Assembly (NCBI GenBank): GCA_030066015.1
Contig: JASJCL010000006.1
Coordinates: 1 to 64,000, forward strand
Reading direction: 5' to 3'
Length of the DNA: 64,000 nucleotides
From: Desulfosarcinaceae bacterium
GTDB lineage: Bacteria; Desulfobacterota; Desulfobacteria; Desulfobacterales; Desulfosarcinaceae
Of the stretch, positions 1 through 64,000 are shown piece after piece. How positions within the stretch are numbered: position 1 is the stretch's first letter; the number at the start of each line of letters is the position of its first letter. The position numbers and the translations under genes were made by a program. Below the pieces are notes generated by a model. The model had not been told where the DNA came from and did no database searches. It was given only the letters and a program-made list of their open reading frames with translations.

Positions 1-143
1 TCAAGGAGGCCGGCATCGCCACCAAGACCATCATCGGCGGCGCCCCGGTGACCCAGGCCTACGCCGAGCAGATCGGCGCCAACGGCTACAGCGACGACGC
101 CCCCGGCGCCGTGGAGCTGGCCCGCCGCCTTCAAACGGCCTAA
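1..143 (+). CDS. Corrinoid (B12-binding) methyltransferase partner protein, C-terminal end only
   Basis: The window opens inside this gene; 46 residues remain before the TAA, read from base 3. The visible sequence is the last part of a cobalamin-binding Rossmann domain of the MtaC/MtbC/MttC type: a strand leading to IIGGAPVTQAYAEQIGANGY, then DDAPGAVELARRL. In this family the GGAPV(T)xxYAxxIGADGY segment lines the corrinoid nucleotide-tail pocket, and the protein carries a methyl group between a substrate-specific methyltransferase and a corrinoid:tetrahydrofolate methyltransferase. The DxHxxG cobalt-ligand motif lies outside the window. An MttB-family methyltransferase 12 kb downstream may be a functional partner, but the two are not in one operon. 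Confidence 0.85.
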   Translation, partial: KEAGIATKTIIGGAPVTQAYAEQIGANGYSDDAPGAVELARRLQTA

Positions 144-303
144 GTGCCGTCGGGAAGCAAGATCACCTATCCCTTTGCCGCCATTGGTGAACAGCCCTTA
201 AGCGGTTCCAGTTCAGACCAGGCAAAGGCGACGGGCCAGCATCCGTCCAACGGGTTTGTGAGGTGGGCCCGCATCGCGTTCCGACAACGGCACCGGCAAG
301 ACC

Positions 304-2937
304 TTACCAGCCCAGCTGGAACAAGGGGAGATCGACACGCCCCCCAGCCTGCCCAGCGACGGTGCCCGGAAGTCGATCGACGATGGTACCCGGAAACGGG
401 CCGACGACGACACCCGAAGGCCGGTCATCGACGACGATTTTGTTCTGGTCATCGTCGATAATCGAAATCCGATCATCGACGTTAATGGGAAATGGGGGCT
501 TCACAATGCGTCGTTCGTAGATGCCCCGGAGACCATCGTTGTCGCACAACCATTGTTGGTTGCCGTTGAGCACCAGGCCGTCCGGGCCGCCATAGATGAC
601 ATTCACACCGCCGTAAGGCCCATCATTCACGCCGATGGCAAGATCGGCATATCCCCTTCCCCGCCCATTGGGATCGCCCGCATCACCGGTAGCCAGTGAA
701 TGTCCAAAGCTATCCCCGGGTTCGTCTTCACCGACGATCTGAAGCGTTCCCTGGTTGAAGAATTGATTGTCGTCGCCTGTGAGCCCGTCCTCACCACCGA
801 ATAGGATGCTGACAGTACCTACCAATCCACCCACATTACCGGGAACGCCGATGGCCAGGTCCTCGAATCCGTTACCATTGAAATCACCGGCGGCCAGTGC
901 CCGGCCAAATTTATCTCCATCAAGGGCAATATTCGTATTTTCCAATGATTCCTCTCCCCATACGTCGTCTTTTGCGGCAGTTAATCGGGTGCCGTCGCTA
1001 TAGATGACGTGCACCTTGCCTCTATCCACTCGGCCGAAATACCCATAGTCCTCGCTCGGCACACCGATGGCCAGGTCATCCCGTCCATTGCCGTCGAAAT
1101 CACCCGCGGCCATTGCCGAACCGAACTCATCGTCCCGATCGTTGGCCTCGCCGATGCCGTCGCTGTCCTGTTGCCAGAGCTGGTTGCCGGTGTCGGTCAG
1201 CCCGATTCTCGATCCGTAGAGAACATTGACCGCACCGGCGTCTGCCTCGTGCCAGAAGCCGGTGTCCTCCCCAGGGACGCCAATCGCCAAGAAGTCGAAA
1301 AAGGGCCCCCAATTCCCAGTCGTCAGAACGGCGCCAAAGCGGTCGTCATCCTCCGCTTTTCCCCTGATGTCGGGCGTTCTCTGACTCCACACTTGACCGC
1401 CATCGCGATCGAGCCCATCGGGACCGCCATAGAACACACCAACAGATCCATGTTCAACGTTGCTCGACCAGAGGCCACCACCGGTAATGGTTCCGAACAC
1501 ATCATTCCCTGGGGCGCCGACGGCAAGATCGGCGAAGGTATCCGCATCGAAATACCCCGCGGCGAGCGCAAACCCGAAGCGATCCCCGCTTCCTGCGAAC
1601 CCGCCGGTATCGCCCAAGGTGAACTGGGTACCGGGGGATGACAGCCCATCGGGAGACCCGAAGATCACGGTTACCAGGCCTCTGCGCCGATCCTTATCGG
1701 GAGCACCCATGGCCAGATCCACGAAGCCGTCGTCATTGAAATCCCCCACGGCAAGTGCATGGCCGAAGTGATCGTCTTCTTCTCCAGGTACTCTGGAAAG
1801 GTTGGGGGTATTTAAATGCCAGAGCTGCGTCCCGGGGCCATTCACTTCGCTGAGACCGATTGGACCGCCGTAGACGACGCCGACGGCGCCGCCACCTGGT
1901 ACCTCGCCGGTGCCGAATTGGTTGGGAATTTTCTGGTCTCTGCAACCGATGGCCAGGTCGTCAAACCCATCCCCGTTGAAGTCGCCAAAAACCGGCGCCG
2001 TCTTCACGGTGTCTTCGGTGGCGCTAAAGGTGGGCACCAAATCCAAGGGGCCGAAGGTGAAAAAGGTCGGCGTGTCGAGCCCACCGGAGCCCGCGGAAAC
2101 AAAGACGTCGATGAAATCGCCGGTCTCGCCATCAAATCGCAGTAGACTGTTGGTACCGGAACTGGCAACGTAGAGCTGCTGATCCAACAAACCGAAAAAA
2201 AGGTCGGTAGGCTGGTCCAAGCCGCCACTGGCAGCCGGTACGATCTCGTCTATGAAGGCGCCGGTTTGTCCATCGAACCGCACCACGTTGTTGCTTTTCC
2301 GGCCGGCGACATAGAGATTTGCATCGGGACCCAAAACGAGGCCGCTGGGTTCTTCGAGTATTCCGAATGCGTCTAACGCTCCCAGCTTATTCCCCGTGCT
2401 GCCGTCCAATTTCACCACCTGGTCCTGATCGCCACTGGCAATGTAAAAGTGGCCGTCCGGACCCAGGGTGATGCCACGGGGTTGCGCGATCTTTTCCGCA
2501 GTAAATACGTCGATGAAGTCACCCGAATGGCCATCGTAGCGGAGAATCTCATCAGTTCCGGAACTGGCCACATAGAGGTGTCCATCCGGACCGAAGGTCA
2601 ATCCCGTGGGGGCGTTCAGTCCGCCACTGCCGGGCTTCACGAACGCATCGATGAAGACACCGGTCTCTCCGTCAAACCGAAGAATATTGTGGCTGCCCTT
2701 GCCGGCCACGTAGATGTCGTCGTCGGGCCCCCAAAAAACCCCATGCGGCTGTCGCAGATCGTCGCTCGACAGGAAAATCTCGACATACGCCCCCGTTGTC
2801 ATGTCATAGCGTAGGACAGTATTCGTGGCAGCACTGCTCACCATGAGGTCAGACATTTGGGCGCCGGCAAAAGGGGTTCCATTGAAAGTGGCGCACATAC
2901 TTACAAGTACGAAAACAACACCAAAGCATCTTCTCAT
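304..2937 (-). CDS. Secreted beta-propeller protein with NHL-like and FG-GAP repeats
   Basis: Start chosen at the ATG at 2937 because GGAGG lies 7 bases upstream and a signal peptide (MRRCFGVVFVLVSMCATFNG...AGA) follows; an upstream ATG at 3054 would bury the signal. The mature protein has two parts. Roughly residues 30-300 hold six or more repeats of the type GPDGHLYVASSGTDEILRYD, as in NHL/SMP-30-like six-bladed propellers. Residues about 310-790 hold FG-GAP repeats with calcium-type loops such as FGDFNGDGFDDLAIG, typical of integrin-alpha-like seven-bladed propellers. The last 60 residues are rich in Asp, Val, Gly and Pro, with no anchor signal I recognise. It is probably a surface or extracellular protein; the ligand is unknown. 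It lies downstream of the kinase/regulator pair on the same strand, separated by about 590 bases, so it probably has its own promoter. Confidence 0.8.
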   Translation of the reverse strand: MRRCFGVVFVLVSMCATFNGTPFAGAQMSDLMVSSAATNTVLRYDMTTGAYVEIFLSSDDLRQPHGVFWGPDDDIYVAGKGSHNILRFDGETGVFIDAFVKPGSGGLNAPTGLTFGPDGHLYVASSGTDEILRYDGHSGDFIDVFTAEKIAQPRGITLGPDGHFYIASGDQDQVVKLDGSTGNKLGALDAFGILEEPSGLVLGPDANLYVAGRKSNNVVRFDGQTGAFIDEIVPAASGGLDQPTDLFFGLLDQQLYVASSGTNSLLRFDGETGDFIDVFVSAGSGGLDTPTFFTFGPLDLVPTFSATEDTVKTAPVFGDFNGDGFDDLAIGCRDQKIPNQFGTGEVPGGGAVGVVYGGPIGLSEVNGPGTQLWHLNTPNLSRVPGEEDDHFGHALAVGDFNDDGFVDLAMGAPDKDRRRGLVTVIFGSPDGLSSPGTQFTLGDTGGFAGSGDRFGFALAAGYFDADTFADLAVGAPGNDVFGTITGGGLWSSNVEHGSVGVFYGGPDGLDRDGGQVWSQRTPDIRGKAEDDDRFGAVLTTGNWGPFFDFLAIGVPGEDTGFWHEADAGAVNVLYGSRIGLTDTGNQLWQQDSDGIGEANDRDDEFGSAMAAGDFDGNGRDDLAIGVPSEDYGYFGRVDRGKVHVIYSDGTRLTAAKDDVWGEESLENTNIALDGDKFGRALAAGDFNGNGFEDLAIGVPGNVGGLVGTVSILFGGEDGLTGDDNQFFNQGTLQIVGEDEPGDSFGHSLATGDAGDPNGRGRGYADLAIGVNDGPYGGVNVIYGGPDGLVLNGNQQWLCDNDGLRGIYERRIVKPPFPINVDDRISIIDDDQNKIVVDDRPSGVVVGPFPGTIVDRLPGTVAGQAGGRVDLPLFQLGW

Positions 2938-3530
2938 TCGACTACCTCCAATGAAGGTTAGGGTTTTCTGATGAGATCGCAGCACGATGGGCTGTGCAGT
3001 TGGATGCGCATTCGATATGCGCCGCTGACGATAATTGCGCAACTTTCTCTTCATGCCGCTTCTCCAAATCTAAGGAATCCTAAAGAGATACCTGCCTTGA
3101 ACGCTTTAGTGATAGTGTAGTTGAACACTTTCACAGGTGCATCACGAGAATGTAACGAATCTTTAACACGTCTGTCGCAATCGTATTTCAACCAATCTGA
3201 CGGCAAAATCTTGTCTCAGCGGCTGGCCCCTCTGTAGCGAAAAAAGTGCACTCATGAAGGTAAGGAGCTGCGCATGATCGGGAGAATAGTAGAAAGAATT
3301 AGCGACAAACGTGAAAGGAAAGCGATGGTTTACCAGCAGCAAGCACTATGTCGCCTACGGTATCTTTTTAAGTGGGTTGGGAGGGATATGCTACTTGGAA
3401 CGTGAGGGGGAAATTGGGAAGGAAAATCGGTGTGGGATGCTGTTGATGGGAGGGGTATGGTGGGAGAATTGAACGGAGAACCTTCATGGGTGAACTTCAC
3501 CTTATTTTTATGGAGTTCACCTGCGGTGCT
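2938..3530. other. Intergenic region upstream of the propeller gene
   Basis: About 590 bases with no credible coding sequence. It holds the presumed promoter of the propeller gene (minus strand). Just downstream of the kinase stop there is an inverted repeat: GGTGAAC at 3489-3495 and GTTCACC at 3515-3521, with a third overlapping TTCACC at 3496-3501. It has no T-run and could be an operator or an mRNA hairpin. I could not pick a confident -35/-10 pair. Confidence 0.35.
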
Positions 3531-5027
3531 TCACGCCATATGCACTGGCAGATGAAACGAAAAACGGGCGCCGCGCCCGCTTTGGCTTTGAACTGTCACT
3601 GCACTGCCATGCAGTTCAATGATGCGTTTTGTTATGGCGAGCCCGAGACCCGAGCCTCCTGCGGTACTGCTCGACCCTGAATCATTGTACCTGCTTTTGT
3701 CCACCCGATAGAATCGGTCGAATATGTGGGGCAACTCGGCATCGGGAATGCCGATCCCAGTGTCGGAGACGCTGACGATCACATCATTGTCTCTGGAAAT
3801 AATGGTCACCAGGACGTCCCCCCCTTCCGGTGTATACCGAAGCGCATTCGTGATAAGGTTCTCAAGCGCTCTCTCGATGAGTCCTATATCTCCGTCCACC
3901 AGGGACACGCTTTTCCCGATGCACATATTCAAGCGTAACTTTTTCTCCTTGGCTTTGAGCTGATATTTTTGCAGGATGTCGCTGACCAGTTCTGCTAGAT
4001 TGAAAGGCTCTTTGCGCGCGTTTATTTCGTATGAATCCAGCTTGGCCAGCTGCAAGAGGTCGTCGACCAGCTTTGACAATCGATCGCAATGGCGATTGGC
4101 GATGAACAGGTATTCCCGACGGTCATCCCCTGTCAGCCGGTCGTCCCGCAGATACAGCGTTTCGATATATCCCTGAAGGGTCGCCAAGGGGGTTCGCAGG
4201 TCATGAGAGATGTTCGCTATCAGTTCGCGGCGCTGTCGATCGGCGGTGGTGAGGGTGTCCATCTGCGCCTCTATTTGACGGGCCATCTCTTGAAAGGTGA
4301 CGGATAACTGCCCAATTTCGTCTGAGGGTTTTCCCCGCCAGGCCTTCGGAAGTTTGAGCAGGTCGGTTCCACGGCCCCCCTTGAAAGCGTCGACAGCATC
4401 GGACAGCCGTCGCAAGCGGGCCGTCAGAGATGCGAATAGGAGTAAGCCTGCCAACAGCGCAAAGAGGAGGCTCGCTGCAATCATCCATGCGGATAACCGC
4501 AAGATGTGACTGCCCTTGATCTTGTCCACCACATTATCAAACGTCTCTCCGCCCAAGATAATGTAGAGATATCCCTGTAACACGCCATCGTGGAGGATCT
4601 TCGCAGCAGAAAACACCTTTGTGCTGTTTTGACTTCTCGGATCGTCTCCAACCACCAGCTGTTGCACCTCGCTGCTGAGCCATAGATGGACGGGTTCAAG
4701 GTCCACCTGATGTCGCTTGACCTTTCCGGGTGCGGCTGAATAGGCGATCACCCCCCCCTCTTTAGAGAGCAGGTAAAGTTCAATACTTGGATTGATAACC
4801 ATCAACGCGTGAAAGAGCCTTTCAAGTGCCGGTTTGTTAATCCGTCGATCGAGCATTAAGATCTCTTCATTTACAATATGTTGGGCGAGCTGCGCGTTGA
4901 GTCTTTGATTCACCTCCTGTTGGTACATCTGCGCTGCATACGTGGTGACCAGAACGAATGACAGGCCGACCAGAACAAACAAGAGCGTCAGGACGATGGC
5001 AAGCTTGGAATAGAGTGAGCGGAACAT
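3531..5027 (-). CDS. Membrane sensor histidine kinase (HAMP, HisKA, HATPase)
   Basis: 498 residues. TM helix 1 spans about 9-31 and TM helix 2 about 178-200, enclosing a periplasmic sensor domain of about 145 residues. A HAMP linker (about 200-255) follows, then HisKA with the phosphoacceptor in ISHDLRTPLATLQGYIETL (His275). The ATPase domain has the N box (ENLITNALRYTPEGG), G1 ([10 protein letters not shown]) and G2 (GSGLGLAITKRII) motifs. It sits 122 bases downstream of the OmpR-type regulator on the same strand, so the two form a classical two-component pair. The kinase core is of the PhoR/BaeS-like class and differs from the other kinases in this window. The signal is unknown; the linked secreted propeller gene is a possible target. 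Confidence 0.93.
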   Translation of the reverse strand: MFRSLYSKLAIVLTLLFVLVGLSFVLVTTYAAQMYQQEVNQRLNAQLAQHIVNEEILMLDRRINKPALERLFHALMVINPSIELYLLSKEGGVIAYSAAPGKVKRHQVDLEPVHLWLSSEVQQLVVGDDPRSQNSTKVFSAAKILHDGVLQGYLYIILGGETFDNVVDKIKGSHILRLSAWMIAASLLFALLAGLLLFASLTARLRRLSDAVDAFKGGRGTDLLKLPKAWRGKPSDEIGQLSVTFQEMARQIEAQMDTLTTADRQRRELIANISHDLRTPLATLQGYIETLYLRDDRLTGDDRREYLFIANRHCDRLSKLVDDLLQLAKLDSYEINARKEPFNLAELVSDILQKYQLKAKEKKLRLNMCIGKSVSLVDGDIGLIERALENLITNALRYTPEGGDVLVTIISRDNDVIVSVSDTGIGIPDAELPHIFDRFYRVDKSRYNDSGSSSTAGGSGLGLAITKRIIELHGSAVTVQSQSGRGARFSFHLPVHMA

Positions 5028-5149
5028 GTAACATCTTTCATAAAAGAGATATCTTTTTCGCTGTTTTTTGGCCTCTTGGATCGCATCGCCGGGCAGGTCT
5101 GATCTGCTTGTGATCTCCCCAGCCGGTGCAGAATAGGCTCGTCGCTTCC

Positions 5150-5854
5150 CTAAGCGACCTCTGCAAATTTGTACCCCACGCCCCAGACGGTCACAATACG
5201 GGTGGGGTTGGCGGGATCGTCTTCGATCTTGGCCCGGAGCCGGTTGATATGCGTGTTGACCGTATGTTCGTAGCCCTCATGTCCATATCCCCATACAGTG
5301 TCTAGGAGTTGTGCTCTGCTGAAGACCCTACCTTGATGCTTCGCAAAGTGGACCACGAGATCAAATTCTTTGGCCGTAAGCTCCACCTGCCTGTCATCGA
5401 GCATTACCGTCCGTTTTTCCGGCTGAATGCACAAGCCGCCAGCGCGGATGCGCTTTGGCGGGCTTTCTTCCATCGGCGGTACCAATTCAGATACACGCCG
5501 GATGATGGCTTTTACCCTCGCGACGAGCTCGGGGATGGAAAACGGTTTGGTGACATAGTCGTCAGCCCCCATTTCCAATCCCAATACCCGGTCCAACTCC
5601 GACGATTTACTGGTAAGCATCAGAATCGGCGTGTAGGGTGGCCGGGTCCGTAGCTGTCGGCAAACCGCTAACCCATCCATACCAGGAAGCATGAGATCTA
5701 AAATGATAAGGTCGTACGATCCGGCCAGCGCCTTTTCGAGCCCCTCGTTCCCGTCAAAGGCCAGGTCGATTTCGAAGAGATGATCCGACAGGTGAATCAC
5801 CAGGAGTTTGGCCAGATCCGCGTTGTCTTCAACTATCAGTATCCGATGGGTCAT
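5150..5854 (-). CDS. OmpR/PhoB-family response regulator
   Basis: 234 residues from the ATG at 5854, chosen because AAGGTGG precedes it and the REC domain begins at MTHRILIVEDNADLAKLL; the frame is open further upstream but that part matches nothing. The receiver domain has the acidic pair ED at 9-10, phosphoacceptor Asp53 (in LDLMLPGMDG) and Lys in VTKPFSIPEL. The C-terminal winged-helix domain has LTAKEFDLVVHFAKHQGRVFSR in register (quoted without residues beyond the motif) and the terminal strand TVWGVGYKF, as in OmpR/PhoB proteins. It is transcribed ahead of the histidine kinase at 3531-5027, its likely phosphodonor. Target promoters cannot be read from the sequence. Confidence 0.93.
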   Translation of the reverse strand: MTHRILIVEDNADLAKLLVIHLSDHLFEIDLAFDGNEGLEKALAGSYDLIILDLMLPGMDGLAVCRQLRTRPPYTPILMLTSKSSELDRVLGLEMGADDYVTKPFSIPELVARVKAIIRRVSELVPPMEESPPKRIRAGGLCIQPEKRTVMLDDRQVELTAKEFDLVVHFAKHQGRVFSRAQLLDTVWGYGHEGYEHTVNTHINRLRAKIEDDPANPTRIVTVWGVGYKFAEVA

Positions 5855-6812
5855 GTGCGCCACCTTGATCGTGTTACAGGGTGTGAAAGGCATAGCACGC
5901 TGCTCTGTGCGTTCTTCGTCTTGACCGTGCCCAGATCGATGGAGAAAGGCGCCCGTCAATGTCGATAAAGACGCCGCGACCGACTTTCAGACCCCCTAAA
6001 TCGCCTTGGGCTTCAAACGGCAGTAATGGTCTCAATCGGGTAGCAGTCGGGTTCGAATTAGCTGGTATGTGTAAATGCTCGAAAGAAAAAGTAAGGCGTG
6101 GCGCATCAGGGGGCAATGGGTGAGATTCGCAGACTGATAATGGAATACTCCCCAAAATAATGTGATTTTTACAGAATGGGGCCGACCGTCAAGGAATGTC
6201 GTGGGACTTACCATCCAAACTGCACAACAAGGCCATAATTGGATCGCCAATCTAGCCAGCGCGCCGTCGACCCGCCGGGAAGCCGGCCATAATCCGTGCG
6301 CCAGACCGCGTCCGACGCCGCCACCGACATCGTGACCATGATCAGCAGTGCCAGGCGAACGGCGCCCTAAACCCATCCGCTCGGTGGCGTGCGGTCTCCT
6401 GGGCGAGGATCGAGCGTCGCCGTAACCTCGCAAATTTGCGACCCACCTGGAAAATGTTCGACCCGATCCCGCACCGGCAGCACCAGCCATGGCGCCAAGG
6501 TCCTGATTCTGCGGGGACCTGACAGTTTCCGGCGGATGGCACGCCTTTTGATTCAGGCATCCAGTATGGGCGTCTCGCAGATCCATCCATTTAGAATCAC
6601 AATCCACATTTGCCATACAGCCGTCGGGGCAGGTTCACGGCATCTCTTTCCAATGTCGTTGGACAGCTCGCAGCGGATCGCCCCCGTGCGGGGCACGGAC
6701 AACTGCAGGCAACCGTCATCCGGCGGGCGAACGGCCGCGGAGGCTATCAATGGGCCCGCTTTAGGGTGTTCCGGTAAGTAGCATTTCACTGACGAACAGG
6801 AGGAGGCGAGCG
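5855..6812. other. Long intergenic region between divergent units
   Basis: About 960 bases between the minus-strand regulator and the plus-strand ABC operon. No open frame here shows a recognisable domain. The region must hold both divergent promoters. A GC-rich stretch (6240-6560) contains a 43-codon minus-strand frame (6339 to 6208) that begins with a signal-like segment and ends in VVQFGW, like the tail of an outer-membrane barrel. It may be a relic, but I do not call it a gene. Confidence 0.3.
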
Positions 6813-8396
6813 ATGTTGAGATTGCTTGAAGAGATGTTGCAGCGCGGTGAGATCTCCAGACGAAAGTTTTTGGCGCTGAGCGCCGCCATTGGCGCCAGTA
6901 TCGCCCTGCCCATGGGAGGGCCGTCTTCCGCGGCGTTCGCCGCAGCCCCCAAGAAGGGGGGGCGTCTCCGACTCGGTTTGCAGGGCGGATCGACCTCCGA
7001 CAGCATGGATCCGGCCAAGTTCAACGATGTGTATGTCCAGATGACGAGCATGGGCTTCTTGCGGAACCCATTGGTGGAGATCGACGCCAAAGGCAACGCG
7101 ATACCCGATCTGGCCGAAAGCTGGGAGGCGCAGCCTGGGGCCAAAGTCTGGGTATTCAATCTGCGCAAGGGTGCCGAATTCCACAATGGGAAATCGGTGG
7201 ACGCGGATGACGTGATCTTCTCCATTCAGCGCCATCAGAATCCGGAGCTGGCCTCCCAGATCAAAACCCTGGTGCAACCCATCAAGGTCTTCAAAAAGGA
7301 CGGGCCCCACCGGGTGATATTCGAACTGGAGGGCCCCAACGCGGACTTTCCCTACCTGCTCGCAGACACCCGAGCGCCGATCGTACCGGCGGGAACCACC
7401 GACTTCGAAGATGGCATGGGTACCGGTGGGTATCAACTTGTGGAATACGAACCGGGGGTGCGGGCTTTCGCGAAGCGATTCCCCAACTACTACAAGGCGG
7501 GCCGCGCCCACTTCGATGAGGTCGAGGTCACCATCATGGGCGATGTCAACGCCCGCACGACGGCGCTGAAAACCGGGCAAGTGGATGTGATCAACCGCCC
7601 CGACCGTAAAACCGCCCACCTGCTCGATCGCATGAAAGAGATTCAACTGGTCAATGTCAAAGGCGGCCTGCTGTACACCTTCCCCATGCTCTGCGACACG
7701 CCGCCCTTCGACAACAACGATCTTCGGCTGGCGCTGAAATACTCGGTTGACCGCGAAGATATGTTGAAGACCATTTTGCGGGGGTACGGCGTTATGGGCA
7801 ACGACCATCCCATTGCCCCGATCGTGAAATACAGCGCTGTGGACCTGCCGCAGCGCGCCTACGATCCGGACAAGGCGCGGTTCCATCTGAAAAAAGCCGG
7901 CTTGGAAGGGGAGACCTTCCGGCTGCACACCTCCGACGCCGCCTTTGCCGGTGCCGTAGACGCCGCGCTCCTCTGGCAGCGCCACGCCAAAAAGGCCGGC
8001 ATCCAGGTCGAGGTCGTCCGGGAGCCGGTCGACGGTTACTGGGACAATGTCTGGAACAAGAAGCCGTGGAGCGCCTGTTTCTGGTTCGCACGGGTCACCT
8101 GCGACTGGATGTTCACCATGGCCTATGCCGCCGAAGCCTCCGCCAACGACATGCATTGGAAGCATCCCTACTTTAATGAATTGTTGGTCGCTGCCCGCGG
8201 CGAACTGGACGATCAGAAACGCGCGAAGATGTATGGCGAGATGCAGTCGCTGGTGCGGGATGAAGGCGGGGTTGTTATCCCCATGATTGCCAATATGGTC
8301 GATGCGGCCAGCACCAAGGTGAAGTTCGAAAATCCGGCCGGCAATCAGGAGCTCGACGGCATGCGGGCCATCGAACGCTGGTGGTTTGACGCCTAA
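6813..8396 (+). CDS. ABC importer substrate-binding protein, family 5, Tat-exported
   Basis: 527 residues starting at an ATG with AGGAGGAGG 7-8 bases upstream. The N-terminus carries a twin-arginine export signal (SRRKFLALSAAIGA, about residues 15-28) before an AFAA cleavage site, so the protein is probably folded before export. The body is an SBP_bac_5 (DppA/OppA-type) domain: PDLAESWEAQPGAKVWVFNL, then HNGKSVDADDVIFSIQRH, both hallmark segments. Family members bind peptides, opines, nickel or quaternary amines, so fold alone does not give the ligand. It is the first gene of an operon with two permeases, a double ATPase and an MttB-family methyltransferase, which makes a methylated amine a reasonable guess. 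Confidence 0.9.
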   Translation: MLRLLEEMLQRGEISRRKFLALSAAIGASIALPMGGPSSAAFAAAPKKGGRLRLGLQGGSTSDSMDPAKFNDVYVQMTSMGFLRNPLVEIDAKGNAIPDLAESWEAQPGAKVWVFNLRKGAEFHNGKSVDADDVIFSIQRHQNPELASQIKTLVQPIKVFKKDGPHRVIFELEGPNADFPYLLADTRAPIVPAGTTDFEDGMGTGGYQLVEYEPGVRAFAKRFPNYYKAGRAHFDEVEVTIMGDVNARTTALKTGQVDVINRPDRKTAHLLDRMKEIQLVNVKGGLLYTFPMLCDTPPFDNNDLRLALKYSVDREDMLKTILRGYGVMGNDHPIAPIVKYSAVDLPQRAYDPDKARFHLKKAGLEGETFRLHTSDAAFAGAVDAALLWQRHAKKAGIQVEVVREPVDGYWDNVWNKKPWSACFWFARVTCDWMFTMAYAAEASANDMHWKHPYFNELLVAARGELDDQKRAKMYGEMQSLVRDEGGVVIPMIANMVDAASTKVKFENPAGNQELDGMRAIERWWFDA

Positions 8397-8412
8397 TTCC
8401 CCAATCGCGCTG

Positions 8413-8438
8413 GCGCACCGCCGAGAGCGGCGGTGCGC
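8413..8438 (+). other. Intergenic hairpin after the binding-protein gene
   Basis: A perfect 10-bp inverted repeat, GCGCACCGCC (8413-8422) and GGCGGTGCGC (8429-8438), with a 6-base loop, lies between the binding-protein stop and the first permease. There is no T-run, so it is more likely an mRNA-stabilising or processing hairpin that raises binding-protein mRNA over permease mRNA than a full terminator. Confidence 0.55.
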
Positions 8439-8453
8439 ATCGGAGGATGCCCC

Positions 8454-9410
8454 ATGGACTCGCTCAAGAAGATGGTGGTCAAGCGACTCGCCGCCGGCGC
8501 CGTAACCGTTTTGGTGGTCTCCATCCTGATCTTCGTGGGGGTCGAAGCTTTGCCGGGAGATCCGGCAACCGCCATTTTAGGGCAGCAGGCGACGCCCGAG
8601 AACCTCGCCGCTCTCAGAAAAGAACTCAAGCTCGATATGCCGCCCCATGTGCGCTATTTCAGTTGGGTCAGCGATGTGGCCCGCGGCGATCTCGGACGCT
8701 CGTTGACCAACCAGCGTCCGGTGGCGGAGATGATCGGCTGGCGCTTCTCCAACACCCTCTTCTTGGCACTCGCAGCGGCGACGGTGGCCGTTCCACTGGC
8801 CATTTTGCTCGGCATGCTGGCGGCCTTGTATCGCGAAAGTTGGCTGGACAAGCTGCTGTCGATATCCAGTCTGAGCGCGATCTCGTTTCCCGAGTTTTTC
8901 GTCGGCTATATTTTGATCGCGATCTTCGCCGTCAAGCTGGGGATCCTGCCGGGCGTGGCCAGCATTCATAGTGGAATGGGGTTTGGACAGAAGCTGCTCG
9001 CCATCGTGCTGCCCACCATCACCCTCATGCTGGTCGTCCTGGCCCATATGATGCGCATGACCCGTGCCGCCATCATCGGGATCCTGACGAGCCCGTACAT
9101 CGAGATGGCCAAGCTCAAAGGGGTCGGACGTCGGCGCATCATTTATCATCACGCGATTCCCAACGCCCTGGCCCCCATCATCAACGTCGTCATCATGGAT
9201 TTGGCCTGGCTGGTGGTCGGCGTCGTGGTGGTGGAGGTCGTCTTCGTCTATCCGGGGTTGGGCCAGCTTCTCGTAGATGCCGTCTCCAAACGCGATCTGC
9301 CGGTGGTTCAAGCTTCCGGATTGATCTTCGCGTGCACCTACATCCTCCTCAATCTCACGGCGGACGTTCTGTCGATCTTGACCAATCCCAAGCTGCGGAC
9401 CGCCAACTGA
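8454..9410 (+). CDS. ABC importer permease, DppB type
   Basis: 318 residues. The ATG at 8454 is preferred over an upstream one because GGAGG lies 8 bases before it. It is an integral inner-membrane protein with about six helices. The N-terminal segment has the DppB-type LPGDPATAILGQQATPENL, and the cytoplasmic EAA loop, which contacts the ATPase, reads MAKLKGVGRRRIIYHHAIPN. It forms the translocation pore together with the next gene. It is followed after 14 bases by the DppC-type partner, so the two are almost certainly co-translated. Confidence 0.92.
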   Translation: MDSLKKMVVKRLAAGAVTVLVVSILIFVGVEALPGDPATAILGQQATPENLAALRKELKLDMPPHVRYFSWVSDVARGDLGRSLTNQRPVAEMIGWRFSNTLFLALAAATVAVPLAILLGMLAALYRESWLDKLLSISSLSAISFPEFFVGYILIAIFAVKLGILPGVASIHSGMGFGQKLLAIVLPTITLMLVVLAHMMRMTRAAIIGILTSPYIEMAKLKGVGRRRIIYHHAIPNALAPIINVVIMDLAWLVVGVVVVEVVFVYPGLGQLLVDAVSKRDLPVVQASGLIFACTYILLNLTADVLSILTNPKLRTAN

Positions 9411-9424
9411 ATGGGAGCGGATTT

Positions 9425-10252
9425 ATGCAATTCCTGAGAACCCTTCGCCAGACGACCATCAGCGCCCGTATCGGCATGGCCATGGTCCTGATCACCCTTC
9501 TGGCAGCCATTCTGGCGCCCGTTATCGCACCCTATGAGGAGGCCGAGGTCGTCGCCGACGTATGGCTACCGCCGGGGGACGGTCATCTGTTGGGCACCGA
9601 CCAGTTGGGGCGCGATCTGTTCACCCGCATGGTCTATGGTGCACGCAACACCATCGCCATTGCGCTACTGATCACCTGCCTGGCCTTTCTGGTGGGGGTG
9701 GTCGGGGGGCTGCTGGCGGCCACCATGCGGGGGTGGGTGGATATGCTGCTCAGTCGCATCGTCGACGTTGTCATGGCCTTTCCGGCCCTGATTCTCTCCC
9801 TGATGGTGCTCTCCATCATGGGTGCCTCGATTCCGGTGCTGATCATCGTGATCTCTCTGCTCGACGCCACCAAGGTCTACCGTCTCGCCCGGGCCTTGGC
9901 CATGGACATCGAGGTGATGGAATTCGTGGAGGCGGCGCGGTTGAGCGGCGAAGGCACCTGGTGGATTATCACCAAGGAGATCTTGCCCAATGCGCTGCCC
10001 GCCCTCATCGCCGAATTTGGTCTGCGGTTCTGCTTCATCTTCCTCTTCATCAGCGCGCTGAGTTTCCTGGGGCTCGGCATCCAGCCACCGGCAGCGGATT
10101 GGGGCAGCATGGTGCGCGACAACGCGGGAGCGATCTCCTTCGACATGATGACGCCCCTGTGGCCGGCGGGCGCGATCGCTTTCTTGACCATCGGTATCAA
10201 CCTCGTCGTCGACTGGTTCTTGCATCGCAGCGCCCAGATTCGGGCACGCTAG
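9425..10252 (+). CDS. ABC importer permease, DppC type
   Basis: 275 residues from the ATG at 9425, preceded by GGGAGCGG; the longer frame overlaps the previous gene. The N-terminus has the OppC_N segment, then the DppC hallmark HLLGTDQLGRDLFTRMVYGA and an EAA loop (EAARLSGEGTWWIITKEILP). About six membrane helices are visible. It pairs with the DppB-type permease at 8454 to form the importer channel. The stop codon is followed at once by a strong hairpin. Confidence 0.92.
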   Translation: MQFLRTLRQTTISARIGMAMVLITLLAAILAPVIAPYEEAEVVADVWLPPGDGHLLGTDQLGRDLFTRMVYGARNTIAIALLITCLAFLVGVVGGLLAATMRGWVDMLLSRIVDVVMAFPALILSLMVLSIMGASIPVLIIVISLLDATKVYRLARALAMDIEVMEFVEAARLSGEGTWWIITKEILPNALPALIAEFGLRFCFIFLFISALSFLGLGIQPPAADWGSMVRDNAGAISFDMMTPLWPAGAIAFLTIGINLVVDWFLHRSAQIRAR

Positions 10253-10286
10253 CCGGCGATCGGCGCCGCTGAAGGCCGATCGCCGG
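10253..10286 (+). other. Intergenic hairpin after the second permease
   Basis: A perfect 12-bp inverted repeat, CCGGCGATCGGC (10253-10264) and GCCGATCGCCGG (10275-10286), with a 10-base loop begins at the base after the permease stop codon. There is no T-run. A weaker hairpin (CAGGACC 11959-11965, GGTCCTG 11978-11984) follows the ATPase gene, so successive junctions in this operon carry stem-loops. Confidence 0.5.
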
Positions 10287-10314
10287 TCCACCCCTCATGA
10301 ATGGGAACAGCCAC

Positions 10315-11958
10315 ATGGACCCTTTGCTTTCCATCCGAGAACTGACCCTCAAGGGGCGCGGCAACGACGCCTGGGTTACCTTACTGGACAAGATCGATCT
10401 GGACCTCCGAAGGGGTGAAGTCCTGGGCCTCATCGGCGAATCCGGTGCCGGCAAATCGACGCTCGGTCTGGCCGCCATGGGCTATACCCGCACCGGTTGC
10501 CGCATCACCGAGGGGTCGGTGATGTTTGACGGTATGCAGCTGGTCGGTGCCCCCAGAAAAGCGCTGCTGGCCCTGCGGGGGACGCGCATTGCCTACGTGG
10601 CGCAGAGTGCGGCCGCCTCCTTCAATCCCGCCCACCAGTTGGTCCATCAGTTTGCGGAAACCCCAGTGCAGCGAGGGATCATGGATTTCGACGCGGCACG
10701 CCAGAAAGCCGAAAGACTCTATCGCCGACTTCAGTTGCCCCGTCCCGAGCGCATCGGCTTCCGCTATCCCCATCAGGTTTCCGGCGGTCAGTTGCAGCGG
10801 GCGATGGTGGCCATGGCCATGGCCTGCGACCCCGACATCATTGTCTTTGACGAGCCCACGACCGCTCTGGATGTCACCACCCAGATCGAGGTCTTGTCGG
10901 CCATCAAGGAGGCCATTCAACTGCGCCAGACCGCCGCGCTCTACATCACGCATGACCTGGCCGTGGTCGCCCAGGTGGCGGACCGGATCATGGTGCTGCA
11001 ACACGGCCGGCAGGTCGAAGAGGGGGGAACACGCGACCTCATCGACGCCCCCAAGGAGTCCTACACCCGCGATCTGCTCAACGTTCGTCGTCAGAAGAAA
11101 ACCACCATCTCCCCCTCCAGAGAGGTCGTCCTCGAGGTGACCGGTGTTACCGCCGGCTACACCAAGCGGAAAAACGTGGTTGAAGAGATCAGCCTGAAGG
11201 TCCGCAAGGGCAGAACGGTGGCCGTCGTCGGAGAGAGCGGCAGTGGGAAAACCAGCCTGGCCCGCGTCATAACGGGTCTACTGCCCGCCGCCCAGGGACA
11301 GATCAGCTTCGACGGTGCGGTATTGGCGCCCAGCCTCAAAGGGCGCAGCAAGGAGACCCTGCGGCGGCTCCGAATGGTCTATCAGATGCCGGACGTGGCG
11401 TTGAACCCCCGCCAAAAGATCCGGCGCATTTTGGGGCGCCCACTGGAGTTTTTCTTCCACATGGACGCGCAAGCGAAGCAGCGCAAGGTGCTCGAACTCC
11501 TGGACATGATCGAAATGGGGCCGGAATTCTACGATCGCTACCCCTCGGAGTTGTCCGGTGGTCAAAAGCAGCGCATCTGCATCGCCAGGGCACTCGCCTC
11601 GCAGCCGGACCTGATCATTTGTGATGAGGTCACCAGTGCGCTGGACCAGCTGGTGGCCGAGGGGATCTTGAAGCTGCTGCAGCGCCTTCAGGACCAGTTG
11701 GGGGTATCATACCTCTTCATCACCCATGACCTGGCGACGGTCAAGGCGATTGCCGACGAAGTGATTGTGATGCTCAAGGGAAGAATTGTCGAGCAAGGGC
11801 CCCGCGACGAGATGTTCATCCCGCCCCACCACGATTATACGCGGCGGCTTTTCCGCTCGGTACCGGAGATGGATCCGGCATGGTTGGACAACTTGCTGGC
11901 CAGCCGCGATGGCGACCAATTGGGGTATTTCGAGCGATCCGATGAACCAGTGGTTTAA
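10315..11958 (+). CDS. Double ABC ATPase (DppD-DppF fusion) of the same importer
   Basis: 547 residues from the ATG at 10315, which has GGGAAC upstream; an ATG at 10297 in the same frame is the alternative. Two complete nucleotide-binding domains lie in tandem. The first has Walker A GESGAGKST, signature VSGGQLQRAMVAMAMA and Walker B IIVFDEPTTALD. The second has Walker A GESGSGKTS, signature LSGGQKQRICIARALA and LIICDEVTSALD. Each is followed by an H-loop (YITHDLAVV and FITHDLATV). This is the YejF/GsiA-like layout in which one chain supplies both ATPases for a family-5 importer. It acts on the cytoplasmic face of the permeases encoded just upstream. Confidence 0.92.
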   Translation: MDPLLSIRELTLKGRGNDAWVTLLDKIDLDLRRGEVLGLIGESGAGKSTLGLAAMGYTRTGCRITEGSVMFDGMQLVGAPRKALLALRGTRIAYVAQSAAASFNPAHQLVHQFAETPVQRGIMDFDAARQKAERLYRRLQLPRPERIGFRYPHQVSGGQLQRAMVAMAMACDPDIIVFDEPTTALDVTTQIEVLSAIKEAIQLRQTAALYITHDLAVVAQVADRIMVLQHGRQVEEGGTRDLIDAPKESYTRDLLNVRRQKKTTISPSREVVLEVTGVTAGYTKRKNVVEEISLKVRKGRTVAVVGESGSGKTSLARVITGLLPAAQGQISFDGAVLAPSLKGRSKETLRRLRMVYQMPDVALNPRQKIRRILGRPLEFFFHMDAQAKQRKVLELLDMIEMGPEFYDRYPSELSGGQKQRICIARALASQPDLIICDEVTSALDQLVAEGILKLLQRLQDQLGVSYLFITHDLATVKAIADEVIVMLKGRIVEQGPRDEMFIPPHHDYTRRLFRSVPEMDPAWLDNLLASRDGDQLGYFERSDEPVV

Positions 11959-12005
11959 CAGGACCAGGGCTCCATGGGGTCCTGGACCACCCCGATAGCG
12001 CCGCC

Positions 12006-13430
12006 ATGATCCCACCGCATCGCCTGCTTCGCTGCCTCGAGCCAGCCGACCTCGAACGGATCCACCAGGATTCGCTCAAGGTGCTGGCCGAGGTGGGGGT
12101 TGTCTTCGACGCCGATGAAATCGTCGAGATGTTCAAACGGAGGGGCGCCAAGGTCGACCAGCGCAGAGTCTACCTCACCGAAGCGATGGTGCGCGGCGCG
12201 CTGGAGACCTGTCCGCGCCGTTTTACCATGGTCGGTCGAACGGCGGAGGCGTCGATTTCCATTGGCCATCATCAGGAGCGCATGGTTGTTTCACCCGGCA
12301 ATGGCACCCTCTACATCCAGGAGATCTCTGGTGAGCGCCGCAAAGCGGTGCTGTCCGATTTCGATCAGATCACCCGATTGTGTGAGCAGAGCCGCCATGT
12401 GCATCTGGTGGGCAGCCTTCCGGTGGAACCGATCGATATCCCGCAAGCCGCACGGCCGGCGCGACTGGTCCACCACCTGATGCGGCACAGCCGCAAGCCC
12501 TTGTTGGGCGTTGCGGCCACGCGAGAAGAGGCAGAGGCGGTATTTGATATCATCGAGATCGCTTTCGGTTGCAGCGGCTTTCTCGACGACCACGTGGCGA
12601 TCGCCTATAGTGTCAATCCCGCCAGTCCGCTCTGCTTCGAAGCCTTGAGCTGTGCCACCCTCGCCGCATACGCCAGACGCAACCAGGCCGTATTTGTTCT
12701 GCCCGGCATCCTGGCGGGAATCAGCGGTCCCCTTGACCTCACCGGACTCGTCACCCTCTCCAACGCCGAAATTCTGGCCGCCCTGGTGTGCGTTCAATTG
12801 ATCCGTCCGGGAGCGCCGGTGGTCTATTGCCCCGGCACCTTCATGGTGAACATGAAGAACGTGTACACAGTCACCGCATCGCCCCTGAGCAATCTGGTGA
12901 ACATGGCCGGGCTCCAACTGGCCAGGCACTACTACGATCTCCCCTGTCGGACGATGGGCGGCATGACGGACGCCAAGATGGTCGATTTTCAGGCGGGTGC
13001 GGAGAGCATGCAGAATTTGGTGCTCTATACGATGGCCGGTGCCAACATCATCAGTCAGTGCCTGGGGGTGATGGACTCGCTCACGGTGACCTCCTTCGAG
13101 AAATGGGTTCTCGACGAAGAGCTCTTGGGGCGGATTGCGTGTTTGGAGCGACAATTCGATCAATTGGTCTCGGAGGATCCGGCCGCCGCCATCGCTGCGG
13201 TCGGCATCAGCGGCAGTTACCTGACCCAGCCCACCACCATGCACAATTGCCGCAACATCTGGATGCCGACCCTATCGAACTGGGATCCCCATGACGCCTG
13301 GTGTCGCAATGGCCGGCCACCGATTCTGGAACGGGCCCACCACCTTTTCCTGGAGAGGATGGAGAACTGTGAAACGCCGGTACTGCCGCGGGATATCGAC
13401 CGGGACATCCGGAAGTACATCGACCGATGA
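12006..13430 (+). CDS. MttB-family methyltransferase without pyrrolysine
   Basis: 474 residues, close to the usual 470-500 of the trimethylamine methyltransferase (MttB) superfamily. Family segments are visible throughout: an N-terminal LKVLAEVGVVFDADEIVEMF helix pair, then VSPGNGTLYI, IAYSVNPASPL and PVVYCPGTFMVNMK, and a C-terminal MGGMTDAKMVDFQAG. The gene has no internal TAG, so it belongs to the non-pyrrolysine branch, whose characterised members (MtgB, MtpB, MtcB) demethylate glycine betaine, proline betaine or carnitine with a corrinoid protein as acceptor. It follows a dedicated ABC importer by 47 bases and precedes an IclR regulator. The substrate is inferred to be a quaternary or tertiary amine taken up by that importer. 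No strong ribosome site precedes the start. Confidence 0.88.
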   Translation: MIPPHRLLRCLEPADLERIHQDSLKVLAEVGVVFDADEIVEMFKRRGAKVDQRRVYLTEAMVRGALETCPRRFTMVGRTAEASISIGHHQERMVVSPGNGTLYIQEISGERRKAVLSDFDQITRLCEQSRHVHLVGSLPVEPIDIPQAARPARLVHHLMRHSRKPLLGVAATREEAEAVFDIIEIAFGCSGFLDDHVAIAYSVNPASPLCFEALSCATLAAYARRNQAVFVLPGILAGISGPLDLTGLVTLSNAEILAALVCVQLIRPGAPVVYCPGTFMVNMKNVYTVTASPLSNLVNMAGLQLARHYYDLPCRTMGGMTDAKMVDFQAGAESMQNLVLYTMAGANIISQCLGVMDSLTVTSFEKWVLDEELLGRIACLERQFDQLVSEDPAAAIAAVGISGSYLTQPTTMHNCRNIWMPTLSNWDPHDAWCRNGRPPILERAHHLFLERMENCETPVLPRDIDRDIRKYIDR

Positions 13431-13512
13431 GGGGCGGAACGGCGCCGGCGTTCGGTTGCACAGCAGCGGTAGCGCCTTGCCGGGCCAAGCCCGCTTCCCA
13501 GCGCTGTCGAAG

Positions 13513-14349
13513 ATGACACCCCATTGCTGCCTCGCCGATGGAGACGCCGTCCCAGCCCTGCCAACGCAGCGGCGCACCCCCACCGGTCGGGGATCGGCGA
13601 GCCTCGAAAAGGGGTTGGTCATCTTGTCGCTTTTCGATCGCCGGCATCCCTACTGGCGGGTGTCGGAGATCTCGAAAGCAACCGGTATCCATCGCACCTC
13701 TGTCTGTCGGTATGTCAACACGCTGGTGGCGTTGGGATTTTTGGCCAGGCGGGCAGAGAGCAAATTACTGCATTTGAGTGCGGCGACCCTCATGATGGGG
13801 CACAGCTTTCTCGATGGCTGCGAATTGCGCAATCGCGTCAAGCCCGTCGTCGACCTCATGTACCGAGAATACCACACGCCGATCACAACGGCATTGGTAC
13901 ACCAGGTCGATTTGGTGCCGTTGTACCGCCAGGAAGGATCCGCAGCGGATGGGCACCTTCCGACGTGGCGGACGGATGGGCTGTCTCTGCGGGTGTTGGA
14001 AACGACCGTGTTGGCCCACATGCGCCCGCACCATCGGAAGGCCTATTTGGCCGCAAGCGGATCGCGGCGCAGGACTGCCGGCCGACGACTGTCAGCAGAT
14101 GCGCTGCTACCGGAACTCGCACGGGTTGAAGCGCGCGGATATGCCATCGACAACCAAGCGGCGACGACGGGCATCATCCGCATTGGCGCGCCTGTCTGGG
14201 ACCATCGCCTGGACGCTGTCACGGCTGCGGTGGGGCTGGAATGTGACCCGGCCCCACATTCAGACACGCAGGTTGATGCGCAGTATATCGGGGTGCTGCT
14301 GAGATTGGCGGACGAGTTGTCAACCCTGTTGACCAACGTCGGCACTTAA
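13513..14349 (+). CDS. IclR-family transcriptional regulator
   Basis: About 278 residues from the ATG at 13513. A longer frame opens at 13291 but would overlap the methyltransferase gene by 140 bases, and a nearby GTG or TTG start cannot be excluded. The N-terminal winged helix reads SLEKGLVILSLF followed by VSEISKATGIHRTSVCRYVN, the IclR helix-turn-helix. The C-terminal part is an IclR effector-binding domain of the GAF-like fold: it reads MGHSFLDGCELRNRVKPVV after the linker and ends in AAVGLE. Gene position directly after the ABC/MttB operon suggests it controls that operon. The effector is probably the transported compound. Confidence 0.85.
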   Translation: MTPHCCLADGDAVPALPTQRRTPTGRGSASLEKGLVILSLFDRRHPYWRVSEISKATGIHRTSVCRYVNTLVALGFLARRAESKLLHLSAATLMMGHSFLDGCELRNRVKPVVDLMYREYHTPITTALVHQVDLVPLYRQEGSAADGHLPTWRTDGLSLRVLETTVLAHMRPHHRKAYLAASGSRRRTAGRRLSADALLPELARVEARGYAIDNQAATTGIIRIGAPVWDHRLDAVTAAVGLECDPAPHSDTQVDAQYIGVLLRLADELSTLLTNVGT

Positions 14350-14388
14350 GATCGAGCCGGCTGCCGTGCCACTTGCCGCCCCGCGGGC

Positions 14389-14688
14389 TCATTCTCCGGC
14401 CAAGGCGCTTATCATCTCATTCACTTCACCCATCGAAGAGACGGGATGGACTTCAAAGGTGCAGAAGGGGACGTACTGCTGCAAGGTATTCATCAGTTCA
14501 AGCTTCGTCGCCTCATAGATCGCATAGCCTCTGTTCTCCCCGGTGAATGCGCCCCAATCCTTCAAGGTTCCCGTCTCCCTGTCCTGGGCGACCATGGTCA
14601 TCAAGAGCCCCCAACCAGCGCCTCTCTCTTGGCGGTCAATTGGAATTTTGGTTTGGTCGACTTCCCAGAAAGCAACATATTTTTCCAT
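14389..14688 (-). CDS. Small cytoplasmic protein, unknown function (DUF3303-like)
   Basis: 99 residues with a very good ribosome site (AAAGGAG 6 bases before the ATG), so it is probably expressed. It has no signal peptide or membrane helix. The pattern (VAFWEVDQTKIP near the start, KDWGAFTGENRGYAIYEATK in the middle and a terminal strand CTFEVHPV) resembles dimeric alpha+beta barrel proteins of the DUF3303 kind. This is a resemblance of pattern only. It is a stand-alone gene on the minus strand, convergent with the IclR gene. Confidence 0.65.
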   Translation of the reverse strand: MEKYVAFWEVDQTKIPIDRQERGAGWGLLMTMVAQDRETGTLKDWGAFTGENRGYAIYEATKLELMNTLQQYVPFCTFEVHPVSSMGEVNEMISALAGE

Positions 14689-15110
14689 TTAGGATCTCCT
14701 TTCGGGTTATGCGGTTGCCGCCAGCCGCGGGTGGATGATTCAAGAAATCGCATCCTTGGCAGGCCAATTTATCGGTGGCAGCCCCTCAAGTGGCATCCGC
14801 GAATTGGGAACCTGCGGTTGGCTATGAGGGGTTCACCGGGCCAAAAAAGGGGGGTATCGATGGGCGCCAAAAACGTAGCGGCGCGAATTGCAGCTGCGGG
14901 AAGCGATGACTGCCGAGTGGCGAGGTCCGGTCAACGGGTCGAAAAACGGTGACGGGTCGGGTACCGAATCGGTGAGATCGAGTTGGGGGGAGTATACCGC
15001 AATCGAAGTGCTGGATCAATTACCACATTGTGGTATCTGGTATCGCATCGGGCTGAAAAGGACGATGCGGTCTGAGCGGGAGAGACGCCGTTGGTCGGCC
15101 CATCTCCACG
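14689..15110. other. Intergenic region with a perfect 15-bp palindrome
   Basis: About 420 bases without a credible gene. It contains TACCACATTGTGGTA at 15021-15035 (7-bp arms, one central base), followed by a third partial copy (TGGTATC at 15037). The symmetry is that of a dimeric regulator's operator, but no neighbouring gene identifies the protein. Confidence 0.4.
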
Positions 15111-15518
15111 TCAGCCAATGGCGATCGAGGTCAAGCCGATCTTGTTGAGTTTTTGGGTCACCAGCTCCAAGGTGAACGGTTTGATGATGTAATCGTCACA
15201 TCCGCCTTTGATGCTGTCCATGACGGTCTCTTGATCGGCATGCGAGGTGACCATCAGGATCTTGGCCCGGTCCTCTTTCGCGATCGCGTTGGTGCTCTCG
15301 AACATGCGGATCTTGGACAGAACTTCCGTTCCCCCCATGTCCGGCATGGAAACATCCAGGGTGATCAGCTTGAAGGGTACCCGGTTCAGCAATGCTTCCG
15401 TGAAGGCTTCCAGCGCCTCGTTGCCGCTGCCGACGGCCACGCAATCGCCATAGTGTTGCATGATCCTTTGCATTTTCATACGGCTGACCATTTCATCATC
15501 AACAACCAATATCCTCAT
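15111..15518 (-). CDS. Single-domain response regulator (CheY-like)
   Basis: 135 residues from the ATG at 15518, which has GGAGG 8 bases upstream. It consists of a receiver domain only: acidic pair DD at 7-8 (MRILVVDDEMVSR), phosphoacceptor Asp55 in TLDVSMPDMGG, Thr/Ser switch position in MVTSHAD and Lys in IIKPFTLELV. It has no output domain, so it acts by protein contact or as a phosphate relay partner. It ends the minus-strand series of hybrid kinase, FIST protein and hybrid kinase, and probably accepts phosphate from one of their HPt domains. Confidence 0.9.
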   Translation of the reverse strand: MRILVVDDEMVSRMKMQRIMQHYGDCVAVGSGNEALEAFTEALLNRVPFKLITLDVSMPDMGGTEVLSKIRMFESTNAIAKEDRAKILMVTSHADQETVMDSIKGGCDDYIIKPFTLELVTQKLNKIGLTSIAIG

Positions 15519-15617
15519 ACGTCTGCCTCCACTGCTGATCATGACCTGGACAGGGCGGGCGTAGGCTGCGCCGCTTGATACTATTCGTGAACGTCAACAA
15601 ACGCCTGCTCACAGGAT

Positions 15618-15863
15618 AAAAGGTCTCCACCACTCGCGGGTCGAATTGCGAACCAGTGCCTTTCATAATGATACGTCTGGCACGCGCGTGCGTAAAGGGC
15701 TCTTTGCAGGGGCGGTTGCATCCGACGATGGGATGCGTTTTCATGACCGCAAACGCTTTGTCGTCACGGCCACCCGCCTCTCGCAAGCCAATCCATCGAG
15801 GCGGTGTTCCAATCTCTTGCGGCTGACCAAGGCCTCATCCATCACCAGCACTTTCTTCGACAT
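15618..15863 (-). pseudogene. Remnant of an RpfG-like response regulator with HD-GYP domain
   Basis: A good start (AAGGA, then ATG at 15863) opens a receiver-like frame, MSKKVLVMDEALVSRKRLEH, which stops after about 40 codons. In another frame the DNA then matches two separated pieces of an HD-GYP domain. DDKAFAVMKTHPIVG corresponds to the usual start of the domain, and KEPFTHARARRIIMKGTGSQ (followed by FDPRVV) corresponds to its end. The catalytic HD and GYP core between them and most of the receiver are missing. The gene has therefore suffered at least two deletions and a frameshift. It starts 11 bases after the hybrid-kinase stop, so it was once part of that operon, probably as a c-di-GMP phosphodiesterase output. 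Confidence 0.75.
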
Positions 15864-15874
15864 GTCGATTTCCT

Positions 15875-18427
15875 TCAACCGGCCAAAGCGGCCGCAAAGG
15901 CGTGGAGCCGGATTCTCTCCCGATCCAGCGTCGATACAATGTCCGCCGCACGGGTCAATCGTCCCGATTTACCTGTCACCTCGAGACGCGCTGCCGCCCC
16001 GGCGAGTGCGTCGGCCGTCAGATTGGCGGCGCCGCCTTTGATGGCATGGGCTTCCTTGGCAAGCAGGTCGGCGTTTCCATCTGCGATGGCCGCCCGGATG
16101 GTGTGGATCTGCTGGTCGACCCTTTTGAGGAAACCGGACAGCACCTCCATCAGAAAATCGGGATCATTATCGAACTCCGCGATCGCTTGGTGATAATTTA
16201 TTGGGGCGGCAGTTGAATCCGCGGGGTCGGTGCTTGGGCCGTCCGCAGGTTCGTGGTCCCTAGACGCGGCGGTTTCGGTCCATTGGCGGACGATAGACAG
16301 CAGGTGGGCCTTTTTGAGGGGCTTGGCGATGTAGTCGTCCGCACCGGCGGCAAGACACTTCTCGCGATCGCCCGTCATCGAGTGGGCCGTCATGGCCACG
16401 ATGGGGATGTGCCCGGCGGCGGCCCCCCGGCCCGCGCGGGCCTCCTTTTCACGAATCGCGCGGGTGGCCGTATACCCGTCCATCACGGGCATCTGGATAT
16501 CCATCAGGATCAAGGCATAGTCACGGCGGCCAACGGCCTGCAGTGCTTCCTGGCCATTTTCGGCCAGATCCACCGTATAGCCGGCATTGCGCAGATGCCT
16601 GAGGGCGACCTGTTGATTGGTGGGATAGTCGTCGACCACGAGAATGCGGACGCCCCTGCCGCGACCTTCGGCGATGGTATGCTGGGTGATCAGCGGCCAT
16701 GCCGAACGCGGCGTCGCGATCTCGCGTCCGAAGACCATTTTGATGGTCTGGTTGAGGTCATCGATGGTGATCGGTTTGTGGAGGTAACCGTCAACGCCGA
16801 TGCGGCGGCATCTCGCTGCATCGTCCGTTGAACGGATATCGGCCACCAGAACAATCGCGGTCTGACTGAAGCGGCCGTTCGTTCTGACCTTGGCAGCCAG
16901 GTCAAAACCGTTCATGCCGGGCAGCCGGATATCGGATATCATCAGGTCGAAGGGGGGATGGGCCGCTGCCAACTGCTTCAATGCCGCCTCGCCACTGGGG
17001 CATTCATGGACGTCGCAGCCGAACTGGGTCAGATATTCGGCGATAATTTCTCTGGCGGTTCCGCTGTCATCCACGAGCATCGTCTTGAGACTGGCGAATT
17101 CAGTTGCCGGTGAAGCGCATTGCGAGCGCTGCGCAGCCGCCTTCGCGAGGACCGCCGTAAACCAGAAGGTGGTGCCCTTCCCCGGTTCGCTGATCACACC
17201 GATCTTGCCCCCCATCAGCTCCACCAGGTCCTTCGCAATGGTCGTCCCCAGACCGGTACCGCCGAATTTACGGGTCATGGAACCGTCCACTTGGGTGAAA
17301 CCATCGAAGATGTTCTCCTGGCGCTCTTGCGGGATACCGATGCCGGTGTCGGACACCTCGAAGCGGACCTCGACCGCGGTGGATCGATGGGCCACCGCTT
17401 CCGCCCGGATGACGATTTCGCCGGCTTCGGTGAATTTCAATGCATTGCCCGTCAGATTTCTCAGAATTTGACGCAGCCGACCCGGGTCGCCGATCAATTG
17501 TCGTGGCATTGTTGGGGATACGAAGGACGCAAACTCCAAACCCTGCTTTCTGGCCAGCATGGCCACGCTGTTGGAGATGTCTTCGATAAGCAGGCGCGGA
17601 TCGAAGGGAATGCTGTCGAGTGTCAACTTGCCGGCTTCGATTTTGGAGAAATCGAGAAAGGCGTTGATCATTTCGAGCAGATCACCCGATACACTGTCGA
17701 TGGTTTCGAGGATCTTGCGCTGCTCATCCGTTAGCGCTGTATCCAGCGCCAGTTCGGTCATTCCGATGATGCCGTTTAGCGGCGTCCGAATCTCGTGGCT
17801 CATGTTCGCCAGGAACTGACTCTTGGCGACATTGGCCGCCTCCGCCTTTCGGGCCATGATGTTGGCTTGTTTGATGGCCGCATGCAATTGCTCATTGCGC
17901 CGCATGTTTTGCAGGGCTTGAGATGCCAGCGGCGTGAAGCGTTGCAGCAAGTGCATGTGGCGACGGTTGAAATAGGCCTTCTTGCCGCTGATGAGGACGA
18001 GCATTGCGCGAAGATTCGCTGATTCAAAAGAGATGTGCAGGGCGGAGGCGACGCGGCGCTTGATCTCAGGGGGCTGTAAGCGCCATTCGGGCTTCTGTTC
18101 GATGTCGAAGAGAATCACCGGCTGGCCCCCGAAAACGCGGTCGAACATCTCGTGGGGTTGCCAGCGGCTGTGCTCGAAAAGCGGGTCGCTGAACGCCACC
18201 ACGGCCAATTGGGCAGGACGTCGCTCGCGCAGAACGAAGGCGTGGTCGAAGTCAATCAGCTTCTTCAGAATCCCCAGGAGACGGAGGAAGACGTCCTTGG
18301 TGTCCTTTGAGCGGGTCAGGATGCGCAGGCCTTCAAGCAAGCCTTCGGACTCCTTGCGCTGCATCTTTTCCCGTTTCCGCGCGAGGTCGAGATCCAATAA
18401 CACCTCGCGAAGATCTTCTCGCTTCAT
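15875..18427 (-). CDS. Cytoplasmic hybrid sensor kinase: GAF, HisKA, HATPase, REC, REC, HPt
   Basis: 850 residues without membrane helices. An N-terminal GAF-like sensor (about 35-180) is followed by HisKA with His211 in [20 protein letters not shown]. The ATPase domain (about 310-430) has VSDTGIGIP and [13 protein letters not shown]. Two receivers follow: REC1 (about 446-565, Asp499 in SDIRLPG) and REC2 (about 594-715, Asp643 in [11 protein letters not shown]). A C-terminal HPt domain carries His794 in [13 protein letters not shown]. This permits an internal His-Asp-His relay with output to a separate regulator, such as the single-domain REC at 15111. The core and relay part closely resemble those of the 1463-residue kinase at 19716, so the two are paralogues with different sensors. 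Confidence 0.93.
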
Positions 18428-18436
18428 GACAAACCC

Positions 18437-19642
18437 CTAATAGGCCGGTGTTTTGCTGAAGGTCACTACCGAAATCATCAGGTTGCCGTGGGTATTTTCG
18501 TTACCGACGAAGCATCCCTGTTCGCCAAAGGTAAATATCCCGAGAAAGGGCACATTCCCGATGGCCGCGCCGATCACACTGGTCACGCGATGCATATCTT
18601 CGCGAACCGTTAGCATGCAACCCGCACAATACACCACGATGGCACCGATGATGGATTCTGGATCAAACCCACCCGCTGAAATGGCGGACGAGGATACCCG
18701 CCCAGCGCGGGTGATTAGGCTGCTTCGCGAGCCGGTCATCAAGACAATCTCCTCTCCCTCTGCAACTTCGGAGAAGAGCGACAGGCCGTCTTCGGTCGTA
18801 ATCTCGCTGGGATGGGAGAGCTTATAGTAGGGAATTCCGCCGATAACCCCGGCTTCGCGCCCCAGCGGGGCCAGGGTGGTTTTGGAGAGCACGCTGCCCC
18901 GTGCAGAGATCTCCGCTTGAATCAAGCCCTCGGTCCACTCATTGTAGACCTCGCAGGCAGGGCGACCGTCGATCTCCATGAGCAGCCGTCCCTCGGCCCG
19001 AGTGACCACGCCCCTTTTATCCGTTGGGTCGTAGCCACTGTGGAATGCGTAATGGAAATTGGTCGACGGGAAGAAGACGCTGATCACGACGGCATCCCGC
19101 AATACTTCTCCTCCCGAGACCTGGCGGCTGTTGCCGATGGCCGCGTTATCCGCGGTGCTGCCCCCCGTGATGGGCACATCGGGTCCGATAAGGCTCTCAA
19201 TTCCCTGAATCAGTTGCTCCTCGCTGCCGGGCGCTGCATTCATCCAGATGAGGGCGGGGACTTCGCCATCGCGGTCAGCGTTTGCCAGCGCTTTCGCGAG
19301 TGCCTTTTGGGCGGCCAACTCCGGCCGCGTCCCCAATGCGGCCGATCCGACGCCATAGCTGCCGAGCGGGTCCGAAACGGCCAGTACGCCCATGCCGACT
19401 CCCTCATCACTGGCAAATCCAGCCGAGGTCATGACCCCCATGCAGGATGTCCCACCATGGATGGGAACCGGTCCCAGCTCTGCCAAGATACGGCCGATGA
19501 TTTTCTCACCCGCATAGGTATCGCTGTAGTAGACCCCCAACCAGGATATGCCTTGTTCGGCCAAAGCCGTCAATTTGGCACAACATTCGGCGGCCGCCGC
19601 CTCGGGGTCCCGGTTTGTAGCGCTTGCCGATTCGATTTTCAT
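18437..19642 (-). CDS. FIST-domain sensory protein (FIST_N + FIST_C)
   Basis: 401 residues, no signal or membrane segment. The protein matches the FIST family, a ligand-sensing module that often occurs with signalling proteins. The N-terminal domain runs to about 215 with VPIHGGTSCMGVMTSAGF and VPITGGSTADNAAI, and the C-terminal domain has YNEWTEG and, near the end, FLGIFTFGEQGCFVGNENTH. It ends 9 bases before the hybrid kinase at 15875 and starts 73 bases after the larger hybrid kinase, so the three are one operon. FIST domains are thought to bind small ligands such as amino acids. Here a free-standing FIST protein probably feeds a signal to one of the flanking cytoplasmic kinases. Confidence 0.88.
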   Translation of the reverse strand: MKIESASATNRDPEAAAAECCAKLTALAEQGISWLGVYYSDTYAGEKIIGRILAELGPVPIHGGTSCMGVMTSAGFASDEGVGMGVLAVSDPLGSYGVGSAALGTRPELAAQKALAKALANADRDGEVPALIWMNAAPGSEEQLIQGIESLIGPDVPITGGSTADNAAIGNSRQVSGGEVLRDAVVISVFFPSTNFHYAFHSGYDPTDKRGVVTRAEGRLLMEIDGRPACEVYNEWTEGLIQAEISARGSVLSKTTLAPLGREAGVIGGIPYYKLSHPSEITTEDGLSLFSEVAEGEEIVLMTGSRSSLITRAGRVSSSAISAGGFDPESIIGAIVVYCAGCMLTVREDMHRVTSVIGAAIGNVPFLGIFTFGEQGCFVGNENTHGNLMISVVTFSKTPAY

Positions 19643-19715
19643 CGTGTTTACGCCCCATTGCCATCATCCATGTCGCGGTGACGAGCGAAGCGTCGCTGTC
19701 CCTGAACGATGGTAT

Positions 19716-22700
19716 TCAATTGTTTGATTGCAGCCGCTGAACGAATTCTTCCAACCGTCGCGCTTCGGCTTCCAAATGTGCCAGCATCTCCTCGGCCCCG
19801 GTCAAACTGCCGGAACGACCGGCGATTTCGAGAGACTCGGCGGCATTGGCCAACCAATCGGCCGTCAGGTTGGCGGCGCCCCCTTTGATGGCGTGGGACT
19901 CCTTCGTGACAGCGTCGCCGTCCCCCTCACGAATCGCCGTGTGCAGCAGCAGGGTCTGGGCGCCCAAATTGTCCACGAAACCCGTCAGCACCTCCAATAA
20001 GAATTCCGGATCACCGTCGAACTCTTCGAGGGCCTGGGCGTAGTCGATGGGGTCGTCCCCCGTCTGCGTCCGGCCTTGATCCATGGAGGAAGCGCACTTC
20101 TTGGCGGGCGAGTCAACCGCATCGATCCACAGCCCCACCATGGACAATAGGCGCTGTTTTTTGAGCGGCTTGGAGATGTAGTCGTCGGCACCTTCGGCCA
20201 GACACTTTTCGCGGTCCCCTGCAAGGGAATGGGCCGTCATGGCGATGATGGGAATCGGCTGGACGTCGGGCGTTTGCGCTGCTTTTGCGGCTTCTAATTT
20301 CCGGATCGATCGCATGGCCGCGTACCCATCCATGACCGGCATCTGGATATCCATCAGAATCAAATTGTAATCTGTATGCCCGAAGGCCTCGACCGCCTGG
20401 CGGCCGTTTTCGGCCAGATCGACGGTGTAGCCGGCCTTACGTAGATGGTGCATGGCGACCCGTTGATTGGTCGGGTAGTCTTCCACCAGCAGAATACGGC
20501 CATTTTTGCTTCGGTTTTCGACAATTGTGTGCCGGGTCACCAACGGTCTTTGGCGGGTATCGGTGGTCTGCTCATTCCCGCAGATCAGTTTGATGGCCTG
20601 CTTGAGGTCTCCCATCTTCACCGGTTTCGGCAGATAACCATCCACACCGATGCGACGACATTTTTCGCCATCGCCCAAGGTGCCGATCCCGGAGACCAGC
20701 AAAATGGCCGTTTGCCGCAGCTCATCCTTTTGGCGGACCGCTTCCGCCAACTCGAACCCCCCCATGCCCGGCATTCGAATATCCGACACCATCAGATCGA
20801 ACGGTGCCGATCGCTCCGCCGCCGCTTCGAGTTGTCTCAGCGCCGTCTCTGAACAATCACATTCGCGGACATCACAGCCAAACCGACGAAGATATTCAGC
20901 GATGATCCGTCTGGAGGATCGGATATCGTCGACCACCATTGTCTTCAGCCCGGCCAGATCCCGTTGGGCCGGCGGCGTTTTCTGTGCATCTTGGGCCGTG
21001 CGCTCAAGATCTACGGTGAACCAGAAGGTCGATCCCTGGCCGGGTACACTCTCCAGGCCGATCTTCCCCCCCATCAATTCGACAAGCTGTTTCGAGATGG
21101 TGGTGCCGAGACCGGTGCCCCCATATTTGCGGGTGGTGGAGCCGTCAACCTGGGTGAACTCATCGAAGATGTTCGCTTGACGTTCACGCGGAATACCGAT
21201 GCCGGTGTCGGATACTTCGAAGCGGATCCGAACCCCGTCGGCGTGAAAATGCTCGGCTTCGGCACGGATGATGATTTCACCGATGTCGGTGAACTTGAGG
21301 GCATTCCCGGCCAGGTTGTTCAGCACCTGTCGCAGCCTGCCGGGATCGCCGACCACGCGTGCGGGGATACTGGGAGAGACGAAGGAGGCAAACTCCAGTC
21401 CGCTATCCTTCGCCGAGATGGCAACGTTGCTGGCCACATCTTCGATGAGGAGTCGCAGATCAAAGGAGATGCGGTCCAAATTGAATTTGCCCGCTTCGAT
21501 CTTGGAGAAATCGAGAACGGTGTTGATCATGTCCGTCAAATGCCCGGAGACCCGGTCGATGGTTTCGATGATATTGCGCTGTTCTTCTGTCAGCGGGGTC
21601 TCCAGCGCCAGTTCGGTCATTCCGATAATGCCATTCAGCGGGGTGCGAATCTCATGGCTCATATTGGCCAGAAACTGGCTTTTGGCCACATTGGCCGCTT
21701 CGGCGGCGATCTTCGACTGCTGCAATTCCTGCTCGGCGCGTTTACTATCGGTAATATCAAAGAAGACGCCGCTGATGGTTTCGATCTCGCCCTGGTCATC
21801 GCAGATAATTTGTCCGCGCTCCTGCACCCAGCGGATTTTCCCGGTGCGGCTGATCACCCGATATTCGCGGACATAGGATTTATCGGACTTCAGTGCATCG
21901 ATCAAACGCGCCCGAACCGATTCGAAGTCGTCTTCGTGGATGATGTCTTTCCAACTGGGCCTGCCACTGTTCAATTGGTCAATACTGTAGTCGACGATCG
22001 ATTCGATTTTCTTGTCATAGAATTCTACCGACCAATCCTTGTATCCGATGAATACGATGCTCGGCAAGTTTTTCAACAGCAGGCGGTACTTCGCTTCACT
22101 TTGACGGAGGTGCTCCTCAACCTGCTTTCGTTCGGTGATGTCGATGAAGGTTTCCAGCATTACCGGCTCATCGTCCAGCTCTAGACGAACCGCACTCTTC
22201 AGGATGGGTTTTTCGTCACCGCTGCGGGTGATCAACATCACTTCGGATCGGTCTAATTGCTTGTCGAGGTCGAGAACTGGACAATGGCCATCTGGCGACG
22301 GGCAAAATGTATCATGGCAGCATCGCCCCACGACCGCGTCCAAAGATGCGTATTCCATCAGGGACATGGCGGATTGGTTGGCGTATCGGATCAATTTGTC
22401 GGTGCCGACGATCACAACGCCATAGGGCATGGAATCCAGAACCGTCTGCAGCATGCTCTGGGATCGCCTCAAGAGCGCTGTTTTATCTCTCACCAGGCCT
22501 TCCAGGTTATCGCGATGCTCCACCAACTCCGCTTCGATCTTTTTGCGGTGTGAAATATCCTTGACCACACCGCGAAATCCGATGGGCTTTCCGCTTGCGT
22601 CGCTCTTGATGGAGGCGGATGTCTCCACATGAATGATGGTGCCGTCCTTGCGGGTGAGGGCATAATAGACGGCTTTTTCAGGCTGGCCGGTTTGGTAGAC

Positions 22701-24107
22701 ACGGCTGAACATGTCGACGACGCCGGGGATGTTGTCATCACCGACATATTCGCGAAAATCCATGCCCCTGATTTCATCCATGCCGTAGCCGACAAGGTCA
22801 CAGAAGGCACGATTGCAGAAGGTCAGTGTCCCGCTCAGGTCCACCTCAAAAAAGGCGTCGTTGATCTCTTCCAGAATTTTTCTGTATTTCTGCTCACTCT
22901 CTTTTAGTTGGATTTCTGTGGCCTGGCGAGAATTCAACACCTCGTCCAGGTCACCTTTGATCATGGAGATGGCGTCGAACACGGGCAGGAAGGGATGCTT
23001 GGGGTCAATTTCGAACGCCTGGCGCACACCGGAACGCCCCCATTCAATTCCCCCGACAAAATACATCAGGTCATCGACGTAATCATCAACCGTGCCCTGG
23101 GCGGTCAACCGACGATCGGAACGCCTTGCCGGTGCGGCTGCCTTGGGGTGCAACCGCGCGATCCGATCCAGGCGCACCCGTTCGATGGCGTCCACGTAAG
23201 TGGATTCCAGTTTCACATCGAACGGCACGAAGCGGATCCCCATCATCGCAGCCGCTCGCAGGAATCGATTGGCGCCGTAAATGATCAACCGATTGAACGG
23301 GCTCGCTTTCCAGAAGGTGATCAGGCGCTTCAGATGTTGTCTTCTGGTATCGAAATCTTTCAGCTTTGTTCCGGTAAACCCATGAATGAGGGTGTAGGAT
23401 TGCCCGGCTGCAGTGAAGGATGTCGCGGCCTCCTGCTGCAGGGCGAAGATCGGGTCAATATATTCGGGAGACAAGACACCATCGAAGACACAGTGAATAA
23501 TATCCGGCGTCAGCACGTCGATGGTGAAGCGCAAGTCGGTGAACTCGAGGGATCTGGTAAACTTGCGTGGGTGGGCGTTGACCGATGCGGCGTGGTTCGC
23601 TTGCAGGCGAGGAAGGTCCATCTGCAGCAGATCGAAGGCCTGCTTCAAGGCTGCTTCATAGGAGTCCAGGAGTTCGACATTGAATTTGACGATGTTCAGT
23701 GCCTTGCCCAGACGGATGCTGAGATTCATCTGAAAGTTGGTGTTGTAGAACAGAACCGCCAGGAGGTGATCGTCTTGTTGGCAAAAATAGTCGATGTAGG
23801 CTTTTCTGGCCGCCGGTGCGGCCCCCTTCAGCTCCGCATAATCCTCCAGCAGGACGTATTTGTGGCCAGTGCTCGGTTTGTTGGCAAAGATCTCATCGAT
23901 GATGCGGCAATATCGCTGTACGCCGGCAAGGTCGGTGGTCCCGGTCGCCTTGGTGCTGATCACCATATCGGCGATGACACCGGTGTGATATGCGTGCTGT
24001 GCTGATTTATAACGCCATCTCGGATGATGGACAATGGGCAGGCCGGTGACGGGGCATGTATCTCGCTGGGGTATCATGTTTTCTCTAGGATTGCCGATTG
24101 CATGCAT
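19716..24107 (-). CDS. Large hybrid sensor kinase: novel N-terminal region, PAS x3, HisKA, HATPase, REC, REC, HPt
   Basis: 1463 residues, cytoplasmic. Residues 1-330 form a region with no common name I can give. It looks like two repeats (about 75-165 and 195-310), each ending in a strand-helix unit around KFNVELLDSYEAALKQA and PFDVKLESTYVDAIERV, of STAS-like appearance. Three PAS domains follow (about 405-520, 548-660 and 668-790); the second contains a Cys/His cluster, GRCCHDTFCPSPDGHCP. HisKA has His818, and the ATPase domain has VSDTGIGIP and [13 protein letters not shown]. Two receivers (Asp1109 and Asp1253) and an HPt (His1405 in [13 protein letters not shown]) complete it. An in-frame ATG at 24077 is an alternative start, as neither site has a strong ribosome site. 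It heads the operon with the FIST protein and the second hybrid kinase. Confidence 0.9.
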   Translation of the reverse strand: MHAIGNPRENMIPQRDTCPVTGLPIVHHPRWRYKSAQHAYHTGVIADMVISTKATGTTDLAGVQRYCRIIDEIFANKPSTGHKYVLLEDYAELKGAAPAARKAYIDYFCQQDDHLLAVLFYNTNFQMNLSIRLGKALNIVKFNVELLDSYEAALKQAFDLLQMDLPRLQANHAASVNAHPRKFTRSLEFTDLRFTIDVLTPDIIHCVFDGVLSPEYIDPIFALQQEAATSFTAAGQSYTLIHGFTGTKLKDFDTRRQHLKRLITFWKASPFNRLIIYGANRFLRAAAMMGIRFVPFDVKLESTYVDAIERVRLDRIARLHPKAAAPARRSDRRLTAQGTVDDYVDDLMYFVGGIEWGRSGVRQAFEIDPKHPFLPVFDAISMIKGDLDEVLNSRQATEIQLKESEQKYRKILEEINDAFFEVDLSGTLTFCNRAFCDLVGYGMDEIRGMDFREYVGDDNIPGVVDMFSRVYQTGQPEKAVYYALTRKDGTIIHVETSASIKSDASGKPIGFRGVVKDISHRKKIEAELVEHRDNLEGLVRDKTALLRRSQSMLQTVLDSMPYGVVIVGTDKLIRYANQSAMSLMEYASLDAVVGRCCHDTFCPSPDGHCPVLDLDKQLDRSEVMLITRSGDEKPILKSAVRLELDDEPVMLETFIDITERKQVEEHLRQSEAKYRLLLKNLPSIVFIGYKDWSVEFYDKKIESIVDYSIDQLNSGRPSWKDIIHEDDFESVRARLIDALKSDKSYVREYRVISRTGKIRWVQERGQIICDDQGEIETISGVFFDITDSKRAEQELQQSKIAAEAANVAKSQFLANMSHEIRTPLNGIIGMTELALETPLTEEQRNIIETIDRVSGHLTDMINTVLDFSKIEAGKFNLDRISFDLRLLIEDVASNVAISAKDSGLEFASFVSPSIPARVVGDPGRLRQVLNNLAGNALKFTDIGEIIIRAEAEHFHADGVRIRFEVSDTGIGIPRERQANIFDEFTQVDGSTTRKYGGTGLGTTISKQLVELMGGKIGLESVPGQGSTFWFTVDLERTAQDAQKTPPAQRDLAGLKTMVVDDIRSSRRIIAEYLRRFGCDVRECDCSETALRQLEAAAERSAPFDLMVSDIRMPGMGGFELAEAVRQKDELRQTAILLVSGIGTLGDGEKCRRIGVDGYLPKPVKMGDLKQAIKLICGNEQTTDTRQRPLVTRHTIVENRSKNGRILLVEDYPTNQRVAMHHLRKAGYTVDLAENGRQAVEAFGHTDYNLILMDIQMPVMDGYAAMRSIRKLEAAKAAQTPDVQPIPIIAMTAHSLAGDREKCLAEGADDYISKPLKKQRLLSMVGLWIDAVDSPAKKCASSMDQGRTQTGDDPIDYAQALEEFDGDPEFLLEVLTGFVDNLGAQTLLLHTAIREGDGDAVTKESHAIKGGAANLTADWLANAAESLEIAGRSGSLTGAEEMLAHLEAEARRLEEFVQRLQSNN

Positions 24108-24392
24108 TCCCTTCGGTTCTCTTCAGCACTGGCAGTAAACCTTTGCGCGGACAAAGCACCCGCCATGGCAATGGGTGATGACCTGATGGCGGGTCCACAA
24201 TACTATCGGGATCACCCTGTAATTCTTAAATGGGGCGCTTGGATTGACCGCCCGGCGGATTCACCCGACGTCGGAGAGGACCCCATATCGCTGTTGGAGC
24301 AAGAACGACGGCTCCCACGCGCGGCGAGCCGGCTGACCGTCCGACCTGCCATGACCGAATGCGTGCGGCGGTCGGCGGCGGTGTACCAACCG

Positions 24393-26462
<2,070 letters not shown>

Positions 26463-27434
26463 TTAATCCAGCCCCGCCTTGACATGATCAATGATCTGAC
26501 GCGCTTCGGCGAGGGCCGCCCAGCCGCGGTCGTCCAACTCGTCAAATTTTTTGGTCTTCTGATAGGACTTCAGCACCGGCACTGCCTTGGGGTCTTTGTC
26601 CGCTTCGAGCAGAATCAGTTTCAGGCGCCGTTTAATAGCGGGGTTCAGGTCCTCGCGCACAATCTCGACAGCCCGCGGATAGGGTTTTGATCTGTGGATG
26701 ATCTTCATCGTCTCCCGCTGGACGCGGGTTATGCGCTCCCCTTTCTCCCAATCCGTGTTGCTGACGGCGGCGAGTTCGACAAGCCCTCTATGTACCCAGG
26801 TCGAGGAGTTCTCCTCCTTTTCCGAAAAGACATAGCCCACCATTTCCGCGGCAGGGGTATCTCGTACCGAACCCAGCGGGACCAATTCATACCCATGTCG
26901 AAGCAGCAGCCAGGCCGGTATAAAAAATGCGGATGTTGAACCCGGATCCTCAAAAGCGATGGTTCTTCCTCGCAGGTGCGCCAAGGAATCGATCCCACTA
27001 TCCCGGCGGGTGAAAAAAACCGTATGGTACTCCGGTACGCCTTTCTTCCATTTTCGCAGCAAAATCTCGGCACCCGTTTTCTCCTGCAGAACGACTGCGG
27101 AAAAACAGGTCTCGGTCACCCAATCTATTTTACCTTGCCGCAGGTAGCTGATCATCTGACGATTGTCTCTGGCCATGAGGACTTTCGTCGCACGGATGCC
27201 AAGGTCCTTCATGTGCCCCGCGGCATAATCCACCATTGGCTTCAAGGTGTCATAATGCTTCTTGGGATTCTCGGTCACCTTTCCGATGACGAGGACCTGC
27301 TCGCGGGGATAGGATGCGCTGCCCACCGATGAGGCGGCCGCCTGGCTGTATCCCGGAACGGCGGTGACAGCGGCGAGAAATAGGAGAAACGCGGCAAGCG
27401 GTGCGGGCCAACGACGAGGCATGTGAGCGTTCAT
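26463..27434 (-). CDS. PhnD-like periplasmic binding protein (phosphate/phosphite/phosphonate type)
   Basis: 323 residues with an N-terminal signal peptide (about 1-34) and AAGGGGG-type ribosome site. The fold is PBP type 2 of the PhnD/SsuA kind: ENPKKHYDTLKPMVDYAAGH near the start, then IDWVTETCFSAVVL and GRTIAFEDPGSTSAFFIPAW, the conserved segment that in PhnD contacts the oxyanion. There is no transporter next to it. Its stop codon touches the start of a membrane histidine kinase, so it is a sensor subunit rather than a transport component. Ligand class is inferred from the family; many such sensor-linked PhnD proteins have unknown ligands. Confidence 0.88.
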   Translation of the reverse strand: MNAHMPRRWPAPLAAFLLFLAAVTAVPGYSQAAASSVGSASYPREQVLVIGKVTENPKKHYDTLKPMVDYAAGHMKDLGIRATKVLMARDNRQMISYLRQGKIDWVTETCFSAVVLQEKTGAEILLRKWKKGVPEYHTVFFTRRDSGIDSLAHLRGRTIAFEDPGSTSAFFIPAWLLLRHGYELVPLGSVRDTPAAEMVGYVFSEKEENSSTWVHRGLVELAAVSNTDWEKGERITRVQRETMKIIHRSKPYPRAVEIVREDLNPAIKRRLKLILLEADKDPKAVPVLKSYQKTKKFDELDDRGWAALAEARQIIDHVKAGLD

Positions 27435-28007
27435 GAAGCCCCCTTTTGGTCACCTTCCATTCCGATCGCCGCGGTACCAGGGCATCGGGTTCGACGGGTT
27501 TGAATTGGACGGACGGCATCCATGCTATTCACGGCATGCAATCCGGCGCTAAGCGACACGGCATCGTCAAGCAGCAGGGATTTTCAGAATGAATCAGTGG
27601 CGTCGCTTACCGGGCTGGGGATACGTCCAGGAGAAGTCTAGAAATCGGTGGTCGTCGCGTCATCAAAGCAATGCCTACGATAGTTTATCGAACGAAAGGC
27701 GCGGGGCTTTAGGGGGACGATAAGAATCTGGCGGCGTTCTCTTAAATGAGGTGCGGTATTCGCTTGCAGGGATGCGGCATCTGCCCATGCCAGGGCCATC
27801 CGCGCCAGCGACATCCGCGCCAGCGTTATCCGCACCGGTGCCATCCGCGCCAGCGCCATCCGCCGGGCAAACCGGCAAGCGGGTGTGGCAAGATCTGTGG
27901 GGAGGAGGTGCCGTCTGCAGGCCGCCGGTAGTCCGATGGTTTTCACATGGCGGTGCGACTCATAGCCGTCGATCAAACGGGGCGTTGCCGTACCCGTGGG
28001 GGGTGAA
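27435..28007. other. Intergenic region containing a 15-bp tandem repeat
   Basis: About 570 bases between the PhnD-like gene and the next kinase stop. It holds the promoter of the PhnD-kinase unit (minus strand). Apart from the short tandem repeat described separately, I see no gene; open frames crossing the repeat have no ribosome site. Confidence 0.4.
27796..27870. repeat. 15-bp tandem repeat, about five units
   Basis: Units CCATCCGCGCCAGCG (27796-27810), ACATCCGCGCCAGCG (27811-27825), TTATCCGCACCGGTG (27826-27840), CCATCCGCGCCAGCG (27841-27855) and a decayed fifth unit to 27870. Read on the minus strand in one frame the units give GADxx pentads, as in pentapeptide-repeat proteins, but the frame lacks a ribosome site. 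It is either a gene relic or a simple minisatellite. Confidence 0.7.
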
Positions 28008-29717
28008 TCAGCGGCCGTGCCGATCTGGATGCGTCGTTTGTGGACGGCCTGCTGCGTGGCTCTCAGACGGCGTTGTCGGGTTCTGGGATGGCTGCGCTGC
28101 CAGGCCGTGGTCCGTCCCCAATGGCAGTAGGAAACTGAATTTACTGCCCTGACCCTCTCCCGGACTCTCCCCCCAGATGAACCCGTGATGCAATTGTACC
28201 AGTTGCGTCGTCAGCGCCAGCCCCAGACCGGTGCCCTCGTATTGCCGGCTGTAGCTGTTTTCCACCTGCTCGAAGGGGTTGAACACACGCGCCAGTTGAT
28301 CGCTTTGCAGACCAATACCCGTGTCCGCCACGGATACGAGCAGGTAGTGTCCGTCCTGGTGGCCGGTATCATCCGCACCGGCCGGGATCTCCTGAACCCC
28401 CAGATTGGGGGCCGTCGCCACGCCGCCTTCGATTCGGAGGAGGGTCGCGAGAAGGGTGATGCGGCCGCTCCGAGGCGTGAACTTGACCGCATTGGACAGC
28501 AGATTGTAGAGGATTTGTTTTAGCTTGCGTTCATCGGCGGTGATCTCTATGGGGAGTTGGCCAAATTCGGTCTTTACGTCGATCGCCTTCTTCATGGCCT
28601 TCTCCTTGATCATGATCAGGCTGTTCTCGAGGAGAGGGGCGATACCAAAACGGGTGCAAACCAGCTCCAGTTTGCCCGCTTCGACCTTGGAAAGATCCAG
28701 AATATCGTTGATCAGGGAGAGCAGGTGGCGACTGCTGCTCAAGGCATCGGACAAATACTCCGCCTGCATCTCATTCAGTTCTCCGAGGTGTTTGTCCACG
28801 ACAATTTCGGTAAAACCGATGATGTGGTTGAGGGGCGTTCGAAGCTCGTGGCTCATGTTGGCCAGGAAATCGCTCTTGGCTTTGTTGGCATTCTCGGCGG
28901 TCTCCTTCGCTTCGGTCAATTCTTGGGTGCGCTCGTGGACCTTCTGTTCGAGGGTCGCTTTGTGCTCGGCGAGTTGTCGGTCGCGCTGTTCGATCTGGGC
29001 AAGCATGGCGTTGAATCCGGAAATCAGGGTTCCCAGTTCATCCTGGCTGTGCTGCCTGGCGCGGATCGAATACACCTTATTCTCTTTCACCCGTCCGATG
29101 GTCTTTGACAGATGCAGGATCGGCGCGGTGATGAATCGCTGGACGCTGGCAGCGATGACGATCGACAGCAGAAAAATCACGATAAGGACGAGTCCGGAGA
29201 CCAGGGCCTGATCCTTCAGGCGATCGTTCAGGTGGGTCAGATCGGCTTGGAGCAGCACATATCCGATGCGTTCCCCATCCAGATCGATGGAATGGAGGAT
29301 TTCCAGATTGCCCGCATGGAAGCGGTGGGTTGAAGCGGTCGCTGCGCCGAGGCCGGCGTTGCCGATGGCCCCCATCCATGGCGAAGCCCCGGTCAGGTCG
29401 GCCGTTGGATCGCTGTAGGTTGCGAAGGGTCGCTTGTCGGTGGTCAGCAGTGCGGCATGGCGAATGCGATGGTCGGCCTTGAGCAGGACGAGCGTCTCCC
29501 TGGCGGCCGCCTTGTCATTGAAAACGATGGCCGAGCCACTATTGGCCCCGACGATCTGGGTCAGCGTGGTCAACTCATCGACCATCGCTCTGCGCGCGGT
29601 GAGTATTTCCATTCCAAAGAGGATACTGGCCGACAGCAGGAGCACCAGGGAGCAAGACGCCATGATAATGAGCGTCGTCTTGACCTTGAGGGAGAGATTT
29701 GAAAACGTGGGCGTCAT
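28008..29717 (-). CDS. Membrane histidine kinase with CHASE8-like sensor
   Basis: 569 residues. TM1 spans about 13-36 and TM2 about 172-194. The periplasmic domain between them includes [20 protein letters not shown], the signature of CHASE8 domains. HAMP (about 195-245) and a coiled coil (about 245-280) lead to HisKA with His290 ([18 protein letters not shown]). The ATPase domain has [22 protein letters not shown] and [12 protein letters not shown]. It is the last gene of a TonB receptor/YfiR-like/kinase unit (51 bases from the YfiR-like gene). In the Pseudomonas YfiBNR system a CHASE8-type membrane protein is controlled by YfiR, so the arrangement suggests the YfiR-like protein modulates this kinase's periplasmic domain. 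There is no receiver or adjacent regulator. Confidence 0.92.
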
Positions 29718-29767
29718 CGTTCACTCAACTGATTGCACCAACAGCGGTATTCCGAGGGACCAACACC

Positions 29768-30352
29768 CTACCGATCGTCGACAATCCGGGCCAGTTTCAG
29801 CAGATGAGAGCTCAATTTCAGCCCTTGCCGCAGACTGGTGTTATGGTTGATTTGGAAGCGGATCTTGTTGTCCTGGGTGACGAATTGAACGATACCGCCA
29901 CCCTTGGTGAATCCAGGCAGATCGCTAATGGTCAGCACAGGCGTGTCGCTGATCGTACCGACAAGGTCCGCTAAGGCGATTGTCTCCAGTTGCCCAACAT
30001 AAAGAATATGAAACCCTGCTGCGTCACCGAGATCCACGCTTCGATCGATCTGGAGCGAACGGCCCCGAATCTGCTTTGACGCGATGGCATCCCACGCCGC
30101 TCCGAATGGATCCCTGCCGATGATACCGATGCGGAAGGGCCCGGCATCATCCATAAAGGCAGCGGCTGGCCACTCGGTGAACTTGGCGAAGTTGAAGATC
30201 ATGGCGACCTTGATCACGTCTGCCTGGCGTGGCGAGGCCTCGGCCCAGGCAGCGCTTGGCGCCGGCAACAGCAGCAGAGCGCTAATGCTCAGCGCCAGCA
30301 GGAGCCGTTGGATGCGCTTGATCGCGCTGCGATGTATATCCCTTCGATTCAT
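29768..30352 (-). CDS. YfiR-like periplasmic protein (DUF4154)
   Basis: 194 residues with a signal peptide (hydrophobic stretch about 17-33, cleavage near AWAEA). The mature part matches YfiR/DUF4154: VIKVAMIFNFAKFTEWP near the start, FRIGIIGRDPFG, then FHILYVGQLE, TISDLPGF and IRFQINHNTSLRQGLKLSS near the end. The last two segments are typical of the family. YfiR is a periplasmic regulator that represses a membrane diguanylate cyclase in Pseudomonas. Here the partner is more likely the CHASE8-type kinase encoded 51 bases downstream. The gene starts 16 bases after the TonB-receptor stop, so the three genes form one operon. Confidence 0.9.
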   Translation of the reverse strand: MNRRDIHRSAIKRIQRLLLALSISALLLLPAPSAAWAEASPRQADVIKVAMIFNFAKFTEWPAAAFMDDAGPFRIGIIGRDPFGAAWDAIASKQIRGRSLQIDRSVDLGDAAGFHILYVGQLETIALADLVGTISDTPVLTISDLPGFTKGGGIVQFVTQDNKIRFQINHNTSLRQGLKLSSHLLKLARIVDDR

Positions 30353-30368
30353 TTTGAAGATCTTGGGA

Positions 30369-32420
30369 TTAGTAAGTCCAGGTCAGCTTGGCGTAAAAAC
30401 TGCGCTCAACTTCTGTTGGCACGGTGTCCAAATACTCCGAAACGAATTCCGCATGCTGATCATCGATTAAATTCTGTCCCACCAGGGCAATCCTGAAATC
30501 GGACCTGGGCTTCCAGGTCAATTGGGCGTCGAGGGTCGTGTAGGCATCGATATCGTTGGTTCTCAGTTCGCTGACGTAGCGGGACCACAGATCCACTTCG
30601 AACTGGTCGCCGATATCCATCATCGACCGCAGGGAGATCTGGTGCCTGGGGCTGCCGCCTTCATCGAGATCGGGAACGGCGGAGTTATCCGGTTCATCGA
30701 TATCGAGCTGGAGATAGGTGTAGGCGAGGCTTACCCGCCACCAGGACGCGGCCCTGGCATCCACCATCGTTTCGAAGCCATAGACGTGCGCGTCGGATTC
30801 GTTTTCGATGGTGATGGGGACCGCCACCTGGCCGGTCAGCGGATTGAATTCGGGATCACCGACCAGTGCATCTCGGAGGTGCTGGTAGTCATTGTAAAAG
30901 GCGGTGATGTCAAAGACGATGGGCTCGATCGGTTGCAGGCGATAGCCCGCTTCATAGGCGATGACGGTCTCGGAATCCAAATCTGAGTCCGCGGTGGTGG
31001 TCGCAGTGGTGGGGGCCATGCCGGCCGTGGGACTGATGATGCGGCCATCCACTTCACCTCGGGACGGCGTCCGGACGGCGCGGGCCACCGACGCCCAGAT
31101 AGATTGTCGATTGCTCGGCGACCAAAGCATCCGGATATTGGGTTGAAATTCGTAACCCGTAAAGTCGTTGTGCTCGAGCTTGGCCCCGAGGGTGAGCGCC
31201 AGCTGATCCTCGATGAGGGTGATCTGGTCCTGAATGAAGGCGCTGGCCAAATTCTGCTGATCGCTCTCCGGCTCCACGAAAACCCTGTCGCCGTTGTCGA
31301 GATTGTCCTGAATGAAGCGATAGCCCACTCCCCAGATGATCTCTTGCCGGGGAGAGAAATGAAAGCGGTGCTGGAAATCGAGATCGACCGTATCCACCGT
31401 GGCGTCCGCAAATAGGGACTGGAACTGCACCCGATCATAGTAGGCCTGAAAGCTCAGCTCCGAATCGTCCCGCAGCGACCGGGTCCATCTGCCCAGCAGA
31501 TTGCCGCCCGTGTTGGTGGTGTCGGTTTCCACCAGCGCGGTTGTCATAAATGGCGGGGTGACCGTCGGTAACGGCTGGGCAACCGTTTCACCCATGCGGC
31601 TTGTGTACAGATCTCCCTGGAGGGTCCATCGGTTCAGGTCATCGCTCGTCAGGTCATACCTGAAACCGCCGCGATAGGTGGACCAATCGTCATCCGCGGC
31701 CGCTCCCGAGGCGAACTCCTGGCTGTCGCGATCCGTGTATTTCGCATAGACCCGCAACCACTGGTCCGCTCCCATTTCGGTGCCCACCCGTGCGCTTGCA
31801 TTGGCACGCTCCTCGGTGCCGGCCCCCACAGACACCAGTGTCCCGGTGGTCTCCTGTGCCGATTTGGTGATGATGTTGATCACCCCGTTGACGGCGTTGG
31901 CGCCCCACAGCGCCGCGCCGGGGCCGCGAATCACTTCGATGCGATCGATATCCTCGAGCAGGGTATCCTGAACCTCCCAGAACACGCCGGAATAGAGGGG
32001 TGTATAGACGCTGCGGCCATCCATCAGGACGAGCAGTTTATTGGCGAAGCGACCATTGAATCCGCGGATGGACACCGCCCATTTGTTGCTGTCAATACGC
32101 CCCACCTGTACCCCGGGCACCATCCGCAGGGCATCGGCGATCGTGGTGGCGCCCGAGCGTCGCAAATCCTCCTGGGTGATCACGAAGATCGCGGCCGGCG
32201 CCTCGGAGAGGGTCTCGCTTTTTTTGGATACGGAGGTGATCTCAATGTTCATCAGATCTTCGAGGCTGAGTTCCGTGAGATCATCCGGCGCCAGTCCATC
32301 GGGCTGATTCGCCATCACCTGTGGTGGGAGCAGCAGTGACGTGATCAGCAGCAGCGGTATGAGCCAAAAGGATGGGCTGCCGAAGCAACCGAGCACAAAC
32401 GATTGAGATGGATGGGTCAT
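30369..32420 (-). CDS. TonB-dependent outer-membrane receptor
   Basis: 683 residues from the ATG at 32420 (a TTG two codons earlier is possible; GAGGGTGA lies upstream). After a signal peptide (about 15-38) come a TonB-box-like region and the plug domain: LEDLMNIEITSVSKKSE, VPGVQVGRID, SIRGFNGRFANKLLVLMDGR, then RIEVIRGPGAALWGANAVNG. The rest is a 22-strand barrel ending in FYAKLTWTY, with a C-terminal aromatic residue as expected. Together with the YfiR-like protein and the kinase, this resembles a surface-signalling or cofactor-uptake unit. The plug/barrel alone does not reveal the substrate; cobalamin or siderophore-like receptors have similar plugs. Confidence 0.92.
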   Translation of the reverse strand: MTHPSQSFVLGCFGSPSFWLIPLLLITSLLLPPQVMANQPDGLAPDDLTELSLEDLMNIEITSVSKKSETLSEAPAAIFVITQEDLRRSGATTIADALRMVPGVQVGRIDSNKWAVSIRGFNGRFANKLLVLMDGRSVYTPLYSGVFWEVQDTLLEDIDRIEVIRGPGAALWGANAVNGVINIITKSAQETTGTLVSVGAGTEERANASARVGTEMGADQWLRVYAKYTDRDSQEFASGAAADDDWSTYRGGFRYDLTSDDLNRWTLQGDLYTSRMGETVAQPLPTVTPPFMTTALVETDTTNTGGNLLGRWTRSLRDDSELSFQAYYDRVQFQSLFADATVDTVDLDFQHRFHFSPRQEIIWGVGYRFIQDNLDNGDRVFVEPESDQQNLASAFIQDQITLIEDQLALTLGAKLEHNDFTGYEFQPNIRMLWSPSNRQSIWASVARAVRTPSRGEVDGRIISPTAGMAPTTATTTADSDLDSETVIAYEAGYRLQPIEPIVFDITAFYNDYQHLRDALVGDPEFNPLTGQVAVPITIENESDAHVYGFETMVDARAASWWRVSLAYTYLQLDIDEPDNSAVPDLDEGGSPRHQISLRSMMDIGDQFEVDLWSRYVSELRTNDIDAYTTLDAQLTWKPRSDFRIALVGQNLIDDQHAEFVSEYLDTVPTEVERSFYAKLTWTY

Positions 32421-32940
32421 TACCAATCACCCTCTGTGGTTTTCCAGTTGTGAATGTCGATGACGATTTCGCTGTTCAGATATGGCGGACGCGTGTCCTG
32501 ACGGTCATCATATCGGTCGTCTGGGCAAAGGCATTAGCCGCTTAAGGCCTGCTCGATCCTGTGGCGACGCACGCATTGCGGGCATCTTGGCCCACTTTTG
32601 AGGCCCAAGGTCACCCTTGTCCCGGTGCACGGGGCGACCAACCGCAGCAGCGCATCGCCGATGGTCGGAATGGACCCCGCGACCGCGGAAACGGCTGATG
32701 CAAGCGCGGCGTGGATGCCGAGAAGATGCGGTCCCACCTCTGCGGGATCGTTGGGGGAGAAGTATGGGAGCGGTCGGACCGGCCCCTGGCCGGCCCGTTC
32801 AAACCGACAGCGTTGGAGAGGGGTTGGGGGGGTGCGGAAGGCCGACGCCCAGGCATACGGGCATGTTCCGATGGGGCGCAATTCGGCAGGCTGGGATAAG
32901 GTGATCACTGCCGCACCGCGCGCGCAAGCGGGCGCTGAGC
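32421..32940. other. Intergenic region, no gene seen
   Basis: About 520 GC-rich bases upstream of the TonB-receptor unit. Several long frames overlap here but none has a ribosome site or domain. It must hold the promoter of the receptor operon near 32421-32530. I see no terminator or riboswitch structure that I can defend. Confidence 0.35.
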
Positions 32941-34269
32941 TTAGGTCGAAATGAGGTGCGAGATCGATTGGAGGGCGCCGTTGAGCATCTGGATCACCGG
33001 CTCGGCAAGCCCCAGCAGCCCCATCAGCTGCGGCGCCTGCGACAGGCCGAAATGGAAGACGATGCGCGTGTTGAACGGCCACACCGGAAATTGTTTGTTG
33101 ACCTGGTAGAGCTGCTGATTCAGTTCCTGAAATGATTTGAGCTGGCTCGCCGTCTCCTCGGCCACATCAGAGGTAAGTTTGTCCTGCTGGGGCAGCAGCG
33201 ACTCAACGATTTCGTTGATCTTGTAGCTGATGTTGTCGATTTGGCGCTGGACCGCGTTGCGCTCCGCCACCAGCGCCTTGTGGATGTACCAGACGGGCAT
33301 GAAAAAAAGGAGGACGGCCAGAAAGATGGGTATTGCCAACATCGGTTCATGAAGCGATTGGTACAGGTCGGCATACCGCTGCTGGATGAACGGCACCCTA
33401 TCGAGGGTCAACCAGGCGAAGAGATAGATGCCGGGAATGCTCACGATGAAGGCGTTGAGGAGACAGAGATCGCCGATCGGTTTAAGGCCGCCGCAGCCAT
33501 CTGGATGAAGGAGATGCGGCACCAGCTTAAACTGGCGTCCCAGGCGCCACAAGTGCTGGGCAATGACGATGAGGCGCCAGATGCAAATACCGATGAATAC
33601 GGCGCAGGCCAGCTCACCCGCCAGGCCAAAGAGGGCCCCGGCGTAATCCAGGCGATGGCCGAACAGGGTGGTGGTGATCTCGCTGAAGGGTTCTACCAGC
33701 AGTAAGCGCTGTTTTTCCCGCCAATAGTAAAACCGCCAAAAGACCACTACCAAGCTGACACCGGCCGCGGTGAGCCACTGATAGGCTTTCCCATAGCGGG
33801 CTTCAACACCGTGGACAAATGCCACGAACGCTGTTTTGAGGTCCCCCGCCGGGTCTGAACGGGCGGGGTCGTCATCGCTGAGTTCCGTTGCCTTGGCGCT
33901 GCGATGGACAATTTTGCGATTCCAGATGGCCTCCAACCCCTGACAGAAGGTCCGCTGGATGAGATTGAACACCAGCACGCCGACCAACACTGCCAGCATC
34001 GCCGAACCATACATGGGATCATTGAAGCGAAAGCCGATGAGGCCCAACCCGAAGGAGAGGATGGCGACGATCGGCTGGCTCCGGCGAAACCAGTCCGAGC
34101 GCGGCTGCTTCAGCCGTTGCAGGGCAGAGATCACGCTGACATCCCCTGGGCCATTTACACCGTCAGAAGGGGGCGGCTCTGGTTGCGGTCGTGACATAGG
34201 CGCGAATCCTAATGCAGTGGGGTTTGGGTCCGGTTCGGTGCGGCTGGGGCCGGTCGTTGCCCCCGTCAT
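32941..34269 (-). CDS. Multi-pass membrane protein of unknown function
   Basis: 442 residues. A Pro-rich N-terminus (about 1-60) is followed by about six membrane helices: about 66-82 and 88-106, then 165-180, 205-228, 268-288 and 308-328. A cytoplasmic coiled-coil-like region (about 335-400) is rich in Gln and Asn, and a final amphipathic segment ends the protein. I recognise no named family. The ATG overlaps the stop of the upstream TPR-like gene (ATGA), so the two are translationally coupled; an in-frame ATG at 34197 is possible. The coiled coil suggests oligomerisation or partner binding. Confidence 0.75.
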   Translation of the reverse strand: MTGATTGPSRTEPDPNPTALGFAPMSRPQPEPPPSDGVNGPGDVSVISALQRLKQPRSDWFRRSQPIVAILSFGLGLIGFRFNDPMYGSAMLAVLVGVLVFNLIQRTFCQGLEAIWNRKIVHRSAKATELSDDDPARSDPAGDLKTAFVAFVHGVEARYGKAYQWLTAAGVSLVVVFWRFYYWREKQRLLLVEPFSEITTTLFGHRLDYAGALFGLAGELACAVFIGICIWRLIVIAQHLWRLGRQFKLVPHLLHPDGCGGLKPIGDLCLLNAFIVSIPGIYLFAWLTLDRVPFIQQRYADLYQSLHEPMLAIPIFLAVLLFFMPVWYIHKALVAERNAVQRQIDNISYKINEIVESLLPQQDKLTSDVAEETASQLKSFQELNQQLYQVNKQFPVWPFNTRIVFHFGLSQAPQLMGLLGLAEPVIQMLNGALQSISHLIST

Positions 34270-35066
34270 TGGGGTGGAAATTCCTTGGCGATCTCTTCCA
34301 CACGTCGCAGGTAGATGGCGCGCCAGTGGGCTGAGCTGACCTTAAACTGGCCCTTCCGCACGAATGCGATATGACGCATGCCGCTTTCGTAGCGGCCATT
34401 TTCGGCCAGCACCTTGGCGAGCGGCAGTCGATTGGCCGCTCTCTCAGGCGCAATTTGCGCTGCCGCCTCAAGGTGTCGCCAGGCCCTCTGCCGGTTTTTC
34501 AGCGGCCACGGCAGTTCATGGTACAAGAGACCCAGGTTTCGATCGGGACCGGCATCGTCAATGGTGGGATCCAGCTCTCTGGCACGCTTGAACGCGGCGA
34601 TGATGTCGTCAATCAGAAATAGCGCTTTCACGCGGTGGAAGTCCAGGTAGCACAAGCCGATGGCGCCGTAGTAGTACACCATTTCGATCTTATCGGGATG
34701 CCGGGCATATGCTGTCGCGGCAAGGGCAAACCCCCTCTCCGCTGCCCAGCGCTGCTCATCGCGTCGCCCGCGCTCGGTCAATTCGTCGTAATAGTTGTAG
34801 TAGGCCCTGATCAGCCGCCATTGCAGTTCCGGCTGTTGGGTGTCGTCCCTTTCATACGCCTGAATCGCCTGCCGGATCCGGATGGGATCCCCCGACATGG
34901 CGTCGCCGTCGATGGAACGCCAGGAGCTGGCATTCGCCGCGGCAGTCCAGGGGACCATCAGGTGCACCAGGCCGATGGTGAACAGGCATCCACAGGCGAA
35001 CCAGCAGCGAGACCCCGATAGAGCCCGGAGTACCATCCTTATATAACCAGGGCGGCGTCGGTTCAT
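34266..35066 (-). CDS. TPR-like protein, membrane-anchored or exported (TatT-like)
   Basis: 266 residues. An N-terminal hydrophobic segment (about 20-42) serves as signal or anchor. The rest is helical with TPR-like pairs: IQAYERDDTQQPELQWRLIR, YYYGAIGLCYLDFHRVKALF, FKRARELDPTIDD (preceding GPDRNLGLLYHELP) and WRHLEAAAQIAPERAANRLP. The pattern resembles TatT, the TPR subunit of some TRAP transporters, but no TRAP genes adjoin it. Its last codon overlaps the start of the membrane protein at 32941-34269, so the pair probably works together in the periplasm or envelope. No function is assigned. Confidence 0.75.
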   Translation of the reverse strand: MNRRRPGYIRMVLRALSGSRCWFACGCLFTIGLVHLMVPWTAAANASSWRSIDGDAMSGDPIRIRQAIQAYERDDTQQPELQWRLIRAYYNYYDELTERGRRDEQRWAAERGFALAATAYARHPDKIEMVYYYGAIGLCYLDFHRVKALFLIDDIIAAFKRARELDPTIDDAGPDRNLGLLYHELPWPLKNRQRAWRHLEAAAQIAPERAANRLPLAKVLAENGRYESGMRHIAFVRKGQFKVSSAHWRAIYLRRVEEIAKEFPPQ

Positions 35067-35315
35067 CCGATAGGGACCCCAACAGATGCATTGGTTGCGG
35101 AGCAGGAGCGCAGATACAAGTGTGCCGGTCGCGTCACTGCGCCTAGTGCGAAAGCAACCGGCAGGTGGGCGGTGGTTGGGTTCAGGTTACATCAGAACGG
35201 CAATGGGGTGCAAGACGACGGGCGCGCCCATGCCTGCGTGGGCCCCCAAACCGGAGCGCGGGCGTGTGAAGCGCCGTGCCAGGGAGAGGATTTTTTTCCT
35301 GTGTGGATGGGCTAG

Positions 35316-35951
35316 CTAAATGTCCAGTTCGGGGTATAGTTCCTGGGCGCAAGCGTCGCACATGCTGTGGCTGAAATCCGCCTCGGTATGCTGACTGATA
35401 TAGACCTCGATTTGATTCCAATACCCCTTGTCGTCCCGAATCCGCTTACAGGACGCGCAAATTGGCAGGAGCCCGGAGAGCGTTTTAATCTCCTTCAGGG
35501 CCCGCAATAGATTGGCGTTCATCTCTTTGAGGGCGATCTCGGCAACTTTGCGCTTGGTGATGTTCTTGGAGGTACAGATAACGGTCTCCACCACACCCGC
35601 GTCATTAATGATGGGTTTGACCGAGGTGAGGTAGTAGGTATCGCCGGATGGCAGCGGCACACGCACCTCGATCTCCTGCGGTTGTCCCTCTTCGAACACT
35701 TTCGACAGGACCGCGAAGCGCTTATCCGCCTCTTCCTTTTCGAAGATATCCCAAATCTTCTTGCCAATGATCTCGTCAACCGCCCGGCCGACGCCGTTGG
35801 CAAAGGCGCGGTTGACATAGCGATAGGTCCCGTCCCGATAAAAGGAAAAGGTGGGATCCATGGATTCGTCCAGCAGCCGTCGATAATGGGCTTCGCTCCT
35901 GCGGAGCTCTCGCAGTTCGTCCTGTTCGGTGTCCTTCATCATCTTCATCAT
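35316..35951 (-). CDS. PAS-domain protein with C-terminal Cys-rich motif
   Basis: About 211 residues if started at the ATG at 35951; a TTG at 35984 and an ATG at 35939 are in frame, and none has a clear ribosome site. A PAS domain (about 15-135) ends in VICTSKNITKRK. A coiled linker (EIALKEMNANLLRALKEIKT) leads to LSGLLPICASCKRIRDDKGY and ends with FSHSMCDACAQELYPEL. This Cys-x-x-Cys plus Cys-x-x-Cys tail is a recurring element at the ends of PAS and receiver proteins in delta-proteobacteria and may bind zinc or iron. There is no kinase or cyclase domain, so the protein probably acts as a sensor that contacts another protein. Confidence 0.82.
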   Translation of the reverse strand: MMKMMKDTEQDELRELRRSEAHYRRLLDESMDPTFSFYRDGTYRYVNRAFANGVGRAVDEIIGKKIWDIFEKEEADKRFAVLSKVFEEGQPQEIEVRVPLPSGDTYYLTSVKPIINDAGVVETVICTSKNITKRKVAEIALKEMNANLLRALKEIKTLSGLLPICASCKRIRDDKGYWNQIEVYISQHTEADFSHSMCDACAQELYPELDI

Positions 35952-36128
35952 CCAGGGCCGACAGAATCGGCGGCAGTCGTTCAATGGGAACTGAAGGGGG
36001 TGGTCGATCGATATATAGAGGCCCGCATCCAGGCGTCCGGTGAGAATACGGTCTACCGGCGGTGCCTGTCAATCCTCGTCGTCGATGGGGTCCCGCAGCG
36101 CCGCAGAGCGGGGCGCCGAGGGCGACCA

Positions 36129-36500
36129 TCACGGCAGACAGGTGAAACACTGGATATACCCGATCCGCTTCCCGCCCACCTCAAACGGGCGCATCCGCAC
36201 GCTTAGGCGAATCCCGTTTCGCTCGGCTTCGTAGGCGACCTCCTGGTGGCGCCCCGCGTCGAGATCGGCCAGCATATTATCGATCATCGCGATGCTTTCA
36301 CGCCGCTGATGGCAGGATCGGATGTCCCGTCCAATGTACTCGGGCTTGCGGTCCACGTATCGGGCGCAATAGGCGTTGTAGTATAAAATGCGCCCTTCCC
36401 GATCAATCACGGTGATGCCGACCGGCAGCGCTTCGAGCACCTTGGCCAGCGCGTCGCTGCCGAGGGCGGAATTCACGCGGGTGTGCAACCTGTTCTGCAT
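36129..36500 (-). CDS. Small single PAS-domain protein
   Basis: 123 residues with GGAGGG just before the ATG. The whole protein is one PAS fold: LPVGITVIDREGRILYYNAY, a helical core with IRSCHQRRE and the final strands IRLSVRMRPFEVGGKRIGY. A Cys-His motif (SCHQ) and a C-terminal CFTC are possible cofactor or metal ligands. It has no output domain. The gene lies 177 bases upstream of the other PAS gene on the same strand and back to back with a kinase gene, so it may supply signal input to a neighbour. Confidence 0.82.
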   Translation of the reverse strand: MQNRLHTRVNSALGSDALAKVLEALPVGITVIDREGRILYYNAYCARYVDRKPEYIGRDIRSCHQRRESIAMIDNMLADLDAGRHQEVAYEAERNGIRLSVRMRPFEVGGKRIGYIQCFTCLP

Positions 36501-36848
36501 CTAGATCCCTCCATTCGAACCAAACGGGGCCAGGCCGTGACGCGCCGCCCGCGGGAGTGCGCGGCAGCGTCAGTCGGTGGACGGCCTTCGGCTGGGCGCC
36601 GGCGCCCAAGTATCGGTGGTTTGCCCCCTGATTGCCTGCCGCGCTTTCCCCTCGCGAAAGGGGCGCTGCTGCAGACCAACACCCATTTAAGATATCAGAA
36701 TCGCGACCGATATTGTACACACTTCCTGCGCAATCGGTGTCTGTGGGCCGCGACCTTTCGAGCGATGATTCCCCTGTAACACGGGCAGCAAAAACACGCA
36801 CCCCGGCCCTGGGTGCGCCGCCGTTCCACAAAACCGTTGTTGGCGATA
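36501..36848. other. Divergent intergenic region
   Basis: About 350 bases between the PAS gene (minus) and a kinase gene (plus); it holds both promoters. GCCGCCCGCGGGAGTGCGCGG-type GC-rich dyads occur near 36545-36570, but I cannot name a site. If the kinase starts at the GTG at 36813, the region is 36 bases shorter. Confidence 0.3.
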
Positions 36849-38270
36849 ATGATGGTTGGTGCGCTGAATCACCCTGTCGTAACCCGCATCTCTGAGCGCC
36901 TGAATGTGCCCTCTGAGGATACGGAAGGGCTGCGACGATACGTTCTGCTCACCCTGGTCTGCCTGGTGGGCATCATCGCTCTGATCCCCATGGCCATGCT
37001 GGCCTTTTCCCAGGACAATCCCTACCTGGGCAGCGTCGACGTCGGCATGGCACTGCTCCTCGCTGCCAATCTTGTCTATCTCCATCAAACCGGCCGCATC
37101 GAATCCGCCTGCCACGTCGGTATCGCCTTCGCCATGGCGCTTTTCTGGTTTCTCGTTTTTACCGGGGGGGTGAGCAACACCGCCTATCTGTGGTGCTACA
37201 CCTTCCCCCTATTTGCCATGTTTTTGATGGGCTCAACCAAAGGGTTCGTGGCCAATCTGGTGTTTTTCGTTCCGACGGTGCTCTTTTTGGTGATGGAACC
37301 CGATCTTCCCATGTTCACCACCTATCCGAAAAACCTGAAGCTGCGCTTCGTGCCCTCTTTCATAGTGGTACTGATCTACGCCTACCTCTTTGAATTTATC
37401 CGCGAGAAATACTATCAGCGGCTCGAACGGGAGATATCGGCGCACAAGGAGACCACCCGGCAGCTGCGGGAAGCGAAACTCCTGGCGGAGAATGCCAGCC
37501 GTGCCAAGAGCGAATTTCTGGCCAGCATGAGCCACGAATTGCGCACCCCATTGAACCACATCATCGGATTTACCGAGCTCATCGTGGACAAGCATGTCGG
37601 CGAGCTGAATTCGGATCAGGAGGAGTATCTGCAAGATGTCTTGGACAGCGGCAGGCATCTGCTGTCGCTCATCAATGACATCCTGGACCTATCCAAGGTC
37701 GAGTCTGGCAAGATGGAGTTGATGCCGGAGAAGGTGGATCTATATGCCTTGATTGAAAAAAGTGGCATCATGATCAAGGAGAAGGTTCACAAGCATCAGA
37801 TCCGCTTCACGACCCAGATCGAGGAGCTGCCCTCAAGCATTCTGGCAGACCGGCGCAAGTTGAAGCAGGTCTTGTACAACTTGCTGTCGAACGCCATTAA
37901 ATTCACACCGGAACGCGGTGCCATCACCATTTCGGGCCGGCAATTGTCCCTTCCCAATGGACACCTCATGACCGCCGACGGTCGTCGGATTGACCTGCCC
38001 CCCAACTCAAATGGGTCGCATCGATCCCCGCATAATTGGGTCGAGATTGCCGTCACCGACACGGGCGTCGGGCTTCAGCCGGCGGAGTTGGAGAAGGTCT
38101 TCGCCGCTTTTGAACAGGTCAACCACGCGGGCTTTCGCAATGCCATGGGGACGGGACTGGGGCTCTCCCTGACGAAGCAATTCGTGGCCCTGCACGGTGG
38201 GGCGATCTGGGCCGAAAGCGGGGGAGCGAATGGGGGCAGTCGCTTCGCCTTTGTCCTGCCCCTGGCTTGA
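36849..38270 (+). CDS. Membrane histidine kinase with polytopic N-terminal sensor
   Basis: About 473 residues from the ATG at 36849; a GTG at 36813 in frame is equally possible. Five to six membrane helices in the first 190 residues form a MASE-like sensor that is mostly buried. After a coiled linker come HisKA with NMSHELRTP replaced by [18 protein letters not shown] (His about 229) and an ATPase domain with NLLSNAIKFTPERG, VTDTGVGL and GTGLGLSLTKQFV. There is no receiver and no adjacent regulator. The dimerisation helix is close to those of the kinases at 24393 and 28008, so the three share a recent ancestor and may converge on the same regulator. It is convergent with the ABC operon to its right. 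Confidence 0.9.
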   Translation: MMVGALNHPVVTRISERLNVPSEDTEGLRRYVLLTLVCLVGIIALIPMAMLAFSQDNPYLGSVDVGMALLLAANLVYLHQTGRIESACHVGIAFAMALFWFLVFTGGVSNTAYLWCYTFPLFAMFLMGSTKGFVANLVFFVPTVLFLVMEPDLPMFTTYPKNLKLRFVPSFIVVLIYAYLFEFIREKYYQRLEREISAHKETTRQLREAKLLAENASRAKSEFLASMSHELRTPLNHIIGFTELIVDKHVGELNSDQEEYLQDVLDSGRHLLSLINDILDLSKVESGKMELMPEKVDLYALIEKSGIMIKEKVHKHQIRFTTQIEELPSSILADRRKLKQVLYNLLSNAIKFTPERGAITISGRQLSLPNGHLMTADGRRIDLPPNSNGSHRSPHNWVEIAVTDTGVGLQPAELEKVFAAFEQVNHAGFRNAMGTGLGLSLTKQFVALHGGAIWAESGGANGGSRFAFVLPLA

Positions 38271-38440
38271 CGCACCTCGACCGGGCTCTCCCACAGCGGC
38301 GACGCCATCGTTTCCCCAACCGCCCATCCTGGGGTGGGCCGAAGATGGCGGTAATGGACCGCCCCCGCTACCTCGCCGTTTAAGGGCGCCGATCACCGAC
38401 ATTGCCGCGCTGCGAGCGGGCGTTGCGGAGGGGGCCTTAC

Positions 38441-39325
38441 TTACAGCTTGGGATTGAGTTCTTCGCGCAGCCAGTCGGCGAAGAGGTTGATGCCGACCAC
38501 CATGAGAATGAGGGTTGCGCCGGGGAAGACAACCAGCCACCACATGCCGGCGTAGATGTAGTTTTTACCGATGGCGATCATCATGCCCAGTGAGGGTTCC
38601 GTGAGCGGTACACCCACCCCGAGAAAGCTCAAAGTGGCCTCCAGCATGATCACCACGGCCAGGTCGATGGCCATCACCACGAAGATGGGCGGCAGGGCAT
38701 TGGGCAGGATGTGTTTGAAGAGGATGCGTCCGTCGCCGGCCCCCGAGGCCTTTGCGGCCAGCACATAGGCGTTGTCCTTGATCTCCAGGACACTGCCGCG
38801 GATGGTGCGGGCGTACTTGACCCAGTCGGCGATGCAGATGGCGAAGATCACGGTGAACAAACCGCGGGTCTCGAACACGCCTAACAGCAAGACGGCCAGC
38901 AGCGTCGTCGAGAAGGCGAAAACGGTGTCCGCCGCGCGCATGATGAAGGCATCCAGAACCCCACCGTAGTAGGCCCCCATCATTCCCAGGGTGATCCCCA
39001 TGACACTGGCGATGGCCACCACCGAGAATCCCACGATGAGGCTGGTGCGCAGGCCGAAGAGCATGGTGGAGAAGATGCCGCGGCCCTGGTCGTCGGTGCC
39101 CAGGGGAAAGGCGCCCTGCCCCCCCTCCATCCAGGCCGGGGCCAGCAGATAGTTGTTGAGGTCCACGCTGGCAAGGTCGTAGGGGTCCATGGGAGCGATC
39201 CGGGGGGCCAGAATCGCGGCGACCAAGAAGACCACCAGAATGGCGCTGCCCACCAACGCCGATGGATCGCGCAGGAAATTGTGCATGCGGCGCGAGGTCA
39301 AGATCTTCTGCAGGCGCTCAGTCAT
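38441..39325 (-). CDS. ABC importer permease, DppC type
   Basis: 294 residues, last gene of a six-gene minus-strand operon. It has an OppC_N segment near the start, FPLGTDDQGRGIFSTMLFGL (the DppC hallmark), an EAA loop (AAKASGAGDGRILFKHILPN) and about six membrane helices. The start overlaps the end of the DppB-type gene by 8 bases, so the two permeases are translationally coupled. Together they form the channel of a dipeptide-type importer whose binding protein and ATPases are encoded just upstream. Confidence 0.93.
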   Translation of the reverse strand: MTERLQKILTSRRMHNFLRDPSALVGSAILVVFLVAAILAPRIAPMDPYDLASVDLNNYLLAPAWMEGGQGAFPLGTDDQGRGIFSTMLFGLRTSLIVGFSVVAIASVMGITLGMMGAYYGGVLDAFIMRAADTVFAFSTTLLAVLLLGVFETRGLFTVIFAICIADWVKYARTIRGSVLEIKDNAYVLAAKASGAGDGRILFKHILPNALPPIFVVMAIDLAVVIMLEATLSFLGVGVPLTEPSLGMMIAIGKNYIYAGMWWLVVFPGATLILMVVGINLFADWLREELNPKL

Positions 39326-40283
39326 AGCGTATCCTCGGGTTTAGCAGGGCGTAGAGCAGATCCACTACGATGTTGATAAATAAGATGATGAAGGCCGCCA
39401 GCATGATGTAGGTCACGATGACGGGCTGATCGGTCTCGAAGATGGAAGTGAGCAGCAGGTTGCCCATCCCCGGCCACTGAAAAATGGTCTCGGTGACGAT
39501 GGAGTAGGCGATGAGCTCACCGAAGCTGAGGCCCGCAATGGTCACCACCGGGATGAGGACGTTGCGCAGGGCGTGCTTGAGGATCACCTTGGCGGGCGAA
39601 AGCCCCTTGGCCCAGGCGGTCTTGATATACTCCTCGCCGAGCGTCTCGCGCATGCCGGCGCGGGTCAATCGCAGCAGTACGGCGAGCTGATAGCCGGAGA
39701 GGGTCAAGGCTGGCAGCAGAATGTGCTGCCAGCCGGAGGCCGTGAGGAGCCCGGTGCGCCAGAAGCCGAGCTGAACGGTATCCCCCCGGCCAAAGGGTGG
39801 CAGGATATTGAGATAGACCGAAAAGAGCATCACCAGCAGAATACCGATGAGGAAGGTGGGAATGCTGATTCCGAAGAGTGAGCCCGCCATGATGGTGCGA
39901 CTGAGCCAGCCATTGGGGCGGATCGCCACCACCACCCCCAGCCCCACCCCCATGCTGAAGGAGAAGCAGATGGCCACCAGGGCCAGTTCGAAGGTGGCCG
40001 GGAAGCGCTCCAGGATCGTGTCCAGGGCGTCGATCTGACTGATATAGGACTTCCCAAAATCGCCTTTCAGGGCGCCCCCCAGGAAGCTGAAGTACTGCAC
40101 GGCCATGGGTCGGTCCAGGCCGTAGGCCTTGCGCACCTGTTCTTGCTCCTCCTGGGTCGCGTACTTTCCGGCCAGCATGCGCACCGGATCGCCGGTGTAG
40201 CGAAAGAGCCAGAAACAGACCAGGGATACGGCCAGAAGAACGACGATGCCCTGGAGGAGGCGCCTGACGATATAGGTTGCCAT
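39318..40283 (-). CDS. ABC importer permease, DppB type
   Basis: 321 residues with about six membrane helices. The hallmark segments are RYTGDPVRMLAGKYATQEEQ near the N-terminus, then GEEYIKTAWAKGLSPAKVIL and KHALRNVLIPVVTIAG (EAA loop). It sits 83 bases after the binding-protein gene, from which it is separated by a strong hairpin, and overlaps the following DppC-type gene. It is the pore subunit of the same importer. Confidence 0.93.
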   Translation of the reverse strand: MATYIVRRLLQGIVVLLAVSLVCFWLFRYTGDPVRMLAGKYATQEEQEQVRKAYGLDRPMAVQYFSFLGGALKGDFGKSYISQIDALDTILERFPATFELALVAICFSFSMGVGLGVVVAIRPNGWLSRTIMAGSLFGISIPTFLIGILLVMLFSVYLNILPPFGRGDTVQLGFWRTGLLTASGWQHILLPALTLSGYQLAVLLRLTRAGMRETLGEEYIKTAWAKGLSPAKVILKHALRNVLIPVVTIAGLSFGELIAYSIVTETIFQWPGMGNLLLTSIFETDQPVIVTYIMLAAFIILFINIVVDLLYALLNPRIRYD

Positions 40284-40312
40284 GGTCTTCTAAATCCTAC
40301 TTCTTGGGTGGC

Positions 40313-40340
40313 CGCCGCCGCCGAGGTATCGGCGGCGGCG
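40313..40340 (-). other. Intergenic hairpin after the binding-protein gene
   Basis: Perfect 11-bp GC-only arms (40313-40323 and 40330-40340) with loop AGGTAT lie between the binding-protein stop (40367) and the DppB-type start (40283). No T-run follows. The position matches that of the hairpin in the other ABC operon (8413-8438), consistent with a device that keeps binding-protein mRNA in excess. Confidence 0.55.
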
Positions 40341-40366
40341 CAGACTATCCTCCGACAACACGAGTG

Positions 40367-41884
40367 CTATTGAATCTCTTTGACCACGATCCAGCGGTCA
40401 GACCGTGGGGTGAACTGGATATTCTTGCCCTTGACCACGGCGAAGATATCCTGCTGGTAGTGGAGGGGGATCCAGGCCACATCTTCCACCGACATGCGGT
40501 TGATCTCCTGGAGGGCCTTTTCGCGCTCGGCGCGGTCGATGATGCTCGACGAGGCGATGATGGCCGCGTCCATTGCGGTCTTGGAGTATAAGGCCCCGTT
40601 GTAAGCCCCCATCCCCTTGTCGGCATCGGGGGTGTGCAGCAGTTTCTCCGCCGAACGGCCGAAGTCGAAGCTGCCGTCGAACCAGCCGATCAAATAGAAG
40701 CGATGCTTGTACTCCGTCAGCTCATCGAAGAAGATCGACTTGGGCTTGACGTCCAGGGTCACCTTGAGGCCCACCTTGGCCAGGTATTTGGCCACGGCCT
40801 CGCAGATCTTCTCGTCGTTGATGTAGCGGTCGTTGGGGCCGGCGATGGTGATCTCGAAGCCGTCGGGATAGCCCGCCGCCGCGAGCAGTTCCTTGGCCTT
40901 GGCCGGATCGTAGGGGAGCCGCTGAAGGTTCGCGTCGTAGCCCACGGTGGGTACGTCGGGCACCTGGTGGGCCAGGGTGGCCTGGCCGCGCATGACGGTC
41001 TGGATGATCTCCTCCTCGTTAATGGCGTGGGCGATGGCCTGGCGCACGCGGATATCCTCGAAGGGCGTGCCCGCCTTGTTGCTCATGTCCATGTAGATGC
41101 AGCGCCTGGCCGGGCGGGAGATCACCTCCACGTGGGGCATGGTTTTGATGCGGTCGAAGAGGGTCAGGGGCACGCCGTTGACGATGTCCACCTGCTTGCC
41201 GGCCAGGGCCGCGAAGCGGGTGGCTTCCTCGGTGATGGGACGGATATCCACGGTGGCGTATTTGGGGGCGCCTTCCCAGTAGTCGGCGTTGGCCGCCATG
41301 CGGATGTAGGATCCCTTGACCCACTCGACGAATTTATAGGCCCCGGTGCCGATGGGACGGGTGTTGTAATCGCCGTCGTCGCGGTCCTTGGAGGATTCCA
41401 TATCCACGATGAAGTTCTGGTGCATGGTCTCGGCGAACCAGGGAACCGGTTTGCCGGTCTTGAAGATGACGGTATGGTCATCGGGGGTCTCGATGCTGGC
41501 GATGGAATTGGCGATGTTGAGCAGTTTGCTGTACTTGGGGTCCTTCATGCGCTCGAAGGTAAATCTCACGTCGGCGGCGGTGAAGGGATTGCCGTTGTGA
41601 AATTTAACCCCTTTGCGCAGTTCGAACTTCCAAGTGACGGCATCCTGGCGCTCCCACTTGACGGCCAAGGCCGGGGAGAGCTTGCCTTCGGGGGCCTTGC
41701 GCTGGAGTAGACCGTCGAAGAAGTTGGACATGTAAGACAGATTGGCGTCCGAAGAAAAGGCGTGGGGATTCATCGCCTTGGGGGGGGCATCGGTGGCCAC
41801 CACCAGATCGGCCTTAGCCAGGGCGGATGTGGGCAGGGCGACAAGCAGCGCCAACAGCAGGGTCACTCGTAGAGATCGTTTCAT
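40367..41884 (-). CDS. ABC importer substrate-binding protein, family 5
   Basis: 505 residues from the ATG at 41884, preceded by GGAGGGAAGG; an ATG five codons earlier is less likely. A Sec signal peptide (MKRSLRVTLLLALLVALPTS, cleavage after ALA) precedes a DppA/OppA-type domain: LSPALAVKWERQDAVTWKFE, then KGVKFHNGNPFTAADVRFTF and TGAYKFVEWVKGSYIRM. Family members bind di- and oligopeptides, glutathione and related compounds. The operon also encodes an M20 peptidase, so an amide- or peptide-containing ligand is likely. Confidence 0.92.
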   Translation of the reverse strand: MKRSLRVTLLLALLVALPTSALAKADLVVATDAPPKAMNPHAFSSDANLSYMSNFFDGLLQRKAPEGKLSPALAVKWERQDAVTWKFELRKGVKFHNGNPFTAADVRFTFERMKDPKYSKLLNIANSIASIETPDDHTVIFKTGKPVPWFAETMHQNFIVDMESSKDRDDGDYNTRPIGTGAYKFVEWVKGSYIRMAANADYWEGAPKYATVDIRPITEEATRFAALAGKQVDIVNGVPLTLFDRIKTMPHVEVISRPARRCIYMDMSNKAGTPFEDIRVRQAIAHAINEEEIIQTVMRGQATLAHQVPDVPTVGYDANLQRLPYDPAKAKELLAAAGYPDGFEITIAGPNDRYINDEKICEAVAKYLAKVGLKVTLDVKPKSIFFDELTEYKHRFYLIGWFDGSFDFGRSAEKLLHTPDADKGMGAYNGALYSKTAMDAAIIASSSIIDRAEREKALQEINRMSVEDVAWIPLHYQQDIFAVVKGKNIQFTPRSDRWIVVKEIQ

Positions 41885-41916
41885 CTTCCTTCCCTCCATG
41901 GTTTGCTATTTTCGCA

Positions 41917-43026
41917 TCATTCAATGTCGTCCGCGGCGGCGGGGGCCGCCCGGTGCGACGTCTCGCCATACAGGTGGCAGGCGGCCCGATGGCCGCCGCC
42001 AAAATCGATGAACTGGGGCACTACCTCCGAACAGATCGCCATCCGTTCGGGGCAGCGCGTGTGAAAGCGACAGCCCGCCGGGGGGTGAATGGGGCTGGGC
42101 ACGTCACCTTCCAGGATTATGCGCCGTTTCCGGTGCAGGGGGTTGGCCACTGGTGCGGCGGAGAGCAGGGCCTGGGTGTACGGGTGCTTGGGGTCTCCAT
42201 ACAGGGCGGCGTATGGGGCCGCTTCGATCACCTTGCCCAGGTACATGACCAGAATCCGATCGCAGAGGTACTCCACCACGGCCAGATCGTGGGAGATGAT
42301 CAAGAGGGAAAGATCGAAGCGCGCTTTGAGTTCCAGAAGTAAATTGATGATCTGGGCCTGAATGCTCACATCCAGGGCCGATACCGGCTCATCGCCGATG
42401 ATGACCGCGGGATCCAGGGCCAGCGCTCGGGCGATGCCGATGCGCTGACGCTGTCCGCCGGAGAATTCGTGGGGATAACGGCGGCCCTGATCGGGACTGA
42501 GGCCGACGGTATCCAGTAAAAATGCCAGCCGGTCATTTCGCTCCCGGCCGCTGTAAAGCCCGTGGACATCCATGGGGTCGCCCAGTATCTGGGCCACCGT
42601 CATGCGGGGGTTGAGGGAAGAGTAGGGATCCTGGAAAATGAGCTGCATCTCCCGGCGCACTTGCCGCAAGCGCTCGCGCCCCATGCCGCCCATCTCCTCT
42701 CCTTTGAACCAGACCTGTCCCCCCGTGGGCGGGGTGAGCCCCATGACGGCCATCCCGGCCGTGGTCTTGCCGCAGCCCGATTCGCCCACGATGCCCAGGG
42801 TTTCCCCTTTGGCCAAGTGGAAGTCGACACCGTCCACGGCATGCACATGGGCCACCACGCGGCTGAGAATTCCCCGCTTGATGGGAAAGAGCACTTCCAG
42901 ATTGCGGGCGTCGATGAGGGCCCCCGGGGAGGTTTCGTCGTGAACTTCACCAGTGGCTTGGCCATGGTTGGCCGCGCTGGATCGGGTGTTGACATCGTTC
43001 ATGGCGGATCGGCTTTCACCGGACAT
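41917..43026 (-). CDS. Oligopeptide-type ABC ATPase, DppF/OppF type
   Basis: 369 residues from the ATG at 43026, which has GAGG upstream and follows the previous stop by 7 bases; a longer frame overlaps the previous gene. It carries Walker A GESGCGKTT, the Q-loop in QLIFQDPYSSLNPRM, signature FSGGQRQRIGIARALA, Walker B AVIIGDEPVSALD and H-loop IISHDLAVV. The C-terminal oligo_HPY segment has PPAGCRFHTRCPERM, the extension that binds a 4Fe-4S cluster in some DppF proteins. It forms a heterodimer with the DppD-type ATPase encoded just before it. Confidence 0.94.
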   Translation of the reverse strand: MSGESRSAMNDVNTRSSAANHGQATGEVHDETSPGALIDARNLEVLFPIKRGILSRVVAHVHAVDGVDFHLAKGETLGIVGESGCGKTTAGMAVMGLTPPTGGQVWFKGEEMGGMGRERLRQVRREMQLIFQDPYSSLNPRMTVAQILGDPMDVHGLYSGRERNDRLAFLLDTVGLSPDQGRRYPHEFSGGQRQRIGIARALALDPAVIIGDEPVSALDVSIQAQIINLLLELKARFDLSLLIISHDLAVVEYLCDRILVMYLGKVIEAAPYAALYGDPKHPYTQALLSAAPVANPLHRKRRIILEGDVPSPIHPPAGCRFHTRCPERMAICSEVVPQFIDFGGGHRAACHLYGETSHRAAPAAADDIE

Positions 43027-43033
43027 GGCGGCC

Positions 43034-44032
43034 TCAATGGGGAATGTGGAGCCAGCAGCGCACGGCATGGCCCGTGTCGATTTCGGTCAATTCGGGTTCC
43101 GCCTGCCCGCAGATATCCATCGCTTCACTGCAACGGCCCTGGAATTTGCAGCCAGTGGGCAGGTTGTAGAGACTGGGCACCATCCCCTTGATCTCCCGCA
43201 AGGTCTGCCGCTCTCCCGCCGTACGGCTGCCCAGCTGGGGGATGGAGGCCAGCAACCCGCGGGTGTAGGGATGCAGCGTGTTTTCGAACAGCGGCAGGGT
43301 GGCGGCCGTTTCGACCACCCGGCCGGCGTACATCACCACGATCCGGTCGGCCATCTCGGCAATGACGCCCAGATCATGGGTAATCATCTGGATAGCGGTG
43401 TCGTAATCGGACTTGAGCTTGGCCATCAGATCGAGAATCTGGGCCTGCACGGTCACGTCCAAGGCCGTTGTGGGTTCGTCGGCGATGAGCAGCTTCGGGT
43501 CGCAGGCCAAGGCCATGGCGATCATGGCCCGCTGACGCATGCCGCCCGAAAGCTGATGGGGATACTCGCCCACCCGGCTTCTGGGTGCCGGAATCTGGAC
43601 CCGTTCGAGCATCTCCACAGCGGCATCGCGGGCCTCTTTTTTGGTCATCCCCTTGTGCAGCACGAACATCTCGCCGATCTGGTCACCGATGGTGAAGACC
43701 GGATTGAGGGAGGTCATGGGCTCCTGAAAGATCATACTGATGCGGGCGCCGCGGATGGACCGCATCTCTTTCTGGCTCAGGCGGGTCAGGTCCTCGCCCT
43801 GGAACAGGATCTCGCCCGCCACGATCTTGCCCGGCGGCTCCGGCAGTATGCGCATGATGCTGGCCGCGGTGACGCTTTTGCCGCTGCCCGATTCCCCAAC
43901 GACGCCCAGGGCTTCGCCCTTGTTCAGGTGGAAAGAGACCCCGTCCACCGCCCGGGCCACCCCTTCGAAGGTGTAGAAGTAGGTTGCCAACTCCCGGACG
44001 TCCAACAAGGGGCTGCGATCGGTGGCCATCAT
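43034..44032 (-). CDS. Oligopeptide-type ABC ATPase, DppD/OppD type
   Basis: 332 residues with Walker A GESGSGKSV, Q-loop MIFQEPMTSLNPV, signature LSGGMRQRAMIAMALA, Walker B LLIADEPTTALD and H-loop MITHDLGVIAEM. The C-terminal oligo_HPY segment LPTGCKFQGRCSEAM gives Cys residues for a possible iron-sulfur cluster. The start codon overlaps the stop of the M20 peptidase gene (ATGA), so the importer genes are translationally coupled to the enzyme gene. Confidence 0.94.
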   Translation of the reverse strand: MMATDRSPLLDVRELATYFYTFEGVARAVDGVSFHLNKGEALGVVGESGSGKSVTAASIMRILPEPPGKIVAGEILFQGEDLTRLSQKEMRSIRGARISMIFQEPMTSLNPVFTIGDQIGEMFVLHKGMTKKEARDAAVEMLERVQIPAPRSRVGEYPHQLSGGMRQRAMIAMALACDPKLLIADEPTTALDVTVQAQILDLMAKLKSDYDTAIQMITHDLGVIAEMADRIVVMYAGRVVETAATLPLFENTLHPYTRGLLASIPQLGSRTAGERQTLREIKGMVPSLYNLPTGCKFQGRCSEAMDICGQAEPELTEIDTGHAVRCWLHIPH

Positions 44033-45147
44033 CGGACCTCCCTGCCCGCCAATTCGGTCTGAAACCGGTGCAGGGTGTCGTAAAGCGGCCCCAGGCTGTC
44101 AATCACCAGATGCTCCTCCGCGCTGTGCTGGGACATCTCCCCTTCCGCCCCCCACACGACGCCGGGGATCCCCTTGGCCGACGGGTAGCGGGCATCGGAG
44201 CTGCCGTGTTCGCTGACGGTGCCCACGTCGCCGGCCAGATCGATGAGCAGATCGAGATGGTCTGAGGCGCCGCTGACGAAAAGCGGCACCTGGGCATGCA
44301 CCGAGACCTCGGTGTGGGCTACCGCGGCGCGGATCGCCGCCACCAGGTCGGCCGGATCGTCCGCCTCGGTGAAGCGGATGTCCAGGGTTGCGGTGGCCAG
44401 GTCGGGCACTTTGTTGACGGAACCGTCGCCGGTCCGACAATTACTCAACACGAGGGTCTTGTGCCAGTGTTCCGAAGCGGCGTCGGCCGCCGCCGGCTCG
44501 GGAAAAAGCTGCTGAATGGCGCGGTAGTCGGCCACCAGACGATCGAAGGCGTTGATGCCCAGCCAGGGCCTGGCCCCGTGGGCGGCCTTGCCGCGCGTCG
44601 CCATCGCGAGTTGCAGAACGCCCTTTTCCCGGGTGACGATTCGCTTGGGGCCGCCGCCGTCCAGGGCCACGAAGAACTCCGGCCGCAGCGTCTCCAGCGC
44701 GGCACCGGCCCCGTTGGCGCCGCCCACCTCCTCATCTCCGGTGAGCAGAAGACCGAATCCCAGGTCCGCCTGGCTGCCGCCGATATCCTGCTGCGCTCTG
44801 AGATGCCGCTCGAACAGCACCAGGGCGAGGGCCACGGCGTACTTGTCGTCGATGGCACCCCGGCCGTAGAGCCTGCCCGCCGCCTCGCGGGGCTGGAAAA
44901 GGTTGTCGTCGTCCGCCTCCACCACGTCGAAGTGGGCCATGTAGAGCACCGGCAGGCGCGCTGACGCCGGAAGGACGAGGAGCGAGGGTGTGCCGTTGAT
45001 GTCACGACGTTCATAGGCTATGTTGCGCTGGTCCAGCCAGGCTTCGATGAAATCGGCGCATCGCTGAATCTCGGCAGGGCGCGAGTGCACGGACGGGATG
45101 CGGATGAGGGCTTTGGTGAGGTCGACGATCTCCTGCTCAGGGTGCAC
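44029..45147 (-). CDS. M20-family metallopeptidase / N-acyl amino acid hydrolase
   Basis: 372 residues from a GTG with AGAGAGG upstream. It is a cytoplasmic two-zinc enzyme: VLYMAHFDVVE carries the first His and catalytic Asp (HxD), GRGAIDDKYAVALAL the bridging Asp, TGDEEVGG the general base and ligand Glu pair, and a Gly/His-containing dimerisation domain has KAAHGARPWLGINAFDRLV. The family includes ArgE, DapE, carboxypeptidase G2 and PepV-like dipeptidases, and sequence alone does not choose among them. It is the first gene of the operon with a complete dipeptide-type importer, so it probably hydrolyses the imported peptide or N-acyl compound. Confidence 0.9.
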   Translation of the reverse strand: MHPEQEIVDLTKALIRIPSVHSRPAEIQRCADFIEAWLDQRNIAYERRDINGTPSLLVLPASARLPVLYMAHFDVVEADDDNLFQPREAAGRLYGRGAIDDKYAVALALVLFERHLRAQQDIGGSQADLGFGLLLTGDEEVGGANGAGAALETLRPEFFVALDGGGPKRIVTREKGVLQLAMATRGKAAHGARPWLGINAFDRLVADYRAIQQLFPEPAAADAASEHWHKTLVLSNCRTGDGSVNKVPDLATATLDIRFTEADDPADLVAAIRAAVAHTEVSVHAQVPLFVSGASDHLDLLIDLAGDVGTVSEHGSSDARYPSAKGIPGVVWGAEGEMSQHSAEEHLVIDSLGPLYDTLHRFQTELAGREVR

Positions 45148-45280
45148 GGGACCTCTCTTTCTTCCGGCAGCGTTTGCGCCGTCCAGCCTGCCGCGTTCGA
45201 CGCGCCGGGTGCCATTGGGGGCCGACCGCGCTGAGGGCGGCGGCCGTGAGTTGGGAGGGATCAGGTCAGACTTGACCTTA

Positions 45281-45299
45281 GTTAAATATTTTGTTTAAC
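45281..45299. promoter_or_regulatory. Palindromic operator candidate in the divergent M20/HTH region
   Basis: GTTAAATATTTTGTTTAAC has perfect 6-bp arms (GTTAAA and TTTAAC, 7-base spacer) and lies in a markedly AT-rich island (45275-45330) in otherwise GC-rich DNA. A related copy, TTGATTAATATTTTTTG, begins at 45301, giving a direct repeat spaced about two helical turns. The location between the divergent M20 operon and the HTH regulator gene suggests the regulator binds here and controls both directions. Confidence 0.55.
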
Positions 45300-45385
45300 C
45301 TTGATTAATATTTTTTGCAAACATTTTTTTCGGGGTGGCCGCCACCGCCACCCAAGGATCGGCTCAGAAAGGCGAACGCGGCAGG

Positions 45386-46414
45386 ATGCGCAAATTTTCA
45401 CCCAGAATCGTGACCCTCATCAACGAGAGCGGCCTCAATCTGAACCACATCAGTAAAAGCACCGGCATCTCCAACGTCTACCTGCGCAAACTGGTTCACG
45501 GCACCATCAACCGGCCGGGCAAAGACAAGATCGCCTCCATCATGCTGGCCCTCAACCAGTCTGTATCGTCGGTCAACGCCATGCTCAAGGCCTACGACTA
45601 TCAGCCGCTGGCGGTGGAGGATATTCCGGCCATCCTGGAGAACAATCGCCGGCGCAAAATCGTCGGCGGCAATCTCCCCCAGCACGATCACATCTACTTC
45701 GACCTCCTCCTGGCCGTCCTCGAGCGCACCGGCGGCGCGCGGATCTTGGTCAAGAACCGCCCCAGCGGCGTGTTTATGCCGGCCGAGCTCTATCTGATGA
45801 AGGAGTATCCCTACGAAAGCGACACCGCGGCGGCCCGTTTCCGCTATGAGCTGACAAAGGCCCTCATCATGGAGCGCCGGGAGCTCTTTATCGCCAATTT
45901 GGAAGCCGGCTGCCGTCTGGAGACTTACATCTGCAAGAGCTGCTTTGACGACTACCTGGCCCGCCACATCGGCCCCACACCGCGACGGGAGCACCCCCGG
46001 CGAGCCGAGCTGGTGGTGCAATACCTGGCCAACGCCCTCTCCCTGGCGATCAAACGGCCCCAGCTGCACCAGATTCGGATCATGGAGCGCTGCCCCTACT
46101 TTCATTTTCTCATCCAGGACGCCGACGGCGACCATCCCAAGGTCTCCTATCCGGGGCGCAAACTGCATGTCTTCGACAATGAGTATGATATGCGCATGCT
46201 CGAAGGGTTTACGACCGACCTGCCCCTCATCGTTGGTCAGTTCAAAAACGAGGTGGAGATGTGTCAACGAGCGGCCGATGTCGCCCTCATCGAAAATTAT
46301 CCGGACACCATGCTGGCCTACATGACGGAACGGGTGGACCGCTACGGCATGGCGGCACTGCTGAAGCGACGCGTAAGCGCCCTGCTAAAGCGCCCTGCCC
46401 TGAGCTTCTTCTGA
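45386..46414 (+). CDS. HTH (XRE-like) transcriptional regulator with a novel C-terminal domain
   Basis: 342 residues from the ATG at 45386; a GTG at 45335 in the same frame is possible. The N-terminal segment MRKFSPRIVTLINESGLNLN followed by HISKSTGISNVYLRKLVHG is a lambda-repressor-like helix-turn-helix. The remaining 270 residues are not a family I can name. They contain a Cys pair (ICKSC), PRREHPRRAELVVQYLANAL and a conserved-looking MERCPYFHFLIQDADGD. The gene is divergent from the M20/ABC operon and shares with it an AT-rich palindromic region, so local regulation of that operon is the simplest role. The sigma-54 activator gene follows 135 bases downstream. Confidence 0.78.
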   Translation: MRKFSPRIVTLINESGLNLNHISKSTGISNVYLRKLVHGTINRPGKDKIASIMLALNQSVSSVNAMLKAYDYQPLAVEDIPAILENNRRRKIVGGNLPQHDHIYFDLLLAVLERTGGARILVKNRPSGVFMPAELYLMKEYPYESDTAAARFRYELTKALIMERRELFIANLEAGCRLETYICKSCFDDYLARHIGPTPRREHPRRAELVVQYLANALSLAIKRPQLHQIRIMERCPYFHFLIQDADGDHPKVSYPGRKLHVFDNEYDMRMLEGFTTDLPLIVGQFKNEVEMCQRAADVALIENYPDTMLAYMTERVDRYGMAALLKRRVSALLKRPALSFF

Positions 46415-46486
46415 GGCGCCCCTTCCCGCCCGCCGCACCCGCCGGTTGTGGTGCTAGCGATCCGTTTCGCCCCTCCCAGAGATGAT

Positions 46487-46516
46487 TTGACAGCCAGCAT
46501 CAAATTCCCGTAGATT
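46487..46516 (+). promoter_or_regulatory. Sigma-70-type promoter of the sigma-54 activator gene
   Basis: TTGACA (46487-46492), 18-base spacer, TAGATT (46511-46516), then GGAGG and a GTG start at 46550. The -35 is perfect and the -10 matches four of six. The spacer contains AGCATCAAAT (46496-46505), a word repeated downstream of the alcohol-dehydrogenase promoter. Confidence 0.5.
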
Positions 46517-46549
46517 CAAGCAGAATCCAGTGTTTTCAAGGGAGGCAGC

Positions 46550-48019
46550 GTGGCGGTTACCAACGACAACGTCGACGAATCGGTGCACGAATACTTCGGT
46601 CGCATCCTCGACCTGATCAGCGACGGCATCTACATCTCCGACCGCAATGGCCGCACCCTGCGGGTTAACAGCATGTACGAGCGGCTGACGGGACTGAAGA
46701 AATCCAGCCTGGTGGGGCGCAATGTGGAGGCCCTCACCAGCGAGTACAACTTCGATACCATCCTCAATCCGCGCATCGTCAAATCGGGCAAGCCGGCCAC
46801 CCAGGTTCAAACCGATCGCAGGGGCAAGAAACTGGTGCTCAACGGCTACCCCATCCTGGACGAATCCGGCGAGGTCGCCCTGGTGGTCACCTTTGTGCGC
46901 GACGTGACCCTCATGGCCCAGCTGCGGGAGCAGATTCTCTCCCAACGCAAGCTCATCGAGAAGTACCGCACCAACGTCCAGTACATCAATGAGGAGAGCG
47001 ATCAGCGGCGGCCGCTGATCGCCCACAGCCCGGTCATGGTGGCCCTCAATCAACAGGTCGAAAGCGTTGCCGCCACCGATGCCACCGTTTTGCTGCAGGG
47101 CGAAACCGGGGTGGGCAAGGATGTCTTCGCCCGTCGTATTCACCAGACCAGCAGCCGCGTCGGCAAACCGTTCGTCAAGGTGGATTGTCCCACGATTCCC
47201 GAATCGCTCTTCGAATCGGAGCTCTTCGGTTACGCCCCGGGTGCCTTCTCCGGAGCACACGCCAAAGGCAAGCTGGGCCTCCTAGAGATGGCCGACAAGG
47301 GGACGCTCTTCCTGGACGAGATTGGCGAGCTCCCCCACAACATGCAGGCAAAATTGTTGCGCGTGCTGCAGGATCGGGAATTCATGCGGGTGGGGTCCAC
47401 CAAGGTACGCAAGGTGGATGTGCGGGTCGTCTCCGCCACCAATCGCGATCTGGAACGCGAAGTCCATGCAAAGCGCTTTCGCAGCGATCTTTTCTACCGC
47501 CTGCGGGTGGCGGTCCTCACCCTGCCGCCCCTGCGGGATCGCCAGAGCGATATCGTCCCCCTGGCCACCCATTTCCTCGAACGCTACGCCAACCGCTACA
47601 AGAAAAAGCTGGTGTTCGATGCGGACACCCTGGCCGCCTTCTCCACTTACCAGTGGCCGGGCAATATCCGTGAAATTGAAAACCTCATCCAGAGCCTGGT
47701 GATCACCAATCAGAACGGCAAGATCCTCCCCTCCGATCTGCCCAGCAACATGGTCGGGCACCTGTCCCAAACCTGCCGGGATACCGCCCCCTTTCCCGCC
47801 GACCCACCCGCGCCGGCGGCACCCGATTTGGGATTCTCCGATCTGGTGGGCGAGCTCGACAACGGCAAACGCGGCCTCAAGGCCATCATGGCCGAGATCG
47901 AACGCAAGATTCTGTCCTACGCCCTGAACAAACACGGCTCCCATGCCGAGGTGGCCAAGCGCTTCAAGATCGACCGCTCGACCCTCTTCCGCAAACTGCG
48001 CGCCCAGAAGCGCAGCTAA
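46550..48019 (+). CDS. Sigma-54-dependent enhancer-binding protein (PAS, AAA+, Fis HTH)
   Basis: 489 residues from a GTG with GGAGG 4 bases upstream. A PAS sensor domain (about 15-130) reads ISDGIYISDRNGRTLRVN and ends in VVTFVRDVTLM. The AAA+ domain (about 158-390) has Walker A GETGVGKD, the sigma-54 contact loop as GAFSGA (Ser instead of the usual Thr, a tolerated variant), Walker B GTLFLDEIGEL and the R-finger region SDLFYRLRVAVLTLPPLRDR. The C-terminal Fis-type helix-turn-helix is SHAEVAKRFKIDRSTLFRKL. It has no receiver domain, so the PAS domain probably reads a cytoplasmic ligand. It is the only such activator in the window and the natural candidate to bind the five 18-bp repeats upstream of dctP, iseG and the amidohydrolase gene. 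Confidence 0.93.
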   Translation: MAVTNDNVDESVHEYFGRILDLISDGIYISDRNGRTLRVNSMYERLTGLKKSSLVGRNVEALTSEYNFDTILNPRIVKSGKPATQVQTDRRGKKLVLNGYPILDESGEVALVVTFVRDVTLMAQLREQILSQRKLIEKYRTNVQYINEESDQRRPLIAHSPVMVALNQQVESVAATDATVLLQGETGVGKDVFARRIHQTSSRVGKPFVKVDCPTIPESLFESELFGYAPGAFSGAHAKGKLGLLEMADKGTLFLDEIGELPHNMQAKLLRVLQDREFMRVGSTKVRKVDVRVVSATNRDLEREVHAKRFRSDLFYRLRVAVLTLPPLRDRQSDIVPLATHFLERYANRYKKKLVFDADTLAAFSTYQWPGNIREIENLIQSLVITNQNGKILPSDLPSNMVGHLSQTCRDTAPFPADPPAPAAPDLGFSDLVGELDNGKRGLKAIMAEIERKILSYALNKHGSHAEVAKRFKIDRSTLFRKLRAQKRS

Positions 48020-48081
48020 TGCCCGTCACGACCGGCCTGCCGGCGGTACCATGGCGGGGGTGGTTTTCCATCGAATAGCGG

Positions 48082-48110
48082 TTGACAGGCCCTTTCACAA
48101 CTGATACATC
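48082..48110 (+). promoter_or_regulatory. Sigma-70-type promoter of the iron alcohol dehydrogenase gene
   Basis: TTGACA (48082-48087), 17-base spacer, TACATC (48105-48110). The -35 is perfect and the spacing ideal, while the -10 is weak, as expected for an activated or repressed promoter. AGCATCAAAT at 48119-48128 overlaps the expected start point and also occurs in the activator gene's promoter. I found no sigma-54 promoter here. Confidence 0.45.
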
Positions 48111-48226
48111 AGATATCAAGCATCAAATCAGGGACCTCGCCCCGTCCCGGGCTTCGTGCCTGCGGCGCGAGCGGGGAGGTCCACCATCTCCTTTCCCATT
48201 ATTTTCAAACCAATGAAGGTGTGGCC

Positions 48227-49381
48227 ATGCAAGTCCAGTCTTTCAACACGGTCAGACGTGTCGTCTTTGGTGTCGGCGCCCTGCAGTCCATCGGTGAAGA
48301 GATAACCCGCCTCGGGGGCAGCCGCGTGCTGGTGGTGACCGACCCGGGCATCAAGGCCGCCGGCCTGGTGGACAAACTCACCACCGTTCTCCAGCGGGCC
48401 GACCTGCCCCACCATGTATTCGCAGAGGTGGAGCCCGATCCGCGCGTGGAGGTCGTCGCCCAGAGCGTCGCCGCGGCCAAAGCCTTCGACCCCGACATCG
48501 TCGTGGGTTTGGGGGGTGGCAGTGCCTTGGACATCTCCAAGGTGACGGCCGTCATGCTGACGAATGACGGCTCCGTGGAAGATTATTTCGGCATGGAGCT
48601 GGTGCCCTCTCCGGGGCTTCCTCTGGTCCTCGTACCCACCACCGCCGGCACGGGCAGCGAGATGACCTCCATTTGTGTTCTCTCCGACACCAAAAACGAC
48701 GTCAAGAAAGGTGTCGTCAGCGAGCACATGTACGCGCGCGTAGCACTGCTGGACCCCGACCTCACCGTCGGGCTGCCCCAGCACGTCACTGCCACCACCG
48801 GCATGGACGCCTTCGTGCATGCGATGGAGTCCTACACGGGCGTGCGGGCCTCCTTTCTCACCGACACCCTCAATCTGCAGGCCATCCGCATGATCGCCGG
48901 AAACCTTCGGCGCGCCTATGCCAACGGCGATGACCTTGAGGCGCGCACCCAGATGCTGCAAGCCTCCTGCGTCGCCGGGATGGCCTTCTCCAACACCCAG
49001 AATGGCCTGGATCATGCCCTGGCCTTGGCCATCGGTGGACGCTTTCACCTGCCGCACGGCCTGCTCACGGCCTTCATCTGTCCTTGGGTGATGGCGTTCA
49101 ACCTCATGGCCTGTCCCGACAAGTTCATCAAGATCGCCGAGGCTTTTGGCGAGAACACGGCCGGACTGCCCAAAATGGAGGCCGCCAGCCTGGCGGTCAA
49201 GGCGGTCAAGGGCATCCTGAGCGATATGGGCATCTCCGATCGGCTGCGGGATTACGATGTCCCCCAGGAGGTCTTCCCCGATCTGGCCAAGGCCACCGTC
49301 GGCGCTGCCCGACTGATCAGCAACAACCCGAGGAGCGTCTCCGAGCAGGACGTTATCCGCCTCCTCGAAACCAACTACTGA
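48227..49381 (+). CDS. Iron-containing alcohol dehydrogenase (type III)
   Basis: 384 residues from the ATG at 48227 (AAGG upstream; a GTG two codons earlier is possible). NAD-binding GGGSALDISK and TAGTGSEMT are family hallmarks. Iron ligands are visible as Asp and His in GMDAFVHAMES and two His in NGLDHALALAIGGRFHLPHG. Members reduce aldehydes (acetaldehyde, lactaldehyde, 3-hydroxypropanal) or, as SarD in Bilophila, sulfoacetaldehyde to isethionate. Near an isethionate-lyase locus both acetaldehyde/ethanol conversion and sulfoacetaldehyde reduction are plausible. No taurine-degradation gene (Tpa, Ald, Xsc) is in the window to favour the latter. It lies directly downstream of the sigma-54 activator gene with its own promoter. 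Confidence 0.9.
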   Translation: MQVQSFNTVRRVVFGVGALQSIGEEITRLGGSRVLVVTDPGIKAAGLVDKLTTVLQRADLPHHVFAEVEPDPRVEVVAQSVAAAKAFDPDIVVGLGGGSALDISKVTAVMLTNDGSVEDYFGMELVPSPGLPLVLVPTTAGTGSEMTSICVLSDTKNDVKKGVVSEHMYARVALLDPDLTVGLPQHVTATTGMDAFVHAMESYTGVRASFLTDTLNLQAIRMIAGNLRRAYANGDDLEARTQMLQASCVAGMAFSNTQNGLDHALALAIGGRFHLPHGLLTAFICPWVMAFNLMACPDKFIKIAEAFGENTAGLPKMEAASLAVKAVKGILSDMGISDRLRDYDVPQEVFPDLAKATVGAARLISNNPRSVSEQDVIRLLETNY

Positions 49382-49474
49382 GTCATAGACGATTCGCCCC
49401 GCAGCCCGCGGTGGTCGCGCCGCCGGCGCCTGCCCACGGCCCCCGCGATGGAAGCTGCCGCCTGTTCCAAACCA

Positions 49475-49506
49475 ACGGCCGCCTGGAAACAATTCCGGGC
49501 GGCCGT
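49475..49506. terminator. Strong hairpin between convergent genes
   Basis: 14-bp arms ACGGCCGCCTGGAA (49475-49488) and TTCCGGGCGGCCGT (49493-49506) with one G-T pair and an ACAA loop lie between the alcohol dehydrogenase (plus) and the DUF4125 gene (minus). Flanking T-rich bases are weak on both strands, so it may be a bidirectional terminator with poor U-tracts or a convergent-transcript barrier. Confidence 0.5.
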
Positions 49507-49536
49507 GCGGTTTGATGCGGGCGGTGCGGGTGGCAC

Positions 49537-50160
49537 TTAGGCCCGCGCGCGAAGCCTCTTCTCGGCGTCCTCCAGGGAAGCAAAACCCCTCCGGGTGACC
49601 ATCTGCTGCAGGGTTATTCTGGCGCCGTTGATGCCGGCTTTTTGCTGTTCTCGGATGTGATTCAAATAGTGGGCGAGGGTCTGCTGAGAGTAGGTCGCCA
49701 GCTCGCCCCGCAGATAGGTCTCCAGGCTGGTGACCTCGGGGCTGTCGGCGCTGCTTGGCAGGGGTCGCCCCCGTTTCATGAGATTGGGGTAGGCACGGGC
49801 CAGTTCCGATTCCCAGGTGAGCACGGCGTCCACGATAAGGTCGATCAAACGGGCGGCCGCATCGCCCAGCGGCGGCAAGCGTGGCGCGATACGGGCGTAG
49901 GCCTGGGGATCCGTGCTGGCCATCATGCGGGCGTACTTCTCGGTGATGAGATTGCGCCCCTGGGACTGGGCAACCTGGAGATCCGCCAGATAACTTTCGA
50001 GCGTCTCCACCGACCAGGCCAGGGCCTGACTGTGGCGCATGAGATCGAAGGTGGCGCGATCCTGCTGGCAGGCGGCCGGGCCATCCTGCCCCTGCACCTG
50101 CTGAAAGAGCGCCCACTCGCGGTTCAAGATCTGCTGAATCAATTTGGATCGGTAGGACAT
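49537..50160 (-). CDS. DUF4125 family protein
   Basis: 207 residues, cytoplasmic, mostly helical. It matches the DUF4125 pattern: KLIQQILNREWALFQQVQGQ, then ACQQDRATFDLMRHSQALAW and an ALTW-like ESELARAYPNLMKRGRPL. Function is unknown; DUF4125 genes are often next to or fused with DUF4037, as here (13 bases apart). The end has LRGELATYSQQTLAHYLNHI, which could be an interaction surface. It is the last gene of the small minus-strand cluster that starts with the antiporter or the 88-residue gene. Confidence 0.82.
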   Translation of the reverse strand: MSYRSKLIQQILNREWALFQQVQGQDGPAACQQDRATFDLMRHSQALAWSVETLESYLADLQVAQSQGRNLITEKYARMMASTDPQAYARIAPRLPPLGDAAARLIDLIVDAVLTWESELARAYPNLMKRGRPLPSSADSPEVTSLETYLRGELATYSQQTLAHYLNHIREQQKAGINGARITLQQMVTRRGFASLEDAEKRLRARA

Positions 50161-50173
50161 CGGCTCTCTTTCT

Positions 50174-51136
50174 TCAAGGCGCCCAGATATCCAGGTCGCG
50201 GATCTGGGGGTCCGCGATGCGGGCCTGCAGCTGGGGACCGTGTTCGAGGAGAAGATCGCCGGCTGCCTGGGAGAGGCTCTGGTCCCGCAGCACCCGTGCC
50301 ACGGCGGCGCAGATGCGGTCCATGAGGGCTTGCTTCTGGCGCGCCAGCGCAGCGCCGAAATGGCGTTCGTGGCAGGTGACCAACTCGCGCGTCAGCCGAA
50401 ACATCGTCGGGCCTAAAATGGGCAGGTTTCTGACGGCGCGGTGCATCCATTTGAAATAGGGTTTGTAGCGTCGGTTGAGAAGGAAGACCATGGAGATGGC
50501 CGCGTCGACAAACTGGGCCTCGACCCGCTGGGCGGCCACCGCTTCCCCACGCGCCGTGCAGCGGGCGTAATTGTACTGCCCCGCCTGGGCCATGGTCATG
50601 CAGCGCAAGGCCATCATTTTAAGGCGGATATCTTCGGGATAGAACGCCAGCAGGGCGTCACGGAAAGCGGTGAAGGCACCCAAAGGGTCGTGAAAGATCC
50701 TGCCATTGGTTGCCGCCGCCAGATGGGTTTCGGGAATCAAGCGCCATTGGGCCAGGGTCTCGGGGGGGCGCTCGCGACCGATGAAGCGCTTGTAGAAGCG
50801 ACCGATCTCAAAGACCCCCGTCCGCCCCTGCCCCCACACACTGATCTGCCGGGCGGCGACGCCCTCGAATTCTCCGGGTAGGTCGGCCAGTTTGCGGGAC
50901 AGCGGCTCGCCGATGGCGGCATAATCCGCTGCGGTGAGCCATACGCAGAAACCCGGCCCCCAGTCGTGGTCCCGGGAGATCTCATCGTCGAAACCGAAGC
51001 AATCGGATCCGTCTCCCACCAGGCCGGCGGCGATTCGATCGAAATGGTCCGGAAAACAATCCGCCAAGAGAGGGGCGCCCACAGCGGCGTAGTAGCGGGC
51101 GCACAGATCGAGCCCCGTGATGGCGCCGGTCGTCAT
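50174..51136 (-). CDS. DUF4037 family protein (nucleotidyltransferase-like)
   Basis: 320 residues, cytoplasmic. The segment GDGSDCFGFDDEISRDHDWG is the DUF4037 hallmark and looks like a nucleotidyltransferase active site (Gly-Ser, then Asp-x-x-x-Ser-x-Asp-His-Asp). The rest is helical: LGAFTAFRDALLAFYPEDIR and RYKPYFKWMHRAVRNLPIL are typical of the family. Substrate unknown. Its start overlaps the stop of the 71-residue gene (ATGA), and the DUF4125 gene follows 13 bases later, so the three are translationally linked. The DUF4037/DUF4125 pairing recurs in other bacteria and suggests a shared reaction. Confidence 0.85.
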   Translation of the reverse strand: MTTGAITGLDLCARYYAAVGAPLLADCFPDHFDRIAAGLVGDGSDCFGFDDEISRDHDWGPGFCVWLTAADYAAIGEPLSRKLADLPGEFEGVAARQISVWGQGRTGVFEIGRFYKRFIGRERPPETLAQWRLIPETHLAAATNGRIFHDPLGAFTAFRDALLAFYPEDIRLKMMALRCMTMAQAGQYNYARCTARGEAVAAQRVEAQFVDAAISMVFLLNRRYKPYFKWMHRAVRNLPILGPTMFRLTRELVTCHERHFGAALARQKQALMDRICAAVARVLRDQSLSQAAGDLLLEHGPQLQARIADPQIRDLDIWAP

Positions 51137-51348
51137 CTCTCCGCCGATGGCCGGTAAGCGGCCACCTGGGAGATCGGGTAGCGCACGACCCGGGCGTCTC
51201 CAGATCGCTTCTCCTCCAACTCCAGTGGATCGAAGCCGCAGCCATAGTCCCAGTAGGTGACGGCGGTGACCACACGGCCGTCCGTCAATCGAATGTCATA
51301 TCGTTTGCCATCTTCGGGGCGCGGCCGGTCCAGCGGTATCCAGTCCAT
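51133..51348 (-). CDS. Small protein of unknown function ahead of DUF4037
   Basis: 71 residues, started at the ATG at 51348 because a near-perfect GGAGGTGATCC precedes it; the open frame further upstream has no matching site. The sequence (MDWIPLDRPRPEDGKRYDIR, then VVTAVTYWDYGCGFDPLEL and VRYPISQVAAYRP) looks like a small beta-barrel of the kind seen in DUF551-like proteins. It has one Cys and many aromatic residues. Its stop overlaps the DUF4037 start, which implies co-translation. Confidence 0.7.
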   Translation of the reverse strand: MDWIPLDRPRPEDGKRYDIRLTDGRVVTAVTYWDYGCGFDPLELEEKRSGDARVVRYPISQVAAYRPSAER

Positions 51349-51403
51349 GGGATCACCTCCCGTCGGTGTCGGGCGTGGCGGGTGGTCGCAGCGGTGTGGC
51401 GTC

Positions 51404-51670
51404 TCAGCCAGACTCGCCATCTGCCGCCAGGGCCGCCTGCTCTTGAATGTGGCGGGCCACTTCACGGCAGAGGTCGCCGGCCGGCAGCAGCTCACGGATG
51501 CGCCAGGGGAAGGCCCGGTCCCAATTGTCCTGGTCGCGGCCGGAGCAGAACCGGTCTAAAATGGTATGGGCCTCACGGACCAATTCGCCGGCCTGTTCCA
51601 GGGCCTGGGCCGCGCGGCGCAGCTGATGCCATGCCGCCTGGTAAGCCTGCGTCTGCGGATCGTTCGCCAT
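51404..51670 (-). CDS. Small helical protein of unknown function
   Basis: 88 residues with AAAGGAG upstream of the ATG, so probably real. It is predicted to be almost all helix (AYQAAWHQLRRAAQALEQAG, then LVREAHTILDRF), with a central FCSGRDQDNWDRAFPWRI. No family is recognised. It lies 55 bases upstream of the 71-residue gene and 49 bases after the antiporter gene on the same strand. Confidence 0.65.
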   Translation of the reverse strand: MANDPQTQAYQAAWHQLRRAAQALEQAGELVREAHTILDRFCSGRDQDNWDRAFPWRIRELLPAGDLCREVARHIQEQAALAADGESG

Positions 51671-51719
51671 CGCCCTCTCCTTTGAAAAGTTGCCTGCGTT
51701 CAGGCGCCGCGTTCATCGC

Positions 51720-52781
51720 CTAGTGTACCCTCTCCACATTCAAGGCGTATTGCAGAATGACATAGACCGCATAGGTCGACAAGAGCCAAACGCCCTGCCA
51801 GCGCCGAAAGGCACCCTCCTTGTTCATGCTGATGAAGAGCCGGAAGGACCACAGAATGATGAGCATGGCCGGGAAGTGGAAGTAGAAGAAGTTGGGGGGA
51901 ATGGCCAAGGGTTTGGCGGTGGCGGCGGCCCCGATGACAAAGAGGCAGTTGAGCACATCGGCCCCCACCACATTGCCCACGGTAATTTCCGGGTGTCCTT
52001 TGCGGACAGCGGCGATGGCCGTCATCAGCTCGGGCAGAGAGGTACCGAAGGCCACCATGGTGGCGGCGATGACGTCCTCCGGGACCCCCATGCGGGCGGC
52101 GATTTCCGAGGCGGCGGGGATGAGGACCCGGGCGCTCATGATCACGAGAAAGAGGCCGCCAATGATCATCACCCAACAGAGCACTACATTCCGAGGTTCA
52201 CCGACGCTCTCCTCCTGGCCCTCGGCGGCCGCGCTGCCGCCTTTGGTGGCCCAGTAATAGGTCAGATAGAGATAGCCGGCCAGCAAGCAGAGGAACAAGA
52301 CGCCGATGGGCCGGCCGATGACGGGCTCACCGCTGGAGATGAGCAGTAGAGTGACGCCGATCGCCACCAGGAGCGTGGCCGATCCCACCTGGACCCAGCC
52401 CGTACGGTCGAGGATGAAGCGGTTGACGGGAACGGTGGCGAGGATGCAGGTGAGGCCGAAAATGAGACCGGTGTCGGCGATGATGGAGCCCACGCCGTTG
52501 CCCAGGGCCAGTCCAGGGTTCCCCATCCAGGCGGCCATCACGGAGACGAAGGCCTCCGGCATGGTGGTACCCAGTGAGACGATGGTGGCGCCGATGACGA
52601 TACGGGGCATGCCGGTGCGTTCGGCCAGGTCCACCACGCCGTCGATCATCCAATCGGCCCCTTTGGAGAGCAGCAAAATGGCAACGGCGATGATACCCAG
52701 GAGGGCAAAGGTGGGCAAGTCGACGACGACTTCGTGCAGCAGGGCCTCGTTGGTGAACCATTCTATAAGCGAGTGTTCCAT
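51720..52781 (-). CDS. Calcium/sodium exchanger (CaCA family, YrbG-like)
   Basis: 353 residues from the ATG at 52781 (a TTG three codons earlier is closer to the AGGAG site and cannot be excluded). It has about ten membrane helices with the two alpha repeats of the CaCA family: ATIVSLGTTMPEAFVSVMAA in the first half and ATMVAFGTSLPELMTAIAAV in the second, each with the acidic ion-binding residue. A following GNVVGADVLN matches the GN(I/V)xGSxxxN motif. It exchanges calcium or another divalent cation for sodium or protons across the inner membrane. It lies after acetate kinase on the same strand; a functional link is not evident. Confidence 0.92.
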   Translation of the reverse strand: MEHSLIEWFTNEALLHEVVVDLPTFALLGIIAVAILLLSKGADWMIDGVVDLAERTGMPRIVIGATIVSLGTTMPEAFVSVMAAWMGNPGLALGNGVGSIIADTGLIFGLTCILATVPVNRFILDRTGWVQVGSATLLVAIGVTLLLISSGEPVIGRPIGVLFLCLLAGYLYLTYYWATKGGSAAAEGQEESVGEPRNVVLCWVMIIGGLFLVIMSARVLIPAASEIAARMGVPEDVIAATMVAFGTSLPELMTAIAAVRKGHPEITVGNVVGADVLNCLFVIGAAATAKPLAIPPNFFYFHFPAMLIILWSFRLFISMNKEGAFRRWQGVWLLSTYAVYVILQYALNVERVH

Positions 52782-52918
52782 CGATACCAAATACTCCTGA
52801 TCTTCCTCATTTCAGCCCGGCGCTGCCCGCCGCCCAAGCGATGCTGATACCGCCCGTCGTGAACGCGTCCGGCCGATGGTTCTACAAATTTTCGCTAGGG
52901 GTTTCCGGCACGCGCCCC

Positions 52919-54127
52919 CTAGGACCCGATCACGGCAGCCGTCTGGCGGGCGATCTCCAACTCCTCGTTGGTGGGAATCACCAGCACCTTTATGGGGCTT
53001 TCGGGGACGCTGATGGCAGCGGCACGGCCCTGCCAGTCGGTGTTGCGCCGGGGGTCGATGACAATGCCCAGCTTGTCCAGTCCCTGGCAAACGCCGTGGC
53101 GCACAACGGGATCGTTCTCGCCGATGCCGGCGGTGAAGATGATGGCGTCCACCTCACCCAGCACGGCCAGATAGGCCCCCACGTAATGTTTGTAGCGGTA
53201 GATCAGCATCTCCAGCGCCAACCGTGCGCGGTCGTCGCCGGCGGCCGCGTCCTGGTGAATATCCCGCAGATCGTTGCGGCCGCAGATGCCCTTAAGGCCG
53301 CTCTCCTTGGTGAGCAGGCGCATCACATCGCTCAGGGGCATCCCTTGCTGGACAGCGATATACTCGACGATGGCGGGGTCGATGTCACCGCTGCGGGTGC
53401 CCATGATCACCCCTGCCAGTGGCGTCATCCCCATGGAGGTGTCAACGCTGCGTCCATTGGCGATGGCCGTGATGGAGGCCCCGTTGCCCAGGTGCAGGGA
53501 GATGAGATTGGTCTGCGCCAGGGGCTTGTCCAGCAGCCGGGCGGCCTCACCGGCCACGTACCGGTGAGAGGTGCCGTGGAAACCGTAGCGCCGGATGCCC
53601 AACGCCTCGTAGAGGGCATACGGCAGGGCGTACTGGTAGGCGTGGGGGGGGATGCTCTGGTGGTAGGCCGTGTCGAAGACGGCCACCTGAGCAGTTTGCG
53701 GAAATAACTTTATGGCGGTACGGATGCCGGCCAAGCCACCGGGATTGTGCAGAGGGGCCAGCGGGATGCAGGCTTCGATATTGGCCATCACCCTTTCGTC
53801 GATGCGGGTCGACGCGTGGAAAAGCTCCCCGCCATGGACCACACGGTGGCCGATGGCGGCGATATCTGCTTGGGTGGCCACCACGCCGGTGTCTTCGGCC
53901 GTGAGCAGGGCCACGGCCATCTCCATCCCGGTGGTATGGTCATCGATGGCAGCGTCGCGGCGGATTTTCTCGGGCGCCCCGGCCCTGCCATACCTGCGGT
54001 GGGTGATCGTACCAGTCGCTTCACCGATGCGTTCCACCAGCCCCTCGGCCAGAAGCCGTTCATCCCGCATGTCGATGAGCTTGTACTTGATGGAAGAGCT
54101 GCCGGAATTTAGGACGAGGATGTTCAT
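52919..54127 (-). CDS. ackA: Acetate kinase
   Basis: 402 residues, the usual length. It opens with MNILVLNSGSSSIKYKLID (phosphate-binding Asn and Ser), has GFHGTSHRYV with the catalytic His/Arg region, LGNGASITAI and TAGIGENDPVVR near the end. It makes ATP and acetate from acetyl phosphate. In isethionate respiration, acetaldehyde from the lyase is oxidised through acetyl-CoA and acetyl phosphate, and acetate kinase is the ATP-yielding step. Its position beside the TRAP transporter and the glycyl radical enzyme supports a C2 product such as acetaldehyde. No phosphotransacetylase or acylating aldehyde dehydrogenase is in the window. No sigma-54 promoter was found in front of it. Confidence 0.96.
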   Translation of the reverse strand: MNILVLNSGSSSIKYKLIDMRDERLLAEGLVERIGEATGTITHRRYGRAGAPEKIRRDAAIDDHTTGMEMAVALLTAEDTGVVATQADIAAIGHRVVHGGELFHASTRIDERVMANIEACIPLAPLHNPGGLAGIRTAIKLFPQTAQVAVFDTAYHQSIPPHAYQYALPYALYEALGIRRYGFHGTSHRYVAGEAARLLDKPLAQTNLISLHLGNGASITAIANGRSVDTSMGMTPLAGVIMGTRSGDIDPAIVEYIAVQQGMPLSDVMRLLTKESGLKGICGRNDLRDIHQDAAAGDDRARLALEMLIYRYKHYVGAYLAVLGEVDAIIFTAGIGENDPVVRHGVCQGLDKLGIVIDPRRNTDWQGRAAAISVPESPIKVLVIPTNEELEIARQTAAVIGS

Positions 54128-54354
54128 GTGGGTGTCTCTTGGGATTGGCGGTAATCGAATGAAGCCCCTTCTACGGGCTGGACCATTCCTAACGGCGTTG
54201 ATTCGTCAAGTCGTTTCGCCCGGGACCGTCTGCTTTACCAGGTCGCAAGATGCGGCGCAACGACCTTTGTTGGCGGTTGGACAACTCCTGCCACTGCGCG
54301 TCACGGACCGATGTAACGAATCGACGATTGTACGATTTATCCGTCTCGAACAGC

Positions 54355-54390
54355 GAACAAAAGGCCGCCCTGTCCAGGGCGGCCTTGTTT
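54355..54390 (-). terminator. Intrinsic terminator of the TRAP operon
   Basis: 12-bp arms AAGGCCGCCCTG (54361-54372) and CAGGGCGGCCTT (54375-54386) with a 2-base apparent loop lie 29 bases beyond the DctM stop. On the minus strand the stem is followed by TTTTGTTC, and on the plus strand by GTTTGC, so it works best for the TRAP operon. Confidence 0.75.
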
Positions 54391-54415
54391 GCATTGCACC
54401 CGCGGACTCCCCCCG

Positions 54416-55732
54416 CTACCGGCTTAAAAACGTCGGCAGCCAGGTGGCGATGGCGGGAAAGAAAACGATGAGCAGCAGCCCGAAGACCTGTAGGACCATG
54501 AACTGTATCATACCGATGTAAATGTCCTTCAACTCCCAGTTGGGTACCACCCCCTTGAGAAAGTAGGCCGAAAGGGCCACCGGGGGCGATAGCCAGGCGG
54601 TCTGCAGGGTCACCGCCACCAGGGTGCAGAACCAGAGCAGGTTGTAGTCCATCTGCCGGATCAGGGGCATGAGGATGGGTACGATGATAAGGATGATGGG
54701 CACCCATTCCAATGGCCAGCCGAGGATGAAGATCAGGGCCAAGATCAGGAGTAGCATCAGCATGGGGGGCAGGTTCATTCCCATGAGCAGGTCGGTGAGC
54801 ATGGTGGCCGATCCCAGTCGCGAGAAAACCGACCCAAAAAAGTTGGAGGCCGCCACCAGGAGCAAGATCATGGCGGAGATCTCAACGGTTCGCAGGGCGC
54901 TGCTCTTGAGACCCTCCCAGCTGATCCGTCGGTAGATCAGGGTGAGGACCAAGCTGCCAAAGGCGCCGGCGGCGGCGCCCTCGGTGGGTGTGGCCATACC
55001 GGCCATGATACTGCCCAGCACGGCCAGGATGAGGGTCAGGACCGGGATCACGCCGAGGGCCAGCTCCTTCGCCACCCACGTCATCGAGGTGGCGCGCAGC
55101 TCTTTGGGCAGCGGCGGACCGAGCTCCGGGTTGATCCAGCAGCGGATCAGGGTATAGCCGATGTAAATGCCGGCCAGAATAATGCCCGGAAAGATCGCCG
55201 CAGCGAAAAGATCGGTGACCGGGACACCGACCACCGGTCCCATGACCACCAGCATGATGCTGGGGGGAATGAGGATGCCCAGAGTACCCCCGGCACTGAT
55301 GCAACCCGCGGAGAGGCGCACGTTGTATTTGCTCTCGCGCATCGTGGGGGCCGCCATGACGCCGAGGAGGGTGATGGAGGAACCCACGATGCCGGTGGCC
55401 GCGGCAAAGATGGTGGCCGTGGAGGTCACCGCCAGGTAGAGTGATCCGGGCAGGCGCGCCAGCATCATTTGAAAGGCCTTGAAGAGGCGGTCCATGAGGC
55501 CCGAACTCTCCAAAATATAGCCCATGAAGAGAAAGAAGGGCACGGCCGAGAGGACCGTGTCTGTCATGACAGAGTAAAATTGAAGGGTCATCAGATGGAA
55601 GACGACCTTGCCGATGCCGATGTAGCCGGTCACCAAGCTGAGGAATATCAGCGTGAAGGAGATGGGGAAACCGACCAGGATGAAGAAGAACAGACTCGCC
55701 AATGCGAGCAGTCCGAGCACTTCGGGACTCAT
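54416..55732 (-). CDS. dctM: TRAP transporter large permease, DctM type
   Basis: 438 residues with about twelve membrane helices. Hallmarks include VGFPISFTLIFLSLVTGYIG near the start, AVPFFLFMGYILESSGLMDR and GILIPPSIMLVVMG, with ATPTEGAAAGAFGSLVLTLI later. It carries the sodium-driven transport path of the TRAP system. The start has AAGGAG overlapping the DctQ stop, so the two are coupled. It is the last gene of the dctPQM operon and is followed by an intrinsic terminator. The substrate, by context, is isethionate. Confidence 0.95.
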   Translation of the reverse strand: MSPEVLGLLALASLFFFILVGFPISFTLIFLSLVTGYIGIGKVVFHLMTLQFYSVMTDTVLSAVPFFLFMGYILESSGLMDRLFKAFQMMLARLPGSLYLAVTSTATIFAAATGIVGSSITLLGVMAAPTMRESKYNVRLSAGCISAGGTLGILIPPSIMLVVMGPVVGVPVTDLFAAAIFPGIILAGIYIGYTLIRCWINPELGPPLPKELRATSMTWVAKELALGVIPVLTLILAVLGSIMAGMATPTEGAAAGAFGSLVLTLIYRRISWEGLKSSALRTVEISAMILLLVAASNFFGSVFSRLGSATMLTDLLMGMNLPPMLMLLLILALIFILGWPLEWVPIILIIVPILMPLIRQMDYNLLWFCTLVAVTLQTAWLSPPVALSAYFLKGVVPNWELKDIYIGMIQFMVLQVFGLLLIVFFPAIATWLPTFLSR

Positions 55733-55747
55733 AATAAGACTCCTTGT

Positions 55748-56317
55748 CTAGGTTTCCACGCCTTCTACTTCTTCATGGATATCCACGCCGGTTTTAACGG
55801 CATAGAGGCTCTTGAGCAGCTCCGATACCCCCTGGATGAGGAGCAAGAGGGTGGCGATGGGAATGCACAGCTTGAGTGGCCAGATATAGGGCAACCAAGG
55901 GCTGGAAACGATACGTTCCTGGAGCATGGTGGACCGCCAGGCGTACTTCCAGCCGACCCATAGAAAGATGCCCAGGCCGGGAAAGTAGAGCAGGATGTAG
56001 CAGGCCGAGTCCACCATGGCCTTGGTGCGGGTGGACCATTTTTCGTAAAGCCAGTCGGTGCGGATGTGCTGCTGGCGCTGGAGCGCGTACGCCGAACCGA
56101 TCATGTAAAGCGCCCCGTACAGCATGGTGGTGAGGTCATTGGCCCAAATGGTGGGCGCGTTGAAAAAGTAGCGCGCCGTGACTTCCCATACCAGGCTGAA
56201 GATCATGGGGAAGATGAGCACGGCAGCGGCCCGGCCCGACCAGATGCTGATCGAATCGATCACCGCGATCGTCTTGAGCAGGCCCTCGGGGGGCTGTTGC
56301 AATCCTTGTTTATCCAT
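55748..56317 (-). CDS. dctQ: TRAP transporter small permease, DctQ type
   Basis: 189 residues from the ATG at 56317; a TTG four codons earlier is the alternative. There are four membrane helices, with the family segment VWEVTARYFFNAPTIWANDL and QHIRTDWLYEKWSTRTK. It is the small membrane subunit that associates with DctM. It follows the DctP gene by 153 bases, a gap that contains a strong intrinsic terminator, and precedes DctM by 15 bases. Read-through of that terminator should set a low level of the membrane subunits relative to the binding protein. Confidence 0.93.
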   Translation of the reverse strand: MDKQGLQQPPEGLLKTIAVIDSISIWSGRAAAVLIFPMIFSLVWEVTARYFFNAPTIWANDLTTMLYGALYMIGSAYALQRQQHIRTDWLYEKWSTRTKAMVDSACYILLYFPGLGIFLWVGWKYAWRSTMLQERIVSSPWLPYIWPLKLCIPIATLLLLIQGVSELLKSLYAVKTGVDIHEEVEGVET

Positions 56318-56409
56318 TACCACACCCAATCTTTAGAGATTCCCGGCGCATTCGCCCGCCGTCGCGTCCCGCCCTGAGCGGGCCTGCGGGCTGCATGGGT
56401 ATGCACGCA

Positions 56410-56457
56410 AAAAAAGCGTACCGGGGACGGTGGGTTCCGCGGCTCCCCGGTACGCTT
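56410..56457 (-). terminator. Internal terminator/attenuator between dctP and dctQ
   Basis: Perfect 14-bp arms AAGCGTACCGGGGA (56414-56427) and TCCCCGGTACGCTT (56444-56457), 16-base loop. On the minus strand the stem is followed at once by TTTTT, a textbook rho-independent terminator. It lies inside the operon, 12 bases after the dctP stop. It must be leaky, since dctQ and dctM have no visible promoter of their own, and would give excess binding protein. Confidence 0.8.
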
Positions 56458-56469
56458 GTACCGATGGCG

Positions 56470-57594
56470 CTATTTGTAGCCGACGACCCCTTTGTCCAGG
56501 GCGTTCTGGCCCATTTTGTAGTAAGTGCCGTTGGCTCTGGCCTCATAGGGCACGGTCAGTTTGGCCCATTCCTGCATCTCGGTGAGAACCTTCTTGAAGA
56601 AGGCGTCCTTGGCCGCGTATTTGTCCATGATCTGCTGGGTGGCCGCCATGTAGGCCTCGAAGTAATCGTCTGGCGTATCATGGATCTTGACGTTCTCGTT
56701 GGTCACCAGTTCCTTCAGGGCCATGCTGTTCTGGCTGACGTTCCAATTATAGGAATCGGCGATACAGGACATGATGCCGGCGTTGAAGATCGCCTTGAGG
56801 TCTTCCGGCAGCTTGCCCCACCAGTCGAGATTCACGTAGACGTCGCCAATGGAGATGGCTTGATGGAGGCCCTGGAGATAGTAGTTCTTCCAGACGGCGC
56901 TCAGGCCCAGATTGCGGTCGTCGGCCGGGCTGATCCACTCGGCGGCGTCGATGACGCCTCGCTGGGCGGAAGGCACGATCTCGCCACCGGGCATGGAGAC
57001 GGCCGGGATGCCGATCAGCTTCAGCGACTCAGAGGGGATACCGGGCGGCGAGCGGAATTTGGTTTTGGTGAGGTCGCCCACGGAGCTGATGGGATTTTTG
57101 AACCAGCCGAAGGGTTCGGGACCCATGGGCATGCAGATGAAGCCTTTGATGTTGTAGCCGAGGATTTTGGTGAAATACTCCTGGTACAATTTGTCGCCGC
57201 CGCCATCATAGATCCAGGAGACGGTGCTGAGTTGATCGAGACCCATGCCGAGACCGGCCGTGGGAGCGGAGAAGAGCAGACCGGCGGGGTGTTTGCCGGA
57301 CCAGTAATGGGTCCACGCCATACCGCCGTTGACAATCCCCTGATCCACGGCGTCGAGTATCTCAAAGGCACCGACCACGGCACCGGCCGGCAGCACCTCG
57401 ATGGTCAGCCGCTTGGCCGACATCTCCTCGATCCGATTGGCCATGCGCTCGATGAGTTTGTAGTACACACTGGCGCTGGGGACGGCGGTTTGAATCTGCA
57501 GATTGTAGCTCTTCGCCATGGCGCCGGGGGCCCAGATCATCGCCGCACAGATCGCCACAGCCAGGACACCGATAAACCATTTGCCTCTTGTCAT
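56470..57594 (-). CDS. dctP: TRAP transporter solute-binding protein, DctP/TakP type
   Basis: 374 residues, AAGGAGG 5 bases before the ATG and a signal peptide (about 1-28, cleavage after AMA). The fold is DctP: TEVLPAG-like IEVLPAGAVVGAFEILDAV, then FRSPPGIPSESLKLIG, whose Arg is the usual ligand for a carboxylate or, in sulfonate binders, a sulfonate, and AAEWISPADDRNLGL. The set resembles TakP-like proteins of the 360-370-residue class. It captures the substrate in the periplasm for DctQM. It is divergent from iseG; a sigma-54 promoter at 57830-57845 and shared upstream repeats imply co-induction with the lyase. Isethionate is the inferred ligand. Confidence 0.94.
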   Translation of the reverse strand: MTRGKWFIGVLAVAICAAMIWAPGAMAKSYNLQIQTAVPSASVYYKLIERMANRIEEMSAKRLTIEVLPAGAVVGAFEILDAVDQGIVNGGMAWTHYWSGKHPAGLLFSAPTAGLGMGLDQLSTVSWIYDGGGDKLYQEYFTKILGYNIKGFICMPMGPEPFGWFKNPISSVGDLTKTKFRSPPGIPSESLKLIGIPAVSMPGGEIVPSAQRGVIDAAEWISPADDRNLGLSAVWKNYYLQGLHQAISIGDVYVNLDWWGKLPEDLKAIFNAGIMSCIADSYNWNVSQNSMALKELVTNENVKIHDTPDDYFEAYMAATQQIMDKYAAKDAFFKKVLTEMQEWAKLTVPYEARANGTYYKMGQNALDKGVVGYK

Positions 57595-57829
57595 ACTGCC
57601 TCCTTGGGTACTTCCTCAGTTAGTATAGGTATCTACATTGCAGCGGCCATCCACCGCCCACATGGTGAATTCGCCGCCGCGCCACTCCACTCCGAGAGCC
57701 AACGAGCACGTGCAGGCGTCTGAGACAAGCTTCCGATGACGGAACTTTGCGATCGTTGTTCAATAGTTGTCGTGATGGAATGCCGACGGCATGGTGCAGG
57801 GCGTGCGTCGACTTGTTGTGATCACATTT

Positions 57830-57845
57830 AGCAAGAAGCGGGCCC
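57830..57845 (-). promoter_or_regulatory. Sigma-54 (-24/-12) promoter of dctPQM
   Basis: On the minus strand GGGCCCGCTTCTTGCT matches the consensus TGGCACGNNNNTTGCW at 10 of 12 fixed bases, with GG and GC separated by exactly 10 bases. Transcription would begin near 57819, giving a leader of about 225 bases to the dctP start. Three copies of the 18-bp enhancer repeat lie 187-326 bases upstream. Confidence 0.7.
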
Positions 57846-58031
57846 GCGGCATTGTTATAGAGCGGGATACCGAGAGAGGTACTGCCGTCAGATCGTCTCA
57901 AGTATCTAATTCGAGACATTTTCCGTGCGTTGCACGTCCAGATTTGGGCGTAAAAAAAAAGTGACACACCTGTTTCACAGCGCTGTTTGCGCGGCGGCCC
58001 GATTCGACAGGGGGCGAAAATGCAGAGTGCC

Positions 58032-58049
58032 TGTTGCATTTTTACAACA
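58032..58049. promoter_or_regulatory. Enhancer-type 18-bp inverted repeat, site 1
   Basis: TGTTGCATTTTTACAACA: arms TGTTG/CAACA are perfectly inverted. It fits TGKTGYRNNNNNRCAMCA at all 13 fixed positions. It lies in the dctP-iseG divergent region, 236-253 bases upstream of the iseG sigma-54 promoter and about 187 bases from the dctP one. Confidence 0.65.
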
Positions 58050-58093
58050 TACGGCGAGCCTTCCCCTCATATCGACCGATTCATCGCCGGTGA

Positions 58094-58111
58094 GGTTGTA
58101 TTTTTGCACCA
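58094..58111. promoter_or_regulatory. Enhancer-type 18-bp inverted repeat, site 2
   Basis: GGTTGTATTTTTGCACCA: 12 of 13 fixed positions of the shared motif. Its start is 62 bases after that of site 1, close to six helical turns. Confidence 0.65.
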
Positions 58112-58138
58112 TTGGGGGTCCCGCTGCCGCCACCGCCA

Positions 58139-58156
58139 TGGTGCGAAAAAACAACA
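58139..58156. promoter_or_regulatory. Enhancer-type 18-bp inverted repeat, site 3
   Basis: TGGTGCGAAAAAACAACA: 13 of 13 fixed positions of the shared motif. Its start is 45 bases after that of site 2 and it ends 128 bases upstream of the iseG sigma-54 promoter, within the usual enhancer range. Confidence 0.65.
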
Positions 58157-58284
58157 TTGCGCCAATCGCCCTGCCGGAAGGGTTCTGCGGTACCTCTAAA
58201 ACTCGGATGGTTGGGCTGCAATTAAATTGTAATTTCAATAGTTTAATTAAGAAATACCGAATTCCGACCTGGATCGGCCTTGGC

Positions 58285-58300
58285 AGGCATGCCCTTTGCT
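58285..58300 (+). promoter_or_regulatory. Sigma-54 (-24/-12) promoter of iseGH
   Basis: AGGCATGCCCTTTGCT matches TGGCACGNNNNTTGCW at 10 of 12 fixed bases, including the invariant GG and GC at 10-base spacing and a perfect TTGCT. The start point would be near 58311, giving a leader of about 120 bases before the AAGGAGA ribosome site and ATG of iseG. Confidence 0.75.
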
Positions 58301-58432
58301 AAATAGGAGACTAAATTTGGGAGTCATTCCTGATAAGAGATCACCCAACGACGCCCACAACCGCAGGAGCGCCCCGCCCTGCCCCATGCCAAACATCAAG
58401 GACCGCCAGATAACCACCATAAGGAGAGCGCC

Positions 58433-60913
58433 ATGGATTGTTGCCTGTCCCCCCATGAACAAATGCTGCAGGATAAAATCGACGGCAAGGCCAACAAGTA
58501 TCGTGAAACCCACGCCCGGGTCTTCAAGATCCTCGACACCATTGAAGGGATCAAGCCCGTCATCGACATCGAACGGGCAAAGTATTTCACCGAGTCCATG
58601 CGTGAAACCGAAGGCGAAGCCCTGATCCTGCGTTGGGCCAAGGCACTCAAACATGTCGCCGACAATATCACGGTCTACATCGACGATGACCAGCTTCTCG
58701 CCGGCCGCGCCGGCTGCCAGGGTCGCTACGGCGTCCTCTACCCCGAATTGGACGGCGACTTCCTCGACATGGCCGTGGAGGAGCTGCCCACCCGCACCGA
58801 GTCACCCTTCTCCATCAGCGAAGCGGACGCGCGGGTGGTGGTCGAAGAGATCGCCCCCTACTGGAAGGGGAGGACCTACCATGAAGCCCTCGCCAAGGTG
58901 CTCCCGGAAGACACCCACAGATTAACCTATGACGATCCCGAAGGGCTGATGAGCCGCTTCATCGTCAACGAGACCTCCAGCTTCCGCTCCGCGCTCCAGT
59001 GGGTGCACGACTACGAGAAGGTCCTCAAACGCGGTTTCGGCGGCCTGCGCAGAGAGGCTCAGGAAAAACTCGACGGTCTGGATCCCCTCTCTCCCACCGC
59101 CAACACCGAGAAAAAACCCTTCCTGCAGGCCATTATCCTGGTCTGCGACGCCATCATCGGCTGGGCCAATCGCCACGCCGATCTGGCGGAGAGGATGGCG
59201 GCCGAGGAGAGCGATCCGGTGCGCAAGGCCGAGTTGGCCCTTATCGCCGCCAACTGCCGCCGGGTGCCCGAGCATCCCGCACGCACCTTTCACGAGGCGG
59301 TCCAGAGCCAGTGGTTCACACAGATGTTCTCCCGCATGGAGCAGAAGACGGGGACCATCATCTCCAATGGACGCATGGACCAGTACTTCTACCCCTACTA
59401 CAAGCGGGACGTGGAAGCCGGTATCCTTGACGACGACAAGGCCATCGAGCTGATCGAGCTGATGTACGTGGGCATGGCCCAGTACATCGATCTCTACATC
59501 TCGCCCACCGGCGGCGCCTTCAACGAGGGCTACGCCCACTGGGAGGCGGTCACCATCGGCGGTCAGACCCCCGACGGCCTTGACGCCACCAACGAGCTGA
59601 CCTATCTCTTCCTGCGCAGCAAGCGCGAGTTCCCCCACCACTACCCGGATCTGGCCGCCCGCATCCACGCCCGCAGTCCGGAGCGCTTCATGTACGAAGT
59701 GGCCGAAACCATCAAGGAGGGCTCCGGTTTTCCCAAGCTGATCAATGACGAAGAGGTCATTCCCTTGCACCTGTCCAAGGGGGCCAAGTTCGAGGAGATC
59801 TTCGACTACAGCATCTCCGGTTGCGCCGAGATCCGCATGCCCAACCGCGATACCTACACCTCGGGGTGCGCGTACATCAATTTCGCCGCCGCTTTGGAGA
59901 TGACGCTCTACAACGGCAAGATGCTCAAATATGGTGACGAGCAACTCAGCATTGAAACCGGCGACCCGACCACCTTCGAGACCTGGGACCAGTTCTGGAG
60001 CGCCTTCACCCAGCATCAGATCAACTTCATCAAGCACGCCTTCATCCAGCAGTACCACATCATACGCCTGCGCCATCAGCACTTCGCCGCCCCCATGGGC
60101 TCCGCCGTCCATGACCTGTGCATGAAGCACATGCTGGATCTGCACACCCCCCACATCCCCGAGGGGATCGATCTGGGCTACTTCGAGTGCATCGGTTACG
60201 GCACCGTCGTTGACAGCCTGTCGGCCATCAAGAAGCTGGTTTTCGAGGAGAAGAAGCTCAGCTTGGCCGAGATCATCGAGGCCTGCCGCTGCAACTTCGA
60301 GGGCAAGGAAGATGTACGCGCCATGCTGCAGAACGTGCCCTGCTATGGCAACAACGACCCCTACGCCGACAGCATCGCCCGCGCCATCGACCAGGTCTCC
60401 CTCTCCTTCACCAACGAGTACTCGAAGGAGTTGGGCGTCAACCTCGACCTGCGCTACGTGCCCTTCACCAGCCACGTGCCCTTCGGCAAGGTGGTCTCGG
60501 CCTGCCCCAATGGTCGCTACGCCTGGGGGCCGCTCAGCGACGGATCCTCGGCGTCCCATGGTGCCGACAAAAACGGTCCCACCGCCGTCATGCTGTCGAA
60601 CTACACCACCAAGAACTTCAATTACCGCGAGCGCGCCGCCCGTCTGGTGAACATCAAGTTCACGCCCAAGTGTGTCGAGGGTGAAGAGGGCACCGAGAAG
60701 CTGGTGGACTTCCTGCGCACCTTCTGCGACCTGCGTCTGTGGCATATCCAGTTCAACGTCGTCAACGCCGACACCCTGCGGGCCGCTCAGCAGGATCCGG
60801 ATAAATACCGCAATCTTATCGTGCGCATCGCCGGCTACAGCGCTTACTTCTGCGATCTCTCCAAGGATCTGCAGGACGACCTGATCGCCCGCCACGCCCA
60901 CGATTCGATCTAA
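58433..60913 (+). CDS. iseG: Isethionate sulfite-lyase (glycyl radical enzyme)
   Basis: 826 residues, AAGGAGA 7 bases before the ATG. Also called IslA. The catalytic pair is Cys464 and Glu466 in SGCAEIRMP, and the glycyl radical is Gly801 in RIAGYSA, 25 residues from the C-terminus. The Cys-Gly distance is 337, the same as in Bilophila IslA (Cys468, Gly805, from memory) and unlike choline lyase (332) or glycerol dehydratase (330). With the same offset of four, the substrate-contact residues recalled for IslA are all present: Arg185, Gln189, Trp370, Arg674 and Phe678. Two Arg and a Gln hold the sulfonate. The reaction splits isethionate to sulfite and acetaldehyde. The main alternative is the related dihydroxypropanesulfonate lyase HpsG. 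The flanking acetate kinase and TRAP genes fit isethionate better. No microcompartment shell genes are present. Confidence 0.87.
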
Positions 60914-60972
60914 TCGGCCGCAGGCCGTATTCAGAAACCGCCTGCAGCGTTCGATGGGTACCAATCCTCCGG

Positions 60973-61002
60973 AAGGGGGCGGCCGATGGCCGCTCCCTTT
61001 TC
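60973..61002 (+). terminator. Internal terminator/attenuator between iseG and iseH
   Basis: Arms AAGGGGGCGGCC (60973-60984) and GGCCGCTCCCTT (60988-60999) with one G-T pair and loop GAT, followed by TTCGCCTTT. It lies 60 bases after the iseG stop and 36 bases before iseH. Partial termination would yield far more lyase than activase, which suits their catalytic ratio. Confidence 0.65.
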
Positions 61003-61037
61003 GCCTTTAACCTCTGTTCAACAGGGTAACTTCAGCC

Positions 61038-61985
61038 ATGTCCCTCTCAGACCAGAAGCAGACCGGCATCGTCTTCAACATCCAGCACTACTCGGTTCAC
61101 GACGGTCCCGGGATCCGCACGGTGGTCTTCCTCACCGGCTGTCCGCTGCGCTGCCGCTGGTGCAGCAACCCCGAGTCCCAGCGAAGCGGACCCCAGTTGG
61201 CCTATAACCGCGACAAATGCCTCAGCTTCGAGCACTGCATCCGCTGCATGGAAGTGTGCAGCGCGGGGGCGATCCAGAAGGGGGCCGACAACAAGGCCAC
61301 CATCGATTTCGAGATCTGCACCAATTGCCTGCTGTGCGCCGACATCTGCCCGCCAACGGCCATCCGGGTGTACGGGGAGGAGAAGAGCGTCAAGGCGGTG
61401 ATCGATTCGGTGGAAGGGGACAGCATCTTCTACTCCCGTTCGGGGGGAGGGCTGACCCTCAGCGGCGGTGAACCCCTGCATCAACCGGCGTTTGCCATCG
61501 CGCTGCTCAGGGAGGCTCGCCGCCGGCGAATCCACACCGCCATGGAGACTTGCGGCCACTGTAAGACCGAGGATCTGCTCGAGGCGGGTGCGTATCTCAA
61601 CCACGTCCTCTACGACATTAAGACCATGGACGCCGAGGTGCACCGGGCCGGCACGGGGGTATCCAACGAACACCTCCTGAGCAACTTCCTCGCGCTGCGG
61701 GATGCCTGGCCGAAACTGCCCATTCGGGTGCGGACCCCCATCGTTCCGGGTGTCAACGACAGCGTCGAGGCCATCCGGGCGATCTTGGAATATATCAAGG
61801 AGGTCCCCAACCTCACCTATGAGATGCTGCCCTATCATCGCATGGGCTCTCCCAAATACGGGTACCTCGGCAGCTGTTTCCCCATGGGCGATGTCAAGCT
61901 GGACGAAGCGGTGATGCCGGCGCTGGAGAAGCTTCTCGATGCGGACTACGCCCACCTGCGTCCCCGCAGCACGCGCAAAAACTGA
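61038..61985 (+). CDS. iseH: Glycyl radical enzyme activase (radical SAM)
   Basis: 315 residues (also called IslB). The radical SAM cluster motif is CPLRCRWC in TGCPLRCRWCSNPESQ. An inserted ferredoxin-like domain with eight Cys follows, CLSFEHCIRCMEVC and CTNCLLCADICPP, as in activases of the CutD/IslB class. SAM-binding segments include SGGEPLHQPAFAIALLREAR and TCGHCKTEDLLEAG. It uses a 4Fe-4S cluster and S-adenosylmethionine to abstract hydrogen from Gly801 of the lyase. It is oxygen-sensitive. It lies 124 bases after iseG behind a leaky terminator and shares its sigma-54 promoter. Confidence 0.93.
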   Translation: MSLSDQKQTGIVFNIQHYSVHDGPGIRTVVFLTGCPLRCRWCSNPESQRSGPQLAYNRDKCLSFEHCIRCMEVCSAGAIQKGADNKATIDFEICTNCLLCADICPPTAIRVYGEEKSVKAVIDSVEGDSIFYSRSGGGLTLSGGEPLHQPAFAIALLREARRRRIHTAMETCGHCKTEDLLEAGAYLNHVLYDIKTMDAEVHRAGTGVSNEHLLSNFLALRDAWPKLPIRVRTPIVPGVNDSVEAIRAILEYIKEVPNLTYEMLPYHRMGSPKYGYLGSCFPMGDVKLDEAVMPALEKLLDADYAHLRPRSTRKN

Positions 61986-62120
61986 TCTCCTGCGGAAGAA
62001 CTGCCGGATGTCGTATCACCCAAGCCTTGATTGGATGGCTGGTGATCCGCCGCGGTGATGGCCGGCGGACAACGGAACCGCTCCCGACGACGCTCCCCGC
62101 GTCGAAGAAGTGATGCTACC

Positions 62121-62160
62121 CGAAAAATAACGAGCCGGTCACTGTCAAAGTGGCCGGCTC
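62121..62160 (-). terminator. Intrinsic terminator of the amidohydrolase-like gene
   Basis: 12-bp arms GAGCCGGTCACT (62132-62143) and AGTGGCCGGCTC (62149-62160) with one G-T pair and a 5-base loop; on the minus strand the stem is followed by GTTATTTTTCG. It is 90 bases after the gene's stop. On the plus strand no T-run follows, so it does not serve iseH. Confidence 0.75.
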
Positions 62161-62249
62161 GCTCTGTATGGAGGGTGGCGGGAGGACGCCACTTACAGGA
62201 ATCCACGCCGAAGGGGTGGGCTGGTGGCGCTTCGGCGCAGCGGTGTTGG

Positions 62250-63194
62250 TTAATTCTTCATGCGGGCCATCACTTCGCGGACGATCTCGCCCACCAGATC
62301 GGCCGAGACCTGGGCCGGCGCAGCCGTATGGCGATAACCACCGGTCGCGCTCATTGCGCTGCTCTGGAGCCCCAGCAGGCGGGCGGCGTTGTCGTGCATG
62401 ATCTTCTGGCGCACGTCGGGTTTGAAGTCCAGTTGCTTATACGTCTCCAAGGCCTTGCGGAAATCAACGAAGGGGTGTGCGCTGGCGTAGAGAATCTTGT
62501 CGGCGATCATGGTATTGGCGGCCTGAACATAGGCCTCGGCCATTGGGGAGAATTCGTACTCGGACAGATCGATATAGACGTTGCGGTTGCGTTCGGCCAC
62601 GATGATGGCTTCGTTGACCCAAGGATAGCCGCCGTGACTGATGATGATCTTCAGTTCGGGAAAATCGCGGGCGGCAATATCGATGTAACGCGGGGCGACA
62701 TGGTCGATGATCGCGTTGGGGACCAGGGTGGCCGGTCCGGTGGTAAACACGATGGGGATGTCGAGCTCACAACACTTGGAATAGATAGGATAGTATTTGG
62801 CATCGTTGGCGTAGATCTGGGCCAGATACGGATCGACCGCCGCCCCCCGCATGCCCAGATCGTTGACGGCATGCTTGAGTTCCTCGATGGCCTTCATGCC
62901 CTTGTGGGGATCGCAGCCGATGAACCCAATGAACTTGTTGGGAAACGCCTTGACGAACTCGATAACGCTGTCGTTATTGGATTTGGAGCCATAGGTGGTT
63001 TCGCAGTCTCTACCAGTGATGACCGCCTTGACCACGTTGTAACGGTCGAGATCGGCGACGACTTCCGGCACCGTTTGCGGCTTCATCTTCGAAAAGTCGA
63101 TGTGTTCGCAGAGCCCCTTGAACATTTTGCTGTTCTGGATACCATTGATGGTCTCGGCAGTGTTGGGCCGAAAGCGGAAGTCAATCACATTCAT
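62250..63194 (-). CDS. Amidohydrolase-fold (amidohydrolase_2) protein with lost metal ligands and C-terminal helical tail
   Basis: 314 residues from the ATG at 63194 (AAGGGG 9 bases upstream). The TIM-barrel layout of the amidohydrolase_2 family is clear, but its metal site is not. The first-strand HxH is Arg7-x-Arg9 (VIDFRFRPN). The His of strand 5 is Thr (IPIVFTTG), and the strand-8 Asp is Ala (ILYASAHPF, usually GSDYPF). Only the strand-6 His is kept (ISHGGYPW). It is therefore either a non-metal enzyme, a decarboxylase/hydratase variant or a non-catalytic binding protein. After the barrel an Ala/Ser/Gly/Thr-rich linker leads to a terminal amphipathic helix (SADLVGEIVREVMARMKN). A sigma-54 promoter and two enhancer repeats place it under the same control as iseGH and dctPQM. 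Confidence 0.85.
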   Translation of the reverse strand: MNVIDFRFRPNTAETINGIQNSKMFKGLCEHIDFSKMKPQTVPEVVADLDRYNVVKAVITGRDCETTYGSKSNNDSVIEFVKAFPNKFIGFIGCDPHKGMKAIEELKHAVNDLGMRGAAVDPYLAQIYANDAKYYPIYSKCCELDIPIVFTTGPATLVPNAIIDHVAPRYIDIAARDFPELKIIISHGGYPWVNEAIIVAERNRNVYIDLSEYEFSPMAEAYVQAANTMIADKILYASAHPFVDFRKALETYKQLDFKPDVRQKIMHDNAARLLGLQSSAMSATGGYRHTAAPAQVSADLVGEIVREVMARMKN

Positions 63195-63414
63195 CGTGGA
63201 AACCCCTTTTCTCTGGTTTGCAGGACGTTTCGGTTCCGGTCCCCGCAAAGGGCGGGAGTTGGGACCGCGAACCGCTGCTCACGGAAGCGGTCCTTTATTT
63301 CCAAGCCGTGCTGTTGCGTAACGAATTGAGAAGAGTGAAACGGTTGTGGTGCCAGAGAGGATCACTGCCAGCGGAATCCTCCCGCACGGACCAGTGCTCT
63401 CGACCGCTCATGGT

Positions 63415-63430
63415 AGCAAAGAAAATGCCA
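63415..63430 (-). promoter_or_regulatory. Sigma-54 (-24/-12) promoter of the amidohydrolase-like gene
   Basis: On the minus strand TGGCATTTTCTTTGCT has perfect TGGCA and TTGCT elements, 10 of 12 fixed bases, with GG and GC separated by 10. Transcription would start near 63403, with a leader of about 209 bases, very like the 225-base leader of dctP. Confidence 0.72.
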
Positions 63431-63585
63431 TCGTCACTTGTTCTCCTGGCGGACCGCCTCGGGATGCGCGCAGAATTGGTGCGGGGGCCGTGCTGGTGAA
63501 GGATTCCGCTGAATAGCGGACCATCGTCTTGTGATTGGGCCCCATGCCGGCGGCGCAAACATCATCTCCGAGAACGTGTGGAGAA

Positions 63586-63603
63586 TGGGGCACAAATGCA
63601 CCA
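63586..63603. promoter_or_regulatory. Enhancer-type 18-bp inverted repeat, site 4
   Basis: TGGGGCACAAATGCACCA: 12 of 13 fixed positions of TGKTGYRNNNNNRCAMCA, with no poly-A/T centre, so its match depends on the arms alone. It is 156 bases upstream of the sigma-54 promoter of the amidohydrolase-like gene. Confidence 0.6.
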
Positions 63604-63658
63604 TGGTCGTTGATGCAGAGAGAATCCCCAATGATATCAGGATTCGCCCTTGCAAAAG

Positions 63659-63676
63659 GATTGCATTTTTGCCCCA
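63659..63676. promoter_or_regulatory. Enhancer-type 18-bp inverted repeat, site 5 (weaker)
   Basis: GATTGCATTTTTGCCCCA: 10 of 13 fixed positions, with the same TTTTT centre as sites 1 and 2. It is 73 bases, about seven helical turns, further upstream than site 4. Confidence 0.5.
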
Positions 63677-64000
63677 TCTCCCCGCTACGTCCTGTTGGAA
63701 ACCATTCCTAATTATCGCTTATCTTCTTGGAATCTCACTCTATCGATCGTCCCAAGACCGACCTCGCCAAATGGCAGACCGCCGGGGGCAGTCGCAAAAT
63801 TAAGACTCCCTCACCACGCCGCTCCCAAATTGCGCCGGCAAAATGGGCCGGCTTCGCCAAGGGTCGATTCCGCCCTGAAATCAACAGATGCAAGCATCTC
63901 CTCTTCTTCTCCCTCACCGTCAAGGCCGACGTCCGGGCAGTGGCACGATGGTTGCTTTGTCACCCCGTGACACCACCGTCTCCCGCCAGGAGCCGATGAT

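Follow-up and report, generated by a model that had tools for sequence, protein, structure and literature searches.

Why should a gene cluster for the radical cleavage of a sulfonate carry, 1.3 kb from its lyase gene, a protein of the amidohydrolase fold in which the usual metal site is gone? We addressed this question for a stretch of 64,000 nucleotides from a Desulfosarcinaceae contig (the window), in which the gene occupies positions 62250..63194 on the minus strand (ATG at 63194, stop codon at 62250-62252) and, as judged from its open reading frame and a profile match, encodes a 314-aa protein that we refer to as RxRP-type. The reading that we favor, at a probability of roughly 0.55, is that this metal-free protein would be a dedicated accessory of the lyase, delivered to the shell where a microcompartment exists.

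The fold is not in doubt, since the window protein scores 143.1 bits against PF04909 (Amidohydro_2; cut-off, 26.4) in a profile search; its AlphaFold2 model has a mean pLDDT of 90.2. In ACMSD-like metal-dependent amidohydrolases, the ligands are an HxH motif on beta 1, a His on beta 5 and an Asp on beta 8, and this set is not found in the window protein. More specifically, Arg7 and Arg9 stand at the HxH positions of beta 1 (RxR; codons of Arg7-Phe8-Arg9 at 63168..63176, minus strand), Thr151 at the beta-5 His position and Ala239 at the beta-8 Asp position, leaving His187 of beta 6 (within SHGG) as the sole remaining metal ligand. Counting HxH as two, four of the five ligand positions are changed, and the protein presumably binds no metal. 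Substrates of amidohydrolases are bound at the C-terminal strand ends of the barrel, and in the model Arg7, Arg9, Arg62, Asp121 and His187 lie just past the C-terminal ends of strands 1, 2, 4 and 6. That three arginines stand where a metal would sit suggests an anionic ligand, and binding of an anion by the Arg7/Arg9 pair is plausible.

An earlier note on this DNA had claimed that the metal site was lost and had proposed examining orthologues for RxR, or for an intact HxH that would speak against the claim. The loss is confirmed: RxR is present and HxH absent in all 71 orthologue loci (the window's included), a count biased by the inclusion of IDFRF in one of the two patterns used for the scan; 66 of the 71 loci match that pattern, and the five that match only the other one also have RxR. 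Conservation reaches further. Among 127 aligned RxR proteins (the 71 orthologue loci plus 56 paralogues and cousins, i.e., 54 paralogue frames and two L124 cousins), R7, R9, R62, H187 and P241 are invariant, only Asp or Glu occurs at position 121, and A, S, T or G is found at position 239; the orthologues themselves carry Thr, Ala or Ser at 151 and Ala at 239. The conservation of Arg7, Arg9, Arg62, Asp/Glu121 and His187 across all 127 led us to reject a decayed pseudogene. For the purposes of this analysis, we named the group, with BB4693 (PDB 3irs) included, the RxRP family and defined it by the presence of R7, R9, R62, D/E121 and H187 and the absence of the beta-8 Asp, a combination found in the window protein (residues of 3irs were taken from a printed alignment only). 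Alignment A2 holds 43 of the 70 named loci and the window protein.

In 17 outgroup amidohydrolases, the R7 position is Arg in two, the H187 position is His in 16, and HxH is present in just six; thus, the special feature is the fixed RxR rather than the loss of HxH. A quick tree built from these 17 outgroup rows and a hand-picked 21 of the 71 orthologues, together with the paralogue frames, places the RxR proteins on one side of a branch and the outgroups on the other (SH-aLRT 98). All 21 orthologue rows bear the label lyase-linked, including L061, L077, L092 and L114, whose stretches contain no lyase. For the tree and the residue counts, paralogue frames were trimmed to begin near the beta-1 motif; the untrimmed reading agreed.

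The family is also expanded. Among the matches listed for the window protein against 40 carrier genomes (E up to 1e-12), as many as 25 fall in one genome, that of a Mailhella-like gut bacterium. RxR is present in all 54 of the paralogue frames that we read, which come from gut Desulfovibrionaceae and all lie in 40 chosen stretches. Where such paralogues have no lyase, the five Pfam-annotated stretches contain TRAP transporters (four) or TTT transporters (one), with sigma-54 activators in two and old-yellow-enzyme-like reductases in two. The RxRP paralogues of L175, L178, L182, L183 and L187, near TRAP/TTT transporters, sigma-54 activators and PF00724 flavin reductases, perhaps belong to unknown anaerobic respirations. 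As a separate observation from translations, L124 carries two tandem distant RxR cousins (1683-3550), with a thiolase-like gene on one side and a TRAP transporter on the other; no lyase was seen by eye in this 13-kb contig. RxR is thus the mark of a conserved family, and in the stretches that we read, some members have no lyase nearby.

The lyase gene of the window (P0002; 58433..60913, plus strand) encodes a glycyl radical sulfonate lyase of the IslA/IseG type, since alignment with 5ymr shows that Arg187, Gln191, Arg676 and Phe680 of IseG are all kept; chain 6lon, which we take to be HpsG, has Ile where IseG has Phe680. P0002 scores 1557.6 bits against NF048011, an NCBIfam model of the HpsG type, but its residues and the PDB ranking favor an isethionate-type lyase, so that we rejected assignment as HpsG. 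The NF048011 annotation, '(2S)-3-sulfopropanediol dehydratase', may mislabel IslA, because P0002 far exceeds its cut-off of 1000. A radical SAM activating enzyme of the lyase is encoded at 61038..61985 on the plus strand (NF048010, 453.8 bits; cut-off, 430). The window also contains an iron alcohol dehydrogenase gene (48221..49381, plus strand) whose nearest model is SarD, at 460.8 of the 700 bits set as cut-off; an acetate/propionate kinase gene (52919..54127, minus strand; TIGR00016, 479.3 bits, cut-off 293.4); and TRAP transporter genes (54416..57594, minus strand), i.e., in the profile search, DctM (below cut-off), a small-subunit candidate that matches no family and a DctP-like gene, whose products likely take up the sulfonate.

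The contig runs on past the window to 78266, and a bacterial microcompartment (BMC) locus lies just beyond the window edge. From 64124 (plus strand), it encodes EutQ-like, phosphotransacetylase, PduS-like, EutN-like and acylating dehydrogenase proteins, and five PF00936 shell-domain matches fall at contig positions 65984-69107; the profile was used for shell domains only, and the other operon genes were assigned from translations and conserved gene order. Shell proteins, a glycyl radical enzyme with its activase, an acylating aldehyde dehydrogenase and phosphotransacetylase, the components of a GRM-type BMC/sulfonate-lyase (GUF) locus, are thus all encoded. GUF loci were reportedly identified by Zarzycki and others (cited in PMC6325248). 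Given this operon and a lyase with the sulfonate-binding residues of IseG, the locus is therefore an isethionate-type microcompartment locus of the sort reported from Bilophila wadsworthia (PMC8667426).

The amidohydrolase and lyase genes appear to share their control. A sigma-54-type promoter, ATGGCATTTTCTTTGCT, precedes the amidohydrolase gene (63415..63431, minus strand) and another the lyase gene (58284..58300, plus strand), both scoring 27 of 31 in a weighted scan with an assumed consensus and assumed weights; a third, divergent site, GTGGCACGATGGTTGCT (63940..63956, plus strand), has the top scan score in the window and points toward the BMC operon starting at contig position 64124. One site in the window scores 30 and five score 27, including 63431-63415, and 36 sites in 64 kb reach 25, so the score alone is weak evidence. 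Recurrence in close orthologues is better evidence for the promoter: TGGCA[TC]-type sites occur within 250 bases upstream in all five of the closest orthologues (L005-L009), and in none of the three orthologues at 55-57% identity (L010-L012). Among the upstream regions of the 71 orthologue loci, which come from related orthologues and are not independent, 19 score at least 27, versus 0.5% of single-base shuffles.

A 15-base motif, TGGGGCANAAATGCA, has four copies in the 64-kb window at up to two mismatches, where 0.59 are expected and none of 100 shuffles reaches four. Two of these enhancer-like sites, both exact, form an inverted pair before the amidohydrolase gene (TGGGGCACAAATGCA at 63586..63600, plus strand; TGGGGCAAAAATGCA at 63662..63676, minus strand), and two with two mismatches each form an inverted pair before the lyase gene (58010..58024, plus strand; 58097..58111, minus strand). 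With one substitution allowed, this looser motif was absent upstream of eight of nine other orthologues and had one off-consensus match, at L064, which limits the enhancer evidence to the window's genome. A PAS-type sigma-54 activator gene (46550..48019, plus strand; PF00158 and PF00989) is, by its position, the likely regulator of the locus. Claims made previously that the amidohydrolase gene has its own sigma-54 promoter and enhancer sites, and that it is co-regulated with the lyase, are thus upheld by the recurrence of site 63431-63415 in L005-L009 and by the inverted motif pairs before both genes, the enhancer part applying to this genome alone.

Co-occurrence ties the two genes together more widely. 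When both proteins were searched in 195 relatives, 12 had the lyase at 69% identity or more, and an orthologue at 55% or more was found in nine of these 12 versus none of the 183 others; in eight of those nine, both genes lie on one contig, at most 10 kb apart. Genomes G171, G141 and G120 have an IslA-type lyase, no orthologue was found in them and none adjoins the lyase, which rules out a strict requirement of the RxRP protein for the lyase. On a contig of G171 (L118), a lyase 89% identical to the window's is followed by an activase and then by a frame that, from its translation, is a GMC-type oxidoreductase in the place of the amidohydrolase; this contig may be chimeric. A scan of named genomes yielded 70 loci in Thermodesulfobacteriota, Bacillota and one Actinomycetota, six of which (L048, L050, L051, L052, L057 and L091) overlap with the survey of 195 relatives. 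With the window locus included, 53 of the 71 loci have a lyase at 60% identity or more within the stretch. Among the 18 that do not, only L053, L058, L061 and L064 have 10 kb on both sides, and in two of these four the lyase shares the contig, about 15 kb off, whereas in the other two it is on a different contig. Each of the 40 carrier genomes searched gave a lyase-type match at 1e-200, and one of the 40 is also among the nine.

Paralogues extend the linkage to other lyases: 18 of the 54 have a divergent lyase no more than 6 kb away, and the sulfonate triad Arg, Gln, Arg is retained in 16 of these 18 lyases. Six stretches contain HpsG-type lyases; an RxRP relative is within reach in two of them (L155 and L164) and in none of the other four, which are short; nor was an RxRP relative present in the fetched stretches around the lyases of L158, L159 and L191-L194. 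An association with IslA alone is ruled out by the relatives beside HpsG-type and other lyases. We observed that clade A paralogues and their lyases diverge in step (n = 9, r = 0.92, reached in 1 of 5000 permutations), as do orthologues and theirs (n = 42, r = 0.90, 0 of 5000), and that clade B pairs have no clear co-divergence (n = 9, r = 0.35, 358 of 5000); these mirror-tree sets contain near-identical pairs from related genomes, and co-divergence of the orthologue pairs is also expected from shared descent. The glycyl radical enzyme clades of L155-L174 and L191-L194 (Mailhella-like and other gut Desulfovibrionaceae) keep Arg/Gln/Arg and differ from IslA and HpsG elsewhere (for example, SNRSSLQWC at substrate positions); they are possible lyases for unknown sulfonates.

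Partnership with the lyase pathway, as suggested in the earlier note, is supported by these co-occurrences (9/12 versus 0/183; 53/71; 40/40), as are metal-site loss and co-regulation by the results above; RxR is not a feature private to the pathway. Our data indicate a finding larger than had been stated, namely a conserved family and a candidate microcompartment tail. The RxRP proteins are a conserved, expanded and probably metal-free family that often accompanies radical desulfonation.

The tail begins where the orthologues diverge, past residue 277. In the window protein, residues 278-297 form a linker predicted to be disordered (AlphaFold2 pLDDT <50; codons at 62304..62363, minus strand), and residues 298-311 form a helix in the model (mean pLDDT 86 over residues 301-310; codons at 62262..62303, minus strand), a candidate BMC encapsulation peptide. 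Where the stretch examined contains shell genes (25 loci), the tail is always at least 20 aa long. The 46 loci without shell genes in the stretch comprise nine tailed and 37 tail-less ones, three of the latter (L075, L079 and L110) stopping at a contig edge, where tails cannot be judged. In all nine tailed cases, the genome carries shell genes, either on the gene's own contig, 10-13 kb off (L049, L059, L062 and L063), or on other contigs (L084, L085, L096, L109 and L113). As a control, shell genes were found anywhere in 10 of the 32 genomes of tail-less rows (34 loci, with L075, L079 and L110 left out). One case goes against the rule: L091 (G222:C10) has a tail-less orthologue at 29020-29853, and shell genes, possibly those of a different microcompartment, lie 12.4 kb away on that contig (42264-59275).

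By eye, we distinguish four or more tail types with no relation to one another, among them IVREVMxR helices, a helix found in Bacillota, and the MPLPFxPF and IVAELKK tails; the tails were likely gained several separate times. Those of L093 and L105 end in IVAELKKVM, and the adjacent aldehyde dehydrogenases end in IVAELKKAL; that of L113 is unlike a targeting helix. MPLPFxPF-like tails occur on the amidohydrolases of L071, L072, L073, L074 and L076, which are Desulfovibrio/Bilophila-type microcompartment loci, and no other frame in these five loci matches them; a related TPLPFxPY tail is found at L084 and L085, which have no shell genes in the stretch examined. Sequence and model agree in placing a terminal peptide on a linker, as in BMC lumen cargo, and the tail is probably a shell-targeting peptide.

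The sequences themselves show the changed residues and how strictly these are conserved, the gene's linkage to the lyase, the association of tails with shell genes and the co-divergence of clade A with its lyases; that the RxRP protein is a working enzyme or a binding protein for a small anion is what we infer. In the lyase-accessory reading, the protein would be made under the same sigma-54 control as the isethionate-type glycyl radical lyase, Arg7, Arg9, Arg62, Asp121 and His187 would form the mouth of the active site in the metal's place, and in microcompartment lineages the amphipathic C-terminal helix on its flexible linker would deliver the protein into the shell. Sulfite combines spontaneously with aldehydes and ketones into adducts. 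Because lyases acting on isethionate and dihydroxypropanesulfonate release sulfite together with an aldehyde or a ketone, the most attractive step for the accessory is splitting of such an adduct. Tentatively, then, the RxRP protein may split 1-hydroxyethanesulfonate, the acetaldehyde-sulfite adduct: Arg7, Arg9 and Arg62 would hold its sulfonate, His187 and Asp121 would move a proton, and free acetaldehyde would pass to the acylating dehydrogenase and sulfite to the reductase. Adduct splitting accounts for the tie to the lyase whether or not a shell is present; left unexplained are the flavin-reductase-associated relatives and the lyase carriers that lack an RxRP protein. As a function of the whole family, adduct splitting is unlikely because some relatives sit with TRAP/TTT transporters and flavin reductases and have no lyase in the stretch. 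Also against it is the clade A member L155, which lies beside an HpsG-type lyase, the ketone product of which should bind sulfite less tightly. A more speculative extension, which we consider doubtful, is that the RxRP proteins form a new class of metal-free enzymes with three arginines in the metal's stead, the lyase-linked members of which split bisulfite adducts of aldehydes or ketones, each matched to its lyase's product, with several gains of microcompartment tails, so that radical desulfonation would commonly bring along an adduct-clearing enzyme.

Nearly as likely as adduct splitting is a role on the substrate side, in which an isomerase, dehydratase or metal-independent hydrolase with a sulfonate or carboxylate as its target makes or frees the substrate of the lyase, each paralogue being tuned to one lyase or reductase. 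Such a role fits the pairing of paralogues with different lyase clades, the co-divergence of clade A with its lyases, and the company that lyase-distant paralogues keep in the five annotated stretches (transporters, flavin reductases and sigma-54 activators), which is what one expects of a catabolic enzyme; furthermore, decarboxylases and the LigJ hydratase are among the nearest folds after 3irs. What keeps this role improbable is that there is no obvious need to pack a substrate-making step with the lyase and that isethionate can be imported directly; moreover, in the portion of the account available to us, taurine is converted to isethionate by Tpa and SarD with no amidohydrolase-fold protein of the RxRP type involved (PMC8667426).

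Somewhat less probable again is a non-catalytic partner that binds the lyase, activase or shell and organizes the core. Loss of the usual metal ligands and linkage to the lyase with and without nearby shell genes would both follow, and a binding partner would co-diverge as well, but the invariant charged residues at the strand ends of the barrel mouth speak against it, as does the retention of the same five residues in paralogues with no lyase in the stretch. The proposal of the earlier note, a sulfonate- or sulfite-binding partner, here read as a carrier or buffer, now appears quite unlikely: three conserved arginines and a histidine line the barrel mouth and sulfite is a product of the lyase, but one site per 35-kDa protein makes a poor buffer for a bulk product, and family members occur with no sulfonate lyase in the stretch. 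Finally, we consider it very improbable that the protein is a normal metal-dependent amidohydrolase whose ligands happen to be unusual, or that the gene is a decayed bystander: clear though the PF04909 match is, four of five ligand positions are changed in the orthologues, and another 56 relatives retain the same five charged residues.

If the lyase-accessory reading holds, its bearing is wider than this locus. Radical desulfonation supplies sulfite for respiration and hence hydrogen sulfide in gut and sediments, and an overlooked lyase-associated protein that is probably co-packaged, and that diversified in step with the lyase in one clade, points to a missing step of the pathway. The RxRP family is also a clean case of arginines replacing a metal site under strong conservation, and it flags several clades of gut Desulfovibrionaceae lyases that lack a known substrate.

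A literature search that covered few subscription papers returned no published account of the arginine site or of a role for an RxRP protein. The islAB BMC cluster of Bilophila wadsworthia does include HMPREF0179_00649, listed as 'hypothetical protein, predicted amidohydrolase function (IMG)' (PMC8667426, Table 1, in a source available in part), and, judged by gene order, its run from EutN to PduS plus the amidohydrolase matches that of L076, a Bilophila relative. In vitro, IseG with its activase alone yielded acetaldehyde and sulfite at 1:1:1, and the accessible part of that report mentions no such accessory protein (PMC6453916), which counts against the lyase-accessory reading.

Among known structures, the closest is BB4693 of Bordetella bronchiseptica (PDB 3irs/3k4w), an uncharacterized TIM barrel that is both the best PDB sequence match of the window protein (3.9e-35) and the best fold match of its model (VIA Z 31.4, rmsd 2.6, 267 aligned residues, 30% identity; the next Z is 26.1). 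In the printed alignment, BB4693 shares IDFRLRP, GRN, SHG and TAYP with the window protein at the same positions and differs at beta 7, where 3irs has SPDMY and the window protein DLSEYE. The group of ACMSD and gamma-resorcylate decarboxylases (2dvt, 3s4t and 2hbv) has the same barrel (Z 20.9 to 23.3) and the same beta-6 His, whereas their HxH, beta-5 His and beta-8 Asp are all replaced in the window protein. Encapsulation peptides of BMC cargo consist of a terminal helix on a flexible linker. The window protein has this arrangement and its relatives in shell-gene loci carry tails, but here the tail sits on an accessory protein, and the MPLPFxPF type is proline-rich and, by sequence, unlike a helix.
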